A stretch of DNA of 57,514 bases from Gemmatimonas sp. (GCA_011390885.1 JAABRO010000010.1:1-57514); one strand, 5' to 3'. Numbered from the stretch's first letter, positions 1 to 57,514 are shown. Program-made: numbers and translations. The notes: generated by a model not told the origin, from the sequence alone.

Positions 1-183
1 AAGCTTGTGGCTGTCTTCGAGCGTCACTATGCCAACATGAATGCTACCGATCTCTCGCGGCTCGCTTGGGCGTATCTCAGCCTCGGGAATGAAGGTCGCG
101 CTATCGAAATCGTACGACGGGGGTTGACTCTCGAGCCGGAGAATGACTACTGCCGTCGTCTCGCCGTGAAGTTCGGCATGTAG
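1..183 (+). CDS. C-terminal end of a TPR-like protein (5' end outside window)
   Basis: Frame 1 is open from the first base to a TAG at 181-183 and has no start in the window, so this is the last 60 codons of a longer gene. The end reads as a tetratricopeptide-type helix pair: an Ala/Trp/Tyr-Leu-rich helix (LAWAYLSLGN) followed by AIEIVRRGLTLEPEN, the spacing and the closing Leu-Glu-Pro typical of a TPR repeat. TPRs mediate protein-protein contacts; the partner and role cannot be read from this fragment. By hand count the coding piece is about 57% GC, clearly lower and with less biased third positions than the genes to its right, so it may belong to an acquired segment that ends near here. Confidence 0.7.
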   Translation, partial: KLVAVFERHYANMNATDLSRLAWAYLSLGNEGRAIEIVRRGLTLEPENDYCRRLAVKFGM

Positions 184-442
184 GGCTTGTATCGATGCAA
201 ATGCGGACAACTCTCCCACTTTTAAGCACCGGTGTTCATGGCGGGGGCTGTGGCAAGGATCCTCTTAGCCTGTGGGATCACTTCGACACCGTGCTTCGTA
301 GGCTCGTCGGTGTCCGCCATTGGAAGAGACCTCCGCCGTCGTCGTCGGCGCCGAACGCGGTCGCGGGAGTTGACCGGGGGCCGCCGGCTTGCCCCTGCCG
401 CCCAAGTGAGCGATATTGACTGCTCATTCGATCGGGGGGGGC

Positions 443-985
443 GTGGCGCGCAAGTTGATCGCGAGCACCATCAAGTCCAAGGCAGCGGTGAAGGGAGCGC
501 CCGCGAAGGCCGCAGTGAAAGGAGCGCCCTTCAAGGCCGCGCCGGTCCGCGGCCGCGGCACCCTGCGCCCCTTCACGGCCCACGAGCCCATGCAGCGCAT
601 CTCCCTTGTGCGCGAAGGGGTCCCCGCGGACACCGTCGAGACGCTGGCCACCACGCTTGGCTTGCCCAAGGAGCGGCTCCTCGAGGGCCTCGGGCTCGCG
701 GTGTCCACCGTGAATCGCAAGCTCGCGACCGGCGCACGGCTCGGCCCCGCCGAGAGCGAGCGCGTGGTGGCGTTGCTGCAGATGGTCGATACGGTCGAAC
801 GCTCGCTTGCGGGCTCCGACGCTGCGGCCGAACAGTTCGAGGTTGGTCGCTGGCTGGGGACGTGGCTTGCCACCCCGAATGCGGCGCTCGGCGACGAACG
901 CCCCCTTTCGCTGCTCGACACCGCCGACGGGCGCATGCTCGTGGGCGACCTGCTTGCCAGCATGGAGTCGGGCGCATACTGGTGA
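443..985 (+). CDS. ParS/Xre/MbcA-type antitoxin (DUF2384) of a RES toxin pair
   Basis: Predicted antitoxin of a type II RES-Xre module: it should bind and inhibit the RES toxin encoded next and repress the operon. The last ~55 residues match the DUF2384 toxin-binding domain (GRWLGTWLATPNAALGDERP, then LLDTADGR, ending SGAYW). The middle (residues ~55-110) is a helical DNA-binding region with TLGLPKERLLEGLGL. The N-terminus is unusual: a Lys/Ala-rich tail carrying KAAVKGAP twice, at a 9-residue period. I chose the GTG at 443 because a run of eight G lies just upstream; an in-frame TTG at 416 would add nine residues. The stop overlaps the toxin start by 4 bases (GTGA), so the two are translationally coupled. 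Confidence 0.85.
   Translation: MARKLIASTIKSKAAVKGAPAKAAVKGAPFKAAPVRGRGTLRPFTAHEPMQRISLVREGVPADTVETLATTLGLPKERLLEGLGLAVSTVNRKLATGARLGPAESERVVALLQMVDTVERSLAGSDAAAEQFEVGRWLGTWLATPNAALGDERPLSLLDTADGRMLVGDLLASMESGAYW
479..544 (+). repeat. In-gene 27-bp tandem repeat coding the Lys/Ala-rich antitoxin tail
   Basis: Two imperfect 27-base copies (479-505 and 506-532) encode KAAVKGAPA and KAAVKGAPF, followed by a partial third copy (KAAP, 533-544). The result is a basic, low-complexity extension resembling histone H1-like tails. Copy number could vary between strains by replication slippage without breaking the frame. Confidence 0.75.
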
Positions 986-1518
986 GCGCGCCCCCTCGTC
1001 CAGCAGGGCGCAATGCGCACGCGTCTGTCGCGGTGTACCGGATCGGTGCCGAGACGGCTGCCTACGCCGCCGATGACCGATCCGGTGCCGGGGCCGAGCG
1101 CACGGGTGGCCGGTGGAATCGGAAGGGCACCCCGGTGCTCTACACCTCGGGATCCCGCGCCCTGGCCTGCCTCGAGACGCTCGCACATCTCTCGCGCACG
1201 GGCAGCCTGCCGTACAATCGCTACCTGGTGGAGTACCGCATCCCGGCGTCCGTGTGGGCGGCTCGGGTGCACTGCGACCCCGCCTCGCACGTAGGGTGGG
1301 ACGCGCTCCCGGCCGGTCTCGTGTCGCACGAATGGGGAAGCGCCTGGCTCTCGAGCGGCGAATCGCTCGTGGCGGAGGTGCCGTCGGTGATCATTCCCGA
1401 GGAGTCGAATGTGCTGCTGAATCCGGCGCATCCGGACATGGCCCTCGTGACGGCGCGAAAGGTGCGCCGCTGGCTCTACGACCCGCGTCTCGTCCCGGGA
1501 TCGTCCGCGGAGGTGTAG
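982..1518 (+). CDS. RES-domain toxin (NAD+-degrading family)
   Basis: 178-residue RES-family protein. Characterised members (MbcT of Mycobacterium, the ParT relatives) degrade or transfer from NAD+, which stops growth unless the antitoxin is bound. The three family-naming residues are all visible: Arg44 in GGRWN, Glu65 in ACLETLAHL and Ser135 in EVPSVIIP, with the conserved SNVLLNPAHPD motif after them and Tyr54 in VLYTSGS. Length and order fit an intact toxin. The GTG start at 982 overlaps the antitoxin stop (GTGA), the usual antitoxin-first arrangement. Whether it acts by phosphorolysis, hydrolysis or ADP-ribosylation cannot be decided from sequence. Confidence 0.9.
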   Translation: MSAPPRPAGRNAHASVAVYRIGAETAAYAADDRSGAGAERTGGRWNRKGTPVLYTSGSRALACLETLAHLSRTGSLPYNRYLVEYRIPASVWAARVHCDPASHVGWDALPAGLVSHEWGSAWLSSGESLVAEVPSVIIPEESNVLLNPAHPDMALVTARKVRRWLYDPRLVPGSSAEV

Positions 1519-1553
1519 CCCGCTCCCGCTGTCCGGAGCCGGGGCGCCCGCGC

Positions 1554-1559
1554 TACCTT
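1554..1559 (+). promoter_or_regulatory. Possible -10 element of a leaderless SDR transcript
   Basis: TACCTT sits 7 bases before the ATG at 1567 and no Shine-Dalgarno sequence lies between. This spacing would start transcription at or next to the A of the ATG. No -35 element is recognisable. The same layout is seen at 18809 and 49107. Confidence 0.3.
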
Positions 1560-1566
1560 CCCGCCC

Positions 1567-2346
1567 ATGCACATCGACCTCACCGGCAAGGTCGCCGTCG
1601 TCACCGGCGGCGCGAACGGCATTGGCCGAGCCACGGCGCAGCGCCTCGCGCGGAGCGGCGCCGCCGTCGCCATCTGGGACCGCGACCTCGCCCCCCTCGG
1701 CGGCCTGCTCGACGCCCTGCGCGCCGAGGGAGCGCAGGTGCACGCCACCACCGTGGACGTGACCGACCGCGCCGCGATCGACGCCGCCGTCGCGGACACC
1801 GTCGCGCGCTTCGGCGGCATCGACATCCTCATCAACAACGCCGGCATCGTGCGCGATGCGCAACTCGTGCGCGTGAAGGATGGCGAGGTGGCCGGCGGGC
1901 TCTCGGCACACGACTTCGACGCGGTGATCGCCGTGAACCTCAAGGGCGTCTTCGAGTGCACGCAGGCCGTGGTGCCCGTCATGCTCGCCCGCGGCGGTGG
2001 CGCGATCGTGAGCGCCTCCTCGGTGGTGGCGCGCGTGGGCAACTTCGGGCAGACCAACTACGTCGCGGCCAAGGCCGGCGTGGAGGGGATGACGCAGGTG
2101 TGGGCCCGCGAACTGGGACGGCGCGGCATTCGGGTGAACGCGATCGCGCCGGGCTTCATCGCCACCGACATGACCGCTGCCATGCCCCCGCACATCCTCG
2201 AGCAGATGGCGGCCCGCACGCCACTCGCGCGCATGGGCGCGCCCGAAGACGTCGCCGCCGCTTACTGCTTCCTGGTCTCGGACGCGGCGCGCTTCATCAA
2301 CGGGGCCGTGCTCCCGGTGGACGGCGGACTGGTCATCGGCACCTGA
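1567..2346 (+). CDS. Short-chain dehydrogenase/reductase, FabG-like
   Basis: 259-residue classical SDR, the same size as 3-oxoacyl-ACP reductases. Visible motifs: the nucleotide loop TGGANGIG (residues 13-20), the NNAG stretch at 90-93, Ser151/152, and the catalytic Tyr165-x3-Lys169 in NYVAAK, followed by the RVNAIAPGFI strand and the C-terminal LPVDGGL. An NAD(P)H-dependent cytosolic oxidoreductase is certain; FabG (fatty-acid synthesis) is one option, but FabG-like paralogues acting on other 3-oxo or hydroxy substrates are common and no fatty-acid genes adjoin. It stands alone between the toxin-antitoxin pair and the SusCD operon. Confidence 0.9.
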   Translation: MHIDLTGKVAVVTGGANGIGRATAQRLARSGAAVAIWDRDLAPLGGLLDALRAEGAQVHATTVDVTDRAAIDAAVADTVARFGGIDILINNAGIVRDAQLVRVKDGEVAGGLSAHDFDAVIAVNLKGVFECTQAVVPVMLARGGGAIVSASSVVARVGNFGQTNYVAAKAGVEGMTQVWARELGRRGIRVNAIAPGFIATDMTAAMPPHILEQMAARTPLARMGAPEDVAAAYCFLVSDAARFINGAVLPVDGGLVIGT

Positions 2347-2363
2347 ACGGCGGGTATGGTGCC

Positions 2364-2402
2364 TGAGGCCGACCGTCGGGGAAGCGCCGACAACCGGCCT
2401 CA
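2364..2402 (+). terminator. Nested hairpin after the SDR gene
   Basis: Outer arms TGAGGCCG (2364-2371) and CGGCCTCA (2395-2402) enclose a second stem GTCGG (2375-2379) with CCGAC (2387-2391). It begins 17 bases after the SDR stop. No T-tract follows, so it is a candidate terminator or RNA-stabilising hairpin rather than a textbook intrinsic terminator. Confidence 0.45.
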
Positions 2403-2531
2403 ACAGTGCGTCGTATACTCGCGTTACGCGTGAGCGGCGTGTGACAGAGTAACGAAACGCGCCACCCGGTCGGAGGGACTGCGCGCGACATCGCAGTGCC
2501 TCCGGCGTGCATTCCCCGCCATGGAGGGACG

Positions 2532-5500
2532 ATGGAATCTCGTGACCCTGCGACCGAGCCGTCAGGCCGATCGCCTCAACCCCTGCTTCGCCCGCGCGCC
2601 CTGGTGCGCCGGCTGGCGCGGCACCTCGTCACCAGCGGTCTGGCCGTCGCTGCCTTCGCAGGCACTGCGGCAACGGCGCACGCCCAGGCCACGCCGACCG
2701 GCCGCGTGGCCGGTGCCGTGCGCGATACCGCCGAGGGGGAGGCGCTGAGTGGCGTGACCATCTCGCTCCTGCCGCTCGGCGCACGCGCCACAGGGCGGCT
2801 CGACACGCGCACCGACGCCGAGGGACGCTACGCGTTCCCGATCGTGCAGCCCGGCACCTACGTGCTCGAGGCGCGTCGGCTCGGCTACCAGCCGTACACA
2901 CGCGGCGGGGTGGTCGTGGCGGCCGGCGCCGTGGTGAACCTCGACATTGCGATGTCGCGCGCGAGCCTGAGCCTGCAGGCGGTGGTGTCCACCGGCCTCG
3001 TGGACCCGAGCTCCGGCACACGCGTGCCGTTCACGGTGGGCAAGGTCACGGCCGAGCAGGCACCGGTGCCGGCCACGAACGCGCTCGAGACCATCCAGGG
3101 CAAGATCGCCGGCATCAGCGTGGTGCCGTCGGGGCAGGCGGGCAGCGGCACGAACATCCAGCTGCGCACCCCCACGTCGATCAACAAGTCCAACTCGCCG
3201 CTCATCGTTGTGGATGGCGTGCTGCAGACCGATGCGTTCGGAGGATCGAGCGCCGACCTGCAGAGCATGGACATCGAGAGCGTGGAGGTGGTGAAGGGCG
3301 CCGCCGCGGCCTCGCTGTACGGCGCGCGCGCCGCCTCGGGTGTGATCCAGATCCGCACGCGCCGCGGCTCCGAACTGGCGTCGGGTCAGACGCGCTTCAC
3401 GGCGCGCTCCGAGTTCGGCTCGAACTCGCTCAACAACCGCGTGCAGTGGGCGCAGAACCACTCGTTCCTGGTGAACGACGCGGGGCAGTGGGTGAACGCG
3501 GCTGGCCAGGTGGTGGACCGCAACGACCGTGTGCCGCGCCCCATCTACGAGCGCTTCCAGGATCGCAACTACGCGCCCGGCACCGTCTTCGACCAGGTCG
3601 ATCGCTTCTTCGATCCGGGCAACTTCTATCGCAACTCGCTGAACATCGCCCAGAACGGCGACAAGACGAACTGGTTCTTCAGCGTCGTGAACCAGAGCGA
3701 AGATGGTGTGGTGCTGAACTCCGGCAAGTACCAGCAGAACGACTTCCGTCTCAACCTCGACCACCGTCCGCGCTCGGACCTCTCCTTCTCGGTCAGCGCG
3801 TACCACAGCCGCTCCACGCGGCAGAACCTGTACGGTGACACGTTCTTCGACCTGATCAACCAGGCACCGGACGTGGACCTGCGCCAGCCGGACCCGGACG
3901 GCACGCCCTACATCTTCCAGCCCGACCCGGAAGGCCGCGAGGAGAACCCGCTGTACGTGCTGTCCACGGAAGAGAACCGCCGCCTGCGCGCCCGCACGCA
4001 GGGGAGCATCGAGGCGCGCTACGCGCCGCTCTCGTGGCTCAACTTCGACGGCACGCTGAGCTACGACCGCTCCGACCGCCGCACGAACTTTTTCCTCGAC
4101 CAGGGCGTGAAGACCGAAGGATTTCCCGAGGGTGGCCCGGGCGAGATCGAGCAGTTCACGGGGACGACGGACGCCCTCAACCTGATCGCCAGCGCCAACC
4201 TGCTGAAGAAGGTGGGTTCCTTCACGCTGCGCGGCACGGTGCGCGGCCTGATCGAGCGCGAGGAGAACAACACGACCACGGCCGAGGGCAACCTGTTCTC
4301 GACCCCTGGCGTGCGCAGCCTCAACAACGCGCAGAACCGTTTCATCTCGTCGCTGAGCGAGGCGATCCGCACGAACAGCATCGTGATCAGCACGGCGGCC
4401 GACTACAACGGCAAGATCATCGTGGACGCGCTCGTGCGACAGGACGGCAGCTCGCTGTTCGGCCCCGAGGAGCAGGAGAACTGGTACTACCGTGCCAGCG
4501 GCGCCTATCGCATGAGCGAGGAGTCCTGGTGGCCCTTCGCCTCGGTCAACGAGTTCAAGCTGCGCGCCTCGCGCGGCACGGCCGGTGGCCGTCCGAGCTT
4601 CACCGACCAGTACGAGACCTTCGGCTTCATCGAAGGCGGCGGCGTGGTGAAGCAGAACCTGGGCAACCGCTTCCTGCGGCCGGAGCAGTCGGAGGAGACC
4701 GAGCTGGGTGTGGACCTCATCGTAAAGGACCGCTACTCGGCGCAGTTCTCGTACGCCCGCCAGGAGACGCGTGACCAGCTCATCCTGATCCCGCTCGCCG
4801 GCTACGCCGGCTTCGCCAACCAGTGGCAGAACGCGGGGACGGTCACGGGCAACACCTTCGAGCTCACGCTCGAGGCCGATCTCGTGCGCAAGGAGAACTT
4901 CACCTGGCGCGCCGGGCTGGTGGCCGACCGCTCGCGCAACCGGATCACCGAGTTCAACCGCACCTGCTTCCGCACGCAGACCATCGCCTTCCGCTGCGCG
5001 GGCGAAACGCTGGGCGCGATGTACGGCTTCAACTTCATCGGCGACGCGAGCCAGCTCCCCGCCTCGGCGGCGGACCGGGCGAGCGAGTTCCAGCGCAACG
5101 ATGAAGGGCTGCTCGTGTGGGTCGGGCCCGGCAACTCCTACACCGAAGGCGAGAGCAAGCGGCTGTGGGGCACCGCCACGACGATCGGCACCACGAACTA
5201 CCAGTGGGGCATGCCGATCACCGAGCTCGATTCGGCGGGCAACGCGGCCATCGTGAACATCGGCGACGGCAACCCGCGCTTCCGCTATGGCATCTCCAAC
5301 AACGTGAACTGGCGCGGCATCTCGCTGTTCATGCTGTGGGATGCACAGGTGGGCGGCGACGCCTACAACCAGACCAACCAGCGCATGTACCAGTACCAGC
5401 GCTCGAGTGACGTGGACCAGACGGGCAAGGCGCAGGAGCTCAAGAAGCCCATCGAGTACTACGTCAACCTCTACGCGGCCAACAATCCGACGTCGTACTT

Positions 5501-5750
5501 CGTGGAGGACGCCAGCTTCATCAAGCTGCGCGAGCTGTCGCTGCGCTACCGGCTGCCCACCAGCTTCACGAACGCGCTCGCGCGCGTGGGCGTGAGCGGC
5601 ATGGGCATCTCGCTGATCGGCCGCAACATCCTCACGATCACGAACTACAAGGGCTACGATCCGGAGGTCGGCAACACGATCCTCCGCCTCGACAGCTTCG
5701 ACTACCCGCGCTATCGCACGTTCACCACCAGCGTGGACATCACGTTCTGA
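2532..5750 (+). CDS. SusC/RagA-family TonB-dependent outer-membrane transporter
   Basis: 1072-residue TonB-linked outer-membrane receptor. A signal peptide ends near residue 52 (AHAQ). It is followed by a carboxypeptidase-regulatory-like Ig fold (about 55-135, with DTRTDAEGRYAF and PGTYVLEARRLGY) and a plug domain (about 150-260, with PLIVVDGV, IESVEVVKGAAAASLYG and ASGVIQIRTRRG). The rest is a 22-strand-type barrel ending in an aromatic-terminal strand (VDITF). The ATG at 2532 is chosen because GGAGGG lies about 5 bases upstream; an upstream in-frame codon at 2496 lacks this. The next gene is its SusD partner, 32 bases away. No glycosidase, sulfatase or sigma/anti-sigma gene adjoins, so the substrate (glycan, peptide or other) is open. 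Confidence 0.95.
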   Translation: MESRDPATEPSGRSPQPLLRPRALVRRLARHLVTSGLAVAAFAGTAATAHAQATPTGRVAGAVRDTAEGEALSGVTISLLPLGARATGRLDTRTDAEGRYAFPIVQPGTYVLEARRLGYQPYTRGGVVVAAGAVVNLDIAMSRASLSLQAVVSTGLVDPSSGTRVPFTVGKVTAEQAPVPATNALETIQGKIAGISVVPSGQAGSGTNIQLRTPTSINKSNSPLIVVDGVLQTDAFGGSSADLQSMDIESVEVVKGAAAASLYGARAASGVIQIRTRRGSELASGQTRFTARSEFGSNSLNNRVQWAQNHSFLVNDAGQWVNAAGQVVDRNDRVPRPIYERFQDRNYAPGTVFDQVDRFFDPGNFYRNSLNIAQNGDKTNWFFSVVNQSEDGVVLNSGKYQQNDFRLNLDHRPRSDLSFSVSAYHSRSTRQNLYGDTFFDLINQAPDVDLRQPDPDGTPYIFQPDPEGREENPLYVLSTEENRRLRARTQGSIEARYAPLSWLNFDGTLSYDRSDRRTNFFLDQGVKTEGFPEGGPGEIEQFTGTTDALNLIASANLLKKVGSFTLRGTVRGLIEREENNTTTAEGNLFSTPGVRSLNNAQNRFISSLSEAIRTNSIVISTAADYNGKIIVDALVRQDGSSLFGPEEQENWYYRASGAYRMSEESWWPFASVNEFKLRASRGTAGGRPSFTDQYETFGFIEGGGVVKQNLGNRFLRPEQSEETELGVDLIVKDRYSAQFSYARQETRDQLILIPLAGYAGFANQWQNAGTVTGNTFELTLEADLVRKENFTWRAGLVADRSRNRITEFNRTCFRTQTIAFRCAGETLGAMYGFNFIGDASQLPASAADRASEFQRNDEGLLVWVGPGNSYTEGESKRLWGTATTIGTTNYQWGMPITELDSAGNAAIVNIGDGNPRFRYGISNNVNWRGISLFMLWDAQVGGDAYNQTNQRMYQYQRSSDVDQTGKAQELKKPIEYYVNLYAANNPTSYFVEDASFIKLRELSLRYRLPTSFTNALARVGVSGMGISLIGRNILTITNYKGYDPEVGNTILRLDSFDYPRYRTFTTSVDITF

Positions 5751-5782
5751 TGCGCGCCGCCCATCGAGTCTCAGGAGCATTC

Positions 5783-7375
5783 ATGCAACCGATCAAGACG
5801 TCCCTGGCGGTCGCGGCGGCCCTCGTGCTGGCCGGCTGCCAGGACCTGACCGTCGAGAACGTCAACCAGCCCGACCGAACGCGCGCGACCCAGGAGCCCA
5901 TCTCCACGGAATCGTTCGTGGCCACCTCCTTCCGCACCTGGTGGCCGGTGGCCGGCCACGACGACTACCCGTCGTGGGCCTTCTCCACCATCGCGCACGA
6001 GATCCAGTCCGGCTTCGCCGACTTCGGCCAGCTCGAGCTGTCGGCCGAACCGCGCGATGCCTGGAACAACAGCGAGGTGAACGCCCGCCGCTTCGTGAGC
6101 GAGACACCGTGGTTCGGCCTCTATCGCACGATCTCGGCGGTGAACGACGCCCTGCAGGCGATCGACAACGGCGTCGTGATCGTCGATGCCAACCGGACGG
6201 CGCGCGCGAAGGCGGCCGGCAAGCTTATGCAAGGGCTGTCGCATGGGTACCTCGGCCTGTACTTCGACAAGGCCATCATCGTGGACGAGACGGTGCAGCT
6301 CGACACGATCACGGGGGTGCCCGACTTCACCGAGTATCCCGGTGTGATCGACGCGGCCATCGACCAGATCGACGAGGCCATCGCCACGGCGCAGGGGGCG
6401 AACTTCAGCTTCCCGGCCGAGAACTGGTTCTTCACGGCGCTCACGCGCGACCAGTTCGTGGAGTTGGCCAACTCGTTCGCCGCCAAGCTGCTCGTCTATT
6501 CGGCGCGCACGCGCGAGGAGCGAGCGGCGGTGGACTGGACCGAGGTGATCGAGCGCATCGACGCCGGCATCAAGACGGACTTCGCCCCCGAGGCGCAGCC
6601 GGACATCCTGTGGGATGACTGGAAGCGTCTGATCGCCCGCCTGCGCACGGCCGGCCGCCCGAGCGACTTCGGGCGCCCGGGCTACTGGCTGCTCGGGCCG
6701 GCGGACTCGTCGAACGGCTTCGTGAACTGGGCGAGCACGCCGGTGGCCAACCGCATGCCGTTCCAGATCCGTACCAAGGATCGCCGCATCCAGGGCCCGA
6801 CGGGGCCGGCGTCGCCCGGCAAGTACGTGGGGTACAACCTGAACAACATCTTCCAGGTGGCGCGTGGCACGTACCGGTGGTCGTGGTACTACTACCTGCG
6901 CTACGGCACCGGGCTGTCGTGGCAGACCGGTCCGCAGCCCGCCGTCACGGTGGCCGAGATGGACCTGCTCAAGGCCGAGGGGCTGATTCGCCTCGGCCGC
7001 GCCGCGGAGGCCGTTGCCCTGATCAACAAGACGCGCGTCGCCAACGGTGAGCTGCCGCCCGTCACGATCGAGGGCCCGCCGGATGCGCCGGGCTGCGTGC
7101 CGCGCAAGCTGAACGGCCAGTGTGGCAGCCTGTGGGATGCGCTGCGCTACGAGAAGGGCATCGAGCTGCTCGGTATCGACGGCGTGACGCGCTACCTCGA
7201 CCTGCGTGGCTGGCAGGGGCTCGCGGAGAACAGCATCACGCAGCTGCCCGTGCCGGGGCGTGAGCTCGGCACGCTGCGCCTGCCGGTGTACACGTTTGGC
7301 GGTCCCGGTGGCGAGTCGAGCGCTCCCGCGCCGGACCCGGAGCGCTGCCCGGTCAGCCTGCCGCGCTGCGGTTGA
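5783..7375 (+). CDS. RagB/SusD-family nutrient-binding outer-membrane lipoprotein
   Basis: 530-residue partner of the SusC-like porin. It caps the SusC barrel from outside and delivers ligand. A lipoprotein signal peptide with lipobox LAGC places the lipidated Cys at residue 19. The body is helical with TPR-like segments as in SusD proteins, and the late segment (AEMDLLKAEGLIRLGRAAEAVALINKTR) is the familiar SusD C-terminal signature. The ATG at 5783 is preceded by AGGAG at 5773-5777; an earlier in-frame ATG at 5750 would add 11 residues in front of the signal peptide and is unlikely. The gene ends 16 bases before a strong intrinsic terminator, so susC-susD form a two-gene operon. Confidence 0.93.
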   Translation: MQPIKTSLAVAAALVLAGCQDLTVENVNQPDRTRATQEPISTESFVATSFRTWWPVAGHDDYPSWAFSTIAHEIQSGFADFGQLELSAEPRDAWNNSEVNARRFVSETPWFGLYRTISAVNDALQAIDNGVVIVDANRTARAKAAGKLMQGLSHGYLGLYFDKAIIVDETVQLDTITGVPDFTEYPGVIDAAIDQIDEAIATAQGANFSFPAENWFFTALTRDQFVELANSFAAKLLVYSARTREERAAVDWTEVIERIDAGIKTDFAPEAQPDILWDDWKRLIARLRTAGRPSDFGRPGYWLLGPADSSNGFVNWASTPVANRMPFQIRTKDRRIQGPTGPASPGKYVGYNLNNIFQVARGTYRWSWYYYLRYGTGLSWQTGPQPAVTVAEMDLLKAEGLIRLGRAAEAVALINKTRVANGELPPVTIEGPPDAPGCVPRKLNGQCGSLWDALRYEKGIELLGIDGVTRYLDLRGWQGLAENSITQLPVPGRELGTLRLPVYTFGGPGGESSAPAPDPERCPVSLPRCG

Positions 7376-7391
7376 GTGGGTGGGGCATGAG

Positions 7392-7425
7392 AAACGGGGG
7401 AGCGCACGGTGCGCTCCCCCGTTTT
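7392..7425 (+). terminator. Intrinsic terminator of the SusCD operon
   Basis: A near-perfect inverted repeat: AAACGGGGGAGCGCAC (7392-7407) pairs with GTGCGCTCCCCCGTTT (7409-7424), followed by T residues. The few central bases open as the loop. It lies just after the SusD stop. The A-tract on the left arm means it could also work for leftward transcription coming out of the RCC1 gene. Confidence 0.85.
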
Positions 7426-7533
7426 CATGTCTTCACGTGGAGTCTTAGCTGTCCCTCGTGTGAGATGTCACGTCAGGTGTCGATTCGCAGGATTATGTAG
7501 GTCAGCGACTTGCGATGATCACGCCAGTCGCGA

Positions 7534-8769
7534 TCACTCGGTTGGCGGCGCGACCCGCGTGGGCACCGAACGGCTGCGCATCGTGCCGTCGCCAAGCGCA
7601 CCGCCACCCCGCGCATCGGAGTTCTCGCCCCAGCACCACGCCGCGCCGGACGTGTCGAGGGCGCAGGTGTGGTAGTCCCCACCTGCGATGCTCGTGAACT
7701 CGAGATCGCCGGCCACGCGCACCGGCTCCGATTGCGACTGTCCGCTGCCGTCGCCGAGTCCGCCGTTGTAGTTGGAGCCCCAGCACCAGGCGTGACCGTT
7801 CACCTCCAGGGCGCACACACGATGGAGGCCGGGCGCGAGCTGCCGAAACTGCAGGTTGCCGGACACCGGCGCCGGTAGGAACGTGTTCGGGCGCGGTGGT
7901 GATCCCTGGCCAAGCTGACCATCGAAGGCGACGCCCCAGCACCACGCGCTGCCGTCCACCTTCAGACCGCAGGTGATCGACTCGCCCGCGGCAAGCTCGC
8001 GAAATCGGCGATTACCCTGGACTTCCACCGGAGCGCCACGATCGGTGAGTGAACCGTCACCGAGTGCGCCACCGTCACCCCAGCACCAGGCGGCACCCGA
8101 GGTGGTCAGGCCGCACGCGTGCTGCCGGCCCACCGTGAGCCGGTCGAAGCGCAGGTCGCCGCCCACCAGCTTCGGCTCGGCCAGCGGTGCCGAACCGAGC
8201 CGGTCGTCGCCTCGCTCGCCATGCCGATCGGTGCCCCAGCAGAGCGGGCGGTCGGTGGCGTCGGTGATGCAGGTAACGTTGCGTCCGAGCCCGAGCTGCC
8301 GTACCTCGCGCACGGCCAGCGGTGTCGGACGGTCGCGGAGGCGCACGGTGGTGTCGGCCAGCGCGAAATCGCGGTTGTCACCCCAGCAGTGCAGGGCGGC
8401 AAGCGAGTCCACGGCGCACGTGTGCGTCTCGCCCGCGACGATGCGGGTGAACGGCGTGTCGTACACCACCCGCGTGGGCACGAAGCGGTCGAGCGTGTCT
8501 CCCACCCCGAGCTGACCGAAACGATTCGCCCCCCAGCACCATGCCGCGCCCGCGGCATCGAGGCCGCAGGTGAACTGCCGACCGGCCGTGATCGCCACGA
8601 ATCGCAGCGCGCTGGTGTCCGCGACGCTCTCGGCCACGACGGAATCGGCGGCTTCCGACGCGGCGCCGGTGTCCGGCGCGCCCGATGCGCAGGCGGCAAG
8701 CGTTCCGCCAACGAGGGCGAGCGCAAGGTGGCGTGTCCGACGAGCGAGGGAGTGCACGGAAAGTCTCAT
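7534..8769 (-). CDS. RCC1-repeat beta-propeller lipoprotein
   Basis: 411-residue predicted surface lipoprotein. Signal peptide with lipobox LAAC gives lipidated Cys27. The remainder is seven RCC1-type blades, each with a Cys four to five residues before an acidic/Gly turn and a second Cys in a CWG triplet (for example FTCGLDAAGAAWCWG and HTCALDTSGAAWCWG). Seven repeats fit a closed seven-bladed propeller. The paired cysteines are consistent with disulfide-stapled blades in the periplasm or outside the cell. RCC1-like bacterial proteins are widespread; some in myxobacteria and Gemmatimonadota are secreted, and the ligand is generally unknown. It is monocistronic and convergent to susD. Confidence 0.9.
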   Translation of the reverse strand: MRLSVHSLARRTRHLALALVGGTLAACASGAPDTGAASEAADSVVAESVADTSALRFVAITAGRQFTCGLDAAGAAWCWGANRFGQLGVGDTLDRFVPTRVVYDTPFTRIVAGETHTCAVDSLAALHCWGDNRDFALADTTVRLRDRPTPLAVREVRQLGLGRNVTCITDATDRPLCWGTDRHGERGDDRLGSAPLAEPKLVGGDLRFDRLTVGRQHACGLTTSGAAWCWGDGGALGDGSLTDRGAPVEVQGNRRFRELAAGESITCGLKVDGSAWCWGVAFDGQLGQGSPPRPNTFLPAPVSGNLQFRQLAPGLHRVCALEVNGHAWCWGSNYNGGLGDGSGQSQSEPVRVAGDLEFTSIAGGDYHTCALDTSGAAWCWGENSDARGGGALGDGTMRSRSVPTRVAPPTE

Positions 8770-8811
8770 GCGAAGGCAACGCGTGGGGCGGAGTTTTCGA
8801 GCCAGTGCACG

Positions 8812-9537
8812 TCAGGATCGCCGCGCGTCGGCGGGGCGTGGCGCCGGGTACGCCATACGCGCCAGAATCGAGCGCGATCGGGCCGTGGCGGTGCCGCCGG
8901 TCGGCGACCATCGGCGCGGCGAGGGCAGAATGGCCGCGAGGCGCGCCGCCTGATCGCGCGTGAGTGACTTGGCAGACTTGCGAAAGTAGCGCTGCGAGGC
9001 GGCCTCGACGCCGAAGGTGCCGTCGCCCCATTCCGCGAGGTTCACGTACAGGTCGAGAATGCGATCCTTGGGTACCACGATTTCGAGCCACAGTGTGAAG
9101 TACGCTTCGAGTCCCTTGCGGACCCACGAGCGCCCTTCCCACAGGAAGATGTTCTTGGCCACCTGCTGCGAGAGCGTGGAGGCGCCGCGCAGGCGACCAC
9201 CCGCGCGGCGTTCCTCGATGGCCTTCTCGATCTCCGTGAAGTCGAATCCCTTGTGCAGGTAGAACCGGTCGTCTTCGGCCGCGAGCACCGCGCGGTAGAG
9301 CGCGGGGGCCACGTCGTCGTGGGCGACGACCGTGCGTGATGGATAGACCGGCTTCTCACCGGCCCACGCCCGCTGCCAGGCGCGGGCGAGCATCATGGCC
9401 GTGGTCGGTGGCTGCATGACGCGCAACGCCAGCGTGAGCGGCAGCGGGATCACGAGGGCGACGAGCGCGACGATGACGAGTCGTCGCAGCCAGCGGCTGA
9501 CGAACCCGCGACGGGCGGAGGAGCGGCGGCGAGCCAT
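8812..9537 (-). CDS. mtgA: Monofunctional peptidoglycan glycosyltransferase
   Basis: 241-residue GT51 enzyme that polymerises lipid II into glycan strands at the periplasmic face of the inner membrane. One N-terminal membrane anchor (residues ~16-38) is followed by the GT51 motifs in order: AAEDDRFYLHKGFD with the catalytic Glu, RGASTLSQQVAKNIFL, RKGLEAYFTLWLE, and LYVNLAEWGDGTFGVEAAS. There is no transpeptidase domain, and the length matches MtgA. Start: the ATG at 9537 opens the basic MARRRSS segment before the anchor; the reading frame stays open upstream but there it lies inside the acyltransferase gene. It is 22 bases downstream of that gene, so the two are probably co-transcribed. Confidence 0.92.
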   Translation of the reverse strand: MARRRSSARRGFVSRWLRRLVIVALVALVIPLPLTLALRVMQPPTTAMMLARAWQRAWAGEKPVYPSRTVVAHDDVAPALYRAVLAAEDDRFYLHKGFDFTEIEKAIEERRAGGRLRGASTLSQQVAKNIFLWEGRSWVRKGLEAYFTLWLEIVVPKDRILDLYVNLAEWGDGTFGVEAASQRYFRKSAKSLTRDQAARLAAILPSPRRWSPTGGTATARSRSILARMAYPAPRPADARRS

Positions 9538-9559
9538 GCGGCGCGAGGGCGGGTGAGGG

Positions 9560-10522
9560 TCAGGGTTCCCGCAGGTGCGCGGGCGTATCCGGCGGCTGTC
9601 GCTTCCACCGCCGATGATGCCAGAAATACTGCGCCGGCGTGCGACGGATGTCGGCCTCGAGCTGCCGCGTGAACGCGCGCACGATTTCGTCCACATCATG
9701 TTCGCGATCACCGGTCTCCACCACGGGCACCGGCGTGAACGACACGCGATAGTAGCCGTCGGGGCGACGCGCGCAGGTGATGAAGATGACGGGCGCGCCA
9801 AGGCGCAGCGCGAAGACGCCCGGGCCGCGCGGCGTACGCGCTGGACGACCGAAGAAGGGCACGAAGGTGGACGCGAGCCCGAGGGCGTCCTGGTCGCAGA
9901 GGAAACCCACGACCTTCCCCTCGCCGAGCGCACGCGGCACGCGTCGGATCGCGGCCGAATCGTGAATGATCTCGATGCCAAGCGAGGTTCGCGTGTCGAA
10001 GACGTACTGATCGAACAGCGGATTGGCCATGCGTCGCGCGATGGCGGCCATCGGCACGCCGCGCGCGGCGACGTAGGCCGCGGCCAGTTCCCAGTTGCCG
10101 ATGTGTCCGCCCACCGCGATCACGCCCTTGCCCTTCGCGAGGGCGTCCTGGAGCACGTCCCACCCTTCGGTTTCGCGCACGGCGTCGAGCACCTGCTGTG
10201 TGCTTCCGCCACCGAGCACGGCCGTCTCGATGAAGGTGCGCCCGATGCTCTCGTACGCGCCCACGGCGCAGCCCTGCACCTCCGCGGGGGAGTACGCCGG
10301 AAAGGCGGCGGCGACGTGTCGCTCGACGATGCGACGTCGGATGCCGACGGGCGCGTAGGCGATGCGCCCGAGCCACCGTCCGACGGCGCTCGCGCCACGC
10401 CAGCCAAGCAGGCGCAGCGCGCCCACCAGCCCGCGAATCGCGGCGAACTGCGCGCGATCGGTGAGCGTTGGGCCGGACTTCGTCGCGGTGGCTGGTACAG
10501 GTGAAGCGGCGCGATCGGACAT
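9560..10522 (-). CDS. LpxL/HtrB-like lipid A (lysophospholipid) acyltransferase
   Basis: 320-residue member of the bacterial lipid A acyltransferase family, which adds secondary acyl chains to Kdo-lipid A or related glycolipids at the inner membrane. The catalytic HxxxxE is His140-Glu145 in GGHIGNWELA. The following ALGEGKVVGFLCDQDA and FFGRPARTPRGPGVFALRLGAP match the family substrate-binding blocks (Asp/Gln-rich loop, then P-x-G-P). An N-terminal amphipathic segment with IRGLVGALRLLGWRG suggests membrane association. It precedes mtgA by 22 bases, an envelope-assembly pairing. The lipid acceptor is not identifiable; no other lipid A gene is in the window. Start ATG 10522 lacks a clear Shine-Dalgarno sequence. 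Confidence 0.9.
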   Translation of the reverse strand: MSDRAASPVPATATKSGPTLTDRAQFAAIRGLVGALRLLGWRGASAVGRWLGRIAYAPVGIRRRIVERHVAAAFPAYSPAEVQGCAVGAYESIGRTFIETAVLGGGSTQQVLDAVRETEGWDVLQDALAKGKGVIAVGGHIGNWELAAAYVAARGVPMAAIARRMANPLFDQYVFDTRTSLGIEIIHDSAAIRRVPRALGEGKVVGFLCDQDALGLASTFVPFFGRPARTPRGPGVFALRLGAPVIFITCARRPDGYYRVSFTPVPVVETGDREHDVDEIVRAFTRQLEADIRRTPAQYFWHHRRWKRQPPDTPAHLREP

Positions 10523-10583
10523 GATGGGGGAGTGAGAACGCCCGCGTCGCGCGAGATGCGCGGATGCGGTACCCGGAAACATC

Positions 10584-10617
10584 ATGCGGCGCCGTTCCGA
10601 AGGGAACGGCGCCGCAT
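10584..10617 (-). terminator. Perfect 15-bp hairpin downstream of ompA-like gene
   Basis: ATGCGGCGCCGTTCC (10584-10598) and GGAACGGCGCCGCAT (10603-10617) are perfect complements around a GAAG loop (CTTC on the minus strand, the very stable UUCG-like class). In the minus-strand direction GATGTTT follows, a weak T-tract. It lies between the OmpA-like stop and the acyltransferase start and probably separates the two units. Confidence 0.6.
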
Positions 10618-10629
10618 TGACAGCGCGAG

Positions 10630-10651
10630 CCGGGCGTCCGAGGACGCCCGG
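10630..10651 (-). terminator. Second tandem hairpin downstream of ompA-like gene
   Basis: CCGGGCGTCC (10630-10639) and GGACGCCCGG (10642-10651) are perfect complements. The central bases must open to form the loop. It is the first of two tandem hairpins met by transcription leaving the OmpA-like gene, 10 bases after its stop. No T-tract follows. Confidence 0.5.
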
Positions 10652-10661
10652 TCCGACGGTG

Positions 10662-11684
10662 TTAGTTGGACAGCGTGATGAGCACGCGACGGTTGGTGGC
10701 GCGGCCGTTGTCCGTGTTGTTCGGCGCGAGCGGATTGCCTTCACCAGCGGTGCTGGTGGAGATGCGCGACGCGGCGACACCCTTGGACACGAGGTAGTCA
10801 CGCACCTGGTCGGCGCGCTGCTGGCCGAGGCGGGTGTTGGACGCCTCGCTGCCGATCGCGTCCGTGTTGCCCTGGACGTTGATCGTGCGCGACATGTTGA
10901 CCGACTCGGTGAGCGAGGCGGCGATCTGGTCGAGGACCTTGCTGGCCTCGGGGGTGATCGCATCCTGCGCAAAGGCGAACTGCACGGCACCGATCACGAC
11001 CGGGCGGCCCGGGACCTCGACGCGCACGGTGTCGAGGCGCGTGGTGTAGACCGTGTCGCGCTGGACGATGCGCTGGATGACCGTGTCGACCTTCGGGGTG
11101 CGCGGGCTGGTGAACAGCGCGATGCTGATGCCGGCCTGCGCGCCGAGGTTCACGTGGCTCTCACGGGCCTCCGGCTTGGTGTCGGCGTCTTCACCGACCC
11201 AGTTGCCGATGCCCTCGAAGCGGAGCGACCACATGTCGTTGATCGCGTAGCGAATGCCGAGCAGGCCCGAGGGACCGCCGCCACGCGGGGCGACCTGACG
11301 CTGACGGCCGTACGCATCGTACGCGTAGCCGGCACCGACGAGGAACTTGAACTTGTCGTTGATCGGCGCGTTGTAGAGCAGGCGATAGTTCCACAACGTG
11401 TGCGACACGCGGTTGAGCGAGTCGAACACCGCGATGCCCGTGGGCTCACGATTGACGTCGGCGTCTGCATACGAGAGATCCATCTCGAGCAGCAGGTTCT
11501 TGAAGATGTAGACGCCAGCGCGTCCACCGCCGCCGAGGGCCGGGTCGAGCTTCTGCGACTCACCGAACGTGGTGAACCGGCCGAAGCCGCCGATTTCAAC
11601 GGCACCCTGGCGCTGCGCTTCGAGCGAAGCGGGCAGACCGAGGGCGATCGCAGTGCCCAGCGCGAACGTAGCAAGAGTACGCAT
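10662..11684 (-). CDS. OmpA-family outer-membrane/peptidoglycan-binding protein
   Basis: 340 residues. A signal peptide ends near residue 23 (LEAQ). An N-terminal beta-barrel-type region (about 25-190, with alternating aromatic strands such as LLLEMDLSYAD and WSLRFEGIGNWVG) leads to an OmpA C-terminal domain (about 235-340). In that domain the strand ending in VQFAFAQDAITPEA and the NVQGNTDAIGSEASNTRLGQQRA block carry the Asp and Arg that bind diaminopimelate in this family; the usual closing NRRV is present (ATNRRVLITL). It should tether the outer membrane to peptidoglycan. Start ATG 11684 follows GGGAGGA on the minus strand. Two hairpins close the gene. Confidence 0.93.
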   Translation of the reverse strand: MRTLATFALGTAIALGLPASLEAQRQGAVEIGGFGRFTTFGESQKLDPALGGGGRAGVYIFKNLLLEMDLSYADADVNREPTGIAVFDSLNRVSHTLWNYRLLYNAPINDKFKFLVGAGYAYDAYGRQRQVAPRGGGPSGLLGIRYAINDMWSLRFEGIGNWVGEDADTKPEARESHVNLGAQAGISIALFTSPRTPKVDTVIQRIVQRDTVYTTRLDTVRVEVPGRPVVIGAVQFAFAQDAITPEASKVLDQIAASLTESVNMSRTINVQGNTDAIGSEASNTRLGQQRADQVRDYLVSKGVAASRISTSTAGEGNPLAPNNTDNGRATNRRVLITLSN

Positions 11685-12127
11685 ATTCCTCCCGTGAATG
11701 TGACAAGACCGACGGACCGAACCGCCAAATGCCTGCAGGATGACAACACGGCCACGGCAACGAGCGCCCTGACGCGAAGGCATCCGCTGACCCGGCGCAG
11801 TTCGAGATCCCGAATGGATTCCGATACATGACGCCCGCGCGGTTGCCACGCACCAACTTACGCATCATTCGCCGAAGGGCAACCTTTATGGAGTCACGAA
11901 GTTGTGCTCGTGAACCCGGTCGTCCCCCGGTGGACCGTCACGCGACGCGACGGACCATGGTCTGGTTGGACATGTTGACCGACTGGTGGACGACTCACCA
12001 CGTCCGACTGAAACAAAGATAGCACACCGAACGAGTCCCGGCACGTCCGGCTCGCGGCGACCATCGGCGTCGCGCCGCCGCCGCCTCGCCAGGCGACTGC
12101 CTCCCCAGCCCTCGCTCCCCGCCTCGC
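11685..12127. other. 443-bp divergent intergenic region
   Basis: This separates the leftward OmpA-like gene from the rightward PNPOx gene and must hold both promoters. It is somewhat less GC-rich than the genes. I see a 10-base palindrome GACCATGGTC at 11955-11964 and several GTGGAC repeats, but no promoter I would defend on either strand, and no RNA gene. Open frames here are antisense extensions of neighbours without coding character. Confidence 0.5.
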
Positions 12128-12583
12128 ATGCCCGCTCGCCCGACGTTTTCGACCCTCGATCGCACGGCGATCGACGCCCTGCTGGCGCGCCACCACGTGG
12201 GCCGCCTCGCCTACACCCGCCGCGATCGCGTGGACATCGAGCCCATTCACTACGCCTACGCCGACCAGTGGCTCTACCTGCGCACCCAGCCCGGCACCAA
12301 GCTCGCCACGGTGGCGCACAACCCCTGGGTCGCCTTCGAGGTGGACGAGGTCCGGGCCCTGTACGAGTGGGAGAGCGTGGTCGTGCGCGGCCGGCTGCAA
12401 CTGCTCGACGATGGACCACACGACAGCGCCCGGGCGCGTCACGCCGCCGCGATCGAGGCCCTGCGCACGCTCGTGCCGGCCGCCTTCACCGACGACGATC
12501 CCACGCCGGCGCGCACGATCGTGTGCGCCCTCTATGTCGACGAGGTCGAAGGCCGGCGCGCCACGCCCGGAGGGACCGCATGA
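12128..12583 (+). CDS. PNPOx-like flavin-binding protein (split-barrel family)
   Basis: 151-residue protein of the pyridoxamine 5'-phosphate oxidase-like split beta-barrel family. Recognisable elements are the opening helix (RTAIDALLARHHVGRLAYTRRD), the strand pair IEPIHYAYADQWLYLRT with the PGTK turn that usually contacts FMN phosphate, then VAFEVDEV and VVVRGRLQLL. Small members bind FMN, F420 or heme, and some are nitroimidazole-type reductases; the cofactor cannot be assigned here and PdxH activity is unlikely at this length. The stop overlaps the PPK2 start (ATGA), so it is coupled to the polyphosphate kinase. Confidence 0.85.
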   Translation: MPARPTFSTLDRTAIDALLARHHVGRLAYTRRDRVDIEPIHYAYADQWLYLRTQPGTKLATVAHNPWVAFEVDEVRALYEWESVVVRGRLQLLDDGPHDSARARHAAAIEALRTLVPAAFTDDDPTPARTIVCALYVDEVEGRRATPGGTA

Positions 12584-13410
12584 ACGGTGACCTGGCCTCG
12601 CTCCCCACCCTGGTCCCGGTGGTGCCGGGCGAACGTCCCAAGCTGGGCAGCGGAGCGGCGAAGGCCCCGCCGGGACTCCCGGACCGCAAGGCGCTGGGCG
12701 ACGCGACGAAGGCGCTGCTCGAGCGGCTCGAGACGCTGCAGGCGGCGTTCCATGCGGACGCGCGCCGCGCCCTGCTGCTGGTCCTCCAGGGGCGCGACGC
12801 CTCGGGAAAGGACGGCACCATCCGCACCGTGGTCGGCGCGTGCAACCCCATGGGCGTGCGCGTCGCCGCCTTCGGACCGCCCACCGATCGTGAGCTGGCG
12901 CACGACTTCCTGTGGCGCGTGCATCAGGTCGTGCCGCCGCGCGGGGTGATCGGGGTCTTCAACCGGTCGCACTACGAAGACGTGCTCGTGGTGCGCGTGC
13001 GCAAGCTGGCTCCGTCGTCGGTGTGGAAGCCGCGCTTCCAGCAGATCTGCGACTTCGAGCGCATGCTGGTGGAGAACGGCACGGTGATCGTGAAGTGCTG
13101 CCTCCACATCTCGAAGGACGAGCAGAAGCAGCGGCTGCAGGAGCGCCTCGACGATCCGCAGAAGAACTGGAAGTTCCGGCTCGGCGATCTCGACGATCGT
13201 GCGCATTGGGACAAGTACACGGTCGCATATCGGGACATGCTCGCGAAGACGAGCACGGCGGTGGCCCCCTGGTACGTCGTGCCGGCCGACGACAACCGGG
13301 TGCGCAACTACTTCGTCGCCCGGCTGCTCGTGGACACGCTCGAGGCCATGGACCTGCGCTATCCGCGGATGGCGCCCGAGGTGGCGAAGGCGGCGCGCGG
13401 CTTCAAATGA
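12580..13410 (+). CDS. Polyphosphate kinase 2 (PPK2) family nucleotide phosphotransferase
   Basis: 276 residues. Transfers phosphate from polyphosphate to AMP or ADP (or the reverse) in the cytosol. Walker A is at residues 71-79 (GRDASGKDG), the Walker B block contains GVIGVFNRSHYEDVLVVRV, and the lid carries DDPQKNWKFRLGDLDDRAHWDKY. The one-domain size and the NPMGVRVAAFGPPT plus HDFLWRVH segments resemble class III enzymes that can make ATP from AMP, but class assignment needs an alignment. A GGAGGG sequence lies ahead of the ATG at 12580, which overlaps the preceding stop. It is second in a five-gene rightward run that ends with a sensor kinase and TspO. Confidence 0.95.
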   Translation: MNGDLASLPTLVPVVPGERPKLGSGAAKAPPGLPDRKALGDATKALLERLETLQAAFHADARRALLLVLQGRDASGKDGTIRTVVGACNPMGVRVAAFGPPTDRELAHDFLWRVHQVVPPRGVIGVFNRSHYEDVLVVRVRKLAPSSVWKPRFQQICDFERMLVENGTVIVKCCLHISKDEQKQRLQERLDDPQKNWKFRLGDLDDRAHWDKYTVAYRDMLAKTSTAVAPWYVVPADDNRVRNYFVARLLVDTLEAMDLRYPRMAPEVAKAARGFK

Positions 13411-13416
13411 TCGGCC

Positions 13417-13447
13417 GCATGCGCGTGTGCGTGCGCGTGTGCGCGCG
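13417..13447. repeat. 31-nt alternating purine-pyrimidine tract (Z-DNA-prone)
   Basis: From 13417 to 13447 every base alternates purine and pyrimidine, almost all GC and GT steps. It fills the first half of the 73-bp gap between the PPK2 stop and the DUF2269 start. Such tracts flip readily to Z-DNA under negative supercoiling. Confidence 0.7.
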
Positions 13448-13483
13448 CAAGCGTTCGGCCCGACGGCATTGGCGCGCCGCCCC

Positions 13484-13927
13484 GTGACGCTCTACCAGGC
13501 GCTGCGCGCGGCGCACGTGCTCGGCGCCGTGCTGCTGCTCGGCAACGTCATCGTGTCGGGGATCTGGGCGGCGCTCGGCATGCGCGCCGACGCCGGCGTG
13601 CCGCACCGGGCGGTCGCGCGCGCGGTGATCGTCACCGACTGGTGCTTCACGGTGCCTGGCGGCGCCCTGCTCGTCGGGAGCGGCCTCTGGATGGCCCGCC
13701 TCGCGGGGCTGCCGCTGCTCGCGACGCCGTTCGTCCGGCTCGGCCTCGGTGCGCTCGTGCTGAGCACGGGGCTTTGGCTCGCCGTGCTGGTGCCGCTGCA
13801 GGCCCGCTGGGTGCGCGCCGCGACGGAACGTGAGGCCCGGCGTCTGTATCGCATGTGGAGCCTCGTTGGATGGATCGCGACCACGCCCCTGCTGCTCGGG
13901 CTCTGGACCATGGCAACCCGGCGCTGA
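13484..13927 (+). CDS. DUF2269-family small integral membrane protein
   Basis: 147 residues with four hydrophobic segments (about 7-28, 47-68, 76-98 and 120-142). The opening LRAAHVLGAVLLLGNVIVSG and the Trp-rich third helix fit DUF2269 proteins, which have no assigned biochemical role. I chose the GTG at 13484 because it opens directly into the family's first helix and follows the repeat-like gap. Its TGA overlaps an ATG of the next gene (TGATG at 13925-13929), so it is translationally linked to the hybrid histidine kinase; a membrane accessory role in the same signalling unit is possible but is inference. Confidence 0.8.
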   Translation: MTLYQALRAAHVLGAVLLLGNVIVSGIWAALGMRADAGVPHRAVARAVIVTDWCFTVPGGALLVGSGLWMARLAGLPLLATPFVRLGLGALVLSTGLWLAVLVPLQARWVRAATEREARRLYRMWSLVGWIATTPLLLGLWTMATRR

Positions 13928-13950
13928 TGCCGATACTCTGCGACAGCCCC

Positions 13951-16900
13951 ATGCGACTGCGATTCCGGCTCCCCGTCTGGTTGTTGCTGGCCCTCGCCGC
14001 GCCCGCGCTTGGCCGCGCCCAGTCGTTGGGGGTGCCGGGGATCGGCGAGAACCGCGGCACCGTGCGGCTGCGCGACTACGCCGAACGACGCTTCGCCTCG
14101 TCCGATGGGCTGCAGTCGTTGGCCGTGTTCGCCGTCGAGGTGCTGCGCGACGGTTCGCTCTGGATCGGCACCAACGAAGGACCGCACCGCTTCACCGGCG
14201 GTCGGTTCGAGCAGGTGCCGCTGATCGAGGAGCACCAGCACGTGCGCGCGATCGCGCAGACTGCCGACGGCGATGTGTGGTTCGGCACACGCGTCGGGGT
14301 GCTGCGGCGGTCCCCCGACGGACGCGTCGTGAAGTACGGCGTGGCCGAGGGCGTGCCGGCCGGCACCGTGTATTCGCTGGTGCTCACCGACGCGTTTGGC
14401 GATCGGGAGGAGGTGGTGGCTGCCACCGGCGGTGGCGTGGTGCGCTTCGACGGAAGCGGCTGGCAGCCCGTGGCGCTCCCTCCGGAGATCGAACCGGCCG
14501 GCCTCGTGGTCACCCCGCGTGCGCGTCCCGGCGCACGCGACGAGCTGTGGTTGGGAAACATGCGAGGCGCGGCCGCGCGGTTCCGCGATGGCGCGTGGGC
14601 GCACGGCCCCGACGTGACCGGCGGCCTGCGCGTCGCCTCGCTGGAGCGGTTCGTGGTGGCGCAGGATTCGGTGCGCACGCTGTACGCGACCACCAACCTG
14701 GGCGTGTTCCGCTTCCTCGAGTCGGACAACGGGACGTCGGGACGGTGGGAGCGCCTGGCGGGCTCGCCGGCGTACGCATACCGACTGGCGGTGGTGCCGT
14801 TGCGTGACGGGCTGCAGGAGCTGTGGGTGGGGACGCTCGACGGGTTGCTCATGCGTCGGCGTGGAAGTACCTGGGACACCATCGCGCTGCGATCGACCGA
14901 GCCGCGCACGCCGGTGCATGCGCTCACCAGCGCGCCCGGTCATGCGGGCGGCCACGCGGTGTACGTGGGCAGCTTCGGGGACGGCCTCATCCGGCTCAGT
15001 GTGGGACGGGCGGCCACGCTGGTGTCCGAGGCCTCCGGACTGCGCTTCACCATCGGCAGTGTGCTCGAAGCGCCGCTCGGGCAGGCCGGCGTGGTCTGGC
15101 TCGCAACGAGCGACTTCGGCGTGGTCGAGGTGAACGGCGACCAGGTGCGCACGGAGATCGGTCGCGAGGCGCTCATCGACGGGCGCGCATTGACGCTGTT
15201 CAGCCGGCAGCACCGAGACGGCACGCACGAGGCCTGGATCGGTGCCGCCCTGGGCGCGTGGCGTCGTGAGGGCACCGGCTGGGTGCGGCGCATCGAGGGG
15301 CTGGGCGCCACCGCCGTCGTCCGCTTCGCCGCGGAACGGTCGGACGACCCGGAGTCACCACTGCTGGCCGCCACCGACTCGGGGCTCCGTGTCTGGCGCG
15401 GTGCACGATGGGAACGGGTGCCGGGGACGCCGGAGGCGAGCGCGCACACCGTGCTCGGCGGCACCTCCTCCGATCCGACGGTGTGGGTGGCCGGTGCCTA
15501 TGGTACGCTCGCCCGTCGTGACGGCGCATGGACGCTGGACAGCACCCTGCGTCAATCGGGGCTGTACGGGCGCGTGCGCACCATGTGCCGACTGCCCGCG
15601 AGCGAGGGAGATCGCGTGCTGATCGCGGGCGAAGGTGCCATGCTGGTGCGGGAGCGCACGGACGCGCGCTGGCGGCCGTTGCCGGAGCAGATCAGGCAGC
15701 TGCTCCCGTCGGACAACATCTACAGCATTCGTTGCGACGAACCGGCGCGCGTGCAGGTGGCGACGGTGAGTGGACTGGCGGTGCTCGACCTGCGTGGCGC
15801 TGATCCCGCGCGCTGGCGGCTCGTCACGACCCTCGGCGCTCCGGATGGGCTGCCGAGTCCCGTCATTCTGGCGATCGCGGATGGGGGCGTGCCCGGCGCG
15901 CACTGGATCGGGACGGCGCAGGGCGTCGGGCGCGTGGACCTGCCGCAGCTGGAGGAGCCGGCGCCGAGCGTGTTCACCATGCGCGTACTGGGCGCGCTGG
16001 GGAGCGACACGGTGGCCGAGGGCGCACGGCTTCCGCACGACGAGAACCTGGTGACCGTGCGGCTGGTGCTGCCCACGTTTCATCGTGAGGAAGACCTGCG
16101 GTATCGCATCGAACTCGACGGGGCACCGAGCTCGTCGAGCGGCGCGTGGCAGACGGCGAGCGAGGTGACGTTTCCGGCGCTGACTCCCGGCGACTACACG
16201 GTGCGCGCGTGGGCCCGCGATTTCACCGGTCGCGAGTACGGCCCGATCATGCACGCATTCTCGGTCGCGTATCCGCCGTGGCGCTCGCCCACCACGCTCG
16301 GCGGCCTGCTGCTCGCGCTGCTCGCCGTGCTCACGGGGGCCCACCGCTGGCGCCTGCGGTTGCTGCGCGATCGCGCGGAGGAACTCGCCGCGAGCGAGCA
16401 ACGCGCGCGGGCCAGCGAGGCGCAGTTGCGGGCGCTCTTCGATCGTGCCCACGACGCGAACCTTCTGGTGCGTGATGGTCGGGTCACGGCGGCCAATACG
16501 GCCGCGGCCAGCCTGCTCGGGCTCGAGGCGGACGCGATCGTGGGGCGGTCAATCCGCGAACTCGGGCTGGTGGCAATTCCGCCGTCCGCCGAGGCCGAAC
16601 CCTGGGAGACCGAGCTCCGGCTCGGCGAGGATCGCGCGGTGCCGATCGCGGTCACGGTCACCTCGGTCCAGCGCGACGACGGGCCGTTGCAGCACTGGGT
16701 ATGGCGCGACCTCTCCGTCGTGCGCGACGCCGAGGCAGAGCGACGGCAGCTCGAGTCGCAAGTGCGCGAAGCGCAGAAGCTCGAGTCGCTGGGCACGCTG
16801 GCCGGCGGCGTCGCGCACGACTTCAACAACCTGCTCGGCGTCATCCGCGGCAACGCCGAACTGGCGCGTGAATCGATCACCGACCCCGACGAAGTCGCCG

Positions 16901-18024
16901 ATCACCTGGCGGCCGTGCTCGACGCCAGCGAGCGGGCGCGCGACCTCGTGCGGCAGATCCTCACGTTCAGCCGGCGCACCGCGCCGCACGAAGCGGTGGT
17001 GGACCTCGGTGCGGTCGCGCGGTCGCTGGTCCCGATGCTGCGCTCGCTCATTCCCCGCTCGGTGGAGACGGTGCTGGTGGGGGGGGACGCCGTGTATCCG
17101 GTGCGCGGCGACCTCACGCAGCTGCAGCAGCTGCTCTTCAACCTGTGCAGCAACGCAGAGTATGCGATGCGGCCCACCAATGGCGGCCGCCTGGAAATGC
17201 GGCTCGAGTCGGTGGTGGCACCGGCGGGTCTCGCCTCGCCGATCGGGCGCGCGGTGGTGCTGCGCGTGAGCGACACGGGCGTGGGGATGCCCGCGGATGT
17301 GCGCGACCGGGTATTCGAGCCGTTCTTCACGACCAAGCCGACGGGCGAGGGCACGGGGCTGGGGCTGTCGGTGCTGCACGGCATCGTGGCTTCGCACGGT
17401 GGTCGGGTGTCGGTGGAGAGCACGCCGGGGGTGGGCACGACGTTCGAGGTGGTGCTGCCGATGCAGCGCGCGGAGCTCGCGATCGTGGCGGGGGGGGGGG
17501 CGGGGGCCACGCCGCTGGGCGATGGGCGCGCGAGCGGGCCGCGCGAGGTGGAGCCCCTGTCGGCGCACGAACCGGTCCGCGCCGCGGAGGGCGACGCATC
17601 GGTGTCTGCGGCGTCGGCCGATCCGCTCGTCGGCGCGCGTGTGGTGCTCGTGGATGACGAGCCTGCCGTGTCGCGTGTGATGGAGCGCGCACTCACGCGA
17701 CTCGGCTGTCGCATCCGGACGTTCAACGATCCGCGCGAGGCGCTGCGCTACCTGTCGCAGGCGGAGCAGGAGGTGGACCTGCTGCTGACCGACCAGACGA
17801 TGCCCGGGCTGACCGGCGACGACCTCGCGGCAGCCGTGCATCGCGAGCGCCCGGAGCTGCCGGTGGTGATCGTGTCCGGCTACAGCTACCGCCTCACGCC
17901 CGAGCGGCTGTCCGAGGTGGGGGCGGCGGCGGTGCTCCAGAAGCCGGTGCCGGTGGAGCAGCTGGCGCAGACGGTGCGGTCGGTGCTGCGCGACCGGACA
18001 CCGAATCCGTCGCTGGCGCGTTAA
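13951..18024 (+). CDS. Hybrid sensor histidine kinase with periplasmic beta-propeller and receiver domain
   Basis: 1357-residue one-protein two-component system. Signal peptide or signal anchor (residues 1-25); a periplasmic region of two-component-regulator propeller repeats (about 40-660, repeated DGSLWIGTNEG-like blades); a Y_Y_Y-type Ig domain (about 700-770); one membrane segment (about 780-800); PAS (about 825-920); a HisKA box with phospho-acceptor His956 in GGVAHDFNNLLG; an HATPase with DTGVGMP and EGTGLGLS; then a receiver with VDDEP and phospho-acceptor Asp1281. An 11-G run encodes the linker before the receiver. Start: ATG 13951 gives the best signal peptide; ATG 13927, overlapping the previous stop, would add eight residues. 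No separate response regulator adjoins, so output may run through phosphotransfer elsewhere. Confidence 0.93.
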   Translation: MRLRFRLPVWLLLALAAPALGRAQSLGVPGIGENRGTVRLRDYAERRFASSDGLQSLAVFAVEVLRDGSLWIGTNEGPHRFTGGRFEQVPLIEEHQHVRAIAQTADGDVWFGTRVGVLRRSPDGRVVKYGVAEGVPAGTVYSLVLTDAFGDREEVVAATGGGVVRFDGSGWQPVALPPEIEPAGLVVTPRARPGARDELWLGNMRGAAARFRDGAWAHGPDVTGGLRVASLERFVVAQDSVRTLYATTNLGVFRFLESDNGTSGRWERLAGSPAYAYRLAVVPLRDGLQELWVGTLDGLLMRRRGSTWDTIALRSTEPRTPVHALTSAPGHAGGHAVYVGSFGDGLIRLSVGRAATLVSEASGLRFTIGSVLEAPLGQAGVVWLATSDFGVVEVNGDQVRTEIGREALIDGRALTLFSRQHRDGTHEAWIGAALGAWRREGTGWVRRIEGLGATAVVRFAAERSDDPESPLLAATDSGLRVWRGARWERVPGTPEASAHTVLGGTSSDPTVWVAGAYGTLARRDGAWTLDSTLRQSGLYGRVRTMCRLPASEGDRVLIAGEGAMLVRERTDARWRPLPEQIRQLLPSDNIYSIRCDEPARVQVATVSGLAVLDLRGADPARWRLVTTLGAPDGLPSPVILAIADGGVPGAHWIGTAQGVGRVDLPQLEEPAPSVFTMRVLGALGSDTVAEGARLPHDENLVTVRLVLPTFHREEDLRYRIELDGAPSSSSGAWQTASEVTFPALTPGDYTVRAWARDFTGREYGPIMHAFSVAYPPWRSPTTLGGLLLALLAVLTGAHRWRLRLLRDRAEELAASEQRARASEAQLRALFDRAHDANLLVRDGRVTAANTAAASLLGLEADAIVGRSIRELGLVAIPPSAEAEPWETELRLGEDRAVPIAVTVTSVQRDDGPLQHWVWRDLSVVRDAEAERRQLESQVREAQKLESLGTLAGGVAHDFNNLLGVIRGNAELARESITDPDEVADHLAAVLDASERARDLVRQILTFSRRTAPHEAVVDLGAVARSLVPMLRSLIPRSVETVLVGGDAVYPVRGDLTQLQQLLFNLCSNAEYAMRPTNGGRLEMRLESVVAPAGLASPIGRAVVLRVSDTGVGMPADVRDRVFEPFFTTKPTGEGTGLGLSVLHGIVASHGGRVSVESTPGVGTTFEVVLPMQRAELAIVAGGGAGATPLGDGRASGPREVEPLSAHEPVRAAEGDASVSAASADPLVGARVVLVDDEPAVSRVMERALTRLGCRIRTFNDPREALRYLSQAEQEVDLLLTDQTMPGLTGDDLAAAVHRERPELPVVIVSGYSYRLTPERLSEVGAAAVLQKPVPVEQLAQTVRSVLRDRTPNPSLAR
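17490..17500 (+). repeat. Homopolymeric G11 tract inside the hybrid kinase gene
   Basis: Eleven consecutive G, a C, then five more G (17502-17506) encode the Ala-Gly-Gly-Gly-Ala-Gly linker (IVAGGGAGATP) between the kinase and receiver domains. Reading the other frames shows that gain of one G would end translation at 17657 and loss of one at 17680. Either change removes the receiver but keeps the whole kinase. Confidence 0.85.
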
Positions 18025-18029
18025 CTCTC

Positions 18030-18539
18030 ATGATCGCCAATCTGCTTCCGCTGCTCGGCTGGATCTTCGGCACGTTCCTCGCGTCCCTCGGCGCGGTGGT
18101 GACGGCCGACGCGGCGGCGCGCTTCTACCTGCAGCTCGACCGTCCGCGGTGGGCTCCGCCCGCGTGGCTGTTCGGCCCCATGTGGTCGCTGCTGTACGTG
18201 CTCATGGCGGTGGCGGCGTACCGGGTGTGGCGGCTCGACGGCTGGTCCGGCGCGCAGCTGGAGCTCGGGCTGTACGTGGTGCAGCTGGTGCTGAACGCCG
18301 CGTGGTCGTGGTTCTTCTTCGTGCGGCGCACGGGGCTCGGGAGCACGATCGAGGCGGCGATGCTCTGGACGGGTGTGGCGGCCACGATGGTGGTGTTCTG
18401 GCAGCGGGACACGCTGGCCGGTGTGCTGTTCGTGCCGTACATCGCCTGGGTGAGTGTCGCCTTGGCGCTCACGATCTCGGTGTGGCGGCGCAATCCGTCG
18501 CTGCTGGGCGGGCAGGGCACAGGGGCCGTCCGCGCCTGA
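18030..18539 (+). CDS. tspO: TspO/MBR-family tryptophan-rich sensory protein
   Basis: 169 residues with five predicted membrane helices and the family's aromatic-rich loops: RPRWAPPAWLFGPMWSLLYVLMA after helix 1 and the AAWSWFFFVRR segment in helix 3. TspO proteins bind porphyrins and related tetrapyrroles or lipids and act in stress and tetrapyrrole control (Rhodobacter) or membrane stress responses. The gene starts 5 bases after the hybrid kinase stop, which places it in the same transcript; the kinase may regulate or be modulated by it, but this is inferred from position only. Confidence 0.93.
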   Translation: MIANLLPLLGWIFGTFLASLGAVVTADAAARFYLQLDRPRWAPPAWLFGPMWSLLYVLMAVAAYRVWRLDGWSGAQLELGLYVVQLVLNAAWSWFFFVRRTGLGSTIEAAMLWTGVAATMVVFWQRDTLAGVLFVPYIAWVSVALALTISVWRRNPSLLGGQGTGAVRA

Positions 18540-18640
18540 CGTCTCGGTCCGCGCACGCACACCGCGGCGATCCGGGGCTGGTATGTGGCGCGTCGTCGGA
18601 TTACACTTCGCGTTCTGTGCCGGTCGCGGGTGGGCCGGAA

Positions 18641-18714
18641 CGGGACGTAGCGCAGCCCGGTAGCGCACCTGAATGGGGTTCAGGGGGTCGCGGGTTCGAA
18701 TCCCGCCGTCCCGA
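18641..18714 (+). tRNA. tRNA-Pro(GGG)
   Basis: A 74-base cloverleaf. Acceptor stem CGGGACG/CGTCCCG with discriminator A at 18714, D-arm in GCGCAGCCCGGTAGCGC, anticodon stem CCTGA/TCAGG with loop ATGGGGT (anticodon GGG, Pro), and T-arm GCGGG-TTCGAAT-CCCGC. The 3' CCA is not encoded. An intrinsic terminator follows 12 bases later. It stands alone; no integrase or att-like duplication of its 3' end is seen nearby. Confidence 0.95.
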
Positions 18715-18726
18715 TGCAGCGAATGC

Positions 18727-18761
18727 AAGCCCGCCACGATCTCGGTCGTGGCGGGCTTTTT
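18727..18761 (+). terminator. Intrinsic terminator after tRNA-Pro
   Basis: AAGCCCGCCACGA (18727-18739) and TCGTGGCGGGCTT (18746-18758) form a perfect 13-bp stem with a TCTCGG loop. The right arm runs into TTTTT (18757-18761). It is the clearest rho-independent terminator in the window. Confidence 0.9.
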
Positions 18762-18808
18762 CGTGCGGTGGGGCACGACGTGTCATCGCGCGCGCCTCGT
18801 TCGCGTAC

Positions 18809-18814
18809 TAGCAT
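18809..18814 (+). promoter_or_regulatory. Possible -10 element of a leaderless SET-gene transcript
   Basis: TAGCAT ends 6 bases before the ATG at 18821, with no Shine-Dalgarno sequence. Transcription would begin at or near the A of the start codon. No -35 motif is recognisable. Confidence 0.3.
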
Positions 18815-18820
18815 GTGCGC

Positions 18821-19351
18821 ATGCTCGACGCCCTCGAACGCCGCCCGTCGCCGCGCCACGGATTCGGCGTGTACGCCACCGCTCCGATCCGCCGTCACGC
18901 CCTCGTGATCGAGTACACCGGCGAACTCGTGTCGCACGACGAAGCGGAGCGGCGCTACCCGACCAACGACGCCGCCCGGGATGCGGAGCACACCTACGTG
19001 CTGCAGCTGGATGACGCGCGCGTGATCGATGCGAACGTGGGCGGCAACGAGGCGCGCTTCATCAACCACTCGTGCGCGCCCAACCTCGAGCCGATCGCCA
19101 TTGGCGACCATCTCTGGCTCGTGGCGCTGCGGGACATCGCGGCGGGCGAGGAGCTGGGGTACGACTACGCCATCGAGCTGGACACGCCGCACAGGCCGGC
19201 GGCGAAGCGACGGTTTCCGTGTACCTGCGGCGCACCGACCTGTCGCGGCACGCTGCTGCGGGCCAAGCGCACCCCCATGAGCGCCGCGTCGAAGGCGGCA
19301 CACCGCGCCGTGGCGGCACAGCTGCGCGCGCTCGAGGCGGAGACGGACTAG
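18821..19351 (+). CDS. SET-domain protein (putative protein-lysine methyltransferase) with post-SET motif
   Basis: 176 residues from ATG 18821 (a GTG at 18815 would add two). The SET fold is complete: GFGVYATAPIRRHALVIEYTGELV, the SAM/knot motif RFINHSCAPN near residues 83-92, and ELGYDYAIE. It is followed by a post-SET-like zinc motif CTCGAPTCRG, a Cys cluster that in eukaryotic enzymes completes the substrate channel. SET proteins transfer methyl from S-adenosylmethionine to lysine side chains; bacterial targets are mostly unknown (chlamydial NUE and Legionella RomA modify host histones, others act on own proteins). A free-living bacterium suggests a self target. Convergent with ugd: both stop codons lie on one CTAG. 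Confidence 0.88.
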   Translation: MLDALERRPSPRHGFGVYATAPIRRHALVIEYTGELVSHDEAERRYPTNDAARDAEHTYVLQLDDARVIDANVGGNEARFINHSCAPNLEPIAIGDHLWLVALRDIAAGEELGYDYAIELDTPHRPAAKRRFPCTCGAPTCRGTLLRAKRTPMSAASKAAHRAVAAQLRALEAETD

Positions 19352-20517
19352 AAATCCCCGCCGAACAGGTCGCGCGTGTACACCTTCTCGCGCACGTCGT
19401 CGAGCGCGGTGCTCACGCGGTTGGCCACGATGAGGCAGCTGTCCCGCTTGAACCGGTCGAGGCAGGGTTCCACGCGGCTGTTGAAGAACGAGGGCGCCGC
19501 CAGCACCGGCTCGTGCACGATCACGTCGATACCGCGCGCCTTGATGCGCTTCATGATGCCCTGCACGCTCGAGGTGCGATAGTTGTCCGAGCCGGCCTTC
19601 ATGACCAGGCGATAGATCCCCACCACCTTCGGCTTCCGGCGGATGATCTCGCGCGCGATGAAGTCCTTGCGCGTGCTGTTCGACTCCACGATCGCGCGAA
19701 TGAGCGTCTGCGGCACGTCCAGCGAGTTGGCCAGCAGCTGTTTCGTGTCCTTGGGCAGGCAGTAGCCACCGTAGCCGAACGACGGGTTGTTGTAGTGATG
19801 TCCGATGCGCGGGTCGAGCCCGACGCCGTCGATGACCGGACGCGGGTCGAACTCATGGCAGGCGGCGAAGCTGTCGAGTTCGTTGAAGAACGCCACGCGC
19901 ATCGCCAGGTACGTGTTCGAGAACAGCTTCACCGATTCGGCTTGCGTGGCCGACATGAGGCGCACCGGCACGTCGTCGGCCAGCGCGGCGTCGCGCCAGA
20001 GCGCGGCGATGCACTCGGCGTGCTCTGACGGGCCGCCCACGATGATGCGCGACGGGTGCAGGCTGTCATGCAGCGCCTTCCCCTCGCGCAGGAACTCCGG
20101 CATGAACCAGAGCGGCGCACCGTCGAGCGATGCGCTGAGCTTGTCGGTGAACCCTACCGGCACCGTGGAGCGGATCACGATGCGCGCGTCAGGATTCACG
20201 GCGCGCGCCGCGTGCACGACCTGCTCCACCGAACTCGTGTCGAAGTAGTTCGACTCCGGATCGTAGTCGGTGGGCGTGGCCACCACGACGAGCTCCGCGT
20301 GAGAGTACGCCGAGCGCGCGTCGAGGGTGGCCTCGAGGTCGAGCGTCTCGTGCGCGAGCATGCGCTGCAGCTCGGGGTCGGCGATCGGGCTCTGGCGCGC
20401 GTTCACGAGCGCCACCTTCTCGGGCACGATGTCGAGGGCCACGACCTGGTGCCGCTGTGCGAGCAGCACCGCGTTGGAGAGGCCGACGTAGCCGGTGCCC
20501 ACCACGGTGATGCGCAT
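19348..20517 (-). CDS. ugd: UDP-glucose 6-dehydrogenase, short enterobacterial-type
   Basis: 389 residues. Oxidises UDP-glucose to UDP-glucuronate with two NAD+ in the cytosol. N-terminal Rossmann motif VVGTGYVGLSNA, STVPVGFT, EFLREGKAL, then the catalytic Cys253 in FGYGGYCLPKDTKQL and the FFNELDSFA helix. Length and residue numbering match the short E. coli/Klebsiella Ugd (388 residues, Cys253), and many blocks look near-identical to it from memory. Third gene of a pap2-GT4-ugd operon, 5 bases from the glycosyltransferase. UDP-GlcA would feed that glycosyltransferase or surface glycan synthesis. Confidence 0.95.
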   Translation of the reverse strand: MRITVVGTGYVGLSNAVLLAQRHQVVALDIVPEKVALVNARQSPIADPELQRMLAHETLDLEATLDARSAYSHAELVVVATPTDYDPESNYFDTSSVEQVVHAARAVNPDARIVIRSTVPVGFTDKLSASLDGAPLWFMPEFLREGKALHDSLHPSRIIVGGPSEHAECIAALWRDAALADDVPVRLMSATQAESVKLFSNTYLAMRVAFFNELDSFAACHEFDPRPVIDGVGLDPRIGHHYNNPSFGYGGYCLPKDTKQLLANSLDVPQTLIRAIVESNSTRKDFIAREIIRRKPKVVGIYRLVMKAGSDNYRTSSVQGIMKRIKARGIDVIVHEPVLAAPSFFNSRVEPCLDRFKRDSCLIVANRVSTALDDVREKVYTRDLFGGDF

Positions 20518-20522
20518 GCCGG

Positions 20523-21761
20523 TCAGCTCGCCCGCTCGTGGGCACGAAGGCGCAGGCCGCGCGACGGCTTTACTGCGCCCGACCGGCCGGTCGTGGGCCG
20601 GGCCGCCGCGCGCGTGGCGATCGGACCGTCGCTGATCGCGGCGCCGTACGCGCCGAAGAGGTCGTCCCAGATGCGCGACCAGCCGCGCCGCAGCGCCTCC
20701 TGCCGGCCGGCGGAGGCGAGCTGGTGGCGCCGCATCGGGTCGTCCATCAGCGCGCGCACGGCGGCAGTGATCGCGGATGCGGAGCGCACGTCCACCGGAA
20801 GCGCCGTGCCGGCGTGCGCGAACTCCGCGGTCGGGCCGTCGTGGTGCGAGACCACGGCCACCCCAGACGCCATCGCCTCGAGCACCACGTTGCCGAACGT
20901 CTCGGTCGTGGACGGGAAGAGGAAGACGTCGGCGCAGGCGTAGAACTCGGCGAGCGCCGCGCCCTCCAGCCGCCCCAGGAAGGTGGTGCCGAGTGGCGCG
21001 CTCGCGCGCAGCCGCTCTTCGGCCGGTCCGTCCCCCACGAGCGCGAAGTGCACGCGATCCCGGGCGCCCGCGAGCAGTGGCGCCATGGCGGCCATCGCGG
21101 TGTCGATGCCCTTCTCCGGCGCGAGGCGCCCCACGTACGCGACGAGGCAGGTGTCGCGCGTGCAGCCAAGGCGCGCACGGAGCGCGTCGGAGCGATGTGC
21201 CGGAGAGAAGCGGTCGGCGTCGATGCCGCGCCCCCACACGCGCACGCCGCGAAAGCCGTTGGCCTCGACCTGACGGGCCACGTCGTGCGTGGGGACGAAC
21301 GTGCGACGGCCACCGTTGTGGAACCAGCGCAGGAACGGCCATGACACGACGTCGAGCGCCTGCAGGCGGTAGTGCTCGAGGTAGGCCGAGAAGTGCGTGT
21401 GGTACGACGTGACGAGCGGCAGTCCGAGCGCCCGCGCCGCCTGTCGGCCCGACAGGCCGATGCCGAAGGGCGTGGCCGCATGCACGAGCGTGGGACGGAA
21501 GGCGGCGAGCCGCTCGCGGGCGCGCGCCGCAGACGGTGACGCCATGTGGAGCTGCGGATACGCCCAGAACGGGCGCGCGGGCCAGCGTTCGATGCCGGGG
21601 AGGCGATCGTCGGCGTCCGCATCCTCCGGTGTGATCACCAGCGTTTCCACGCCGCGCCGGTGACACTCGGCGACCAGTCGGTCGAGCGTGCGCGCCACGC
21701 CGTTGACCTGTGGCACCCACGTGTCAGTGAACAGGGCGAGCCGGTCGAGGGTCAGCGGCAT
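20523..21761 (-). CDS. GT4-family glycosyltransferase, MgtA/SqdX/PimB-like
   Basis: 412-residue retaining glycosyltransferase of the GT-B fold. The start LALFTDTWVPQVNGVARTLDRL is the signature of the subfamily that includes glycolipid synthases (SqdX, glucuronosyl/glucosyl-diacylglycerol synthases, MgtA) and mannosyltransferases. The donor site shows VAYVGRLAPEKGIDTAMAAM, LVGDGPAEERL and the E-x7-E block in TETFGNVVLEAMASG. The first 10 bases of its coding sequence overlap the end of the PAP2 gene, and ugd follows 5 bases after its stop. This neighbourhood (diacylglycerol maker, transferase, UDP-GlcA maker) suggests a glycolipid product. Sugar and acceptor are inference; mannosylation is an alternative. 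Confidence 0.9.
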   Translation of the reverse strand: MPLTLDRLALFTDTWVPQVNGVARTLDRLVAECHRRGVETLVITPEDADADDRLPGIERWPARPFWAYPQLHMASPSAARARERLAAFRPTLVHAATPFGIGLSGRQAARALGLPLVTSYHTHFSAYLEHYRLQALDVVSWPFLRWFHNGGRRTFVPTHDVARQVEANGFRGVRVWGRGIDADRFSPAHRSDALRARLGCTRDTCLVAYVGRLAPEKGIDTAMAAMAPLLAGARDRVHFALVGDGPAEERLRASAPLGTTFLGRLEGAALAEFYACADVFLFPSTTETFGNVVLEAMASGVAVVSHHDGPTAEFAHAGTALPVDVRSASAITAAVRALMDDPMRRHQLASAGRQEALRRGWSRIWDDLFGAYGAAISDGPIATRAAARPTTGRSGAVKPSRGLRLRAHERAS

Positions 21762-22276
21762 GCCTGCACCCCGATGGCGGTGAGCACCGCGAGCGCCTGA
21801 CCGGCGAGCACGTCGCCAGGGTAGTGCACGCCGAGCCGCACGCGGCTCATGCCCACGAGCACGCCGAGCGCGAGGATGGGGCTGGCCGCTGCCGGAAAGG
21901 CCGCGGCATACGCCAGGGCGACCGACATCGCGGCGCAGGCATGGCCCGACGGGAACGAGAAGCGATCCGGGCTGTCCACGTGCCAGTGGCCTCCCTCCGA
22001 CACGGAGGGGCGGGGACGCGTGGCCGTACGCTTGGCGACCTGCACCAGCAGGTGCGAGAGCAGCAGCGTCCAGGCGCCGTCCACGGCGGCGGCGTGCCAC
22101 GAGCCGCTTGCGAACAGCAGCGGCAGCAGCACGAGCAGGACCGTGGCGGTGGCGCCGCCGAGGTGCGTGAGGGCGGTCCACCACAGGCGCGAGAGCGCGC
22201 GGGCCTCGCGCGCCAGCAGCAGGTAGCGGTATACCGCGCGATCGTGCGAATCGAGTCGGGCCAGGAGCGGCAGCAT
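21752..22276 (-). CDS. PAP2-family membrane phosphatase
   Basis: 174-residue integral membrane phosphatase of the type 2 phosphatidic-acid phosphatase family. All three motifs are in order: KRTATRPRP, PSGHACAAM and SRVRLGVHYPGDVLAG, with the catalytic His residues in the second and third. About five hydrophobic helices surround them. Family substrates are phosphatidic acid, phosphatidylglycerophosphate or undecaprenyl diphosphate. First gene of a tight three-gene leftward operon with a GT4 transferase (10-base overlap) and ugd, which favours a role supplying diacylglycerol or recycling a lipid carrier for glycosylation. Confidence 0.92.
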   Translation of the reverse strand: MLPLLARLDSHDRAVYRYLLLAREARALSRLWWTALTHLGGATATVLLVLLPLLFASGSWHAAAVDGAWTLLLSHLLVQVAKRTATRPRPSVSEGGHWHVDSPDRFSFPSGHACAAMSVALAYAAAFPAAASPILALGVLVGMSRVRLGVHYPGDVLAGQALAVLTAIGVQACR

Positions 22277-22458
22277 GTCGGCGATTCGTCCCGTTGAAGG
22301 GGCGTGCCGTCACGCTCCGGATGAGCCGCGGCACCACTCATTCTCAGGGACGCACGCAACGACGGCGTGCGCGTCGTGTCGCCAATCGGTCACGCTTGGG
22401 CTGCGGACGTGTCTCCTCGCGGCGTGTGCTTGCCGCGCCTGTCGCCGCGCCGCGGGGA

Positions 22459-24831
22459 TCACTGCACGCGGAAGAGCCAGCTCAGCTTGGTGAAGAACAC
22501 GTCGCTGGTGCGACGGAGTCGTTCGGGACCGGCCGGCTGGTCGGCGCGCAGGAGGTCGCCGTAGCCGAGGTAGAGTACGGTGCCCGGTGTGGGCAGCCAT
22601 GAGAAAAGCACGTCGATGCGCGCCGTCTGCCTCGTAAAGGCGAGGGCCGGCGCGAGCGTGCCGTCGGCGCGCGCGAAGAAGACCGGTAGCTCGGTGCGCG
22701 TGTCGTCGCGCAGGTCGTCCTGGTCGAGCTCCGTGTGTTCGGCGATCACGCGCAGGAACGTGGTGCGCGTGGCCTGGTATTCGGCGCGCAGCCGCTTGGT
22801 GTTGCGGAGCTGCACCCGCGTGCCGTCGCTCCACCGCTTGAACTCGTCCTGGTTGAAGGTGAGTCCGAGGCGCAGCTGCTCGGTGGGGCGCAGGTTGAGC
22901 GTGCCCGACATGTTGCCGATGCGCGCCGAACTCCACTCCGGGAAGTTCTCGTCGCGTCCGAGGATCGCGACGGCGCTGAACGAGAAGCGCCGGAACTCCG
23001 GTGTGGCCACGGACATGACGAAGTCGAGGTTCGGCAACCGGGGCGTGCCCGCGTAGCGCGTCGTGTCCACGCCTCCGCTGGCGCGCGGGCGGAGCAGCCG
23101 GTAGTTGTCATACAGCGCCGGATCGTAGCCGAACTCCTCGAGGAGCACCTGGCCACCGAGCTGCCAGCCGCCACGGAACCGCGTGTTCGAGCGCAGGTGC
23201 AGCTGCACGTCCTGGGCGCTGCGGCGGCGCACGAGATCGTTGTACTGCCAGCGTCCCAGCATGTAGACCTCGGGCACGAACGCCTCGACGAGCGCGCCCG
23301 GGGCGCCGAAGCGCGTGTAGCGGTGCGTGGCCGACAGGTTGGCAATGCCCGGGCGCGCGATGAACCCGGATTGCGCATCGAAGTCGGGGCTGATGCCGTT
23401 GAAGGCGTACCGCGCGTAGAACCGCCGGCCGGTGAGCATGGCCGACATGTCCCAGAGCGGCGCACGATCGCTCGCGCTGTCGCGGCCGGTGAAGCTGCCG
23501 GCCACCTGTCCCTGCGCGCTGAAGATGCCGCGCACGAAGCGCCCGTCCACCCCGAGCACGCGATTCCAGTCGTCACCGTCGACCTTGTCGGTGTACACGA
23601 CGCCAAGTCGGCTGTTGCTCCCGACATCCCGTTGCAGGCGCAGGATGTTGAAGAGCGGATTGGTGCGACCGTCGGCCGAGGTCTCGCGGCTGTCCATGGC
23701 GGAGAGCACGCCGATGTCGAAGCCGCCGTGCTTGCCGGTGAGCTTGGCGGCGGCGACGGGCTGCACCACGCGGCGCGTGTAGATGAGCCGGTTGGGCGCG
23801 GTGAACTGCTCCTGGCTCTCGAGGAAGAACGGCCGCCGCTCGGGGAAGAAGATCGCGACGCGCGGATCGTACGCGAACTGCGTGGCATCCGCCTCGACCT
23901 GCGAGAAGTCGGGGTTGGCCGTGCCGGCGAGCGTGAGGTTGCTGGTGATGCCCCAGCGCGCGCTGCCACCGAACTCGGGACGTGATCGCGTGTAGCGCCA
24001 GTCCGTGCCGCCGGGCTGCGGGCTGCCGAGCGCGTTCGCCGTGACGGTGGGAATCAGGTCCACCGTGATGCCGCGGCGCAGGTCGCGCAGCCCCACAAGG
24101 TGGCCGGCCTGGGCGAGGAAGCTGGCGGCCGCGCGCGATGCCGGTGCCCAGCTCTGTTCGCGCCCCGTGGCCTGCACGGTGCGCACCACGTGCAGCTGCC
24201 ACTGCTGCTCGTCGCCGGCCCGGTAGCGCAGGCTCTTGAAGGGGATGGCGATCTCCACCACGTACCCCTCCTCCGTGAGCTGTCCCTTGGACTGCCACAC
24301 GTAGTCGGGGGCCAGGTCGGCCGTTTCGCGCGAGCGCGGGGTACTGCTCGCGAAGCCGCCGCCGGAGGCCGCGCCGGTCTCGGCCAGCACGCCGTCGGAC
24401 TGGATGCCGAACGGGTTGACGCCGAAGACGAGCGCCTGCCGGCTGTCACCGTAGGTACCGAGAAAGAACTGGAGGTTGTCGTCCTGCGTGATGCGGTCGC
24501 GCTCCGCGAGTGTGGCGCGCACCGTGCCCGGGGTCGCGAACGCGCGAATGCCGAGGTGCAGCGCCGTGGGCGAATACCACACACGCACCTCGGTGCTGTC
24601 CTCGGCCGCAACCCCGTCGTTGGGGAAGTACTGCGAGAAGCCGGTCAGCAGCGCCGCGTCGCGCCAGGCCGCCTCATCGAGCACCCCGTCCACGACGATC
24701 GTGTGTTCGAGGCGCGGCGTGGCGACCGTGGTGCCACCGCAGCGGCCGTGGAAGACGGGGTTGGACGGTGACGCGGGGGGCGTCGCCGCAGCGCCCGCGA
24801 GCGCAGCGCAGAGCAGCTGGGCGACGATCAT
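22459..24831 (-). CDS. DUF5916 outer-membrane protein with N-terminal CBM9-like domain
   Basis: 790 residues. Short signal peptide (about 1-22), then a family 9 carbohydrate-binding-like beta-sandwich (about 40-220, with VVDGVLDEAAWRDA, VRVWYSPTALHLGIRAF and VFGVNPFGIQSDGV). After it comes the DUF5916 beta-barrel region, with FSQVEADATQFAYDPRVAIFFPERRPFFLESQEQFT as its hallmark and Arg/aromatic-rich strands to the end (FFTKLSWLFRVQ). This architecture is common in Bacteroidota and Gemmatimonadota and is thought to be an outer-membrane protein of unknown function. It starts 6 bases after a small beta-barrel gene, so the two are co-transcribed. A second, 874-residue homologue is at 35055-37679. 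Confidence 0.9.
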   Translation of the reverse strand: MIVAQLLCAALAGAAATPPASPSNPVFHGRCGGTTVATPRLEHTIVVDGVLDEAAWRDAALLTGFSQYFPNDGVAAEDSTEVRVWYSPTALHLGIRAFATPGTVRATLAERDRITQDDNLQFFLGTYGDSRQALVFGVNPFGIQSDGVLAETGAASGGGFASSTPRSRETADLAPDYVWQSKGQLTEEGYVVEIAIPFKSLRYRAGDEQQWQLHVVRTVQATGREQSWAPASRAAASFLAQAGHLVGLRDLRRGITVDLIPTVTANALGSPQPGGTDWRYTRSRPEFGGSARWGITSNLTLAGTANPDFSQVEADATQFAYDPRVAIFFPERRPFFLESQEQFTAPNRLIYTRRVVQPVAAAKLTGKHGGFDIGVLSAMDSRETSADGRTNPLFNILRLQRDVGSNSRLGVVYTDKVDGDDWNRVLGVDGRFVRGIFSAQGQVAGSFTGRDSASDRAPLWDMSAMLTGRRFYARYAFNGISPDFDAQSGFIARPGIANLSATHRYTRFGAPGALVEAFVPEVYMLGRWQYNDLVRRRSAQDVQLHLRSNTRFRGGWQLGGQVLLEEFGYDPALYDNYRLLRPRASGGVDTTRYAGTPRLPNLDFVMSVATPEFRRFSFSAVAILGRDENFPEWSSARIGNMSGTLNLRPTEQLRLGLTFNQDEFKRWSDGTRVQLRNTKRLRAEYQATRTTFLRVIAEHTELDQDDLRDDTRTELPVFFARADGTLAPALAFTRQTARIDVLFSWLPTPGTVLYLGYGDLLRADQPAGPERLRRTSDVFFTKLSWLFRVQ

Positions 24832-24837
24832 GGGGCG

Positions 24838-25401
24838 CTAGAAACCCCAGCCGAGTGACAGCCGCAGGCTGGGCAGCACGGTCTTGAAAACGTCGCTGTC
24901 GCCGGTGCCGAAGAGGCGGGAGGCGCCGGCGCCGGCGGCGAGGGCGAGCCGCTCCTCGGGACCCACCAGCCACTGGTGTTCGACCGTGAAGCCGATGGAC
25001 AGGCCGGTCGCCGTCTCGGTGGTGTCGTCGGCACTCATGTTGACCACGCCGAGCGAGGTGCCGACCGCGAAGCCATCGAGGGCGCGGCCGGAGAGGTAGT
25101 AGCGCGCGCGCCCTTCGACGGTGAAGTAGTTGGCCTTGGAGAGATCGAACGACGATACAGACGCGCCGAGCGAGACGCTCGAGGCCACGCGCTGCTCGTA
25201 GTCGGCGCTGATCGAGCCCACGAAGACGAGCAGCAGCGGATTCACGGACAGGATGCGCGAGTGGCCCACGGGGGGCAGGTCGGCGCGCGAGGACTGGGCA
25301 GCCGCACTCGCGGGGGCGACGGCGAGGGCAAGGGCCAGCAGCCCGAGCAGTTGCGGGCGTACGGTGCGCAGGACGTGGGCAACGGAGCGGAACGTGGTCA
25401 T
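24838..25401 (-). CDS. Small outer-membrane beta-barrel protein
   Basis: 187 residues, not assignable to a named family. A signal peptide (about 1-37, ending SAAAQ) is followed by alternating hydrophobic strands with aromatic caps (YFTVEGRARYYL, LSIGFTVEHQWLV, RLSLGWGF), ending in a terminal Phe, as in eight-stranded outer-membrane barrels. I chose the ATG at 25401 since it opens the signal peptide; the frame is open further upstream. It is followed by the DUF5916 gene after 6 bases and faces the TlpA gene divergently across 116 bases. Confidence 0.8.
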   Translation of the reverse strand: MTTFRSVAHVLRTVRPQLLGLLALALAVAPASAAAQSSRADLPPVGHSRILSVNPLLLVFVGSISADYEQRVASSVSLGASVSSFDLSKANYFTVEGRARYYLSGRALDGFAVGTSLGVVNMSADDTTETATGLSIGFTVEHQWLVGPEERLALAAGAGASRLFGTGDSDVFKTVLPSLRLSLGWGF

Positions 25402-25517
25402 CGAGGCTTTGGACAAAGGGGGACGGGTGCCATCCGGTCGCCCGGGCGACGGACTGGCGCGCCGAGTGCAGCCGACGCTTCTTGTGCTCATGATCGCTCC
25501 TACGTGGAAACGCCGCC

Positions 25518-26096
25518 ATGGGTGACAACGCTGCGCCGCCGACTGTCGCCCCTGTCGGCGGGCGCCGCTGGCTGACGTGGTCGAACGTGCTGCTCGTGGT
25601 CGTGCTGGTGTGGGCGGCGCCGCGGCTGCTGCCGCATCTGGGGGCGCTGCTGGGCGTGTCCACCAGCGAGGCGAGGCAGCCGCAGTTCTCCGTGGTCACG
25701 CGCGACGGGCGGTTGCTCACGCAGGACAGCCTGCGCGGGCGCGTGGTGCTCGTGAACGTGTGGGCGACCTGGTGCGCGCCCTGCCGCGTGGAGATGCCGG
25801 CGCTGCAGCAGCTGGCCGACGCCTACGCAGCCGACAGCGTGGTGGTGCTGGGACTCTCGGTGGACGACGGGCCGCCCGCCGAGGTGGATGCGTTCCTCGC
25901 GGAGCGGAACATCACCTATCCGGTCGCGATCGTGGATCGGCGCACCGTCGCGGCGTTCGGCGGGGTGCGCGGCTACCCCACCAGCATGTTGCTCGACCGC
26001 GACGGCGTGCTGCGGCACTCGGTGGTGGGGCCCATCGGGCCCGTCACGTTGCGGCCCGCCCTGCGCCGGCTGCTCGACCGCGACGGGGCGTCGTGA
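25518..26096 (+). CDS. TlpA-like membrane-anchored thioredoxin
   Basis: 192 residues: an N-terminal membrane helix (about 22-40) followed by a periplasmic thioredoxin-fold domain of the TlpA/ResA kind. The redox pair is Cys86-Ala-Pro-Cys89 in VNVWATWCAPCRVEMP, and the cis-Pro loop is YPTSML. Such proteins reduce disulfides in exported proteins, often cytochrome c apoproteins or copper-handling factors, and draw electrons from CcdA/DsbD; no such gene is near. The stop overlaps the next GTG start by 4 bases (GTGA), the first of two such couplings in this operon. Confidence 0.92.
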   Translation: MGDNAAPPTVAPVGGRRWLTWSNVLLVVVLVWAAPRLLPHLGALLGVSTSEARQPQFSVVTRDGRLLTQDSLRGRVVLVNVWATWCAPCRVEMPALQQLADAYAADSVVVLGLSVDDGPPAEVDAFLAERNITYPVAIVDRRTVAAFGGVRGYPTSMLLDRDGVLRHSVVGPIGPVTLRPALRRLLDRDGAS

Positions 26097-26818
26097 GCGG
26101 CGCGGCGCGCCCACTGCGCGGGCCCGAGGGCGGCGAGAGCCCGGACGACGAGGCGTCCGGCCGCGAGACGGTGTGGCGCCGCGTGGCGCTCTCGCTGCTG
26201 CTCGTGGTGGTGCTCGTCGCGATCGCGAGCACCGACCAGCTGCATGCGGCGATGCTCTCGCTCACCGACGCGGCCACGCCGGTGATGCGCGCGCACCCGG
26301 TGTGGGGGGCGCTCGTGTTCGTGCTGCTGTCGGCGCTGTCGGCCATGCTCGCGTTCTTTTCGGGGGCAGTGCTGGTGCCCGTGGCCGTGCAGGTGTGGGG
26401 CACCACGGGCACCGTGTCGCTGCTCTGGGTGGGGTGGATCGTGGGGGGCGTGTCGGCGTATGCGCTGGCGCGCGCCGCCGGGCGGCCGCTGGTAGCGCGT
26501 CTGGTGAACACCGACGCGCTCGCGCGCTATGAAGCCCACGTGTCGCGCGGCGCACCGCTCGGCCTCGTGATCCTGCTCCAGCTGGGGCTGCCGTCGGAGG
26601 TGCCGGGCTACCTGCTCGGGCTCGCGCGGTATCCCGTCCCGCGCTATCTGCTCGCGCTCGCGCTTGCCGAATTGCCGTGGGCGGTGCTCACCGTGCTGCT
26701 CGGCACCACGCTCGTCGAGCGGCGGGTGTCCGTGCTGGTGGCGGTCGGTGCCGCCGCCGCGCTGCTCGGCGGTGTGGCGCTGGCGCTGCTCACGCGGCGG
26801 CTCAGGAGCGCGCAGTGA
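26093..26818 (+). CDS. VTT-domain (TVP38/TMEM64, DedA-like) membrane protein
   Basis: 241 residues with about five to six membrane helices. The central stretch SGAVLVPVAVQVWGTTGTVSLLWVGWIVGGVSAYALARAAG and the following QLGLPSEVPGYLLGLARYP loop fit the VTT/SNARE-associated domain, whose members include DedA proteins and lipid scramblases. A transport or lipid-flipping role is possible but the substrate is not readable. GTG start overlaps tlpA and its own stop overlaps the methyltransferase start (GTGA twice), so the three genes are one translationally coupled unit. Confidence 0.85.
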   Translation: MSGAARPLRGPEGGESPDDEASGRETVWRRVALSLLLVVVLVAIASTDQLHAAMLSLTDAATPVMRAHPVWGALVFVLLSALSAMLAFFSGAVLVPVAVQVWGTTGTVSLLWVGWIVGGVSAYALARAAGRPLVARLVNTDALARYEAHVSRGAPLGLVILLQLGLPSEVPGYLLGLARYPVPRYLLALALAELPWAVLTVLLGTTLVERRVSVLVAVGAAAALLGGVALALLTRRLRSAQ

Positions 26819-27912
26819 GTGCGCCGAGCGCGTCCGCCCGACTGCTGGTGGCGCATGCACAGGCGTCGCCGGGCGAGGCGGTCGCGTTCCTGCACCCGTC
26901 CTCGAGTGCGGCGGTGCTGTCGGTGGCACGGGAGGGCACGGCGGGCACGATCGCGGTTGCCCACCGGCGCCTCGACCGTGTGCAGCGGATCGTGCGCGAC
27001 CTGGCGGAGGCCGGCGTGCCGGATGTCATCGTGCGACACGGGCACGGACGCCTGGGTGTTGCCGACGACATGCGCGCGGATCTCGTCGTGCTGGAGATCC
27101 CCACCGAGCGCGCCGCCATGCAGCAGCTGCTGCACGACGCGACGATGTTGTTGCGCGTCGGTGGGCGCCTGCTGGTGGCGGGCGGCACGGACGAGGGGAT
27201 CAAGCCGGCGGTGCGCCTCGTGGAGCAGGTCTTCGGGGCCACGCGCACGCTCGGGATCGGCGGCGGGCATCGGGTCGTCGAGGCGGTGAGGCCGGAGATC
27301 GTGCACCTCGACACGGTCGAAGCGCTCGTGGCCCCCTATCACGATCCGCACTGTTTTCGCGAGCTCGCGTGCGACGTCGCCGGCCGCACGCTGCCGGTGT
27401 TCACGCGCCCCGGCGTGTTTTCGTGGGACCATCTCGACGAAGCCACCGCGATTCTCGCCTCGGTCGCGACGCCGCGCACGGGTGATCGCGTGCTCGACCT
27501 CGGCTGCGGAGCGGGCGTGCTCGGGGCGTTCGTGGCGCACGCCGTGCCGGCCACGCGGATCACGCTCGTGGACGCCGACAGCGAGTCGATCCGCTGCGCC
27601 GAGCGCACGATGGGCGCGACCGGTCACGCGTCATGGCAGGTGCGCGCCTCCGACGTGACCAGTGCGGTCGCCGACGAGCGCTTCGATCTCGTGGTGAGCA
27701 ACCCGCCGTTTCATCAGGGCAAGGCGACCGACCTCGAGCTGCCGCGTCGTTTCATCGAGGGGGCGCACGCCGTGCTCGCGCACGGCGGCCGGCTGCAGCT
27801 GGTGGCCAACCGGACGCTGCCCTACGAGCGCGAGCTCGAGCGGGTGTTCGGCGACCGGCGCACGTTGCACGATGGCGCGCGGTTCAAGGTGCTGGAGGCC
27901 GTGCGCCGATAG
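26815..27912 (+). CDS. RsmC/RlmG-like rRNA guanine-N2 methyltransferase
   Basis: 365 residues in two class I methyltransferase folds, as in RsmC. The N-terminal half is a degenerate copy without a SAM loop; the C-terminal half carries the SAM motif VLDLGCGAGVLGAF and the catalytic NPPFHQGKATD loop typical of exocyclic-amino methylation of guanine in 16S or 23S rRNA. RsmC (G1207) and RlmG (G1835) cannot be separated here. GTG start at 26815 overlaps the membrane-protein stop. The link to tlpA and the VTT gene has no obvious functional logic. Convergent with the pseudouridine synthase gene 28 bases away. Confidence 0.88.
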   Translation: MSAPSASARLLVAHAQASPGEAVAFLHPSSSAAVLSVAREGTAGTIAVAHRRLDRVQRIVRDLAEAGVPDVIVRHGHGRLGVADDMRADLVVLEIPTERAAMQQLLHDATMLLRVGGRLLVAGGTDEGIKPAVRLVEQVFGATRTLGIGGGHRVVEAVRPEIVHLDTVEALVAPYHDPHCFRELACDVAGRTLPVFTRPGVFSWDHLDEATAILASVATPRTGDRVLDLGCGAGVLGAFVAHAVPATRITLVDADSESIRCAERTMGATGHASWQVRASDVTSAVADERFDLVVSNPPFHQGKATDLELPRRFIEGAHAVLAHGGRLQLVANRTLPYERELERVFGDRRTLHDGARFKVLEAVRR

Positions 27913-27940
27913 CGACGTCCGGCGGCGCTCGGCGCTCGGG

Positions 27941-28687
27941 TCACCCCGGGTCGCGGGGGCGTGCGCGCGCGGTGCGCACCGCGTCGTCGAGCGCGGCGCG
28001 CTCGCCGAGGGTGAGCAGCCGCCACGCACCCTCGGGCAGCTCGCCGAGGGTGAGCGGGCCAAGCGACTCGCGATGCAGGGCCGTCACGTGGTTGCCGACG
28101 GCCGCGAACATGCGACGCACCTGATGATAGCGCCCTTCGGTGATGGTGAGCCGCGCCTCACGCGCCGACAGCGGGTCCAGCGTGGCGGGGGCGAGCGGCG
28201 TGCGCTCGCCGTCGAGCGTCACCGTGCCCGAGCCGAACGTCTGCCCCTCGCTGCCCGACAACGCGTCGGCCAGTTGCGCGCGATAGGCCTTGGGCAGGTG
28301 GGAACGGGGCGACGTGAGGCGATGGAGCAGGGCACCGTCGTCGGTGAGCAGGAGCAGTCCCGTGGTGTCGCGGTCGAGCCGTCCCACGATGGCCACGATC
28401 GGGTCCCGCTGCCGGAGCCGAGGGGGCAGCAGGTCGTACACCAGAGGCGGCCGGTCGCTCGTGGAGCAGACGTAGCCGGCGGGCTTGTGGAGCAGGAACA
28501 CGCTCCCGGGCGGTGGGTCGAGCGGCTCGCCCGCCACCCGGATGCGGTCGTGCGGACAGGCGGCGAGCGTCGCGCGGTCGTCGAGGCGGCGTCCGGCATC
28601 GTCGGTCACGGCGCCGCGCGCGAGGAGTGCCTCCACCTCGCGTCGGGTGCCGTAGCCGAGGCGGGCCAGGTACTTGGCCAGGTTCAC
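27941..28687 (-). CDS. rsuA: RsuA-family 16S rRNA pseudouridine synthase
   Basis: 248 residues. An S4 RNA-binding domain (about 1-45, LAKYLARLGYGTRREVEALLARGAV) is followed by the synthase core with motif HKPAGYVCST and catalytic Asp105 in VGRLDRDTTGLLLLT. The substrate-side block EGRYHQVRRMFAAVGNHVTALHRESLG is typical of RsuA, which makes pseudouridine 516 in 16S rRNA; RluE/RluF-type relatives are alternatives. I chose the GTG at 28687 because it begins exactly at the S4 domain; an ATG at 28768 would add a 27-residue low-complexity tail. Confidence 0.88.
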   Translation of the reverse strand: MNLAKYLARLGYGTRREVEALLARGAVTDDAGRRLDDRATLAACPHDRIRVAGEPLDPPPGSVFLLHKPAGYVCSTSDRPPLVYDLLPPRLRQRDPIVAIVGRLDRDTTGLLLLTDDGALLHRLTSPRSHLPKAYRAQLADALSGSEGQTFGSGTVTLDGERTPLAPATLDPLSAREARLTITEGRYHQVRRMFAAVGNHVTALHRESLGPLTLGELPEGAWRLLTLGERAALDDAVRTARARPRDPG

Positions 28688-28843
28688 GGGAGCAGTGGGC
28701 GGCGGGGGCGCGGGGTGCGCCGGTTCGGTGCGGGCATGCTGCAAGATATGCCGCCGCCATGGCAGCACTCATGGCGTTCGTGACGTAGACTGAAGGGTGC
28801 CATCGTGCACGCCTTCCTTCCCGACTCCCGTCTCCTCCCCGCC

Positions 28844-31606
28844 ATGACCCGTTCCCCGCGTTCCGTCCGAACGCCGCGCCGACTGGCCGCGCAAGCCGCC
28901 CTGGTCGCTGCGCTCGCCGCGCCGTTCCTGGCCGCGCCGCTCTCCGCGCAGTCGCGTCCCACCTCGCCGGAGCAGTTCTTCGGCCACCGCATCGGTGCCG
29001 ACTATCGGCTGCCCAACTACACGAAGCTGCACGAGTACTTCGCGAAGGTGGCCGGCGAGAGCGACCGCGTCGTGCTCGACACGATCGGCCTGAGCGAGGA
29101 GGGGCGTCCGCAGATCATGGCCATCGTCACCAGCCCGGCCAACCACCGCAACCTGGCGCGCTACAAGGACATCGCGCGTCGGCTCGCGCTGGCCGAGGGC
29201 GTCGATTCGACCGAGGCCCGCCGGCTGGCGAAGGAAGGCAAGGCGATCATCTGGATCGACGGTGGCCTGCACGCCACCGAGGTGCTCGGTGCGCAGCAGC
29301 TCATCGAGACGTTCTGGCAGCTGTCGAGCATGAGCGACGAGGAGACGCTGCGCTTCCTCGACGACTGCATCATCCTGATGGCGCACGCGAACCCGGACGG
29401 CATGGAGCTCGTGTCCGACTGGTACATGCGCTCGCCGGACAGCCTGCGCCGCAGCACCGGTGGCCTGCCGCGCCTCTACCAGAAGTACGCGGGGCACGAC
29501 AACAACCGCGACTCGTACATGAACGCGCTGCGCGAGACGGAGAACATGAGCCGGCAGCTGTTCATCGAGTGGCACCCGGTGATCATGTACAATCACCACC
29601 AGACCGGCCCGCAGGGCACGGTCATGTTCGCGCCGCCGTTCCGCGACCCGGCCAACTACAACTTCCACCCGCTCATCATCACCGGGCTCGACGTGGTCGG
29701 CTCAGCGATGCACAACCGGTTCGTCACGGAAGAGAAGGGCGGCACGGTGATGCGCAGTGGCGCCAACTACTCCACCTGGTGGAACGGTGGCCTGCGCACC
29801 ACGGTGTACTTCCACAACATGATCGGCCTGCTCACGGAAACGATCGGCAACCCCACGCCGATGCGCATCCCGCTCGTGCCGAACCGGCAGCTCCGCAGCG
29901 GCGACCAGCCGCTGCCGATCGAGCCGCAGCTGTGGCGCTTCCGGCAGTCCATCGACTACTCGATCACGGCCAACCGCGCCGTGCTCGACGTGGCGTCGAA
30001 GAACAAGGAGCAGTTCCTGTTCAACCGCTGGAAGATGGGGCGCGACCAGATCGCCGCGGGCACGAAGGACACCTGGACGATCTGGCCGACGCGCGTGGCC
30101 ACGGTGAACGACTCGCTCGCGAAGCTGCGCGCGACGTCGGCGGCGCAGGCGGCCGGCAGCAACGATGCCCTGTTCGCGTTGCTGCGCAAGCCGGCCGATC
30201 GCGACGCGAAGGCGTACATCCTGTCGAGCGCGCAGCCCGACTTCGCGACGGCCACCAAGTTCGTGCGCGCGCTGCAGAAGTCCGGCGTGGTGGTGCATCG
30301 CGCCACGTCGTCGTTCAGCGCGGGCGGGAAGCAGTATCCGGCCGGTTCGTGGGTGTTCCAGATGGGACAGGCGTTCCGCGCGCACCTGCTCGACATGTTC
30401 GAGCCGCAGGATCACCCGAACGACTTCCGCTATCCCGGCGGCCCGCCGATTCCGCCCTACGACAACGCCGGCTGGACGCTGGCCATGCAGATGGGCGTGC
30501 AGTACGACCGCATCCTCGAGCCGCTCAGCGGTCCGTTCGAGAAGGTGGCCGACGTGACGCCGATGGTGGCGGGCACCGTCTCCAAGGGGCGCGCGGGGTA
30601 CCTGGTGCATGCGAGCGTGAATGACGGCCTCACCGTGGCCAACCGGCTCACGAAGCGCAACGTGGCCGTGTTCCGCACCACCGGTGCGACCACTGCGGGT
30701 GGCACGACGTATCCGAAGGGCAGCTGGTTCATTCCGGCGGGCGGCGCCGCCGACCAGGTCGTGGCGCAGGCGGCGAAGGACCTCGGCGTGTCGTTCGCCG
30801 CGGCGGAGACGCGCCCCGCGGCGGCGCGCGTGCGCCCGCTGCGCGTGGGCGTGTGGGATCGCTACGGCGGCGCGATGCCGGCCGGCTGGACGCGCCTCAT
30901 TCTCGAGCAGTTCGAGATGCCGTTCACCACGGTCTACGCCAAGGAGCTCGACGCCGGCAACTTGAACCGCAAGTACGACGTGCTGCTTTTCGTGGACGGT
31001 GGCATTCCCGCCGCGCGCGGTGGACGCGGCGGCTTCGCAGGGGGCGGCGCCTCGGCGGCCGACTCCACGCTCATTCCGCCGGAGTTCTGGCCGGCGCTTG
31101 GCAACGTGAGCGTGGAGCGCACGGTGCCGCAGCTCAAGAGCTTCCTCGAGGCGGGCGGCAAGGTCATCACGATCGGCAGCAGCACGTCGCTCGCGCAGCA
31201 CCTCGGGCTGCCCATCGAGAACCACCTGCTCGAGAACGGCCGTCCGTTCACGAACGAGCAGTACTACATCCCCGGCTCGCTGCTGGAAGTGGCGGTGGAC
31301 ACCAGCCACGCGGCAGCGCGCGGCATGAACACGCGCGCGATCGTGATGTTCGACAACAGCCCCGTGATGAAGCTCGGTCCCGATGCGGCGGCCAAGGGCG
31401 TGCGCGCGATTGCGACTTTCGACACGCCGACACCGCTGCGCAGCGGCTGGGCCTGGGGGCAGGAGCGCCTGCAGGGTGGCGTGGCGATGGCGGAGGCCAC
31501 GGTGGGGAAGGGCACGCTCTTCCTGTTCGGTCCCGAGGTGCTGTTCCGCGCGCAGCCGCACGGCACGTTCAAGTTCGTGTTCAACAGCCTGTACGGCGGC
31601 AACTGA
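28844..31606 (+). CDS. Secreted M14-family zinc metallopeptidase
   Basis: 920 residues. A signal peptide (1-36, ending LSAQS) leads to an M14 carboxypeptidase-like catalytic domain (about 40-380). Zinc ligands are His143 and Glu146 in GGLHATEVLG and a later His around 244 (IEWHPVIMYNHHQTG), and Glu332 in LLTETIGNP is the likely catalytic base. The long C-terminal half (about 420-920) includes a glutamine-amidotransferase-like region. It resembles large periplasmic M14 proteins of Bacteroidota and Gemmatimonadota that probably trim peptides for uptake. ATG 28844 begins the signal peptide; an in-frame GTG at 28805 is possible. Divergent from rsuA. Confidence 0.9.
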   Translation: MTRSPRSVRTPRRLAAQAALVAALAAPFLAAPLSAQSRPTSPEQFFGHRIGADYRLPNYTKLHEYFAKVAGESDRVVLDTIGLSEEGRPQIMAIVTSPANHRNLARYKDIARRLALAEGVDSTEARRLAKEGKAIIWIDGGLHATEVLGAQQLIETFWQLSSMSDEETLRFLDDCIILMAHANPDGMELVSDWYMRSPDSLRRSTGGLPRLYQKYAGHDNNRDSYMNALRETENMSRQLFIEWHPVIMYNHHQTGPQGTVMFAPPFRDPANYNFHPLIITGLDVVGSAMHNRFVTEEKGGTVMRSGANYSTWWNGGLRTTVYFHNMIGLLTETIGNPTPMRIPLVPNRQLRSGDQPLPIEPQLWRFRQSIDYSITANRAVLDVASKNKEQFLFNRWKMGRDQIAAGTKDTWTIWPTRVATVNDSLAKLRATSAAQAAGSNDALFALLRKPADRDAKAYILSSAQPDFATATKFVRALQKSGVVVHRATSSFSAGGKQYPAGSWVFQMGQAFRAHLLDMFEPQDHPNDFRYPGGPPIPPYDNAGWTLAMQMGVQYDRILEPLSGPFEKVADVTPMVAGTVSKGRAGYLVHASVNDGLTVANRLTKRNVAVFRTTGATTAGGTTYPKGSWFIPAGGAADQVVAQAAKDLGVSFAAAETRPAAARVRPLRVGVWDRYGGAMPAGWTRLILEQFEMPFTTVYAKELDAGNLNRKYDVLLFVDGGIPAARGGRGGFAGGGASAADSTLIPPEFWPALGNVSVERTVPQLKSFLEAGGKVITIGSSTSLAQHLGLPIENHLLENGRPFTNEQYYIPGSLLEVAVDTSHAAARGMNTRAIVMFDNSPVMKLGPDAAAKGVRAIATFDTPTPLRSGWAWGQERLQGGVAMAEATVGKGTLFLFGPEVLFRAQPHGTFKFVFNSLYGGN

Positions 31607-31624
31607 CCGGACACGGTTCACGCG

Positions 31625-32569
31625 GTGACGTCGTCACACGCGCGGGTCACGGGTACGCTGCTCGAACGCCGGTTGCCGGCGTCCGGGTGGCGCACCCGCT
31701 TCGCGCCCGCCCCCACCGGGTTCCTGCACCTCGGGCACCTGGTGAATGCGATCCATGTGTGGGGGATCGCGCGCGCGTTCGGCGGTCGCGTGCTGCTGCG
31801 CGTGGAGGATCACGACCTCACGCGCTGCAAGCCGGAATACGAAGCCGCGCTGCTCGATGATCTCGAGTGGTTGGGCTTCCTCCCCGACGAGGCGTCGTTT
31901 GCCGAGTTCCGCGCGGGGGCCACACCGCACCGTCAGTCGGACAACAGCGATGCATACGCGCGCGCGCTGGTGCGCCTCGAGGCGCTGGGGCGCGTGTACC
32001 CGTGCACCTGCTCGCGTCGCGACGTGCTGCAGGTGGTCGGCACCGTGGCACCGGGTGAGGAGCCCTGCTACCCGGGGACCTGCCGGCGCACACCGCGGCC
32101 GGCTGACAGCACGCGCGCGCGCCGTGTCCATCTCGATGACGAGGTCGTGACCTTTGACGACCTGCGGCTTGGGCCGCAGCAGCAGCGACCGGCGCTGCAG
32201 TGCGGTGACGTGCTCGTGCGCGACCGCTTCGGGCACTGGACGTACCAGTTCGGCGTCGTCGTGGACGACATGGCGCAGGGCGTGGACGTGGTCATTCGCG
32301 GGGAAGACCTGCTCTCGAGCACGGGGCGTCAGCTGCTGCTCGGTCGCCTGCTGGGGCGCCAGGCGCCGCCGCTCTTCCTGCACCACACGCTGCTCGTGCA
32401 CCCAGATGGCCGCAAGCTGAGCAAGGCGGCCGCCGACACCTCGCTGCGCGAGCTGCGCGCCGGCGGCGCAACGGCGGCGCAGCTGATCGGCGAGGCGGCG
32501 CAGCGCGCGGGGCTGCTCGCCGTCCCGCGCGCGATTCCTGCGGACGCGGTCGCCGACCTCTTCGCCTGA
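31625..32569 (+). CDS. gluQ: Glutamyl-Q tRNA(Asp) synthetase
   Basis: 314 residues, a truncated glutamyl-tRNA synthetase catalytic core without the anticodon-binding domain. It charges Glu onto queuosine 34 of tRNA-Asp. Visible: FAPAPTGFLHLGH (HIGH box 35-38), the zinc-type Cys cluster C127-x-C129 with CYPGTC at 148-153, IRGEDLL and the KMSKS-class loop KLSKA at 264-268. Length fits the family (about 290-310). GTG start at 31625, 18 bases after the M14 peptidase stop, so read-through is likely though the pair has no shared function. The queuosine pathway itself is not in the window. Confidence 0.93.
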   Translation: MTSSHARVTGTLLERRLPASGWRTRFAPAPTGFLHLGHLVNAIHVWGIARAFGGRVLLRVEDHDLTRCKPEYEAALLDDLEWLGFLPDEASFAEFRAGATPHRQSDNSDAYARALVRLEALGRVYPCTCSRRDVLQVVGTVAPGEEPCYPGTCRRTPRPADSTRARRVHLDDEVVTFDDLRLGPQQQRPALQCGDVLVRDRFGHWTYQFGVVVDDMAQGVDVVIRGEDLLSSTGRQLLLGRLLGRQAPPLFLHHTLLVHPDGRKLSKAAADTSLRELRAGGATAAQLIGEAAQRAGLLAVPRAIPADAVADLFA

Positions 32570-32597
32570 AAGGCGCCGGTCGGCGACCACAGGCGGA

Positions 32598-33884
32598 CTA
32601 CATCGCCGGCCCGCGCACGCCGAGGAAGGTGCTCACCAGCAGCAGGATCCACTGCGGCCCCTTGAAGCCGTCGGTGCGATCGTCGTACGACTCCTCGAGC
32701 GAGTGGGCGCCGCGGCCCACGCCGCCGCCGTCCACCGTGATGGCGGGAATGCCCAGGCTGATGGGCAGGTTGCTGTCCGTGCTCGACGCGTTGAGCGGTG
32801 CGTAGAGGCTGAGCGCGTCGGCGGCGGCCTTGGCCGAGCGCACGATGCGCATCGAGTCGGGGGTCGTGCCGGCCGGCCGAATGCCGATGGTGTCGATCTG
32901 GAGCGTGAGCTGCGCGCGCGAGTTGGGCCAGCGCGCCTGCTCGGCGGCCACGGCATCCTTGACGATCTTCTGCACCTTCGCGTCGAGCTCCTGCAGCGCC
33001 GCCCAGCTTTCGCTGCGCATGTCGAGGTCGAACGACGCCTCGTCGGAGATCGTGTTCACCGAGCGGCCGCCGCTGATGATGCCCACGTTGAAGGTCGTGC
33101 GCGGGTCGCGCGGCACCTCGACGTCGCCGATTGCGGCGATCGCGCGGCCCAGCGCGTGGATCGGGTTGGCCATGCCGAAGGCGCCGTAGCTGTGGCCGCC
33201 CGGGCCCTTCACCGAGAAGCGGTACCGCGCGCTGCCCACGGCCCCGTTGGTGATCGCGATGCCGGTGCCGTCGATGCTGATGAACGCGTCCACGGAATCC
33301 TTGAGCGGGCTGGCGAACAGCGCGCGCACGCCGCGCAGGTTGCCCGGGCCCTCCTCGCCCACGGTCGCCACCACGAGCAGGCGACCGTCGAAGGGGACCT
33401 TCGAGGTCTTGAGCGCGCGCGTCACGGCCAGCATGGCAGCGAGTCCGCGGCAGTCGTCGCCGATGCCGGGGCCGCGCAGCAGCGTGCCTTCGCGCGTGAC
33501 CTTCACGTCGGTCCCTTCGGGGAACACGGTGTCCAGATGGCTGCTCAGGATCAGCGTGGGGCCCGGGCGTCCGCTCGGCAGTTCACCGATCACGTTCCCC
33601 TCGGCGTCCACGCGCACCTTCTCGAGACCGAGCGCCGTGAACTGCTCGCGCACGTAGGCACCACGCACGTCCTCCTTGAAGGGCGGCGCGGGAATCTCGC
33701 AGACGGCGACCTGCTGGTCGATCGTCCAGGCGTTCTCGCGCTCGAGCATGGCGAGCGCCTGCTTCACGGCCGGATGCTGCGCCGGCGGCGTGACGGGCTG
33801 AGCGGAGGCAGTGGCGCCTACCGAAACGAGCAGGGCGAGTGCGGCGAGCGACGGCGTGACCGTCGCGGCGTGGAATCGGGGCAT
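32598..33884 (-). CDS. Secreted M20-family zinc peptidase
   Basis: 428 residues with a signal peptide (about 1-29, ending ASAQP). M20 metallopeptidase motifs in order: His116-x-Asp118 in SSHLDTVF, Asp143/144 in PGIGDDCRG, the Glu177-Glu178 pair in VGEEGPGN, and the lid/dimerisation domain start at VKGPGGHSYGAFGMANP. PepT/PepV-like or carboxypeptidase G2-like; cleaves di- or tripeptides or N-acyl amino acids, here in the periplasm. The terminal His ligand sits in GRGAHSLEE. Convergent with gluQ (28 bases) and divergent from the dehydratase gene across 187 bases. Confidence 0.92.
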   Translation of the reverse strand: MPRFHAATVTPSLAALALLVSVGATASAQPVTPPAQHPAVKQALAMLERENAWTIDQQVAVCEIPAPPFKEDVRGAYVREQFTALGLEKVRVDAEGNVIGELPSGRPGPTLILSSHLDTVFPEGTDVKVTREGTLLRGPGIGDDCRGLAAMLAVTRALKTSKVPFDGRLLVVATVGEEGPGNLRGVRALFASPLKDSVDAFISIDGTGIAITNGAVGSARYRFSVKGPGGHSYGAFGMANPIHALGRAIAAIGDVEVPRDPRTTFNVGIISGGRSVNTISDEASFDLDMRSESWAALQELDAKVQKIVKDAVAAEQARWPNSRAQLTLQIDTIGIRPAGTTPDSMRIVRSAKAAADALSLYAPLNASSTDSNLPISLGIPAITVDGGGVGRGAHSLEESYDDRTDGFKGPQWILLLVSTFLGVRGPAM

Positions 33885-34071
33885 GGGCACGATGGGTGGA
33901 GTCGGAACGGACAGGCGACGCACCCCGGAAAGATGGCACATCGCGCCCCCGAGATACGAATGCGGGCGCGCGGACGCTGGCCCGACGCTCCGAGCGCGCG
34001 GCAATCGCTCGCCCCTTGTCCAGTGCGGTACACTCCCCGAACGTGCACCGATCCCCTTCCGGAGCCACCCA

Positions 34072-35073
34072 ATGACCGACCCGCTCGCGACGCTGCCCAG
34101 CCTGGCCACCCTGCGTGAGGCGCAGGTCATCGTGCGCCGTGCCTTCGCGTCCACGCCGCAGTACCGGTGGCCACTGCTCGAGGCGCGCGCGGGCGGTCCC
34201 GTGTGGATCAAGCACGAGAACCACACGCCGGTGGGCGCCTTCAAGGTGCGCGGCGGGCTCGTGTACCTCGAGCGCCTGCGCGCCAGCCACCCCGACGCGC
34301 CCGGCCTCGTCTCCGCCACGCGCGGCAATCACGGCCAGTCGCTGGCGTATGCGGCACGCGACGCCGGCATTCCGGTTGCCATCGTGGTGCCGGAGGGGAA
34401 CAGCCGCGAGAAGAATGCCGCCATGCGCGCGCTCGGTGCGGAGGTCATCGAGACGGGGGCGGACTTCCAGGCGGCGGTCGAGGCGTCGATGGTGCTGGCC
34501 GCAGAGCGTGGCTGGCTGCGCGTGCCGAGTTTCCACCTGGATCTCGTGGCGGGCGTGGGGACCTGGGCGCTCGAACTGCTGGAGGCGGTGCCGGACCTGG
34601 AGCGCCTCTACGTGCCGATCGGGCTCGGCAGCGGGCTGTGTGGTGCGATCGCCGCACAGCGCGCCCTCGGCCACCGGGTGGAGTTCGTGGGCGTGGGCTC
34701 GGTGCACGCGCCGGCGTACGCGCGCTCGATTGCGACGGGCACGCTCACCTCGCACGCCGTGAGCACCGAGCTCGCCGACGGCATGGCGGTCCGCACGCCC
34801 GACCCATCAGCGCTCGCGATCATGCGCGCGGCGGGGGTGCGCGTGGTCGAGGTGGACGACGGGCAGGTCGCGCACGCGATGCGGGCATTCTTCGCCGACA
34901 CGCACAACGTGGCCGAGGGCGCGGGCGCCGCCGGGCTCGCGGCCCTGCTCGCCGACCCGGAGCGGCGGGCCGGCGAGTGCGTAGGCACGGTGCTGTGTGG
35001 CGGCAACGTGGACAGCGATCTCTTCGCCCGCGTGCTCACCGGCTTCGACGGCGCTCAGCGGCCGAACCAGTAG
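34072..35073 (+). CDS. PLP-dependent threonine/serine dehydratase-like enzyme
   Basis: 333 residues, fold type II PLP enzyme. The Schiff-base Lys58 is in ENHTPVGAFKVRGG (more often SFK-x-RG). The Ser/Gly loop ATRGNHGQSLAYAA and the phosphate-binding GLGSGLCGAIAA follow. There is no ACT regulatory domain, so it resembles catabolic threonine ammonia-lyases or serine/3-hydroxyaspartate dehydratases; the exact amino acid is open. ATG 34072 has GGAG at 34061. Its last 19 bases overlap the convergent DUF5916 gene end (35055-35073), so the two transcripts are antisense at their 3' ends. Confidence 0.88.
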   Translation: MTDPLATLPSLATLREAQVIVRRAFASTPQYRWPLLEARAGGPVWIKHENHTPVGAFKVRGGLVYLERLRASHPDAPGLVSATRGNHGQSLAYAARDAGIPVAIVVPEGNSREKNAAMRALGAEVIETGADFQAAVEASMVLAAERGWLRVPSFHLDLVAGVGTWALELLEAVPDLERLYVPIGLGSGLCGAIAAQRALGHRVEFVGVGSVHAPAYARSIATGTLTSHAVSTELADGMAVRTPDPSALAIMRAAGVRVVEVDDGQVAHAMRAFFADTHNVAEGAGAAGLAALLADPERRAGECVGTVLCGGNVDSDLFARVLTGFDGAQRPNQ

Positions 35074-37679
35074 CTCGCCTTCACCAGGAACGTGTTGTTC
35101 GGCGCAGATCCGAACAGGTTGCCGACATCGCGCGAGAGGTCGAAGGAGCCCGCGTCGACCCCGGACTGCGACCGTCCCTGCTGCCACACGAAGAAGAGCG
35201 TGCTGCCGGGCCGATACTCCCAGCGTGCCACCACGTTCGAACGGAACTCCTTCACATTGAAGCCGCCGGGATCGCCGTCGTACGGGGTGAAGCGGGCGTC
35301 GTAGTCCGTGGCGCGCGGGTCGGCGAGCTGGCGCCAGTTGGTGAAGCGTCCCGTGGTGATGAAGGGCTGCGCGTACACCTGCAGCGAGAGGGTGGGGGAC
35401 GCCGTCACGTCGAAGCGCGCGGTCAGGCTGTGCGTGTGCTGGTCGAGCGTGGCGAAGGTGTACGCCGTGCCATCGGCACCCGCTGCGCCCACGTTGCCCA
35501 CCCACTGCCAGTCGCGCACCGCGCGTCCCGAGTTCACCGACACGCTCCCCTGCACGCGACTCGAACCGCGAAACTGCACGCGTGGACCGGCGCTCACGTT
35601 CCACGAGCGGCCACCGTCGCCGAGTCCCCAGTTGAGGCTCAGCCCGGGCACGATCGGACGGCGGCCGTCGGTGTCGAGGCCGGACCAGCCGAACACGCCG
35701 GCGTTGCGTCGCACCGCCGGCCCGCCACGCGCGGCGCGGTCGTCGAAGGCGGGGAGCAGGTTCTCCACGCCGATGCCCGCGTACACGTTCCAGAAGTTCG
35801 CGAGCTCGGCGTTGCCGTTCACGTTGCCGCCGTGATTGAGCGGCAGGCCGGCGGTGTTCCAGCTCGCCCACTGGTTCACGTTCACGCCGAAGCGGCGGAA
35901 GCGCGCGGTGGGTTGCAGCGAGAAGAGCTGCCCCCAGGCGTACTGCGACTGGATGTCGCTGCGCGTGAGGAAGCCCACGTCGTTGATCTCGAACCCCGCG
36001 CTCTTGCGCTGGTATCCCATCGCGAAGCGCGTGCGTCCGCCGCCCACCTTGCGCAGCGACAGCTCGCCGGCCGTTCCGTTCAGCGCGGTGCGCGTGTCGT
36101 CGACGGTGAGTGCGCCATCTGGACGCATGTACGCGTGCACGAGGCTGCGCTGCGTGCGCGACATCGCGGCCGTGTCGCCACGCACATGGCTCGCCGCGAG
36201 AAAGCCCGACACCTCGAACCGGTTGCCCCCGAAGCGGTGGCGCGCGTCCAGTCCGCCCGACCACGCGCTGCGACGCAGGTAGGGTGTGCTCCAGTCGTCG
36301 AGCGCGCGCTGCACGCCCGTGGCCATCACGCCGACCACGCTGTTGCCGCCCCGCAGCTCCTGCACCGCGCGCGCCACCATGTAGTTGGTCTGCGGTTCGG
36401 CGGTGCGTCCCTGGGCGCCGTTCGTGCGTCCCGTCACGGCGTCGAGCACGCCGATGGACAGACCGCTCGGCAGGCGGCCCGTCATCTTCGCGGCGCCGAG
36501 GATGGGTGAGAACTGCGACGTCGCATTGTCGCCGTGCAGGCCGGCCAGCTGCGGGGCGCGACCGATGCGTCGCGGATAGAAGAGCCCCGTGCACTGGCCG
36601 TCGTTGCAGTCGATGTCGTAACGGAAGATGCCCACTCCCTCGATGAAGAACGGCCGCCGTTCCTGGAAGAACTGCTCGAACGCCGAGAGGTTGAGCACGG
36701 CGGGATCGGCCTCGACCTGGCCGAAGTCGGGGTTCACCGTGGCGTCGATGGTGAAGTTCGCGCCCAGCCCGTACTTCACGTCGAGGCCGGCGGCGTGCTC
36801 CTGCGCGCGGCTGGCGTCGCGCAGCGGCCCGTTGCCGCGCAGCCGCGTGACGTTGCGCTCCACGAGGTACGGACGGATCTCGAGCCGGCGCGATCGCGGC
36901 AGGCCCGCGAAGCCGCCCAGCTCACCGAACTGCGACACCACCCCCACGCGGGAGCGACGCAGCAGCGGCCACGAATACCGCTCGCCGCGCCGCTGCACTT
37001 CGCGCAGCACGAGGATGCCGAAGGTGTGCTCCGGCTGGTCGGGGAAGCGCAGCTGGTTGAGTGGAATGCGGAACTCCGCCGACCAGCCGAGGCTGTCCAC
37101 CACGGTCTTCGCATCCCAGACGGCGTCCCACGTGAGGTCCTCGACGCCATCGTTGTAGACGTACCAGTCGCGCTGCACGCCCGCGGGATTGATCATGAAC
37201 GCGTAGCCCGTGCGCTTGTCGAGGTACGAATCGATCATGATCGCGATGTAATCCGACGGCGTGCGTTGGTCGCGCCGGCTGAGCAGGCCGACGATCGAAT
37301 CCGGGGATGGATCGAATGCGCGCACGTGGAGGTAGAGATGAGAGTCGTCGTAGACGACTCGCGCCTCGGTCGCGAACGCCGGATCGCCGTCTTCGTTCGG
37401 CTGCATCTCGCGGAATGCCTCGATGACCGGCGCGCCGCGCCAGGCCAGTTCGCGGTCGATGCCGTCGAGCTCCATGGGCGTTCGGGTGCGGAACGCGGTC
37501 ACCAGCCGGTCGGTCGCCCGCGACGCAGGCGCGCGATTCGCCGCATCCAGCACGAGGGAGGGCTCGGTGCGCGCCGCGACGGACGAGGGCTGCGCCTGCG
37601 CGCGCGCCGAGGCCGAGACGGTCAGCACGATCGTGGCGAGCAGCGCGGTGACCGTGTAGGGACGAATTCGGGTGATCAT
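35055..37679 (-). CDS. DUF5916 outer-membrane protein with CBM9-like domain (second copy)
   Basis: 874 residues. Signal peptide (about 1-28, ASARAQA), N-terminal CBM9-like sandwich (about 60-220, with MELDGIDRELAWRGA and LYLHVRAFDPSPDS), then the DUF5916 block with PDFGQVEADPAVLNLSAFEQFFQERRPFFIEG and a pair of Cys in a short loop (DCNDGQC) and a barrel region ending FLVKASYWFGR. Same architecture as the 22459-24831 gene but longer and divergent; the shared block is easily aligned by eye. ATG 37679 starts the signal peptide although the frame extends upstream. Divergent from tamA. Function unknown; probably an outer-membrane conduit or sensor. Confidence 0.9.
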   Translation of the reverse strand: MITRIRPYTVTALLATIVLTVSASARAQAQPSSVAARTEPSLVLDAANRAPASRATDRLVTAFRTRTPMELDGIDRELAWRGAPVIEAFREMQPNEDGDPAFATEARVVYDDSHLYLHVRAFDPSPDSIVGLLSRRDQRTPSDYIAIMIDSYLDKRTGYAFMINPAGVQRDWYVYNDGVEDLTWDAVWDAKTVVDSLGWSAEFRIPLNQLRFPDQPEHTFGILVLREVQRRGERYSWPLLRRSRVGVVSQFGELGGFAGLPRSRRLEIRPYLVERNVTRLRGNGPLRDASRAQEHAAGLDVKYGLGANFTIDATVNPDFGQVEADPAVLNLSAFEQFFQERRPFFIEGVGIFRYDIDCNDGQCTGLFYPRRIGRAPQLAGLHGDNATSQFSPILGAAKMTGRLPSGLSIGVLDAVTGRTNGAQGRTAEPQTNYMVARAVQELRGGNSVVGVMATGVQRALDDWSTPYLRRSAWSGGLDARHRFGGNRFEVSGFLAASHVRGDTAAMSRTQRSLVHAYMRPDGALTVDDTRTALNGTAGELSLRKVGGGRTRFAMGYQRKSAGFEINDVGFLTRSDIQSQYAWGQLFSLQPTARFRRFGVNVNQWASWNTAGLPLNHGGNVNGNAELANFWNVYAGIGVENLLPAFDDRAARGGPAVRRNAGVFGWSGLDTDGRRPIVPGLSLNWGLGDGGRSWNVSAGPRVQFRGSSRVQGSVSVNSGRAVRDWQWVGNVGAAGADGTAYTFATLDQHTHSLTARFDVTASPTLSLQVYAQPFITTGRFTNWRQLADPRATDYDARFTPYDGDPGGFNVKEFRSNVVARWEYRPGSTLFFVWQQGRSQSGVDAGSFDLSRDVGNLFGSAPNNTFLVKASYWFGR

Positions 37680-37985
37680 GCGCGACGGCGCAGCCAGCGC
37701 GCGCCACTGGGGCGTCACAGCGTGGCGGACGGCGACAGCTCGAGGGAGGGAGTGCATGGCGGGAGGGGTGACCGCAGCATCGCGGTGTGGTGAGACGTTC
37801 GGCCGTGCGGCCGAGCCGGTTCGGAACACGCGATGTGACGGTGGAATCGCGGAAAGGGTTTGTCGTCGGTCAGGTGACCCGGGCCACGCCGACGCCGCTG
37901 CGCGGCGGCCGGCACGGCGCGCGTGACGGCCTCGACATGGGGCGCGACCGTGGCGTGTGACGCCCGTGCGGGAGAGATTCCCCGG
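37680..37985. other. 306-bp divergent intergenic region
   Basis: Lies between the leftward DUF5916 gene and the rightward tamA-like gene and should carry both promoters. It contains a CGGCCG repeat pair near 37800 and a G-rich stretch at 37855-37880, but I could not identify a convincing promoter, hairpin or small gene. In-frame codons upstream of both genes lie here (GTG 37923; ATG 37757 and 37829) and leave the true starts slightly uncertain. Confidence 0.45.
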
Positions 37986-40301
37986 GTGATCGACCGCTCA
38001 CACGCCACCACGCATCGCGCCGGGTCGCACCGCCTGCCGGGTCACCGGTCGCGGCGGCGACGCGGCCTGTTGCGTCTGGTTGCGTCGCTGCTGCTCGTCG
38101 TCCCGGCGACGGCCGTGCAGGCCCAGGGCGCGGCCCGCTGCGCCACGGGGCAGGAGGTGCGCGACGTCACGATTCGTGGCTCGCAGATCGAGGCCGACGA
38201 GGTGCTGACCGTGCTTGCCACGCAGCGCCCGACGCTGGCCAACCGCCTGCTGCGACTCGGCTCGGCGGCGTGCGTGGACTCCCTGCAGCTCGAGCAGGAC
38301 GCGCTGCGCATCGCGGTGCTGCATCGTCAGCGCGGCTGGTTCACCGCGCAGGTTCGCCCCGTCGTCCTCGACGACCCGCGCGGGCGGGCGGTGCGCTTCG
38401 ATGTCACGCCGGGCCCGGTGGCCACCATCGACTCGGTGGTGGTGGACGGCTTGCCGACCACGGTGAACCCCAACCTCGCCGCGCCGCTCACGGCGCTCGA
38501 CGGGGCGTCGTTCGATCGGGTGCGCGTGCAGGCCGCCACCGATCTCGTCGTGACGCGGCTGCAGGATGCCGGCTTCGCGCGCACGCGCCAGCCGGCCAGC
38601 ACGATCACGATCGACACGACGGCGGCGACCGTCGCGCTGCGCTTCTCCTTCGAACCGGGACTCGCACTGCGCGTCGGCCGCATCGCCGTGGAGATCGCCC
38701 CGGTGCCTCGGCGCGGTCCGCGCTTCGACTCCGCCGAGGTGCTGGCGCTGGCCGGACTGCGCGCCGGTGTGGGCTATCGCGCCAGCGACGTGCTCGCCGC
38801 CCAGCGCGCGCTCTATCGCACGGAGGCGTTCGGCCTCGTGCTCATCGACACGGTCACGCCGCCCGCCGATCGGGCCGACTCCACCATCGACCTGCGCGTC
38901 AGCGTGTCCGAGGCGCGCACGCGCAGCGCGCGTGTGGGCGCCGGCTGGGGCACGCTCGAGTGCGGCCGCGTGCAGGGACGCATCACGGATCGCGGCTTCC
39001 TCGGCCCCGGCCGTCGCGTCGAACTCACCGCCCGGGCATCGCGCCTTGGCATCGGGGCGCCGGTGGACCAGTTCCCGGGGCTCTGTCCGCAGTTCCTGCG
39101 CGACGATCCGTACAGCCAGGAGCTCAACTACCACGTGGGGGTCGCGCTCACCAACGCGACGTTCTTCGGCCTGCCGATCGCGCCGACGCTCGACGTGTAC
39201 AGCGAGCGGCGCGGCGAGTACAACGCCTTCCAGCAGGAAACGGACATCGGCGTGGGCGTGGCGCTGTCGAAGGCGCTCACCGCGCGCACGCTGCTCAGCG
39301 TGGGTGCCGAGTTCGAGTCGGGACGCATCGTCACCGACGCGGTGCTCGCGTGCGTGCGCTTCGCGCTCTGCCAGCCCGCCGACTTCGCGCTCGCGCGGCA
39401 GGGGAACACCACGCAGGCGCTCAACGTGACGTGGCTGCACGACCGCGTCGGGCAGTCGCAGGACCCGCGCTACGGCGGCCGGTTGCGCGTGGACGCGCGC
39501 GTCGGCTCGACGAGCTTCGGCGGCGTGGGCGCGGAGGGGGACAGCAGCAGCCGCTACGCCTTCTATCGGCCCACGGTGGAGGCGACGGGGTTCACGCGTT
39601 TCCTCGGTGGAACGGTCGCGGCACGCATGCAGTGGTCGCAGGTGTACGCGCCCAATGCGTTCACCGTGAGCGGCGTGCCGTTCCTTCCGCCGCAGGAGCG
39701 GCTCTTCTCGGGCGGGCAGAACTCCGTGCGCGGCTACCAGCAGAACCTGCTCGGTCCCGTGGTCTATCGGGTGAACCGGGCGAGCGTCGACTCGGTGCCG
39801 TTCGGTGACAGCTTCCAGCTCGTCGTGCGTCCCGACGCCGTGACGCGCCTGCCCTCGCCGGAGGGCGGCACCGGCTCGCTGCTCGCCAACCTCGAATATC
39901 GCCGCCGCTTCGGCCGCCTCACCGAGTCGCTGCAGTGGGCGTTCTTCGTGGACGCCGGCACGGTGTGGGCCACGGGCGTGGCCCCGTTCTCGGTGCGCGA
40001 AGTGCGGGCCACACCGGGCGTTGGCGTGCGGTTGGATACGCCGCTCGGGCCGTTCCGCGTGGACATCGGCTACAATCCGCGGCGCGCGGAGCCCGGCAAG
40101 GCCTTCCTGTTCGATGCCGTCGCGCGGGCGGGCGCTGCCCCGGTACCGTACGTGATCTGCGTGAGTCCGGGGCAGGAGGCCACCTTCGAGCAGCAGGTGG
40201 AGGCGGGCGGCTTCGGCTGCCCGCGCACCTTCCGGCCGACTTCCAGCCGCAGCACGCTCTCGCGGCTCGTCTTCCACTTCAGTCTCGGGCAGGCGTTCTA
40301 G
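37986..40301 (+). CDS. tamA: TamA-like Omp85-family outer-membrane assembly protein
   Basis: 771 residues. Signal peptide (about 1-47, ending VQAQ), three POTRA-type repeats (about 50-330, each with a DSVVVDGLP- or VRDVTIRGS-like strand), then an Omp85 barrel with the lid loop FSGGQNSVRGYQQN, the strand GVGVRLDTPLGPFRVDIGYNP, and a terminal Phe. TamA works with TamB to insert autotransporter-like proteins or move phospholipid to the outer membrane; tamB follows after 1 base. GTG 37986 is picked because GGGAGAG lies about 10 bases before it; GTG 37923 would add 21 residues. Longer than E. coli TamA (577) and with extra Cys-bearing strands. Confidence 0.9.
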   Translation: MIDRSHATTHRAGSHRLPGHRSRRRRGLLRLVASLLLVVPATAVQAQGAARCATGQEVRDVTIRGSQIEADEVLTVLATQRPTLANRLLRLGSAACVDSLQLEQDALRIAVLHRQRGWFTAQVRPVVLDDPRGRAVRFDVTPGPVATIDSVVVDGLPTTVNPNLAAPLTALDGASFDRVRVQAATDLVVTRLQDAGFARTRQPASTITIDTTAATVALRFSFEPGLALRVGRIAVEIAPVPRRGPRFDSAEVLALAGLRAGVGYRASDVLAAQRALYRTEAFGLVLIDTVTPPADRADSTIDLRVSVSEARTRSARVGAGWGTLECGRVQGRITDRGFLGPGRRVELTARASRLGIGAPVDQFPGLCPQFLRDDPYSQELNYHVGVALTNATFFGLPIAPTLDVYSERRGEYNAFQQETDIGVGVALSKALTARTLLSVGAEFESGRIVTDAVLACVRFALCQPADFALARQGNTTQALNVTWLHDRVGQSQDPRYGGRLRVDARVGSTSFGGVGAEGDSSSRYAFYRPTVEATGFTRFLGGTVAARMQWSQVYAPNAFTVSGVPFLPPQERLFSGGQNSVRGYQQNLLGPVVYRVNRASVDSVPFGDSFQLVVRPDAVTRLPSPEGGTGSLLANLEYRRRFGRLTESLQWAFFVDAGTVWATGVAPFSVREVRATPGVGVRLDTPLGPFRVDIGYNPRRAEPGKAFLFDAVARAGAAPVPYVICVSPGQEATFEQQVEAGGFGCPRTFRPTSSRSTLSRLVFHFSLGQAF

Positions 40302-40302
40302 C

Positions 40303-43300
40303 ATGGCCGCCTCCGGGAAGCGCCTCAAGCGCGCCGCGGCGGGCGTCGCGCTCACCGTCGTGGCCCTGCTGGCGGCCGCCGTCGGCGGCGTGCTCTGGCT
40401 CACCGGCACCGACGGCGGTCGCGCGCGCGCCCTCGCATTCGTGCTCGACGCCGCCAACGGGGCGTTCGATGGGCGCGGCCGGCTCGAGGCGCGACGGCTC
40501 GTGTCGGTCCGGCCGGGCGACATCCGGCTCGAGGACGTGCGCCTCGTGGACAGCGCGGGGGTGCCGATCGTGCGCGCGGCCTCCGTGCGTGGCCGACTCT
40601 CGCTCCCCGATCTCTGGCGCGGCCTCGTGCGCATCCCGCGGCTCGAGCTCGACAGCGTGCAGCTCGACCTGCGCCAGGACTTCACGGGGCCGTTCAACAT
40701 TCAGTGGCTGCTGGCGGGCGACCCGCTCGACACCGCCCCGCCACGCGTGGGCCGTCAGCTGGGCGACGATGTGCGCATCGACGAGATCGTGCTGCGGCAT
40801 GGCACGGTGGACGCGCGCTACCCGTGGGCGCCCCATCCGCTCTTCGTGACGCCGGCCGAGCGGGACAGCGTGATCGCCGTGCACGACAGCCTGCACGAAC
40901 TCATTCGCGTGGGTGACGGCTTCCTCGAGCGGCGCACCGTGGATATCGCGCTGCTGCGCGGGCGCGATCTCGTGCTGATCACCCCCGACGACGCGCCAGG
41001 CTCGTTCGTGATCGACAGTGCGGCGCTCGCCGTGTCGGATCCGCCGGTGTCCGCCCGCTCGCTGCGCGGCGAAGTGCGCTGGTACGATGATTCGCTCACG
41101 TTCGCCGCGCCGGAGGTGCGGCTGCCCGACTCGCGACTCGCCGCGCGCGGCGTGCTGTCGTGGGACCAGCCGGGCCCCGTGCGCTACGACGTGGCGATCG
41201 ACGCGCCCGATGTTGCGCTGGCGGACATCAACTGGACGTGGCCGGTCATGCCCGTCGACGGACGCGCTACCGCCACGGTGCGCTTGCGCACCCTCGAGAA
41301 TCCCGACCACCTCGAAGTGACCCTTTCGGATCTCGAGGCGCAGGCCATGGACTCGCGCATCACCGGCACCCTGCGCATGGTCGCCGAGGTGCGGGACTTC
41401 CTGCTGCACGACGTCGCGCTCGCGTTCGAGCCGCTCACCACGGCCCTCGCGGCGCGGCTCACCGAGGACGCGCTTCCGCCGGAACTCGACGGGCGCCTCA
41501 CGGGCCGCTTCGTGGCGCGCGAGGGCGGCTCGCTCGCCGCGCTGCGCATCGACACACTGCAGTTCGCGTTCGACGATGCGCTGGTGCCGGGCGCGCGGTC
41601 GCGCCTGCGCGCCAGCGGCGTGGTGGCGCTCGGCGTGAACCCGACCGCCACCGATGTGCGCATCGCCGATGTGTCGGTGGACCTGCGCAGCGTGCGCACG
41701 CTGGTGCCCGACCTGCCGCCGCTCGTGAACGGCACCGTGTCCGGCCGCGGGCGCGTGGCGTCCGCATCGCTCGACGCCGCCGACCTGCGTGACCTCACGT
41801 TGCAGTGGACGGACGAGGCGGGGAACGTGTCCTCCGTGACCGGCCGCTCCGCCGTGCGCTGGGGCCCGCGCGTGCAGACGGCCGACCTGTCGCTGCAGCT
41901 GGAGCGGTTCGACCTGGCCGCGGTGGGCCGGCTCGACACCGCCTTCACGATGCGCGGCCAGCTCACCGGCTCCCTCGACGCAAGCGGGCCGCTCGACTCG
42001 CTGACCTTCGAGGCGCGCCTCGCGCACGCGACCGCCGGCGCGGGGTCGCTGCGCGCCGACGGCTGGCTTGGCGCGCGAACGCGCGACGATGATTCGCTCG
42101 CCTGGCGCGCCGACGTCACGGTGCACGCCGATACGCTCGACGTGCAGCCCTGGCTGCTCGACGGCATGGCGCCGTCCACGCGTATTGCCGGTGACGTGAC
42201 CCTCTCGGCGCGCGGCGTGGGTGGCGTGGTGGACACCGCGCGCATCGCGGTGGCCCTCGCGCAGGTCGCCTCGCCCGCGCACACGCCCTTCTCGGTGTTC
42301 TCGCTCGGCACGTGGGGACGCGAGGCGCTGCTCGTGGACTCGCTCGTGGCCGATGCACCGGGCGCGCGTTTCGAGGCCAGCGGCGGGCTGGCGCGCGACT
42401 CGGCCGGCCGCGAGTCGTTCCGCGGCTCGCTGCGCATGGATTCGCTGTCGGTCGTGCGCCGCGAACTGCCGCGCCTTGCGCGCATGATCGCCCAGGTGGA
42501 CACCGCGTCCGCCACCAGTGTGCGCGCACTCGCCGAGGATTCGCTCGCCGGCGACGTGAACGCGTCGGTGTATGGGGAAGGCTCGTTTGCCGACTACATG
42601 GTCAGCGTGGCCGTGGCCGGCAACCAGGTGCGCGTGGGCGACGTCGTGGTAGGGCGCCTGTTCGGTTCCACGCGCGCGGACAACCTGCCGGGCGCCGCCA
42701 GCTTCGTGGCCGCCGCAACGGTCGACTCGGTGGAAGGCATCGGGGCGCTGCGCATCGCCACCGTGAACTTCGGCGTGGACGATGCGACCGCGGCTGGCGG
42801 GGCGCTGCGCTTCGACCTGCTGGCCCGCGACACGTCGCGCCTGCGGATGCGCGGACAGTTCGCGCGCGGCGACGACACGCTCATCGTGCGTGTGGACTCG
42901 GTGGGCTTCACCTACGCGGACGTGGCGTGGGCGAACGAGGCGCCGTTCAACCTGCGCGATCGTCCCACCGGCTTCGCCATCGACTCGTTCGCCCTCACCT
43001 CCAACCGTGGCGGCAGTCTACGCCTCGGTGCCGACGTCCCCCTGGTCGATCCGATCCACGCCTTCCTGCGCCTCGATCAGTTCCCGGCCGGTGAGCTCGC
43101 GGCGTTTGCGCTCGGTACCGAGCGGCTGCCGGGGCTGCTCTCCGGTGATGCCGAGCTGAGCGGCGTGCGCGGCGATCCGCGGCTCACGGCGCGGTTCGTG
43201 GCCGACTCGCTCGGCACCACCGCGGCCACGCTCAGCGGCGTGCGCCTCGAGGCCGACTACAGCGCCCAGCAGCTCGACGCGCGCGTGGCGATCACCGACA

Positions 43301-44862
43301 CCGCCGGACGCGCCCTGCGCGGCACGATCACGCTCCCCGCCGACCTGCGCCTGCAGGAGGTCGTGGGCGACCGCGTGTACACCGAGGCGCTGTCGGGATC
43401 GCTGGTGGCCGATTCGCTGCGGCTGCGCGACCTGCCGCTGCTGCTCGCCGACGTGCGCGACCTCGACGGGTTCCTGCATGGCCGCATCGCGCTTGGCGGG
43501 ACGTTCGACCAGCCCACGATCGACGGCCGGATGTGGCTCGAGCGTGGGACGCTGTTCAGCGACATCCTTGGCATCCGTCCGCGCGACGCGGAACTCGCCT
43601 TCGTGGCGGGCGGCGATTCACTGCACATCGAGCGCTTCCGCTTCCAGAGTGGCGCGCGGGCGTCCGACACGCTCAGCCTCACCGCCACCGTGCGCCGTCC
43701 GCTGCGCGACGGGCCGGGCGTCGCGCTCGCCGGCTACATGAACAACGTGGCGCTTGCGCGCCAGCCCGACGGCACCGATGTGGACCTCACCGGCACCGTT
43801 CGCCTGAGCGGCGCGCTCGAGCGCCCCACGGTGACCGCCGACCTGTTCGTGCCGCGCGCCAACCTGGTGCTCGATCTCACCGAGGCGCGCACCGTGCTCG
43901 ACCTCGGCTCGGCCGAAGCCCAGGCGCTGCTCGCCGAAGACGAGCTGCCCACCGCCGTCACGACCGACGATTCCTTCGCCTCGCTCGGCGAGTACCTCGC
44001 CGCGCGCGATGTGCGCGTGCGCCTCGGCGACGATGTGTGGGTGCGCACCCGCGAAGCGGCCGTGAAGCTGGCCGGTGGCGTCACCGTGCTGGAGGCCGCC
44101 GGTCAGCAGCTCTCGCTCGAGGGCGAGGTGCAGGTGGAGCGGGGCACCTACCGGCTCGACCTCGGGGTCGTGAACCGACCGTTCGCGGTGGACAGCGGCC
44201 GGGTGCGTTTCTTCCCGCAGGACGGGCTCAATCCCACGCTCGACGTGCACGCGCGGCACATCGTGCGCGGGGTGGATGGACGCGACGTGGCGATCGACGT
44301 GGCCATCGGCGGCACGCTGGAGGACATGACGCTCGCCCTCGGCACGCGCGACGATGCCTACGCGAGCGCGCCGGAGTCGGAGTTCATCTCGCTGCTCGTC
44401 TTCGGAGCGCCCACCTTCGCGCTCGATGGCCAGAGCCAGCAGACGGTGCGCGCGGTGACCGGCGTGCTGGTGCCCACGCTCGGCGGTGCGGTGGAGGGCA
44501 CGCTGCAGCGGCTGCTGCCCGTGTTCAATACGGTGCAGGTGAGCACGGCCGGCGGGCAAACCGCGGAGGAACTCGGCACCCTCTCCTCGCTGCTCGGCAA
44601 CCTCAGCGTCACCGCCGGCAAGCAGCTCGGGCGCCGCACGTACCTGCGGCTCGACACGGGCGTGTGTCGCGGCCTCGCCAACAGCGCGAGCGGCGGCTCG
44701 CTCAACCTGTGGTACGGCATCGCCACGGAGTACCGCATCGCGCCCGGACTCACGGGCCAGGTGGGTCTCGATCCCGGCCCCAGCCCCTGTGGCGCGCGCC
44801 TTGGCGGTTCGGCGCCGCGCATGCAGCTCGGCTTCGACCTGTTCAAGGCGTGGATCTTCTGA
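40303..44862 (+). CDS. tamB: TamB-like translocation and assembly protein
   Basis: 1519 residues. An N-terminal membrane anchor (about 10-32) holds it in the inner membrane. The rest is a long series of amphipathic strands (AsmA-like repeating DSLTVDA-type patterns) forming a hydrophobic groove that spans the periplasm. The C-terminal DUF490 region contains VGDRVYTEALSGSLVADSLRL, GTFDQPTIDGRMWLERG and the final barrel-contact segment ending in Phe (FDLFKAWIF). Bridge-like members of this family move phospholipids between membranes or help TamA fold outer-membrane proteins. Its ATG follows the tamA stop by one base. Confidence 0.93.
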   Translation: MAASGKRLKRAAAGVALTVVALLAAAVGGVLWLTGTDGGRARALAFVLDAANGAFDGRGRLEARRLVSVRPGDIRLEDVRLVDSAGVPIVRAASVRGRLSLPDLWRGLVRIPRLELDSVQLDLRQDFTGPFNIQWLLAGDPLDTAPPRVGRQLGDDVRIDEIVLRHGTVDARYPWAPHPLFVTPAERDSVIAVHDSLHELIRVGDGFLERRTVDIALLRGRDLVLITPDDAPGSFVIDSAALAVSDPPVSARSLRGEVRWYDDSLTFAAPEVRLPDSRLAARGVLSWDQPGPVRYDVAIDAPDVALADINWTWPVMPVDGRATATVRLRTLENPDHLEVTLSDLEAQAMDSRITGTLRMVAEVRDFLLHDVALAFEPLTTALAARLTEDALPPELDGRLTGRFVAREGGSLAALRIDTLQFAFDDALVPGARSRLRASGVVALGVNPTATDVRIADVSVDLRSVRTLVPDLPPLVNGTVSGRGRVASASLDAADLRDLTLQWTDEAGNVSSVTGRSAVRWGPRVQTADLSLQLERFDLAAVGRLDTAFTMRGQLTGSLDASGPLDSLTFEARLAHATAGAGSLRADGWLGARTRDDDSLAWRADVTVHADTLDVQPWLLDGMAPSTRIAGDVTLSARGVGGVVDTARIAVALAQVASPAHTPFSVFSLGTWGREALLVDSLVADAPGARFEASGGLARDSAGRESFRGSLRMDSLSVVRRELPRLARMIAQVDTASATSVRALAEDSLAGDVNASVYGEGSFADYMVSVAVAGNQVRVGDVVVGRLFGSTRADNLPGAASFVAAATVDSVEGIGALRIATVNFGVDDATAAGGALRFDLLARDTSRLRMRGQFARGDDTLIVRVDSVGFTYADVAWANEAPFNLRDRPTGFAIDSFALTSNRGGSLRLGADVPLVDPIHAFLRLDQFPAGELAAFALGTERLPGLLSGDAELSGVRGDPRLTARFVADSLGTTAATLSGVRLEADYSAQQLDARVAITDTAGRALRGTITLPADLRLQEVVGDRVYTEALSGSLVADSLRLRDLPLLLADVRDLDGFLHGRIALGGTFDQPTIDGRMWLERGTLFSDILGIRPRDAELAFVAGGDSLHIERFRFQSGARASDTLSLTATVRRPLRDGPGVALAGYMNNVALARQPDGTDVDLTGTVRLSGALERPTVTADLFVPRANLVLDLTEARTVLDLGSAEAQALLAEDELPTAVTTDDSFASLGEYLAARDVRVRLGDDVWVRTREAAVKLAGGVTVLEAAGQQLSLEGEVQVERGTYRLDLGVVNRPFAVDSGRVRFFPQDGLNPTLDVHARHIVRGVDGRDVAIDVAIGGTLEDMTLALGTRDDAYASAPESEFISLLVFGAPTFALDGQSQQTVRAVTGVLVPTLGGAVEGTLQRLLPVFNTVQVSTAGGQTAEELGTLSSLLGNLSVTAGKQLGRRTYLRLDTGVCRGLANSASGGSLNLWYGIATEYRIAPGLTGQVGLDPGPSPCGARLGGSAPRMQLGFDLFKAWIF

Positions 44863-45141
44863 GCACGCGCCGAGTGTTGCGGTGGTGCGACGGCACAGTG
44901 GTACCCGGACGACACTCGCCCCCGAGCACGGAGGACGACTCCTCCGATGCACGTCGACGTCGTCACGTGGCGGCGCGAAGCGCGAGTGCAACGCCCACGG
45001 GCGCGCCGGCGATCGCATCACGCCGATGGCCCAGCGGGAGAAGCGGCGGAAGGCGGGGATGCCGCGACGGGCGGTGGCACAGGTCGTGCACCACCTGAGG
45101 GACAAGCTCGACTCTCCTGCGACCTCCGTCCCATCCGACCC

Positions 45142-45774
45142 ATGCGCCACGTACTTCGCGCCCTTGCCATCGCCGCCGTCGTCTCGACCACGGCGAGCGC
45201 CCAGAACTCCTGGACGGCCACCTTCACCGCTGGCACGGCGCAATACGGGTATGGCGGCATCGGCGTGGGCGCCTATGCCGGCTCGCTCGGCAGCTACATG
45301 GGGCCGAGCCCGGTCAATGCACCGTTCTCCTTCTGGTGCGTCGATGCCAACGGTCGCTACAATGGCGGCTCGGTCACCGTGCATCGGGTCAGCAGCCTGC
45401 ACGGCCCCCTTCGCGAGCAGCTGGCGCAGGCCGCGTATCTCACCACGGTTGCGTCATCACTCCCTGCCGGCGGTTATGCCGCGTCGGTCAGCAACGTGCA
45501 CGCCGCGATCTGGACAGTGACCGGCGCGACGCCGGCGGGCTGGAATCCGCAGAGTGCAACCACCGTCGCGCAGTACGTTGCTGACGCCCAGGCGAATGCT
45601 TCGCGGATGAACCTGGACAACTTCTACTACGTCCGCTTCGACAATGCGCCGGGCAACCAGGAACTGCTGTTCCGGGGCGGCGGGGATCCGTTCGAGGTTC
45701 CGGAGCCGGCATCGGGTACGTTGATCGCGACCGGGCTCGTCGCACTCGCACTGGCGCGCCGTCGCCGCCGCTGA
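45142..45774 (+). CDS. PEP-CTERM sorting-domain exported protein
   Basis: 210 residues. Signal peptide (about 1-18, TTASAQ), a middle with a single Cys and a Trp/Tyr-rich stretch of no known family, and a C-terminal sorting tail: VPEPASGTLIATG, a short hydrophobic helix, then five Arg. That is the exosortase recognition signal: the tail is cut and the protein goes to the outer surface or an exopolysaccharide matrix. No exosortase gene (EpsH) is in the window, so it must lie elsewhere. Position after tamB may be incidental (279-base gap). A hairpin at 45805 follows. Confidence 0.85.
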   Translation: MRHVLRALAIAAVVSTTASAQNSWTATFTAGTAQYGYGGIGVGAYAGSLGSYMGPSPVNAPFSFWCVDANGRYNGGSVTVHRVSSLHGPLREQLAQAAYLTTVASSLPAGGYAASVSNVHAAIWTVTGATPAGWNPQSATTVAQYVADAQANASRMNLDNFYYVRFDNAPGNQELLFRGGGDPFEVPEPASGTLIATGLVALALARRRRR

Positions 45775-45799
45775 CGCACGCGACGTCTGGGCTGAGCCC

Positions 45800-47275
45800 T
45801 CACGACGGGGGGACGGTGCGATCTCGCGCCGTTCCCCCGTTGCCGTTGGTGTACCTCGGCGCGATGACCTCGCGAAGCATCGCTCGCCCCCGAGTGCGCC
45901 ACCAAGCCACGGCCGTGCCAGCGAGGGCGCCCGCGCCCCGTGCCACGGCGACGAGCCCTGCTTCGCCCGGCTGTCCGGCGAACAGGGTGCGCATGATCTC
46001 CCCGCGCATGCGCAGCACCACTGGCGACGCTACGGCGATGCTGTTGAACGACTTGTCGTAGCGCGCCCCTACGCCTTCGATCAGCGCGGCCGTGCGCGCG
46101 AAATACACGAGTTCGCCGGGAAGCACGATCGGCCAGTCGAACAGCTCGCGCATGACGCGGTCGGCGAGCACCTGCGCGCGTTCCGCCGTGGTCCCGCTGC
46201 CGTACGCGATCTCGAGCAGCGTGGCGGCGAGCGCCTCCATCGTCGCCACGGGTGTGCCGGGCGCCACAAGGCCGAGTGCGTAGAACCCGGCCACGGTGTT
46301 CGGGACATCGCGTCGGATGGCCGCGAGCACCGTCTCGAAGAGGGCGCGGCGCGTCTCGGTGTCGACGTCGATGACCATGCCGAAATCGAGCAGCACCAGC
46401 GCGCCGTCGTCGGCCACCAGCAGGTTGCCCGGATGCGGGTCGGCATGAAACACACCGTCGCGCAGCATCATGCGCGCGTAGGTCTCGATGAGCGTCTCGG
46501 CGAGGCGGCGCGGATCGATGCGGCCGGCCGCGACGGCGTCGTCGAGCGCGTCGATGCGCGTGCCGGCGAGGAACTCGAGCACGAGCGTGCGCTGGCGCGT
46601 GAGCGTCGACTCCACGCGCGGTATGCGGATGCGCCGGTCATCCCGGAAGCGCTCGCGCATGCGCTCGCACTGGCCGGCCTCGCGCCGGAAGTCCATTTCC
46701 TCCTCCACGCGCCGCTGGAACTCCGTGAGCACCACGCGCACGCCGTGCACATGATGATGCGGGAAGCGTGCATGAATGCGGTCGGTGAGCCGGAGCGCGA
46801 TCGCGGCGTCGCGGCGCACGACCTCCTCCACGCCCGGACGCAGCACCTTCACGACCACGTCGCGTCCTTGCACGCGCGCCCGATGCACCTGGCCGAGCGA
46901 GCCCGCGGCCAGGGGCGTGGGGTCGATGTGCTCGAACAGGGCGTCACGCTCCGCGCCGTAGGCCTCGTGCAGCACCCGCTGCACGGCCGACCACGGCACC
47001 GGCGGCACGCGATCGGTGAGCGTGGCGAGTTCGGAGACGTAGGGCTCCGGCACGAGATCCGCGCGCGCGGCGAAGATCTGCGCGAGCTTCACGAAGGCGG
47101 GGCCCAGCTCCGACACGCTGTGCACCAGGCGGCGCGCGCGTCGGCGGTGAAACGCCGCATCGCGCGGCACCGGGCCGCCCCACCAGATCCAGCGGCGCAC
47201 GTCGCGTCGGAACGAGACGAGCAGTGGCAGGGCGTGCCAGGTGATGACCGCGCTGCGGAGCGTGTCCCGCATCAT
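45800..47275 (-). CDS. UbiB/ABC1-family atypical kinase
   Basis: 491 residues. AarF/UbiB/ADCK-like protein kinase-like fold that supports ubiquinone or other quinone/lipid biosynthesis. Present: the KxGQ-region segment LGPAFVKLAQIFAARADLVP (the Gly is Ala here, KLAQ), the Ala-rich loop PLAAGSLGQVHRARV with VVVKVLRPG, the HADPHPGNLLV catalytic loop, LLDFGMVIDVD, and C-terminal amphipathic helices. ATG 47275 overlaps the preceding SDR stop (ATGA); a GTG at 47284 is an alternative. The last codons contain a GC-rich hairpin (45805-45840). Convergent with the PEP-CTERM gene. Confidence 0.9.
   Translation of the reverse strand: MMRDTLRSAVITWHALPLLVSFRRDVRRWIWWGGPVPRDAAFHRRRARRLVHSVSELGPAFVKLAQIFAARADLVPEPYVSELATLTDRVPPVPWSAVQRVLHEAYGAERDALFEHIDPTPLAAGSLGQVHRARVQGRDVVVKVLRPGVEEVVRRDAAIALRLTDRIHARFPHHHVHGVRVVLTEFQRRVEEEMDFRREAGQCERMRERFRDDRRIRIPRVESTLTRQRTLVLEFLAGTRIDALDDAVAAGRIDPRRLAETLIETYARMMLRDGVFHADPHPGNLLVADDGALVLLDFGMVIDVDTETRRALFETVLAAIRRDVPNTVAGFYALGLVAPGTPVATMEALAATLLEIAYGSGTTAERAQVLADRVMRELFDWPIVLPGELVYFARTAALIEGVGARYDKSFNSIAVASPVVLRMRGEIMRTLFAGQPGEAGLVAVARGAGALAGTAVAWWRTRGRAMLREVIAPRYTNGNGGTARDRTVPPS
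45805..45840 (-). terminator. Hairpin shared by convergent PEP-CTERM and ubiB-like genes
   Basis: ACGGGGGGACGG (45805-45816) pairs with CCGTTCCCCCGT (45829-45840), one G-T wobble, with a loop that itself contains GCGATCTCGC. It lies within the last codons of the UbiB-like gene and 30 bases after the PEP-CTERM stop, so it can serve rightward transcription. No T-tract is seen on either side. Confidence 0.5.
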
Positions 47276-48201
47276 GTGCGACACCCGGCCAGCGGTTCCG
47301 CGAGGCCGGCGATGTCCAGCGTGCGCTCCCAGAGCGCGTCCGCCAGCCGGTCATCCTGCGCGGCGCGGGACGGCGTCGTGAGCGTGCGGCGCTCCCAATA
47401 CGCGCCGCTCATACGCCCACCCTCCTCGTTCGACAGGAGCCACGCGGCGGTGTCGGAACCGGCGAGGTTCGACACCGAGAACCAGTCCATCAGGCGACGC
47501 TGGAAACGCCCCATGGGGCCGTTGTTCGCCGCGAAGCGCGATGCCACCAGCCCCGGGTGCACGGCGTGCACGCACACGCAGCGCGCGTCCACCCGGGCCG
47601 CGAGCGCGCGCGTGAATAGGATGTTGGCCAGCTTCGAGGCGGCGTACGCGGGCCAGCCGCTCCAGCGGCGCTCTCCCTGCAGGTCGTCGAGCTCGAGCCG
47701 TGCCCCCTTGTGGGCGCGCGAGGCGATGTTCACGAGGCGCGCCGGTGCGCCGGCCTCGGCGGCGGCGAGCAGCGACGGCAGCAGCCGCACGCCGAGCTGC
47801 ACGTAGGCCAGGTGGTTGAGCGCGAAGGTGCGCTCGAGCCCGTCGCGGGTGACTTCGCGTTCGAGGAACAACGCGCCCGCATTGTTCACGAGAGCGTGCA
47901 GCACCGGGTACGCAGCGCGCAGGCGTTCGGCCAGGGCGACCTGCTCGTCGATGAAGAGCAGGTCGGCCACCTCGAAGGACACGTCGTCGGAGCCGGTGCG
48001 GCTCCGGATCTCGGCGGCCGCGTTGCGCGTCTTCGCCTCGTTTCGCCCCACGAGCACCACGCGCGCGCCGGCCCGGGCACAGCGCTCCGCGAGCGCGCGG
48101 CCGATGCCGTCGCTCGCACCCGTGATCACCACGGTGCGCGAGCGCAGCGACTCGGCGGGCAGGGCAGGGGTGTCGAAGGTCGGGTCGCGGCGCACGGGCA
48201 C
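47272..48201 (-). CDS. Short-chain dehydrogenase/reductase, retinol-dehydrogenase-like
   Basis: 309 residues. SDR motifs: TGASDGIGRALAERCARAG near residue 27, LVNNAGALFLER, and the catalytic YAASKLANILFTRALA. The AASKLANILF signature and the HPGLVASRFAANNG block resemble the retinol dehydrogenase/WWOX-like subgroup rather than FabG, so a lipid or hydrophobic alcohol/ketone substrate is likely; which one is unknown. Starts with GTG 48201. Its stop overlaps the UbiB-like start (ATGA), so the two are coupled, which may point to quinone or isoprenoid chemistry. Confidence 0.88.
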   Translation of the reverse strand: MPVRRDPTFDTPALPAESLRSRTVVITGASDGIGRALAERCARAGARVVLVGRNEAKTRNAAAEIRSRTGSDDVSFEVADLLFIDEQVALAERLRAAYPVLHALVNNAGALFLEREVTRDGLERTFALNHLAYVQLGVRLLPSLLAAAEAGAPARLVNIASRAHKGARLELDDLQGERRWSGWPAYAASKLANILFTRALAARVDARCVCVHAVHPGLVASRFAANNGPMGRFQRRLMDWFSVSNLAGSDTAAWLLSNEEGGRMSGAYWERRTLTTPSRAAQDDRLADALWERTLDIAGLAEPLAGCRT

Positions 48202-48280
48202 TCGGTCAGGGGCGGACAGCGGCGCGGGCCGAACTCGACCGTGCCGACCGGATATCTACCCCAATGCGCGACCCGCGGTC

Positions 48281-48985
48281 TCAGGTCCCCGTGGCGCTCA
48301 GAATGATCGGCGCGAGGTTGAGCGCCGACGCCTGCACGCTCTGCAGCCCGGGCTGGTTGCCCAGCGTCCAGCGCACGGTGACCTCTCCCTGTGCATTGGA
48401 GGTGGCGGAGGCCGGGTTGATGCTGCCCCCGCCGCTGGTCACCGACATCGTCACCGCCACACCGGGAATCGGCGTGTTGTTTGCCCCGACCACCCGCAGC
48501 ACGATCTGCACGGGGAGCGCGGTGCCCGACTTGGCCACCTGCAGGTTGCCCTGCGCCACCAGCAGGTCGGTGGGCACCACGCCCGTCGCGGTGATCGTGA
48601 CCGGATCGACCCCGGGCACGCTCGTGAGCAGTTCGTGCGCGTGCTGGTTGACGCCGAGCGTCCACCGCGTCTTCGCCTCGCCGTTGGCATCGCTCAGCGC
48701 GGTGGCCGGCTCCACGGTCCCGTTGCCCAGTTGCACCGCGAAGCCGACGGGCACCCCTTCCACCGGGGAGCCGTCGTCGGCGCGCACGCGCACCACGATC
48801 GGCGTGGGGAGCAGCGTGCCGGCGGCGGCCGTCTGCCGGTTGCCCTGCACCACCACGAGCCCGCTGGCCGTCAGGGGGGCGGACACCTTCTCGCAGGCCG
48901 TCGCGGTCCCCAGGAGCAGGCTCAGCAGGACGAGGCGCTGGGGGCGGGTGGCGGCGTGACGGAGCGAAGTGAGGGCGATCGGCAT
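48281..48985 (-). CDS. Lipoprotein with two bacterial Ig-like domains
   Basis: 234 residues. Lipoprotein signal with ATAC lipobox (lipidated Cys31). Two Big_1-like Ig domains follow (about 40-135 and 140-234). Each has a VAQGN(R/L)Q start, PV(E/P)GV-type turn, SDANGEAKTRWTLG or SNAQGEVTVRWTLG, and a final ITATG/LSATG strand; the two copies align well by eye. It probably projects from the cell surface; ligand unknown. No neighbour suggests a partner. It is divergent from deoC across 133 bases. Confidence 0.82.
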   Translation of the reverse strand: MPIALTSLRHAATRPQRLVLLSLLLGTATACEKVSAPLTASGLVVVQGNRQTAAAGTLLPTPIVVRVRADDGSPVEGVPVGFAVQLGNGTVEPATALSDANGEAKTRWTLGVNQHAHELLTSVPGVDPVTITATGVVPTDLLVAQGNLQVAKSGTALPVQIVLRVVGANNTPIPGVAVTMSVTSGGGSINPASATSNAQGEVTVRWTLGNQPGLQSVQASALNLAPIILSATGT

Positions 48986-49106
48986 GCAGGAGAATCCGGG
49001 AGCAGGGGGGCGAGACACGGGCCGACATGAGATGGTGTCGGCAGCCGGAGTGACAAGGTTGAGCGCCGACGCGCGGCTGACGGCGGCGCATGCCGCGCCG
49101 ATCGCG

Positions 49107-49112
49107 TATCTT
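49107..49112 (+). promoter_or_regulatory. Possible -10 element of a leaderless deoC transcript
   Basis: TATCTT ends 6 bases before the ATG at 49119 with no Shine-Dalgarno sequence between, so transcription would begin at the start codon. No -35 element is recognisable. Confidence 0.35.
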
Positions 49113-49118
49113 GTCCCG

Positions 49119-50162
49119 ATGATGTCCGCCAGCCGGCCCGCCTCGGGCCATCCCGTCCGCCCCGTCGCGCTGCACACCGACCGCGCGCCCCGGGTGGAGA
49201 CCGTCGAGGACCACCCGGCGCGCAATCCCGGCACCGCACTCGATCTCGATGTGATCGCGGCCACGCACGTCAACCGCAGCGCCGCCGAACGTCGCGCGGC
49301 CACGCTGCCGGCGCGGCGCACCGTGAAGAAGGAGTGGCAGGCCGCGTGGCTGCTGCGCGCGATCTCGTGCATGGACCTCACCACGCTGGCGGGCGACGAC
49401 ACCCCCGGCAACGTGCGCCGGCTGTGCGCCAAGGCGCGGCACCCCGTGCGCGCCGACCTGCTCGACGCGCTCGGCGTGAGCGACCTCGGCCTCACGGTCG
49501 GCGCGGTGTGCGTGTATCACGCCTACGTGGCCACCGCCGTCGAGGCGCTCGCGGGCAGCGGGATTCCCGTGGCGGCCGTCTCCACCGGCTTTCCGGCGGG
49601 GCTCTCGCCGCTGCCGCAGCGCATCGCCGAGATCAAGGCCTCCGTGGCGGCGGGCGCGCAGGAAATCGACGTCGTCATCACGCGCGGCCACGTGCTGCGC
49701 GGCGACTGGCAGGCGCTGTATGACGAAGTGCGCGCGTTCCGTGATGCCTGCGGCGACGCGCACCTCAAGACCATTCTTGGCGTGGGCGAGCTCGGCACGC
49801 TCACCAACGTGGCGCGGGCCAGCCAGGTGGCCATGATGGCGGGCTCCGATGTCATCAAGACATCCACCGGCAAGGAGTCGAGCAACGCGACGCTCCCGGT
49901 CGGGCTGGTCATGGTGCGGCAGATCCGTGACTACCTCGAGCGCACCGGCCATGTCGTGGGCTTCAAGCCGGCCGGCGGCATCCGCACGGCCAAGCAGTCG
50001 CTCGACTGGCTCATTCTCATGAAGGAGGAGCTGGGCGACCGCTGGCTGCGCCCCGACCTGTTCCGCTTCGGGGCGAGCGGCCTGCTCACCGACATCGAGC
50101 GCCAGCTCGAGCATTTCGTGACGGGGCGCTACTCGGCGGCCCATCGCCATCCGATGGTCTGA
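49119..50162 (+). CDS. deoC: Deoxyribose-phosphate aldolase
   Basis: 347 residues. Splits 2-deoxyribose 5-phosphate to glyceraldehyde 3-phosphate and acetaldehyde in the cytosol. The Schiff-base Lys247 is in DVIKTSTGKESSNAT and the partner Lys283 in VGFKPAGGIRTA, the same arrangement as E. coli DeoC (Lys167 and Lys201). There is an N-terminal extension of about 75 residues compared with E. coli. Start: the ATG at 49119 (next codon is also ATG); the frame is open upstream into the divergent lipoprotein promoter. An ALDH16 aldehyde dehydrogenase follows 8 bases later, fitting disposal of the acetaldehyde product. Confidence 0.94.
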   Translation: MMSASRPASGHPVRPVALHTDRAPRVETVEDHPARNPGTALDLDVIAATHVNRSAAERRAATLPARRTVKKEWQAAWLLRAISCMDLTTLAGDDTPGNVRRLCAKARHPVRADLLDALGVSDLGLTVGAVCVYHAYVATAVEALAGSGIPVAAVSTGFPAGLSPLPQRIAEIKASVAAGAQEIDVVITRGHVLRGDWQALYDEVRAFRDACGDAHLKTILGVGELGTLTNVARASQVAMMAGSDVIKTSTGKESSNATLPVGLVMVRQIRDYLERTGHVVGFKPAGGIRTAKQSLDWLILMKEELGDRWLRPDLFRFGASGLLTDIERQLEHFVTGRYSAAHRHPMV

Positions 50163-50170
50163 CCCGACGC

Positions 50171-52573
50171 ATGACGACGATTCCGACTCCCCCCGCCGAC
50201 ACCTCGGTGCGCGCGCTCTTCGACAGCATGGCCTATGGGCCCGCGCCGGAAGCCGACGCGCCGGTGCGTGCGTGGCTCGCCGCGCACGCGCACCGCTTCG
50301 GACACGTGATCAACGGGCAGGCGGTGCCGCCCGCCGACGGCGCGTATTTCGAGGTGCAGGAGCCCGGCACCGGACGCGCACTGGCGCAGGTGGCGCAGGG
50401 GAGCGCCGCCGACGTGGACGCGGCGGTGCAGTCGGCGCGCGCGGCGCTGCCGGCGTGGAAGGCGCTCCGCGGTCACCAGCGCGCTCGGCATCTGTACGCG
50501 CTCGCGCGCGCCGTGCAGCGTCACGCGCGGCAGCTCGCCGTGCTCGAGTCGCTCGACAACGGCAAGCCGATACGCGAGACGCGCGACCTCGACGTGCCGT
50601 TGGTGGTGCGCCACTTCTATCACCACGCCGGCTGGGCACAGCTCTTCGAGAGCGAGTTTGCCGGCTACGCGCCCGTGGGCGTCGTGGGGCAGGTCATCCC
50701 GTGGAACTTCCCGCTGCTCATGCTCGCGTGGAAGGTCGCGCCCGCGCTCGCGGCCGGAAACACGGTGGTGCTCAAGCCCGCCGAGTACACGCCGCTCACC
50801 GCGCTTCGCTTTGCCGAGATCGTGCAGGAGGCGGGGCTGCCGCCGGGCGTGTTCAATCTGGTCACGGGCGACGGTACCACCGGTGCGGCGCTGGTCGAGC
50901 ACCCGGGCGTGGACAAGCTGGCCTTCACCGGCTCCACCGAAGTGGGTCGCCGCATTCGCGAGGCCACGGCCGGTACCGGCAAGTCGCTCTCGCTCGAGCT
51001 CGGCGGCAAGAGCCCGTTCATCGTCTTCGCCGACGCGGACCTCGACAGCGTGGTCGAGGGCGTCGTCGACGCGATCTGGTTCAACCAGGGACAGGTGTGC
51101 TGCGCCGGCTCGCGGCTGCTGGTGCAGGAAGGGATCGCCGATCGCCTGGTGGACAAGCTCAAGGCGCGCATGGAGCGACTGCGCGTGGGTTCGCCGCTCG
51201 ACAAGGCGGTGGACATGGGGGCGATCGTCGCGCCGGTGCAGCTGGCGCGCATTCGCGAGCTGTGTGCGCAGGGCGTGGCTGAGGGGGCGACCTGCTGGCA
51301 GCCCTCGTGGGCCGAGCCCGCCGAGGGGTGGTTCCATCCCCCCACGCTGTTCACGAACGTCGAGCCGGCGTCCACGATCGCGCAGGTGGAGATCTTCGGC
51401 CCGGTGCTCGTCACGCACACGTTCCGCACCCCCGACGAAGCCGTGGCGGTGGCGAACAACACGCCCTTCGGCCTGGCGGCGAGCGTGTGGAGCGATGACA
51501 TCAACGTGGCGCTCGACATCGCGCCGCGCCTGAAGTGCGGCGTGGTGTGGGTGAACAGCACGAACCTGTTCGACGCGTCGGCCGGCTTCGGCGGCTACCG
51601 GGAGTCGGGGTTCGGGCGTGAGGGGGGACGCGAGGGGATGTGGGAGTACGTGAAGCCGGTGCGCGCGCCGTACAGCGGCGATGTCGGCACGGACGCGCTG
51701 CCCGTGGCGGCCGACACCACGGACTTCGCCGGTATCGACCGCACCCCGAAGCTGTACATCGGTGGCAAGCAGGCGCGCCCCGATTCAGGATACAGTCTCG
51801 TCGTGCAGTCCCTCGACGGCCGACGGCTCGGCGAGGTGGGCGAGGGCAACCGCAAGGACCTGCGCAACGCCGTCGAGGCGGCGCACGCGGCCGCCGCCTG
51901 GGGGCGCACCTCCGGGCATCAGCGCGCGCAGATCCTCTATTACCTCGCGGAGAACCTGTCGGCGCGCGCCGGTGAGTTTGCCGACCGACTTGCCGCCATG
52001 ACCGGCACCGGCCATGAGGCCGGCCGTCGCGAGGTGGACGCCACGCTCGCCCGGCTGTTCACTTACGCGGCCTGGGCCGACAAGTTCGACGGCGCGGTGC
52101 ACGACGTACCGATTCGCGGCGTGGCCCTGGCCATGCACGAGCCGATCGGGGTGGTGGGCGCGATCTGTCCGTCCACGCACCCGCTGCTCGGGTTCGTCTC
52201 GCTCGTCGCGCCGCTCGTGGCCATGGGCAACACCGTGGTGGCCGTGCCAAGCGAACGCGCGCCGCTCTCGGCCACCGACTTCTACGGCGTGCTCGACACC
52301 TCCGACGTGCCGGCGGGCGTCATCAACATCGTCACCGGCCGGGCCGACGCGCTCGCGCGTACGCTCGCCGAGCATGACGACGTGGATGCCGTCTGGTACG
52401 TGGGCAGCCAGCCGGGCGCCGCGGCGGTGGAGCAGGCGTCGGTGGGGAACCTCAAGCGGACCTGGACCGAGTGGACGCCGCGCGACTGGACCGACCCGCG
52501 GGTCGGCGAGGGACGCGAGTTCCTGCGCCGCGCCGTGCAGGTCAAGAACATCTGGATCCCGTATGGTGCATGA
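50171..52573 (+). CDS. ALDH16-type two-module aldehyde dehydrogenase
   Basis: 800 residues. The first module (about 1-515) is a complete ALDH with LELGGKSPF (catalytic Glu276), WFNQGQVCCAG (catalytic Cys310) and PWNFPLLM. The second (about 525-800) is a shorter ALDH-like copy with GGKQARPDSGYSLV and PIGVVGAICPSTHPLLGF but without a catalytic Cys loop. This active-plus-inactive tandem is the ALDH16 architecture. It oxidises aldehydes with NAD(P)+. Position 8 bases after deoC suggests acetaldehyde to acetate during deoxyribonucleoside use. No CTG or GTG alternative start is needed. Confidence 0.93.
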   Translation: MTTIPTPPADTSVRALFDSMAYGPAPEADAPVRAWLAAHAHRFGHVINGQAVPPADGAYFEVQEPGTGRALAQVAQGSAADVDAAVQSARAALPAWKALRGHQRARHLYALARAVQRHARQLAVLESLDNGKPIRETRDLDVPLVVRHFYHHAGWAQLFESEFAGYAPVGVVGQVIPWNFPLLMLAWKVAPALAAGNTVVLKPAEYTPLTALRFAEIVQEAGLPPGVFNLVTGDGTTGAALVEHPGVDKLAFTGSTEVGRRIREATAGTGKSLSLELGGKSPFIVFADADLDSVVEGVVDAIWFNQGQVCCAGSRLLVQEGIADRLVDKLKARMERLRVGSPLDKAVDMGAIVAPVQLARIRELCAQGVAEGATCWQPSWAEPAEGWFHPPTLFTNVEPASTIAQVEIFGPVLVTHTFRTPDEAVAVANNTPFGLAASVWSDDINVALDIAPRLKCGVVWVNSTNLFDASAGFGGYRESGFGREGGREGMWEYVKPVRAPYSGDVGTDALPVAADTTDFAGIDRTPKLYIGGKQARPDSGYSLVVQSLDGRRLGEVGEGNRKDLRNAVEAAHAAAAWGRTSGHQRAQILYYLAENLSARAGEFADRLAAMTGTGHEAGRREVDATLARLFTYAAWADKFDGAVHDVPIRGVALAMHEPIGVVGAICPSTHPLLGFVSLVAPLVAMGNTVVAVPSERAPLSATDFYGVLDTSDVPAGVINIVTGRADALARTLAEHDDVDAVWYVGSQPGAAAVEQASVGNLKRTWTEWTPRDWTDPRVGEGREFLRRAVQVKNIWIPYGA

Positions 52574-52585
52574 CGTCGCGTGACG

Positions 52586-52613
52586 TTGTGATGACGCTGA
52601 AGCTGTTTATTGT
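52586..52613 (+). promoter_or_regulatory. Candidate promoter for pepF-like gene
   Basis: TTGTGA (52586-52591) and TATTGT (52608-52613) are separated by 16 bases and sit in the only AT-rich stretch of this gap, 52 bases before the ATG at 52665. A 7-bp hairpin (GCCGGGA, 52621-52627, with TCCCGGC, 52634-52640) follows in what would be the leader. Each hexamer matches the sigma-70 consensus at four of six bases. Confidence 0.3.
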
Positions 52614-52664
52614 GCACGTGGCCGGGAGCGTCGTCCCGGCTGCTCCCTCCCTCCGCTGTCTTTC

Positions 52665-54431
52665 ATGATCTCCCTTCCCGAGTCCCCGGCCGCTTTCGCC
52701 GACGCCTCCTGGGCCGACATTGCGCCGTATTACGAGGCGCTCGCCGTCGCGCCGCTGGCCACGCCGCCCGACGCGGCGCAGATCGAGGAGTGGCTCGCGA
52801 CGTGGTCCCGGCTCGACACGCTCGTCGGGGAAGCCGGCACGCTGGCCATGATCGCCTACACGGCCAACACGGCCGACGAGGCGGCGGAGCGCGCCTACCT
52901 GCGCTTTTCCATGGAGATCTTCCCCACGCTCGAGGAGCAGCAGGTGCGACTGGCGCGTCGCCTGGTCGAGACCGGCTGGTCGCGCCCCGACCTCGAGACC
53001 ACGATCCGGCGCTTCCGCTCCGACATCGAGATCTTCCGCGAGGCCAACGTGGCGCGCTTCGCGAGCCTCGAGGAGCTCTCGGCCAGCTACCAGAAGCGCA
53101 CCGGCGGGCTCTCGGTCGACTGGGACGGTGAGCCCAAGACCATTCCGCAGCTGCAGCCGTACCTCAAGGACACCGATCGTGCCGTGCGCGAGCGCGCCTT
53201 TCGCGCCGGCGCGCAGGCCTATCTCGCGCATCGCGACGAGCTGGCGTCGCTCTTCGATCGCATGCTCGCCCTGCGCAAGGACGTGGCGCGCGAGGCGGGG
53301 TTTCCCGACTTTCAGCGCTACGCCTTCGCGGCCAAGCACCGCTTCGACTACACCCCCGAGGACTGCGCCGGCTTTCACGCCGCCGTCCAGGAGGCGGTGG
53401 TGCCGGCCGTGGCCCGGCTGTACGAGCATCGCCGGCAGCAGCTCGGCGTGGACACGCTCCGTCCGTGGGACCTCACCGTCGAGCTCGACGCGACCACGCC
53501 GCTCGTGCCGTTCCGCAACGTCACCGAGTTCGTGGACGGCGCGCGACGCGTCTTCCAGCGCGTCGACCCGGAGCTGGGCGACCACTTCGAGATCATGGCC
53601 CGGGAGCAGCTCCTCGATCTCGAGAGCCGTCCGGGGAAGGCCCCCGGCGGCTACTGCACCGACCTCGCCTTCCGCGGCCGCCCGTTCATCTTCATGAATG
53701 CGGTGGGCGTGCCGGACGACGTGCAGACGCTCGTGCACGAGGCGGGCCACTGCTTCCACGACTTCGCCACGCATCGCCTGCCGTTCGCCTGGCAGCGGCG
53801 CACGGGGCACGAGGCCGCGGAGCTGGCGTCGATGTCCATGGAGCTGCTCGCGCTGCCGTATCTCACGCAGCCCGATGGCTACTACACGGCCGAGGAGGCG
53901 CGCGTGGCGTGGCTCGAGCACTTCGAGGATGTGCTCACGTCGCTTACGCACATTGCCAGCGTGGACGCGTTCCAGGCCTGGATCTACACGCACGCGGACG
54001 GCGCCGATGCGGCCGCGCGTGACGCCGCGTGGCTCGACATTCGCGCGCGGTTCGAGCCGGTCGTCGACTGGAGCGGACTCGAGGCGGAGCGCGTGGCGCG
54101 CTGGTACCGCCAGCTGCACATCTTCGAGCTGCCGTTCTACTACATCGAGTACGGGCTCGCGCAGCTCGGCGCGCTGCAGGTGTTCCGCAACGCCGTGCGC
54201 AACGGGCCGGAGGCGGTCGAGGCGTACAAGCGCTTCCTCGCGCTCGGCGGCACGCGACCGCTCCCCGAACTCTACGCCGAGGCGGGCGTCAAGCTCGTCT
54301 TCGACACGGCCACCATGCAGGAGCTGGTCGCCTTCGTGGAGGAGCGCATCGCGGAGCTGCGTGGCGACAATCCCGCTCCGTTCGGCAATGCGATGATCGC
54401 ACCGCGCGGCATGGCGCGCGCGACGGCCTGA
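52665..54431 (+). CDS. pepF: M3-family oligoendopeptidase (PepF-like)
   Basis: 588 residues. Cytosolic thimet/oligopeptidase-type zinc metallopeptidase that cuts medium peptides. The zinc motif HEAGH is at His358-Glu359-His362, followed by the downstream Glu ligand in ELASMSMELLAL. PGGYCTDLAFRGRPFIFMN and the C-terminal GLAQLGALQVFRNAVRNG match the family. Size fits PepF (about 600). No signal peptide. ATG 52665 has no clear Shine-Dalgarno sequence. Its stop is one base from the convergent DUF502 gene. Confidence 0.93.
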   Translation: MISLPESPAAFADASWADIAPYYEALAVAPLATPPDAAQIEEWLATWSRLDTLVGEAGTLAMIAYTANTADEAAERAYLRFSMEIFPTLEEQQVRLARRLVETGWSRPDLETTIRRFRSDIEIFREANVARFASLEELSASYQKRTGGLSVDWDGEPKTIPQLQPYLKDTDRAVRERAFRAGAQAYLAHRDELASLFDRMLALRKDVAREAGFPDFQRYAFAAKHRFDYTPEDCAGFHAAVQEAVVPAVARLYEHRRQQLGVDTLRPWDLTVELDATTPLVPFRNVTEFVDGARRVFQRVDPELGDHFEIMAREQLLDLESRPGKAPGGYCTDLAFRGRPFIFMNAVGVPDDVQTLVHEAGHCFHDFATHRLPFAWQRRTGHEAAELASMSMELLALPYLTQPDGYYTAEEARVAWLEHFEDVLTSLTHIASVDAFQAWIYTHADGADAAARDAAWLDIRARFEPVVDWSGLEAERVARWYRQLHIFELPFYYIEYGLAQLGALQVFRNAVRNGPEAVEAYKRFLALGGTRPLPELYAEAGVKLVFDTATMQELVAFVEERIAELRGDNPAPFGNAMIAPRGMARATA

Positions 54432-54432
54432 G

Positions 54433-55029
54433 TCACTGGGCGTCGGGGACGCCGGGCGCGCCGGCGTCGCCCGACGTGCCCGCGAGCCCGGCCACGCCAC
54501 CCGACACGATGAACGCCATCACGTCGGCGCTCGGCTTCTCGAGGCGCTGCACGCGGTCGGTGGCGACCACCACCAGCTGCCCCGAGAAGTTGTACGAGTG
54601 CGGGCAGTACACGCTCACATGACCGGCGAGGCCGAGCGTGGACAGCGATTCCTGCGTCACGAAGCCGAACAGCCGCACGTCGCCCGCCTCGTCCACGCGC
54701 ACCGACACGGGCTGGTCGAAGCGCCGCTTCTCTCCCACGAAGGCGTTCAGCACGTCGCGCACCGCCCCGTAGAGCAGCCGCACGAAGGGCAGGCGGTCGA
54801 AGAGCTTGTCGAGCACCCCGATCGCGCTGCGCGTGATGAGGTTCGAGCCCAGGAACCCCACCAGCGTGATGATGCCGACGGTGATCGCGAGTCCCACGCC
54901 CGGCGTCTCCACGCCGATCATCGCATCGACGGTGGTGAGCACCCAGACGCAGACGGCGATCGTGATCGCGATCGGGGCGATCAGCACGAGTCCGCGTCCG
55001 AAGTAGCCGAGCAATCGTCCCACGAGCAT
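54433..55029 (-). CDS. DUF502-family integral membrane protein
   Basis: 198 residues from ATG 55029. Two membrane helices near the N-terminus (LVLIAPIAITIAVCVWVLTTVDAM and GLAITVGIITLVGFLG) are followed by a soluble part with RLPFVRLLYGAVRDVLNAF and VYCPHSYNFSGQLVVV, the conserved DUF502 stretch. No biochemical role is known. I chose this ATG because it starts the family's first helix; a TTG at 55125 would add a 32-residue Gly/Pro-rich tail. Convergent with pepF and divergent from the S9 peptidase. Confidence 0.85.
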   Translation of the reverse strand: MLVGRLLGYFGRGLVLIAPIAITIAVCVWVLTTVDAMIGVETPGVGLAITVGIITLVGFLGSNLITRSAIGVLDKLFDRLPFVRLLYGAVRDVLNAFVGEKRRFDQPVSVRVDEAGDVRLFGFVTQESLSTLGLAGHVSVYCPHSYNFSGQLVVVATDRVQRLEKPSADVMAFIVSGGVAGLAGTSGDAGAPGVPDAQ

Positions 55030-55210
55030 CCCCAGGGGTGAGCGGCCGGGCGTTGGCGAGCCGGGCGAGTTCCCGGCAACACCGCCGAAGCCCGGCGCGT
55101 AGCCGTGACGGTGTCGTCCATGCAACTTGATGGGGACCCTGTTCTGGAGCCACCCCGGCGCCTGCTGGCGCTGGTCACGTCTCGTGTCGTTCCTCCTTCC
55201 CTTCCGCTCG

Positions 55211-57514
55211 ATGCCCACGATTTCGCCCGTCCGGGCCGCTCTCGTTCGTCCCCTCGGCCCGCTCCGTGCGGGCCGCGTCTCCCTGCGCCGCGCGCTGGGC
55301 GCGGCGCTCCTGCTGGCCGCGCCCGTTGCCGCGGCGTCCGCGCAGTCCGCGCGCAAGCCGATCACGCAGGATGTCTACGACCTCTGGCGCGGCATCCTCT
55401 CGCCCGTGATGTCGCGCGACGGCAACTGGGTGGCCTACACCAACTCGCCCACCATCGGCGACGGTCGCCTCGTGGTGCGCGCCACGGCCGGCGCGACCGA
55501 GTTCACGCTGCCGCGCGGCTTCACCGGGCGTCCCAACGATCGCCCCGGCGCGTCCGGTGGCTTCAACCCGGCGCCGCCGGCGTTCAGCGCCGATGGGCGT
55601 TTCGTCGCCGCGCTCGTCTATCCCACGCAGACGGTCGTCGAAGGCGCGCGTCGCGATCGGCGGCGGGCCGCCGAGGCCAACCGCACGTCGCTGGCCCTCA
55701 TGGCGCTGCCGTCGGGCGAGGTGACCACGGTGCCGCGCGTGCGCAGCTTCCGCTTCGCGCGCGATGGCGGTCGCTTCCTGGTCTACCAGCTGGAGGCCGA
55801 TTCCGCGGCCAACGGGCGGGATTCCGCCGCTCGGCCGGCAGCCGGAGCGCGGCCCGCCGGTGGCGATTCGGCGCGTCGTCCGGCGCCGCGTCGTGAGACC
55901 GGCAGCACGCTCGTGCTGCGCACGCTGGCCACCGGCGAGGAACTGCGCCTCGACGACGTGACCAGCTTCTCGCTCGACGACACCGAGCGCTGGCTGGCCT
56001 ATGCTGTCGGCGAGGCCGATTCCACGAAGAGCGGGCTGTACCTGCGCGACCTCGCCAGCGGCACGCTGCACACGATGCGGCCCGGCAAGGCGCGCTATCG
56101 CGCGCTCACGTTCGATCGCGAGGCCACGCAGTTCGCGTTCCTCGAGGCGGTGGCCGACTCGGTGCCGCCGGCGCGCGCGTCGTACACGATTCACCACGCC
56201 GCGCTCGTCACGCGCCGCAACGCGCCGCCCGTGGCGTCGCCCGTGGTGCGCCCCGCCGACGCGGGCGAGGGGATGCTCATCCCCGAGCGCAGCCGGCTCG
56301 AGTTCACGCGCGACGGTTCCGCGTTCACGTTCGGTGTGGCCGCTCCGCCCCCGGATTCCATCCCGGGCGATTCGCTGACCGACAAGGCCATCTACGACCT
56401 GTGGCACTGGCAGGACACGCGGCTCCAGCCCACCCAGGCGCGGCAGGCAGGGCAGGACCGCAACCGCACGCTGCTGGCCATTTACCACTCGAAGCTCAAG
56501 CGCGTCGTGCGCCTGGCCGACGACTCGCTGCCGCAGGTGCAGGTGAGCGACAACGGCAAGCTCGCGCTCGCGGTCACCTCGGTGCCCTACGAGATCGAGG
56601 CGATGTGGGGCGACGGCGGCAACGATGTGTACGTGCTCGACGCCACGACCGGCGCGCGCACGCTCGTGGCGAAGAAGCTCGAGGGGCGGGCGCAGCTCTC
56701 GCCGAACGCGCGCTTCGTGACCTGGTTCGACAAGGACCAGTGGCATGCCTACGAGATCGCCACGAAGCAGGTGCGCGTGCTCACCGACAAGATCGCGGGC
56801 GTGCGCTTCAGCCAGGAGACGTGGAGCACGCCGAGCACGCCAGCCGCGTGGGGCATCGGCGGCTGGACCACCGATGACCGGCAAGTGCTGCTCAACGATC
56901 GCTATGACGTCTGGGTGGTGGACCCGCGGGGCACCGCGGCGCCGCGTCGCCTCACGGGTGGCGTGGGACGCGCGCGGCAGCACGTGTTCCGCGTGGAGGA
57001 CCTCGACCCCGAGGCGCGCACCATCGACCCGACCAAGCCCGTGGTGCTGTCCGCCTTCGACGACGTGACCAAGGCGTCGGGCTGGTTCCAGGGCAGCTTC
57101 AGCGACTCCGTGCCCACCTCGGTGCTCATGGCGCCCAAGCGCTTCGGCAACCTCACGCGCGCCCGCGACGCGGAGCGCTACATGGTCACGCGCTCGGACT
57201 ACCGCGAGTTCCCCGACATCTGGGCCGGCCCCGCGCTCACCGCGCTGTCCAAGATCTCGAACGCCATGCCCGAGCAGGACGAGTACGCGCGCGGCAACGT
57301 GCGGCTGCACAGCTGGATCAGCGCCGATGGCGATTCCCTCGCCGGCCTGCTCTACACGCCCGACGGCTTCGACCCGGCGAAGAAGTACCCGATGGTGGTC
57401 TACTTCTACGAGACGCACTCCGACGGACTGCACGGCTACGTGCGCCCCGCCGGCCGCAACATCGTGAACCCCACCGTCTACAACTCGCTCGGCTACATCG
57501 TGTTCATGCCCGAC
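55211..57514 (+). CDS. S9-family (prolyl oligopeptidase-like) peptidase, N-terminal part (3' end outside window)
   Basis: 768 codons are open from ATG 55211 to the last base, so the gene is cut by the window edge. A signal peptide (about 1-45, ending AASAQ) precedes a long beta-propeller of WD40/TolB-like strands (about 55-660, with SPVMSRDGNWVAYTN, PPAFSADGRFVAALV, LSPNARFVTWFDK) and then LLYTPDGFDPAKKYPMVVYFYET, which is the start of the alpha/beta-hydrolase domain of S9 peptidases. The catalytic Ser, Asp and His lie beyond the edge. It should cleave peptides after or near proline in the periplasm. A 752-residue frame antisense to it is a shadow. Confidence 0.9.
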   Translation, partial: MPTISPVRAALVRPLGPLRAGRVSLRRALGAALLLAAPVAAASAQSARKPITQDVYDLWRGILSPVMSRDGNWVAYTNSPTIGDGRLVVRATAGATEFTLPRGFTGRPNDRPGASGGFNPAPPAFSADGRFVAALVYPTQTVVEGARRDRRRAAEANRTSLALMALPSGEVTTVPRVRSFRFARDGGRFLVYQLEADSAANGRDSAARPAAGARPAGGDSARRPAPRRETGSTLVLRTLATGEELRLDDVTSFSLDDTERWLAYAVGEADSTKSGLYLRDLASGTLHTMRPGKARYRALTFDREATQFAFLEAVADSVPPARASYTIHHAALVTRRNAPPVASPVVRPADAGEGMLIPERSRLEFTRDGSAFTFGVAAPPPDSIPGDSLTDKAIYDLWHWQDTRLQPTQARQAGQDRNRTLLAIYHSKLKRVVRLADDSLPQVQVSDNGKLALAVTSVPYEIEAMWGDGGNDVYVLDATTGARTLVAKKLEGRAQLSPNARFVTWFDKDQWHAYEIATKQVRVLTDKIAGVRFSQETWSTPSTPAAWGIGGWTTDDRQVLLNDRYDVWVVDPRGTAAPRRLTGGVGRARQHVFRVEDLDPEARTIDPTKPVVLSAFDDVTKASGWFQGSFSDSVPTSVLMAPKRFGNLTRARDAERYMVTRSDYREFPDIWAGPALTALSKISNAMPEQDEYARGNVRLHSWISADGDSLAGLLYTPDGFDPAKKYPMVVYFYETHSDGLHGYVRPAGRNIVNPTVYNSLGYIVFMPD

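Follow-up and report, generated by a model that had tools for sequence, protein, structure and literature searches.

A three-gene operon in a 57,514-nt stretch of DNA from Gemmatimonas sp. (hereafter the window, meaning the whole stretch analyzed) probably directs the synthesis of an acidic glucuronosyl membrane lipid; judged from sequence, its product is most likely α-glucuronosyl-diacylglycerol (GlcA-DAG). The operon most likely represents Agt-type glycolipid synthesis, a known kind of system, and what is new is the presence of a PAP2 phosphatase in place of the phospholipase PlcP and of a dedicated donor enzyme. A search of open-access papers found no description of such an operon. The three genes, all intact and all on the minus strand, were arranged in the order PAP2, GT4 and Ugd in this soil-type member of the family Gemmatimonadaceae:

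21752..22276, minus strand: PAP2-superfamily lipid phosphatase, 174 aa (PF01569, three motifs)
20523..21761, minus strand: GT4 glycosyltransferase, proposed UDP-glucuronate:diacylglycerol glucuronosyltransferase, 412 aa (Pfam, likeness to Agt2, GTcp residues, GT-B model)
19348..20517, minus strand: UDP-glucose 6-dehydrogenase (Ugd) of the short E. coli/Streptococcus type, 389 aa (PRK15057, TIGR03026, 3pid/3phl)

PAP2 and GT4 overlapped by 10 nt, and GT4 and Ugd were separated by a 5-nt gap. A preliminary description of the window had reported three overlapping or nearly touching genes in this order, and the layout agreed with it; the three names that it assigned were likewise borne out by Pfam and NCBIfam. 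A scan for sigma-70 promoters gave no match ahead of PAP2, and tRNA-Pro was the only match in an Rfam scan. Because the linkage of PAP2, GT4 and Ugd recurs in related and unrelated genomes, as shown below, it is not a product of chance.

In the proposed pathway, Ugd would oxidize UDP-glucose to UDP-glucuronate, and PAP2 would dephosphorylate a phospholipid, most simply phosphatidate to yield diacylglycerol. GT4, a GT-B enzyme of the retaining kind and a relative of Agt and GTcp, would then transfer α-glucuronate onto diacylglycerol to form GlcA-DAG, as its residues, relatives and recurrent linkage suggest. PAP2 would fill the role that PlcP plays in the PlcP-Agt pathway. We infer all of these reactions, while the integrity of the genes, their operon-like spacing, their conservation, the independent linkage and the catalytic residues were observed.

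The glycosyltransferase resembles Agt enzymes

GT4 matched the Pfam families Glyco_transf_4 (1.3e-31) and Glycos_transf_1 (9.4e-28) and contained the motifs Ex7E, GRLAPEKG and FPSTTETFG, the last two of which are close variants of the UDP-sugar motifs of Agt/GTcp (GRVAxEKN and FPSxTDTFG). Its AlphaFold2 model (mean pLDDT 91.4) displayed a GT-B fold, for which Foldseek ranked UDP-bound BshA and MshA as the closest structures, before PimB΄, all of them distant.

The reference proteins with which we compared GT4 were drawn from plasmid-collection records, and each was identified by the genes around it. The Agt2 reference, which we take to be PA0842 of P. aeruginosa, is flanked by plcR, phospholipase C and cerN, and the Agt1 reference has a PlcP-type gene alongside. 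A Tsukamurella protein (L157) encoded inside a menD-...-menG locus was taken, by the same reasoning from context, to be MgtA, a GDP-mannose-dependent GT4. GT4 was 35% identical to Agt2 over 389 residues and 34% identical to L157, which belongs to the same GT4 subgroup; overall identity was therefore not decisive. At positions 121, 290 and 291, however, MgtA-type proteins have Gln, Cys and Gln, whereas GT4 has His, Gly and Asn, as does Agt2. Among GT4 and 77 relatives, His121 was present in 77 of the 78 sequences and Gly290 and Asn291 in all 78. The sequence ETFGNVVLEA was common to GT4 and Agt2, while PlcP-linked relatives of the Agt1 type showed DTYG or DTFG in place of its ETFGN. In the phylogenetic tree, MgtA was split from the GT4 group, Agt and a second GT4 (GT4B, see below) with support of 95/91, and GT4 fell on the Agt side, where it formed a group of its own next to Agt and GT4B. 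The 'SqdX/MgtA-type' assignment in the preliminary description should therefore be corrected: within that group of GT4 enzymes, the residues and the tree place this one on the Agt side. Use of GDP-mannose, which was named there as contrary to a glucuronosyl-lipid pathway, is disfavored at the sequence level by the His and ETFGN of Agt2 and the missing Gln/Cys/Gln signature.

P. aeruginosa Agt2 is a UDP-GlcA:diacylglycerol glucuronosyltransferase, that is, a GlcA-DAG synthase (PMC8528852). GTcp also makes GlcA-DAG, and His104, Arg163, Arg190, Lys195, Asp256, Thr257, Phe258, Gly259, Glu264 and Trp320 are essential in it (PMC8231724). When these ten residues were mapped onto GT4 via an Agt1/Agt2 alignment and motif spacing, they were matched by H121, R178, R212, K217, E287, T288, F289, G290, E295 and W361. 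The residue corresponding to Asp256 is Glu in GT4 and likewise in Agt2; a D256E mutation abolished >90% of GTcp activity (PMC8231724). Arg178 corresponds to the diacylglycerol-contacting Arg163 of GTcp and is kept in Bacillota homologues too. Thr162 of GTcp, implicated in the acceptor site, is Gly in GT4 and variable across the group; like the Glu at the Asp256 position, this difference weighs against the assignment. The operon therefore resembles the PlcP-Agt/GTcp remodeling pathway in that a gene for a lipid phosphoester hydrolase adjoins GT4 and in that the essential residues, except Thr162, are the same (PMC8231724, PMC8528852). It differs in having PAP2 instead of the metallophosphoesterase PlcP, a donor enzyme inside the operon and Glu for Asp256. 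Likewise, Agt2 lies by plcR and phospholipase C, whereas the partners here are PAP2 and Ugd.

Predicted supply of UDP-glucuronate

Ugd matched the NCBIfam model of E. coli-type UDP-glucose 6-dehydrogenase (PRK15057) over its full length with 558.7 bits, under the equivalog cut-off of 757, and exceeded the cut-off of the nucleotide-sugar-dehydrogenase subfamily TIGR03026. It matched the UDP-glucose 6-dehydrogenase crystal structures 3pid/3phl across 388/388 residues and contained both the Rossmann motif GTGYVG and the catalytic-Cys motif GYGGYCLPKD. This strong homology predicts that Ugd converts UDP-glucose to UDP-glucuronate.

The short ugd was rare, occurring in 3 of 148 Gemmatimonadaceae genomes, and the same three were the only carriers among 395 genomes in a sample of the phylum. 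In all three (the source genome, G137 and G024), it directly followed the same GT4. A long TuaD-type UDP-glucose dehydrogenase was found in 132 of the 148 family genomes and was missing in 3/3 short-ugd genomes, compared with 13/145 others (Fisher P = 0.001). The operon Ugd replaces this usual long enzyme of Gemmatimonadaceae (a gene DISPLACEMENT). The source genome (4.07 Mb, 95% complete), in which the window is contig C10, contains one other full dehydrogenase of the family, whose best specific models were UDP-N-acetylhexosamine types and which adjoins an aminotransferase that we labeled DegT-type from reading its sequence. No canonical UDP-glucose dehydrogenase other than the operon Ugd was found, and to the extent that a 95%-complete genome can show it, UDP-glucuronate would come from this enzyme alone. 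This status cuts both ways, as it suits an enzyme supplying the GT4 donor and suits a relocated housekeeping gene too.

Conservation and recurrence of the gene linkage

The PAP2-GT4 pair was common across Gemmatimonadaceae, often with an upstream type-I phosphodiesterase and the second, divergent GT4 named GT4B; in other cases a third GT4, GT4C, accompanied it. In G024, which belongs to the same genus, PAP2-GT4-ugd was followed by a convergent SET-domain gene, the one that also follows the trio in the window; its ugd is broken by contig ends, with residues 1–27 after GT4 and residues 135–389 at the opening of another contig. GT4 and Ugd were adjacent in G137. The GT4s of the short-ugd genomes formed one clade (support 100/100), to which those of G086 and G126, without an adjacent ugd, also belonged. 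The clade further included the GT4 of G120, a genome in which neither a long nor a short ugd was found; a short one would be expected past its contig end. Thus, the linkage of Ugd to the other two genes was confirmed, but Ugd is a rare local addition (3/148) and PAP2-GT4 is the wider pair.

For Bacillota, we analyzed 63 of the best 80 named loci from a genome scan, which are best matches and not a random sample. The GT4 homologues at these 63 loci were full-length and 33–44% identical to GT4. Of these best-matching loci, 24 had PAP2 directly upstream, 16 had Ugd directly downstream, 8 had both and 31 had neither; Robertmurraya siralis is one of the species with the trio. Ugd was encoded within ±5 kb in 17 of the same loci, and in 16 of the 17 it occupied the slot just downstream of GT4. 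Five of the downstream dehydrogenases were checked, and all scored best on the TuaD model, though under its cut-off; therefore, these five and the short Ugd are not orthologous. Ugd linkage required 11 gains or losses on the GT4 tree, 8 of which were forced by well-supported branches. Conservation of the trio outside the source genome, on which the preliminary description had made its reading depend, was thus found in G024 and 8 Bacillota loci, with GT4-Ugd alone in G137 and 8 further Bacillota loci.

Two Bacillota loci contained additional genes. In Geosporobacter, the order was PAP2-GT4-Ugd-GalU, with GalU above its cut-off, and this row holds the enzymes leading from glucose-1-phosphate to UDP-glucuronate. 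In the metagenome-assembled genome Bu80, GT4-Ugd, without PAP2, was followed by homologues of a UgtP-like diglucosyl-diacylglycerol synthase and an LtaA-like glycolipid flippase, both under their model cut-offs.

The recurrent linkage and the GT4 residues support the glucuronosyl-lipid pathway put forward earlier, whose product and PAP2 substrate are predicted, and this reading is stronger than previously thought, since different dehydrogenases were brought into the trio on separate occasions. We consider the chances about even that a single-operon route to an anionic glucuronosyl lipid, based on PAP2 and a donor enzyme, has gone unrecognized and is common to Gemmatimonadota and many Bacillota, Ugd having been recruited repeatedly from different families.

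GT4 might instead make a neutral glucosyl- or galactosyl-diacylglycerol, with ugd being merely a relocated housekeeping gene whose UDP-glucuronate is used elsewhere. Agt-type enzymes may take UDP-glucose or UDP-galactose as well (PMC8231724), and Agt1 is specific for UDP-glucose (PMC8528852). The restriction of the short ugd to genomes missing the long one and the GT4s of G086 and G126 are consistent with this possibility. However, we judge it unlikely, as a different UDP-glucose dehydrogenase appears repeatedly in the same slot in Bacillota and GT4 contains the ETFGN of the UDP-GlcA-using Agt2, in contrast to the PlcP-linked Agt1-type relatives.

The phosphatase and the lipid acceptor

PAP2 matched PF01569 (3.5e-20) and contained all the catalytic motifs: Kx6RP at 82, PSGH at 109 and SRx5Hx3D at 144. 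Its closest solved structures were B. subtilis PgpB and LpxE. Its best models were those of PGP and undecaprenyl-PP phosphatases, all weak matches, with the undecaprenyl-diphosphatase SepP at the top of NCBIfam (47.5 bits, cut-off 250). We propose that PAP2 makes the lipid acceptor by converting phosphatidate to diacylglycerol. This is the weakest step of the mechanism, as the PAP2 family also dephosphorylates PGP and undecaprenyl-PP.

The acceptor could accordingly be another lipid: GT4 would glucuronosylate phosphatidylglycerol, ceramide or polyprenol, and PAP2 would be a PGP or undecaprenyl-diphosphate phosphatase. The best NCBIfam match of GT4 was the GlcNAc-PG synthase GpgS (NF053787), from the same broad GT4 group, and the related GpgS uses phosphatidylglycerol as its acceptor (PMC12713373); Caulobacter Sgt1 glucuronosylates ceramide (PMC6445935). 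Because Agt-type donors vary and GpgS takes phosphatidylglycerol, neither donor nor acceptor is fixed by family. However, GT4 scored only 135.3 bits against the GpgS cut-off of 480, SepP was similarly far under its own, and the acceptor Arg kept in GT4 is replaced by Leu in GT4C, which is GpgS-like. In addition, neither a deacetylase nor a flippase adjoins the operon, in contrast to the GpgSDF glucosaminyl-phosphatidylglycerol pathway. A different lipid acceptor thus has a distinctly low probability, and diacylglycerol remains the preferred candidate.

Genes for Ugd and PAP2 are common in surface polysaccharide pathways, in which GT4 would build a glucuronate-containing glycan and PAP2 would recycle the undecaprenyl carrier; TuaC was also a weak match. 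However, the stretches scanned contained no initiating transferase, polymerase or flippase. Most Bacillota loci, like the window, had unrelated genes as their sampled neighbours, and a polysaccharide cluster is therefore disfavored and, in our assessment, highly improbable. Finally, a GDP-mannose-dependent mannosyltransferase of the MgtA type is scarcely credible: the identity to L157 and the top PDB sequence match of GT4, PimB΄ (GDP-Man), speak for it, but the residues at 121, 290 and 291 and the position of MgtA across the tree speak against it.

Phosphate control and membrane lipids

The preliminary description had likened the product to phosphate-saving lipids. Agt2 has a Pho box (PMC8528852), but no E. 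coli-type Pho box was seen by this operon, and the window contained three weak matches against 4.5 expected by chance, although a divergent box is possible. The phosphate-saving role is therefore unproven, and this part of the earlier proposal found no support. The dominant lipids of G. groenlandica, which carries a related GT4 cluster, are phosphatidylethanolamine, an aminolipid and diphosphatidylglycerol, with no dominant glycolipid in standard culture (PMC7844134); this list counts against the glucuronosyl-lipid reading.

Glucuronate lipids alter membrane charge and protect P. aeruginosa against polymyxin B (PMC8528852). If our reading is correct, the operon would provide candidate acidic-glycolipid genes in two phyla, for which the papers searched described none, and would tie PAP2 phosphatases to glycolipid synthesis. 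Glucuronate lipids would then be predictable in genomes by a simple gene signature, and the independent trio in Gram-positive bacteria makes the glucuronosyl-lipid idea testable.

Genes around the trio

The trio of the window is flanked by the first two of the following genes.

18815-19351, gene for a SET-domain protein that runs toward ugd, the two overlapping at their tails by 4 nt
22459-24831, DUF5916 protein of unknown function, encoded upstream of PAP2 and oriented like it
13984-18539, large hybrid histidine kinase that contains propeller repeats of the Reg_prop family, beside a TspO/MBR gene
35055-37679, second DUF5916 protein, function unknown
38070-44862, adjacent Omp85-type and TamB-type genes, likely a translocation and assembly module

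In the congeneric genome G024, a SET-domain protein gene also adjoins ugd, and the upstream DUF5916 protein is 84% conserved.

Replacement of ugd and the PAP2-GT4 neighborhoods of the family

Most Gemmatimonadaceae carry a long TuaD-type ugd, which is replaced by a short E. coli-type ugd in the genome of the window, G024 and G137. Conserved in many members of the family is an operon of type-I phosphodiesterase (PF01663), PAP2 and its paired glycosyltransferase GT4A, divergent from the second glycosyltransferase GT4B (locus L039, 7871-10421, and similar loci); this operon may set free diacylglycerol or phosphatidate from phospholipids.

Other Gemmatimonadaceae loci contain a cluster of the GpgS-like GT4C, DUF2334 and GT4A (L070, 3014-6098; also L076-L078 and L086). 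In these clusters, GT4C matched the GlcNAc-PG synthase model at about 219-236 bits (below the cut-off of 480), and DUF2334 matched the GlcNAc-PG deacetylase model at 156.8 bits (below the cut-off of 280). A GlcN-PG-like aminolipid pathway is possible, and it could be related to the 'aminolipid' reported for G. groenlandica (PMC7844134).
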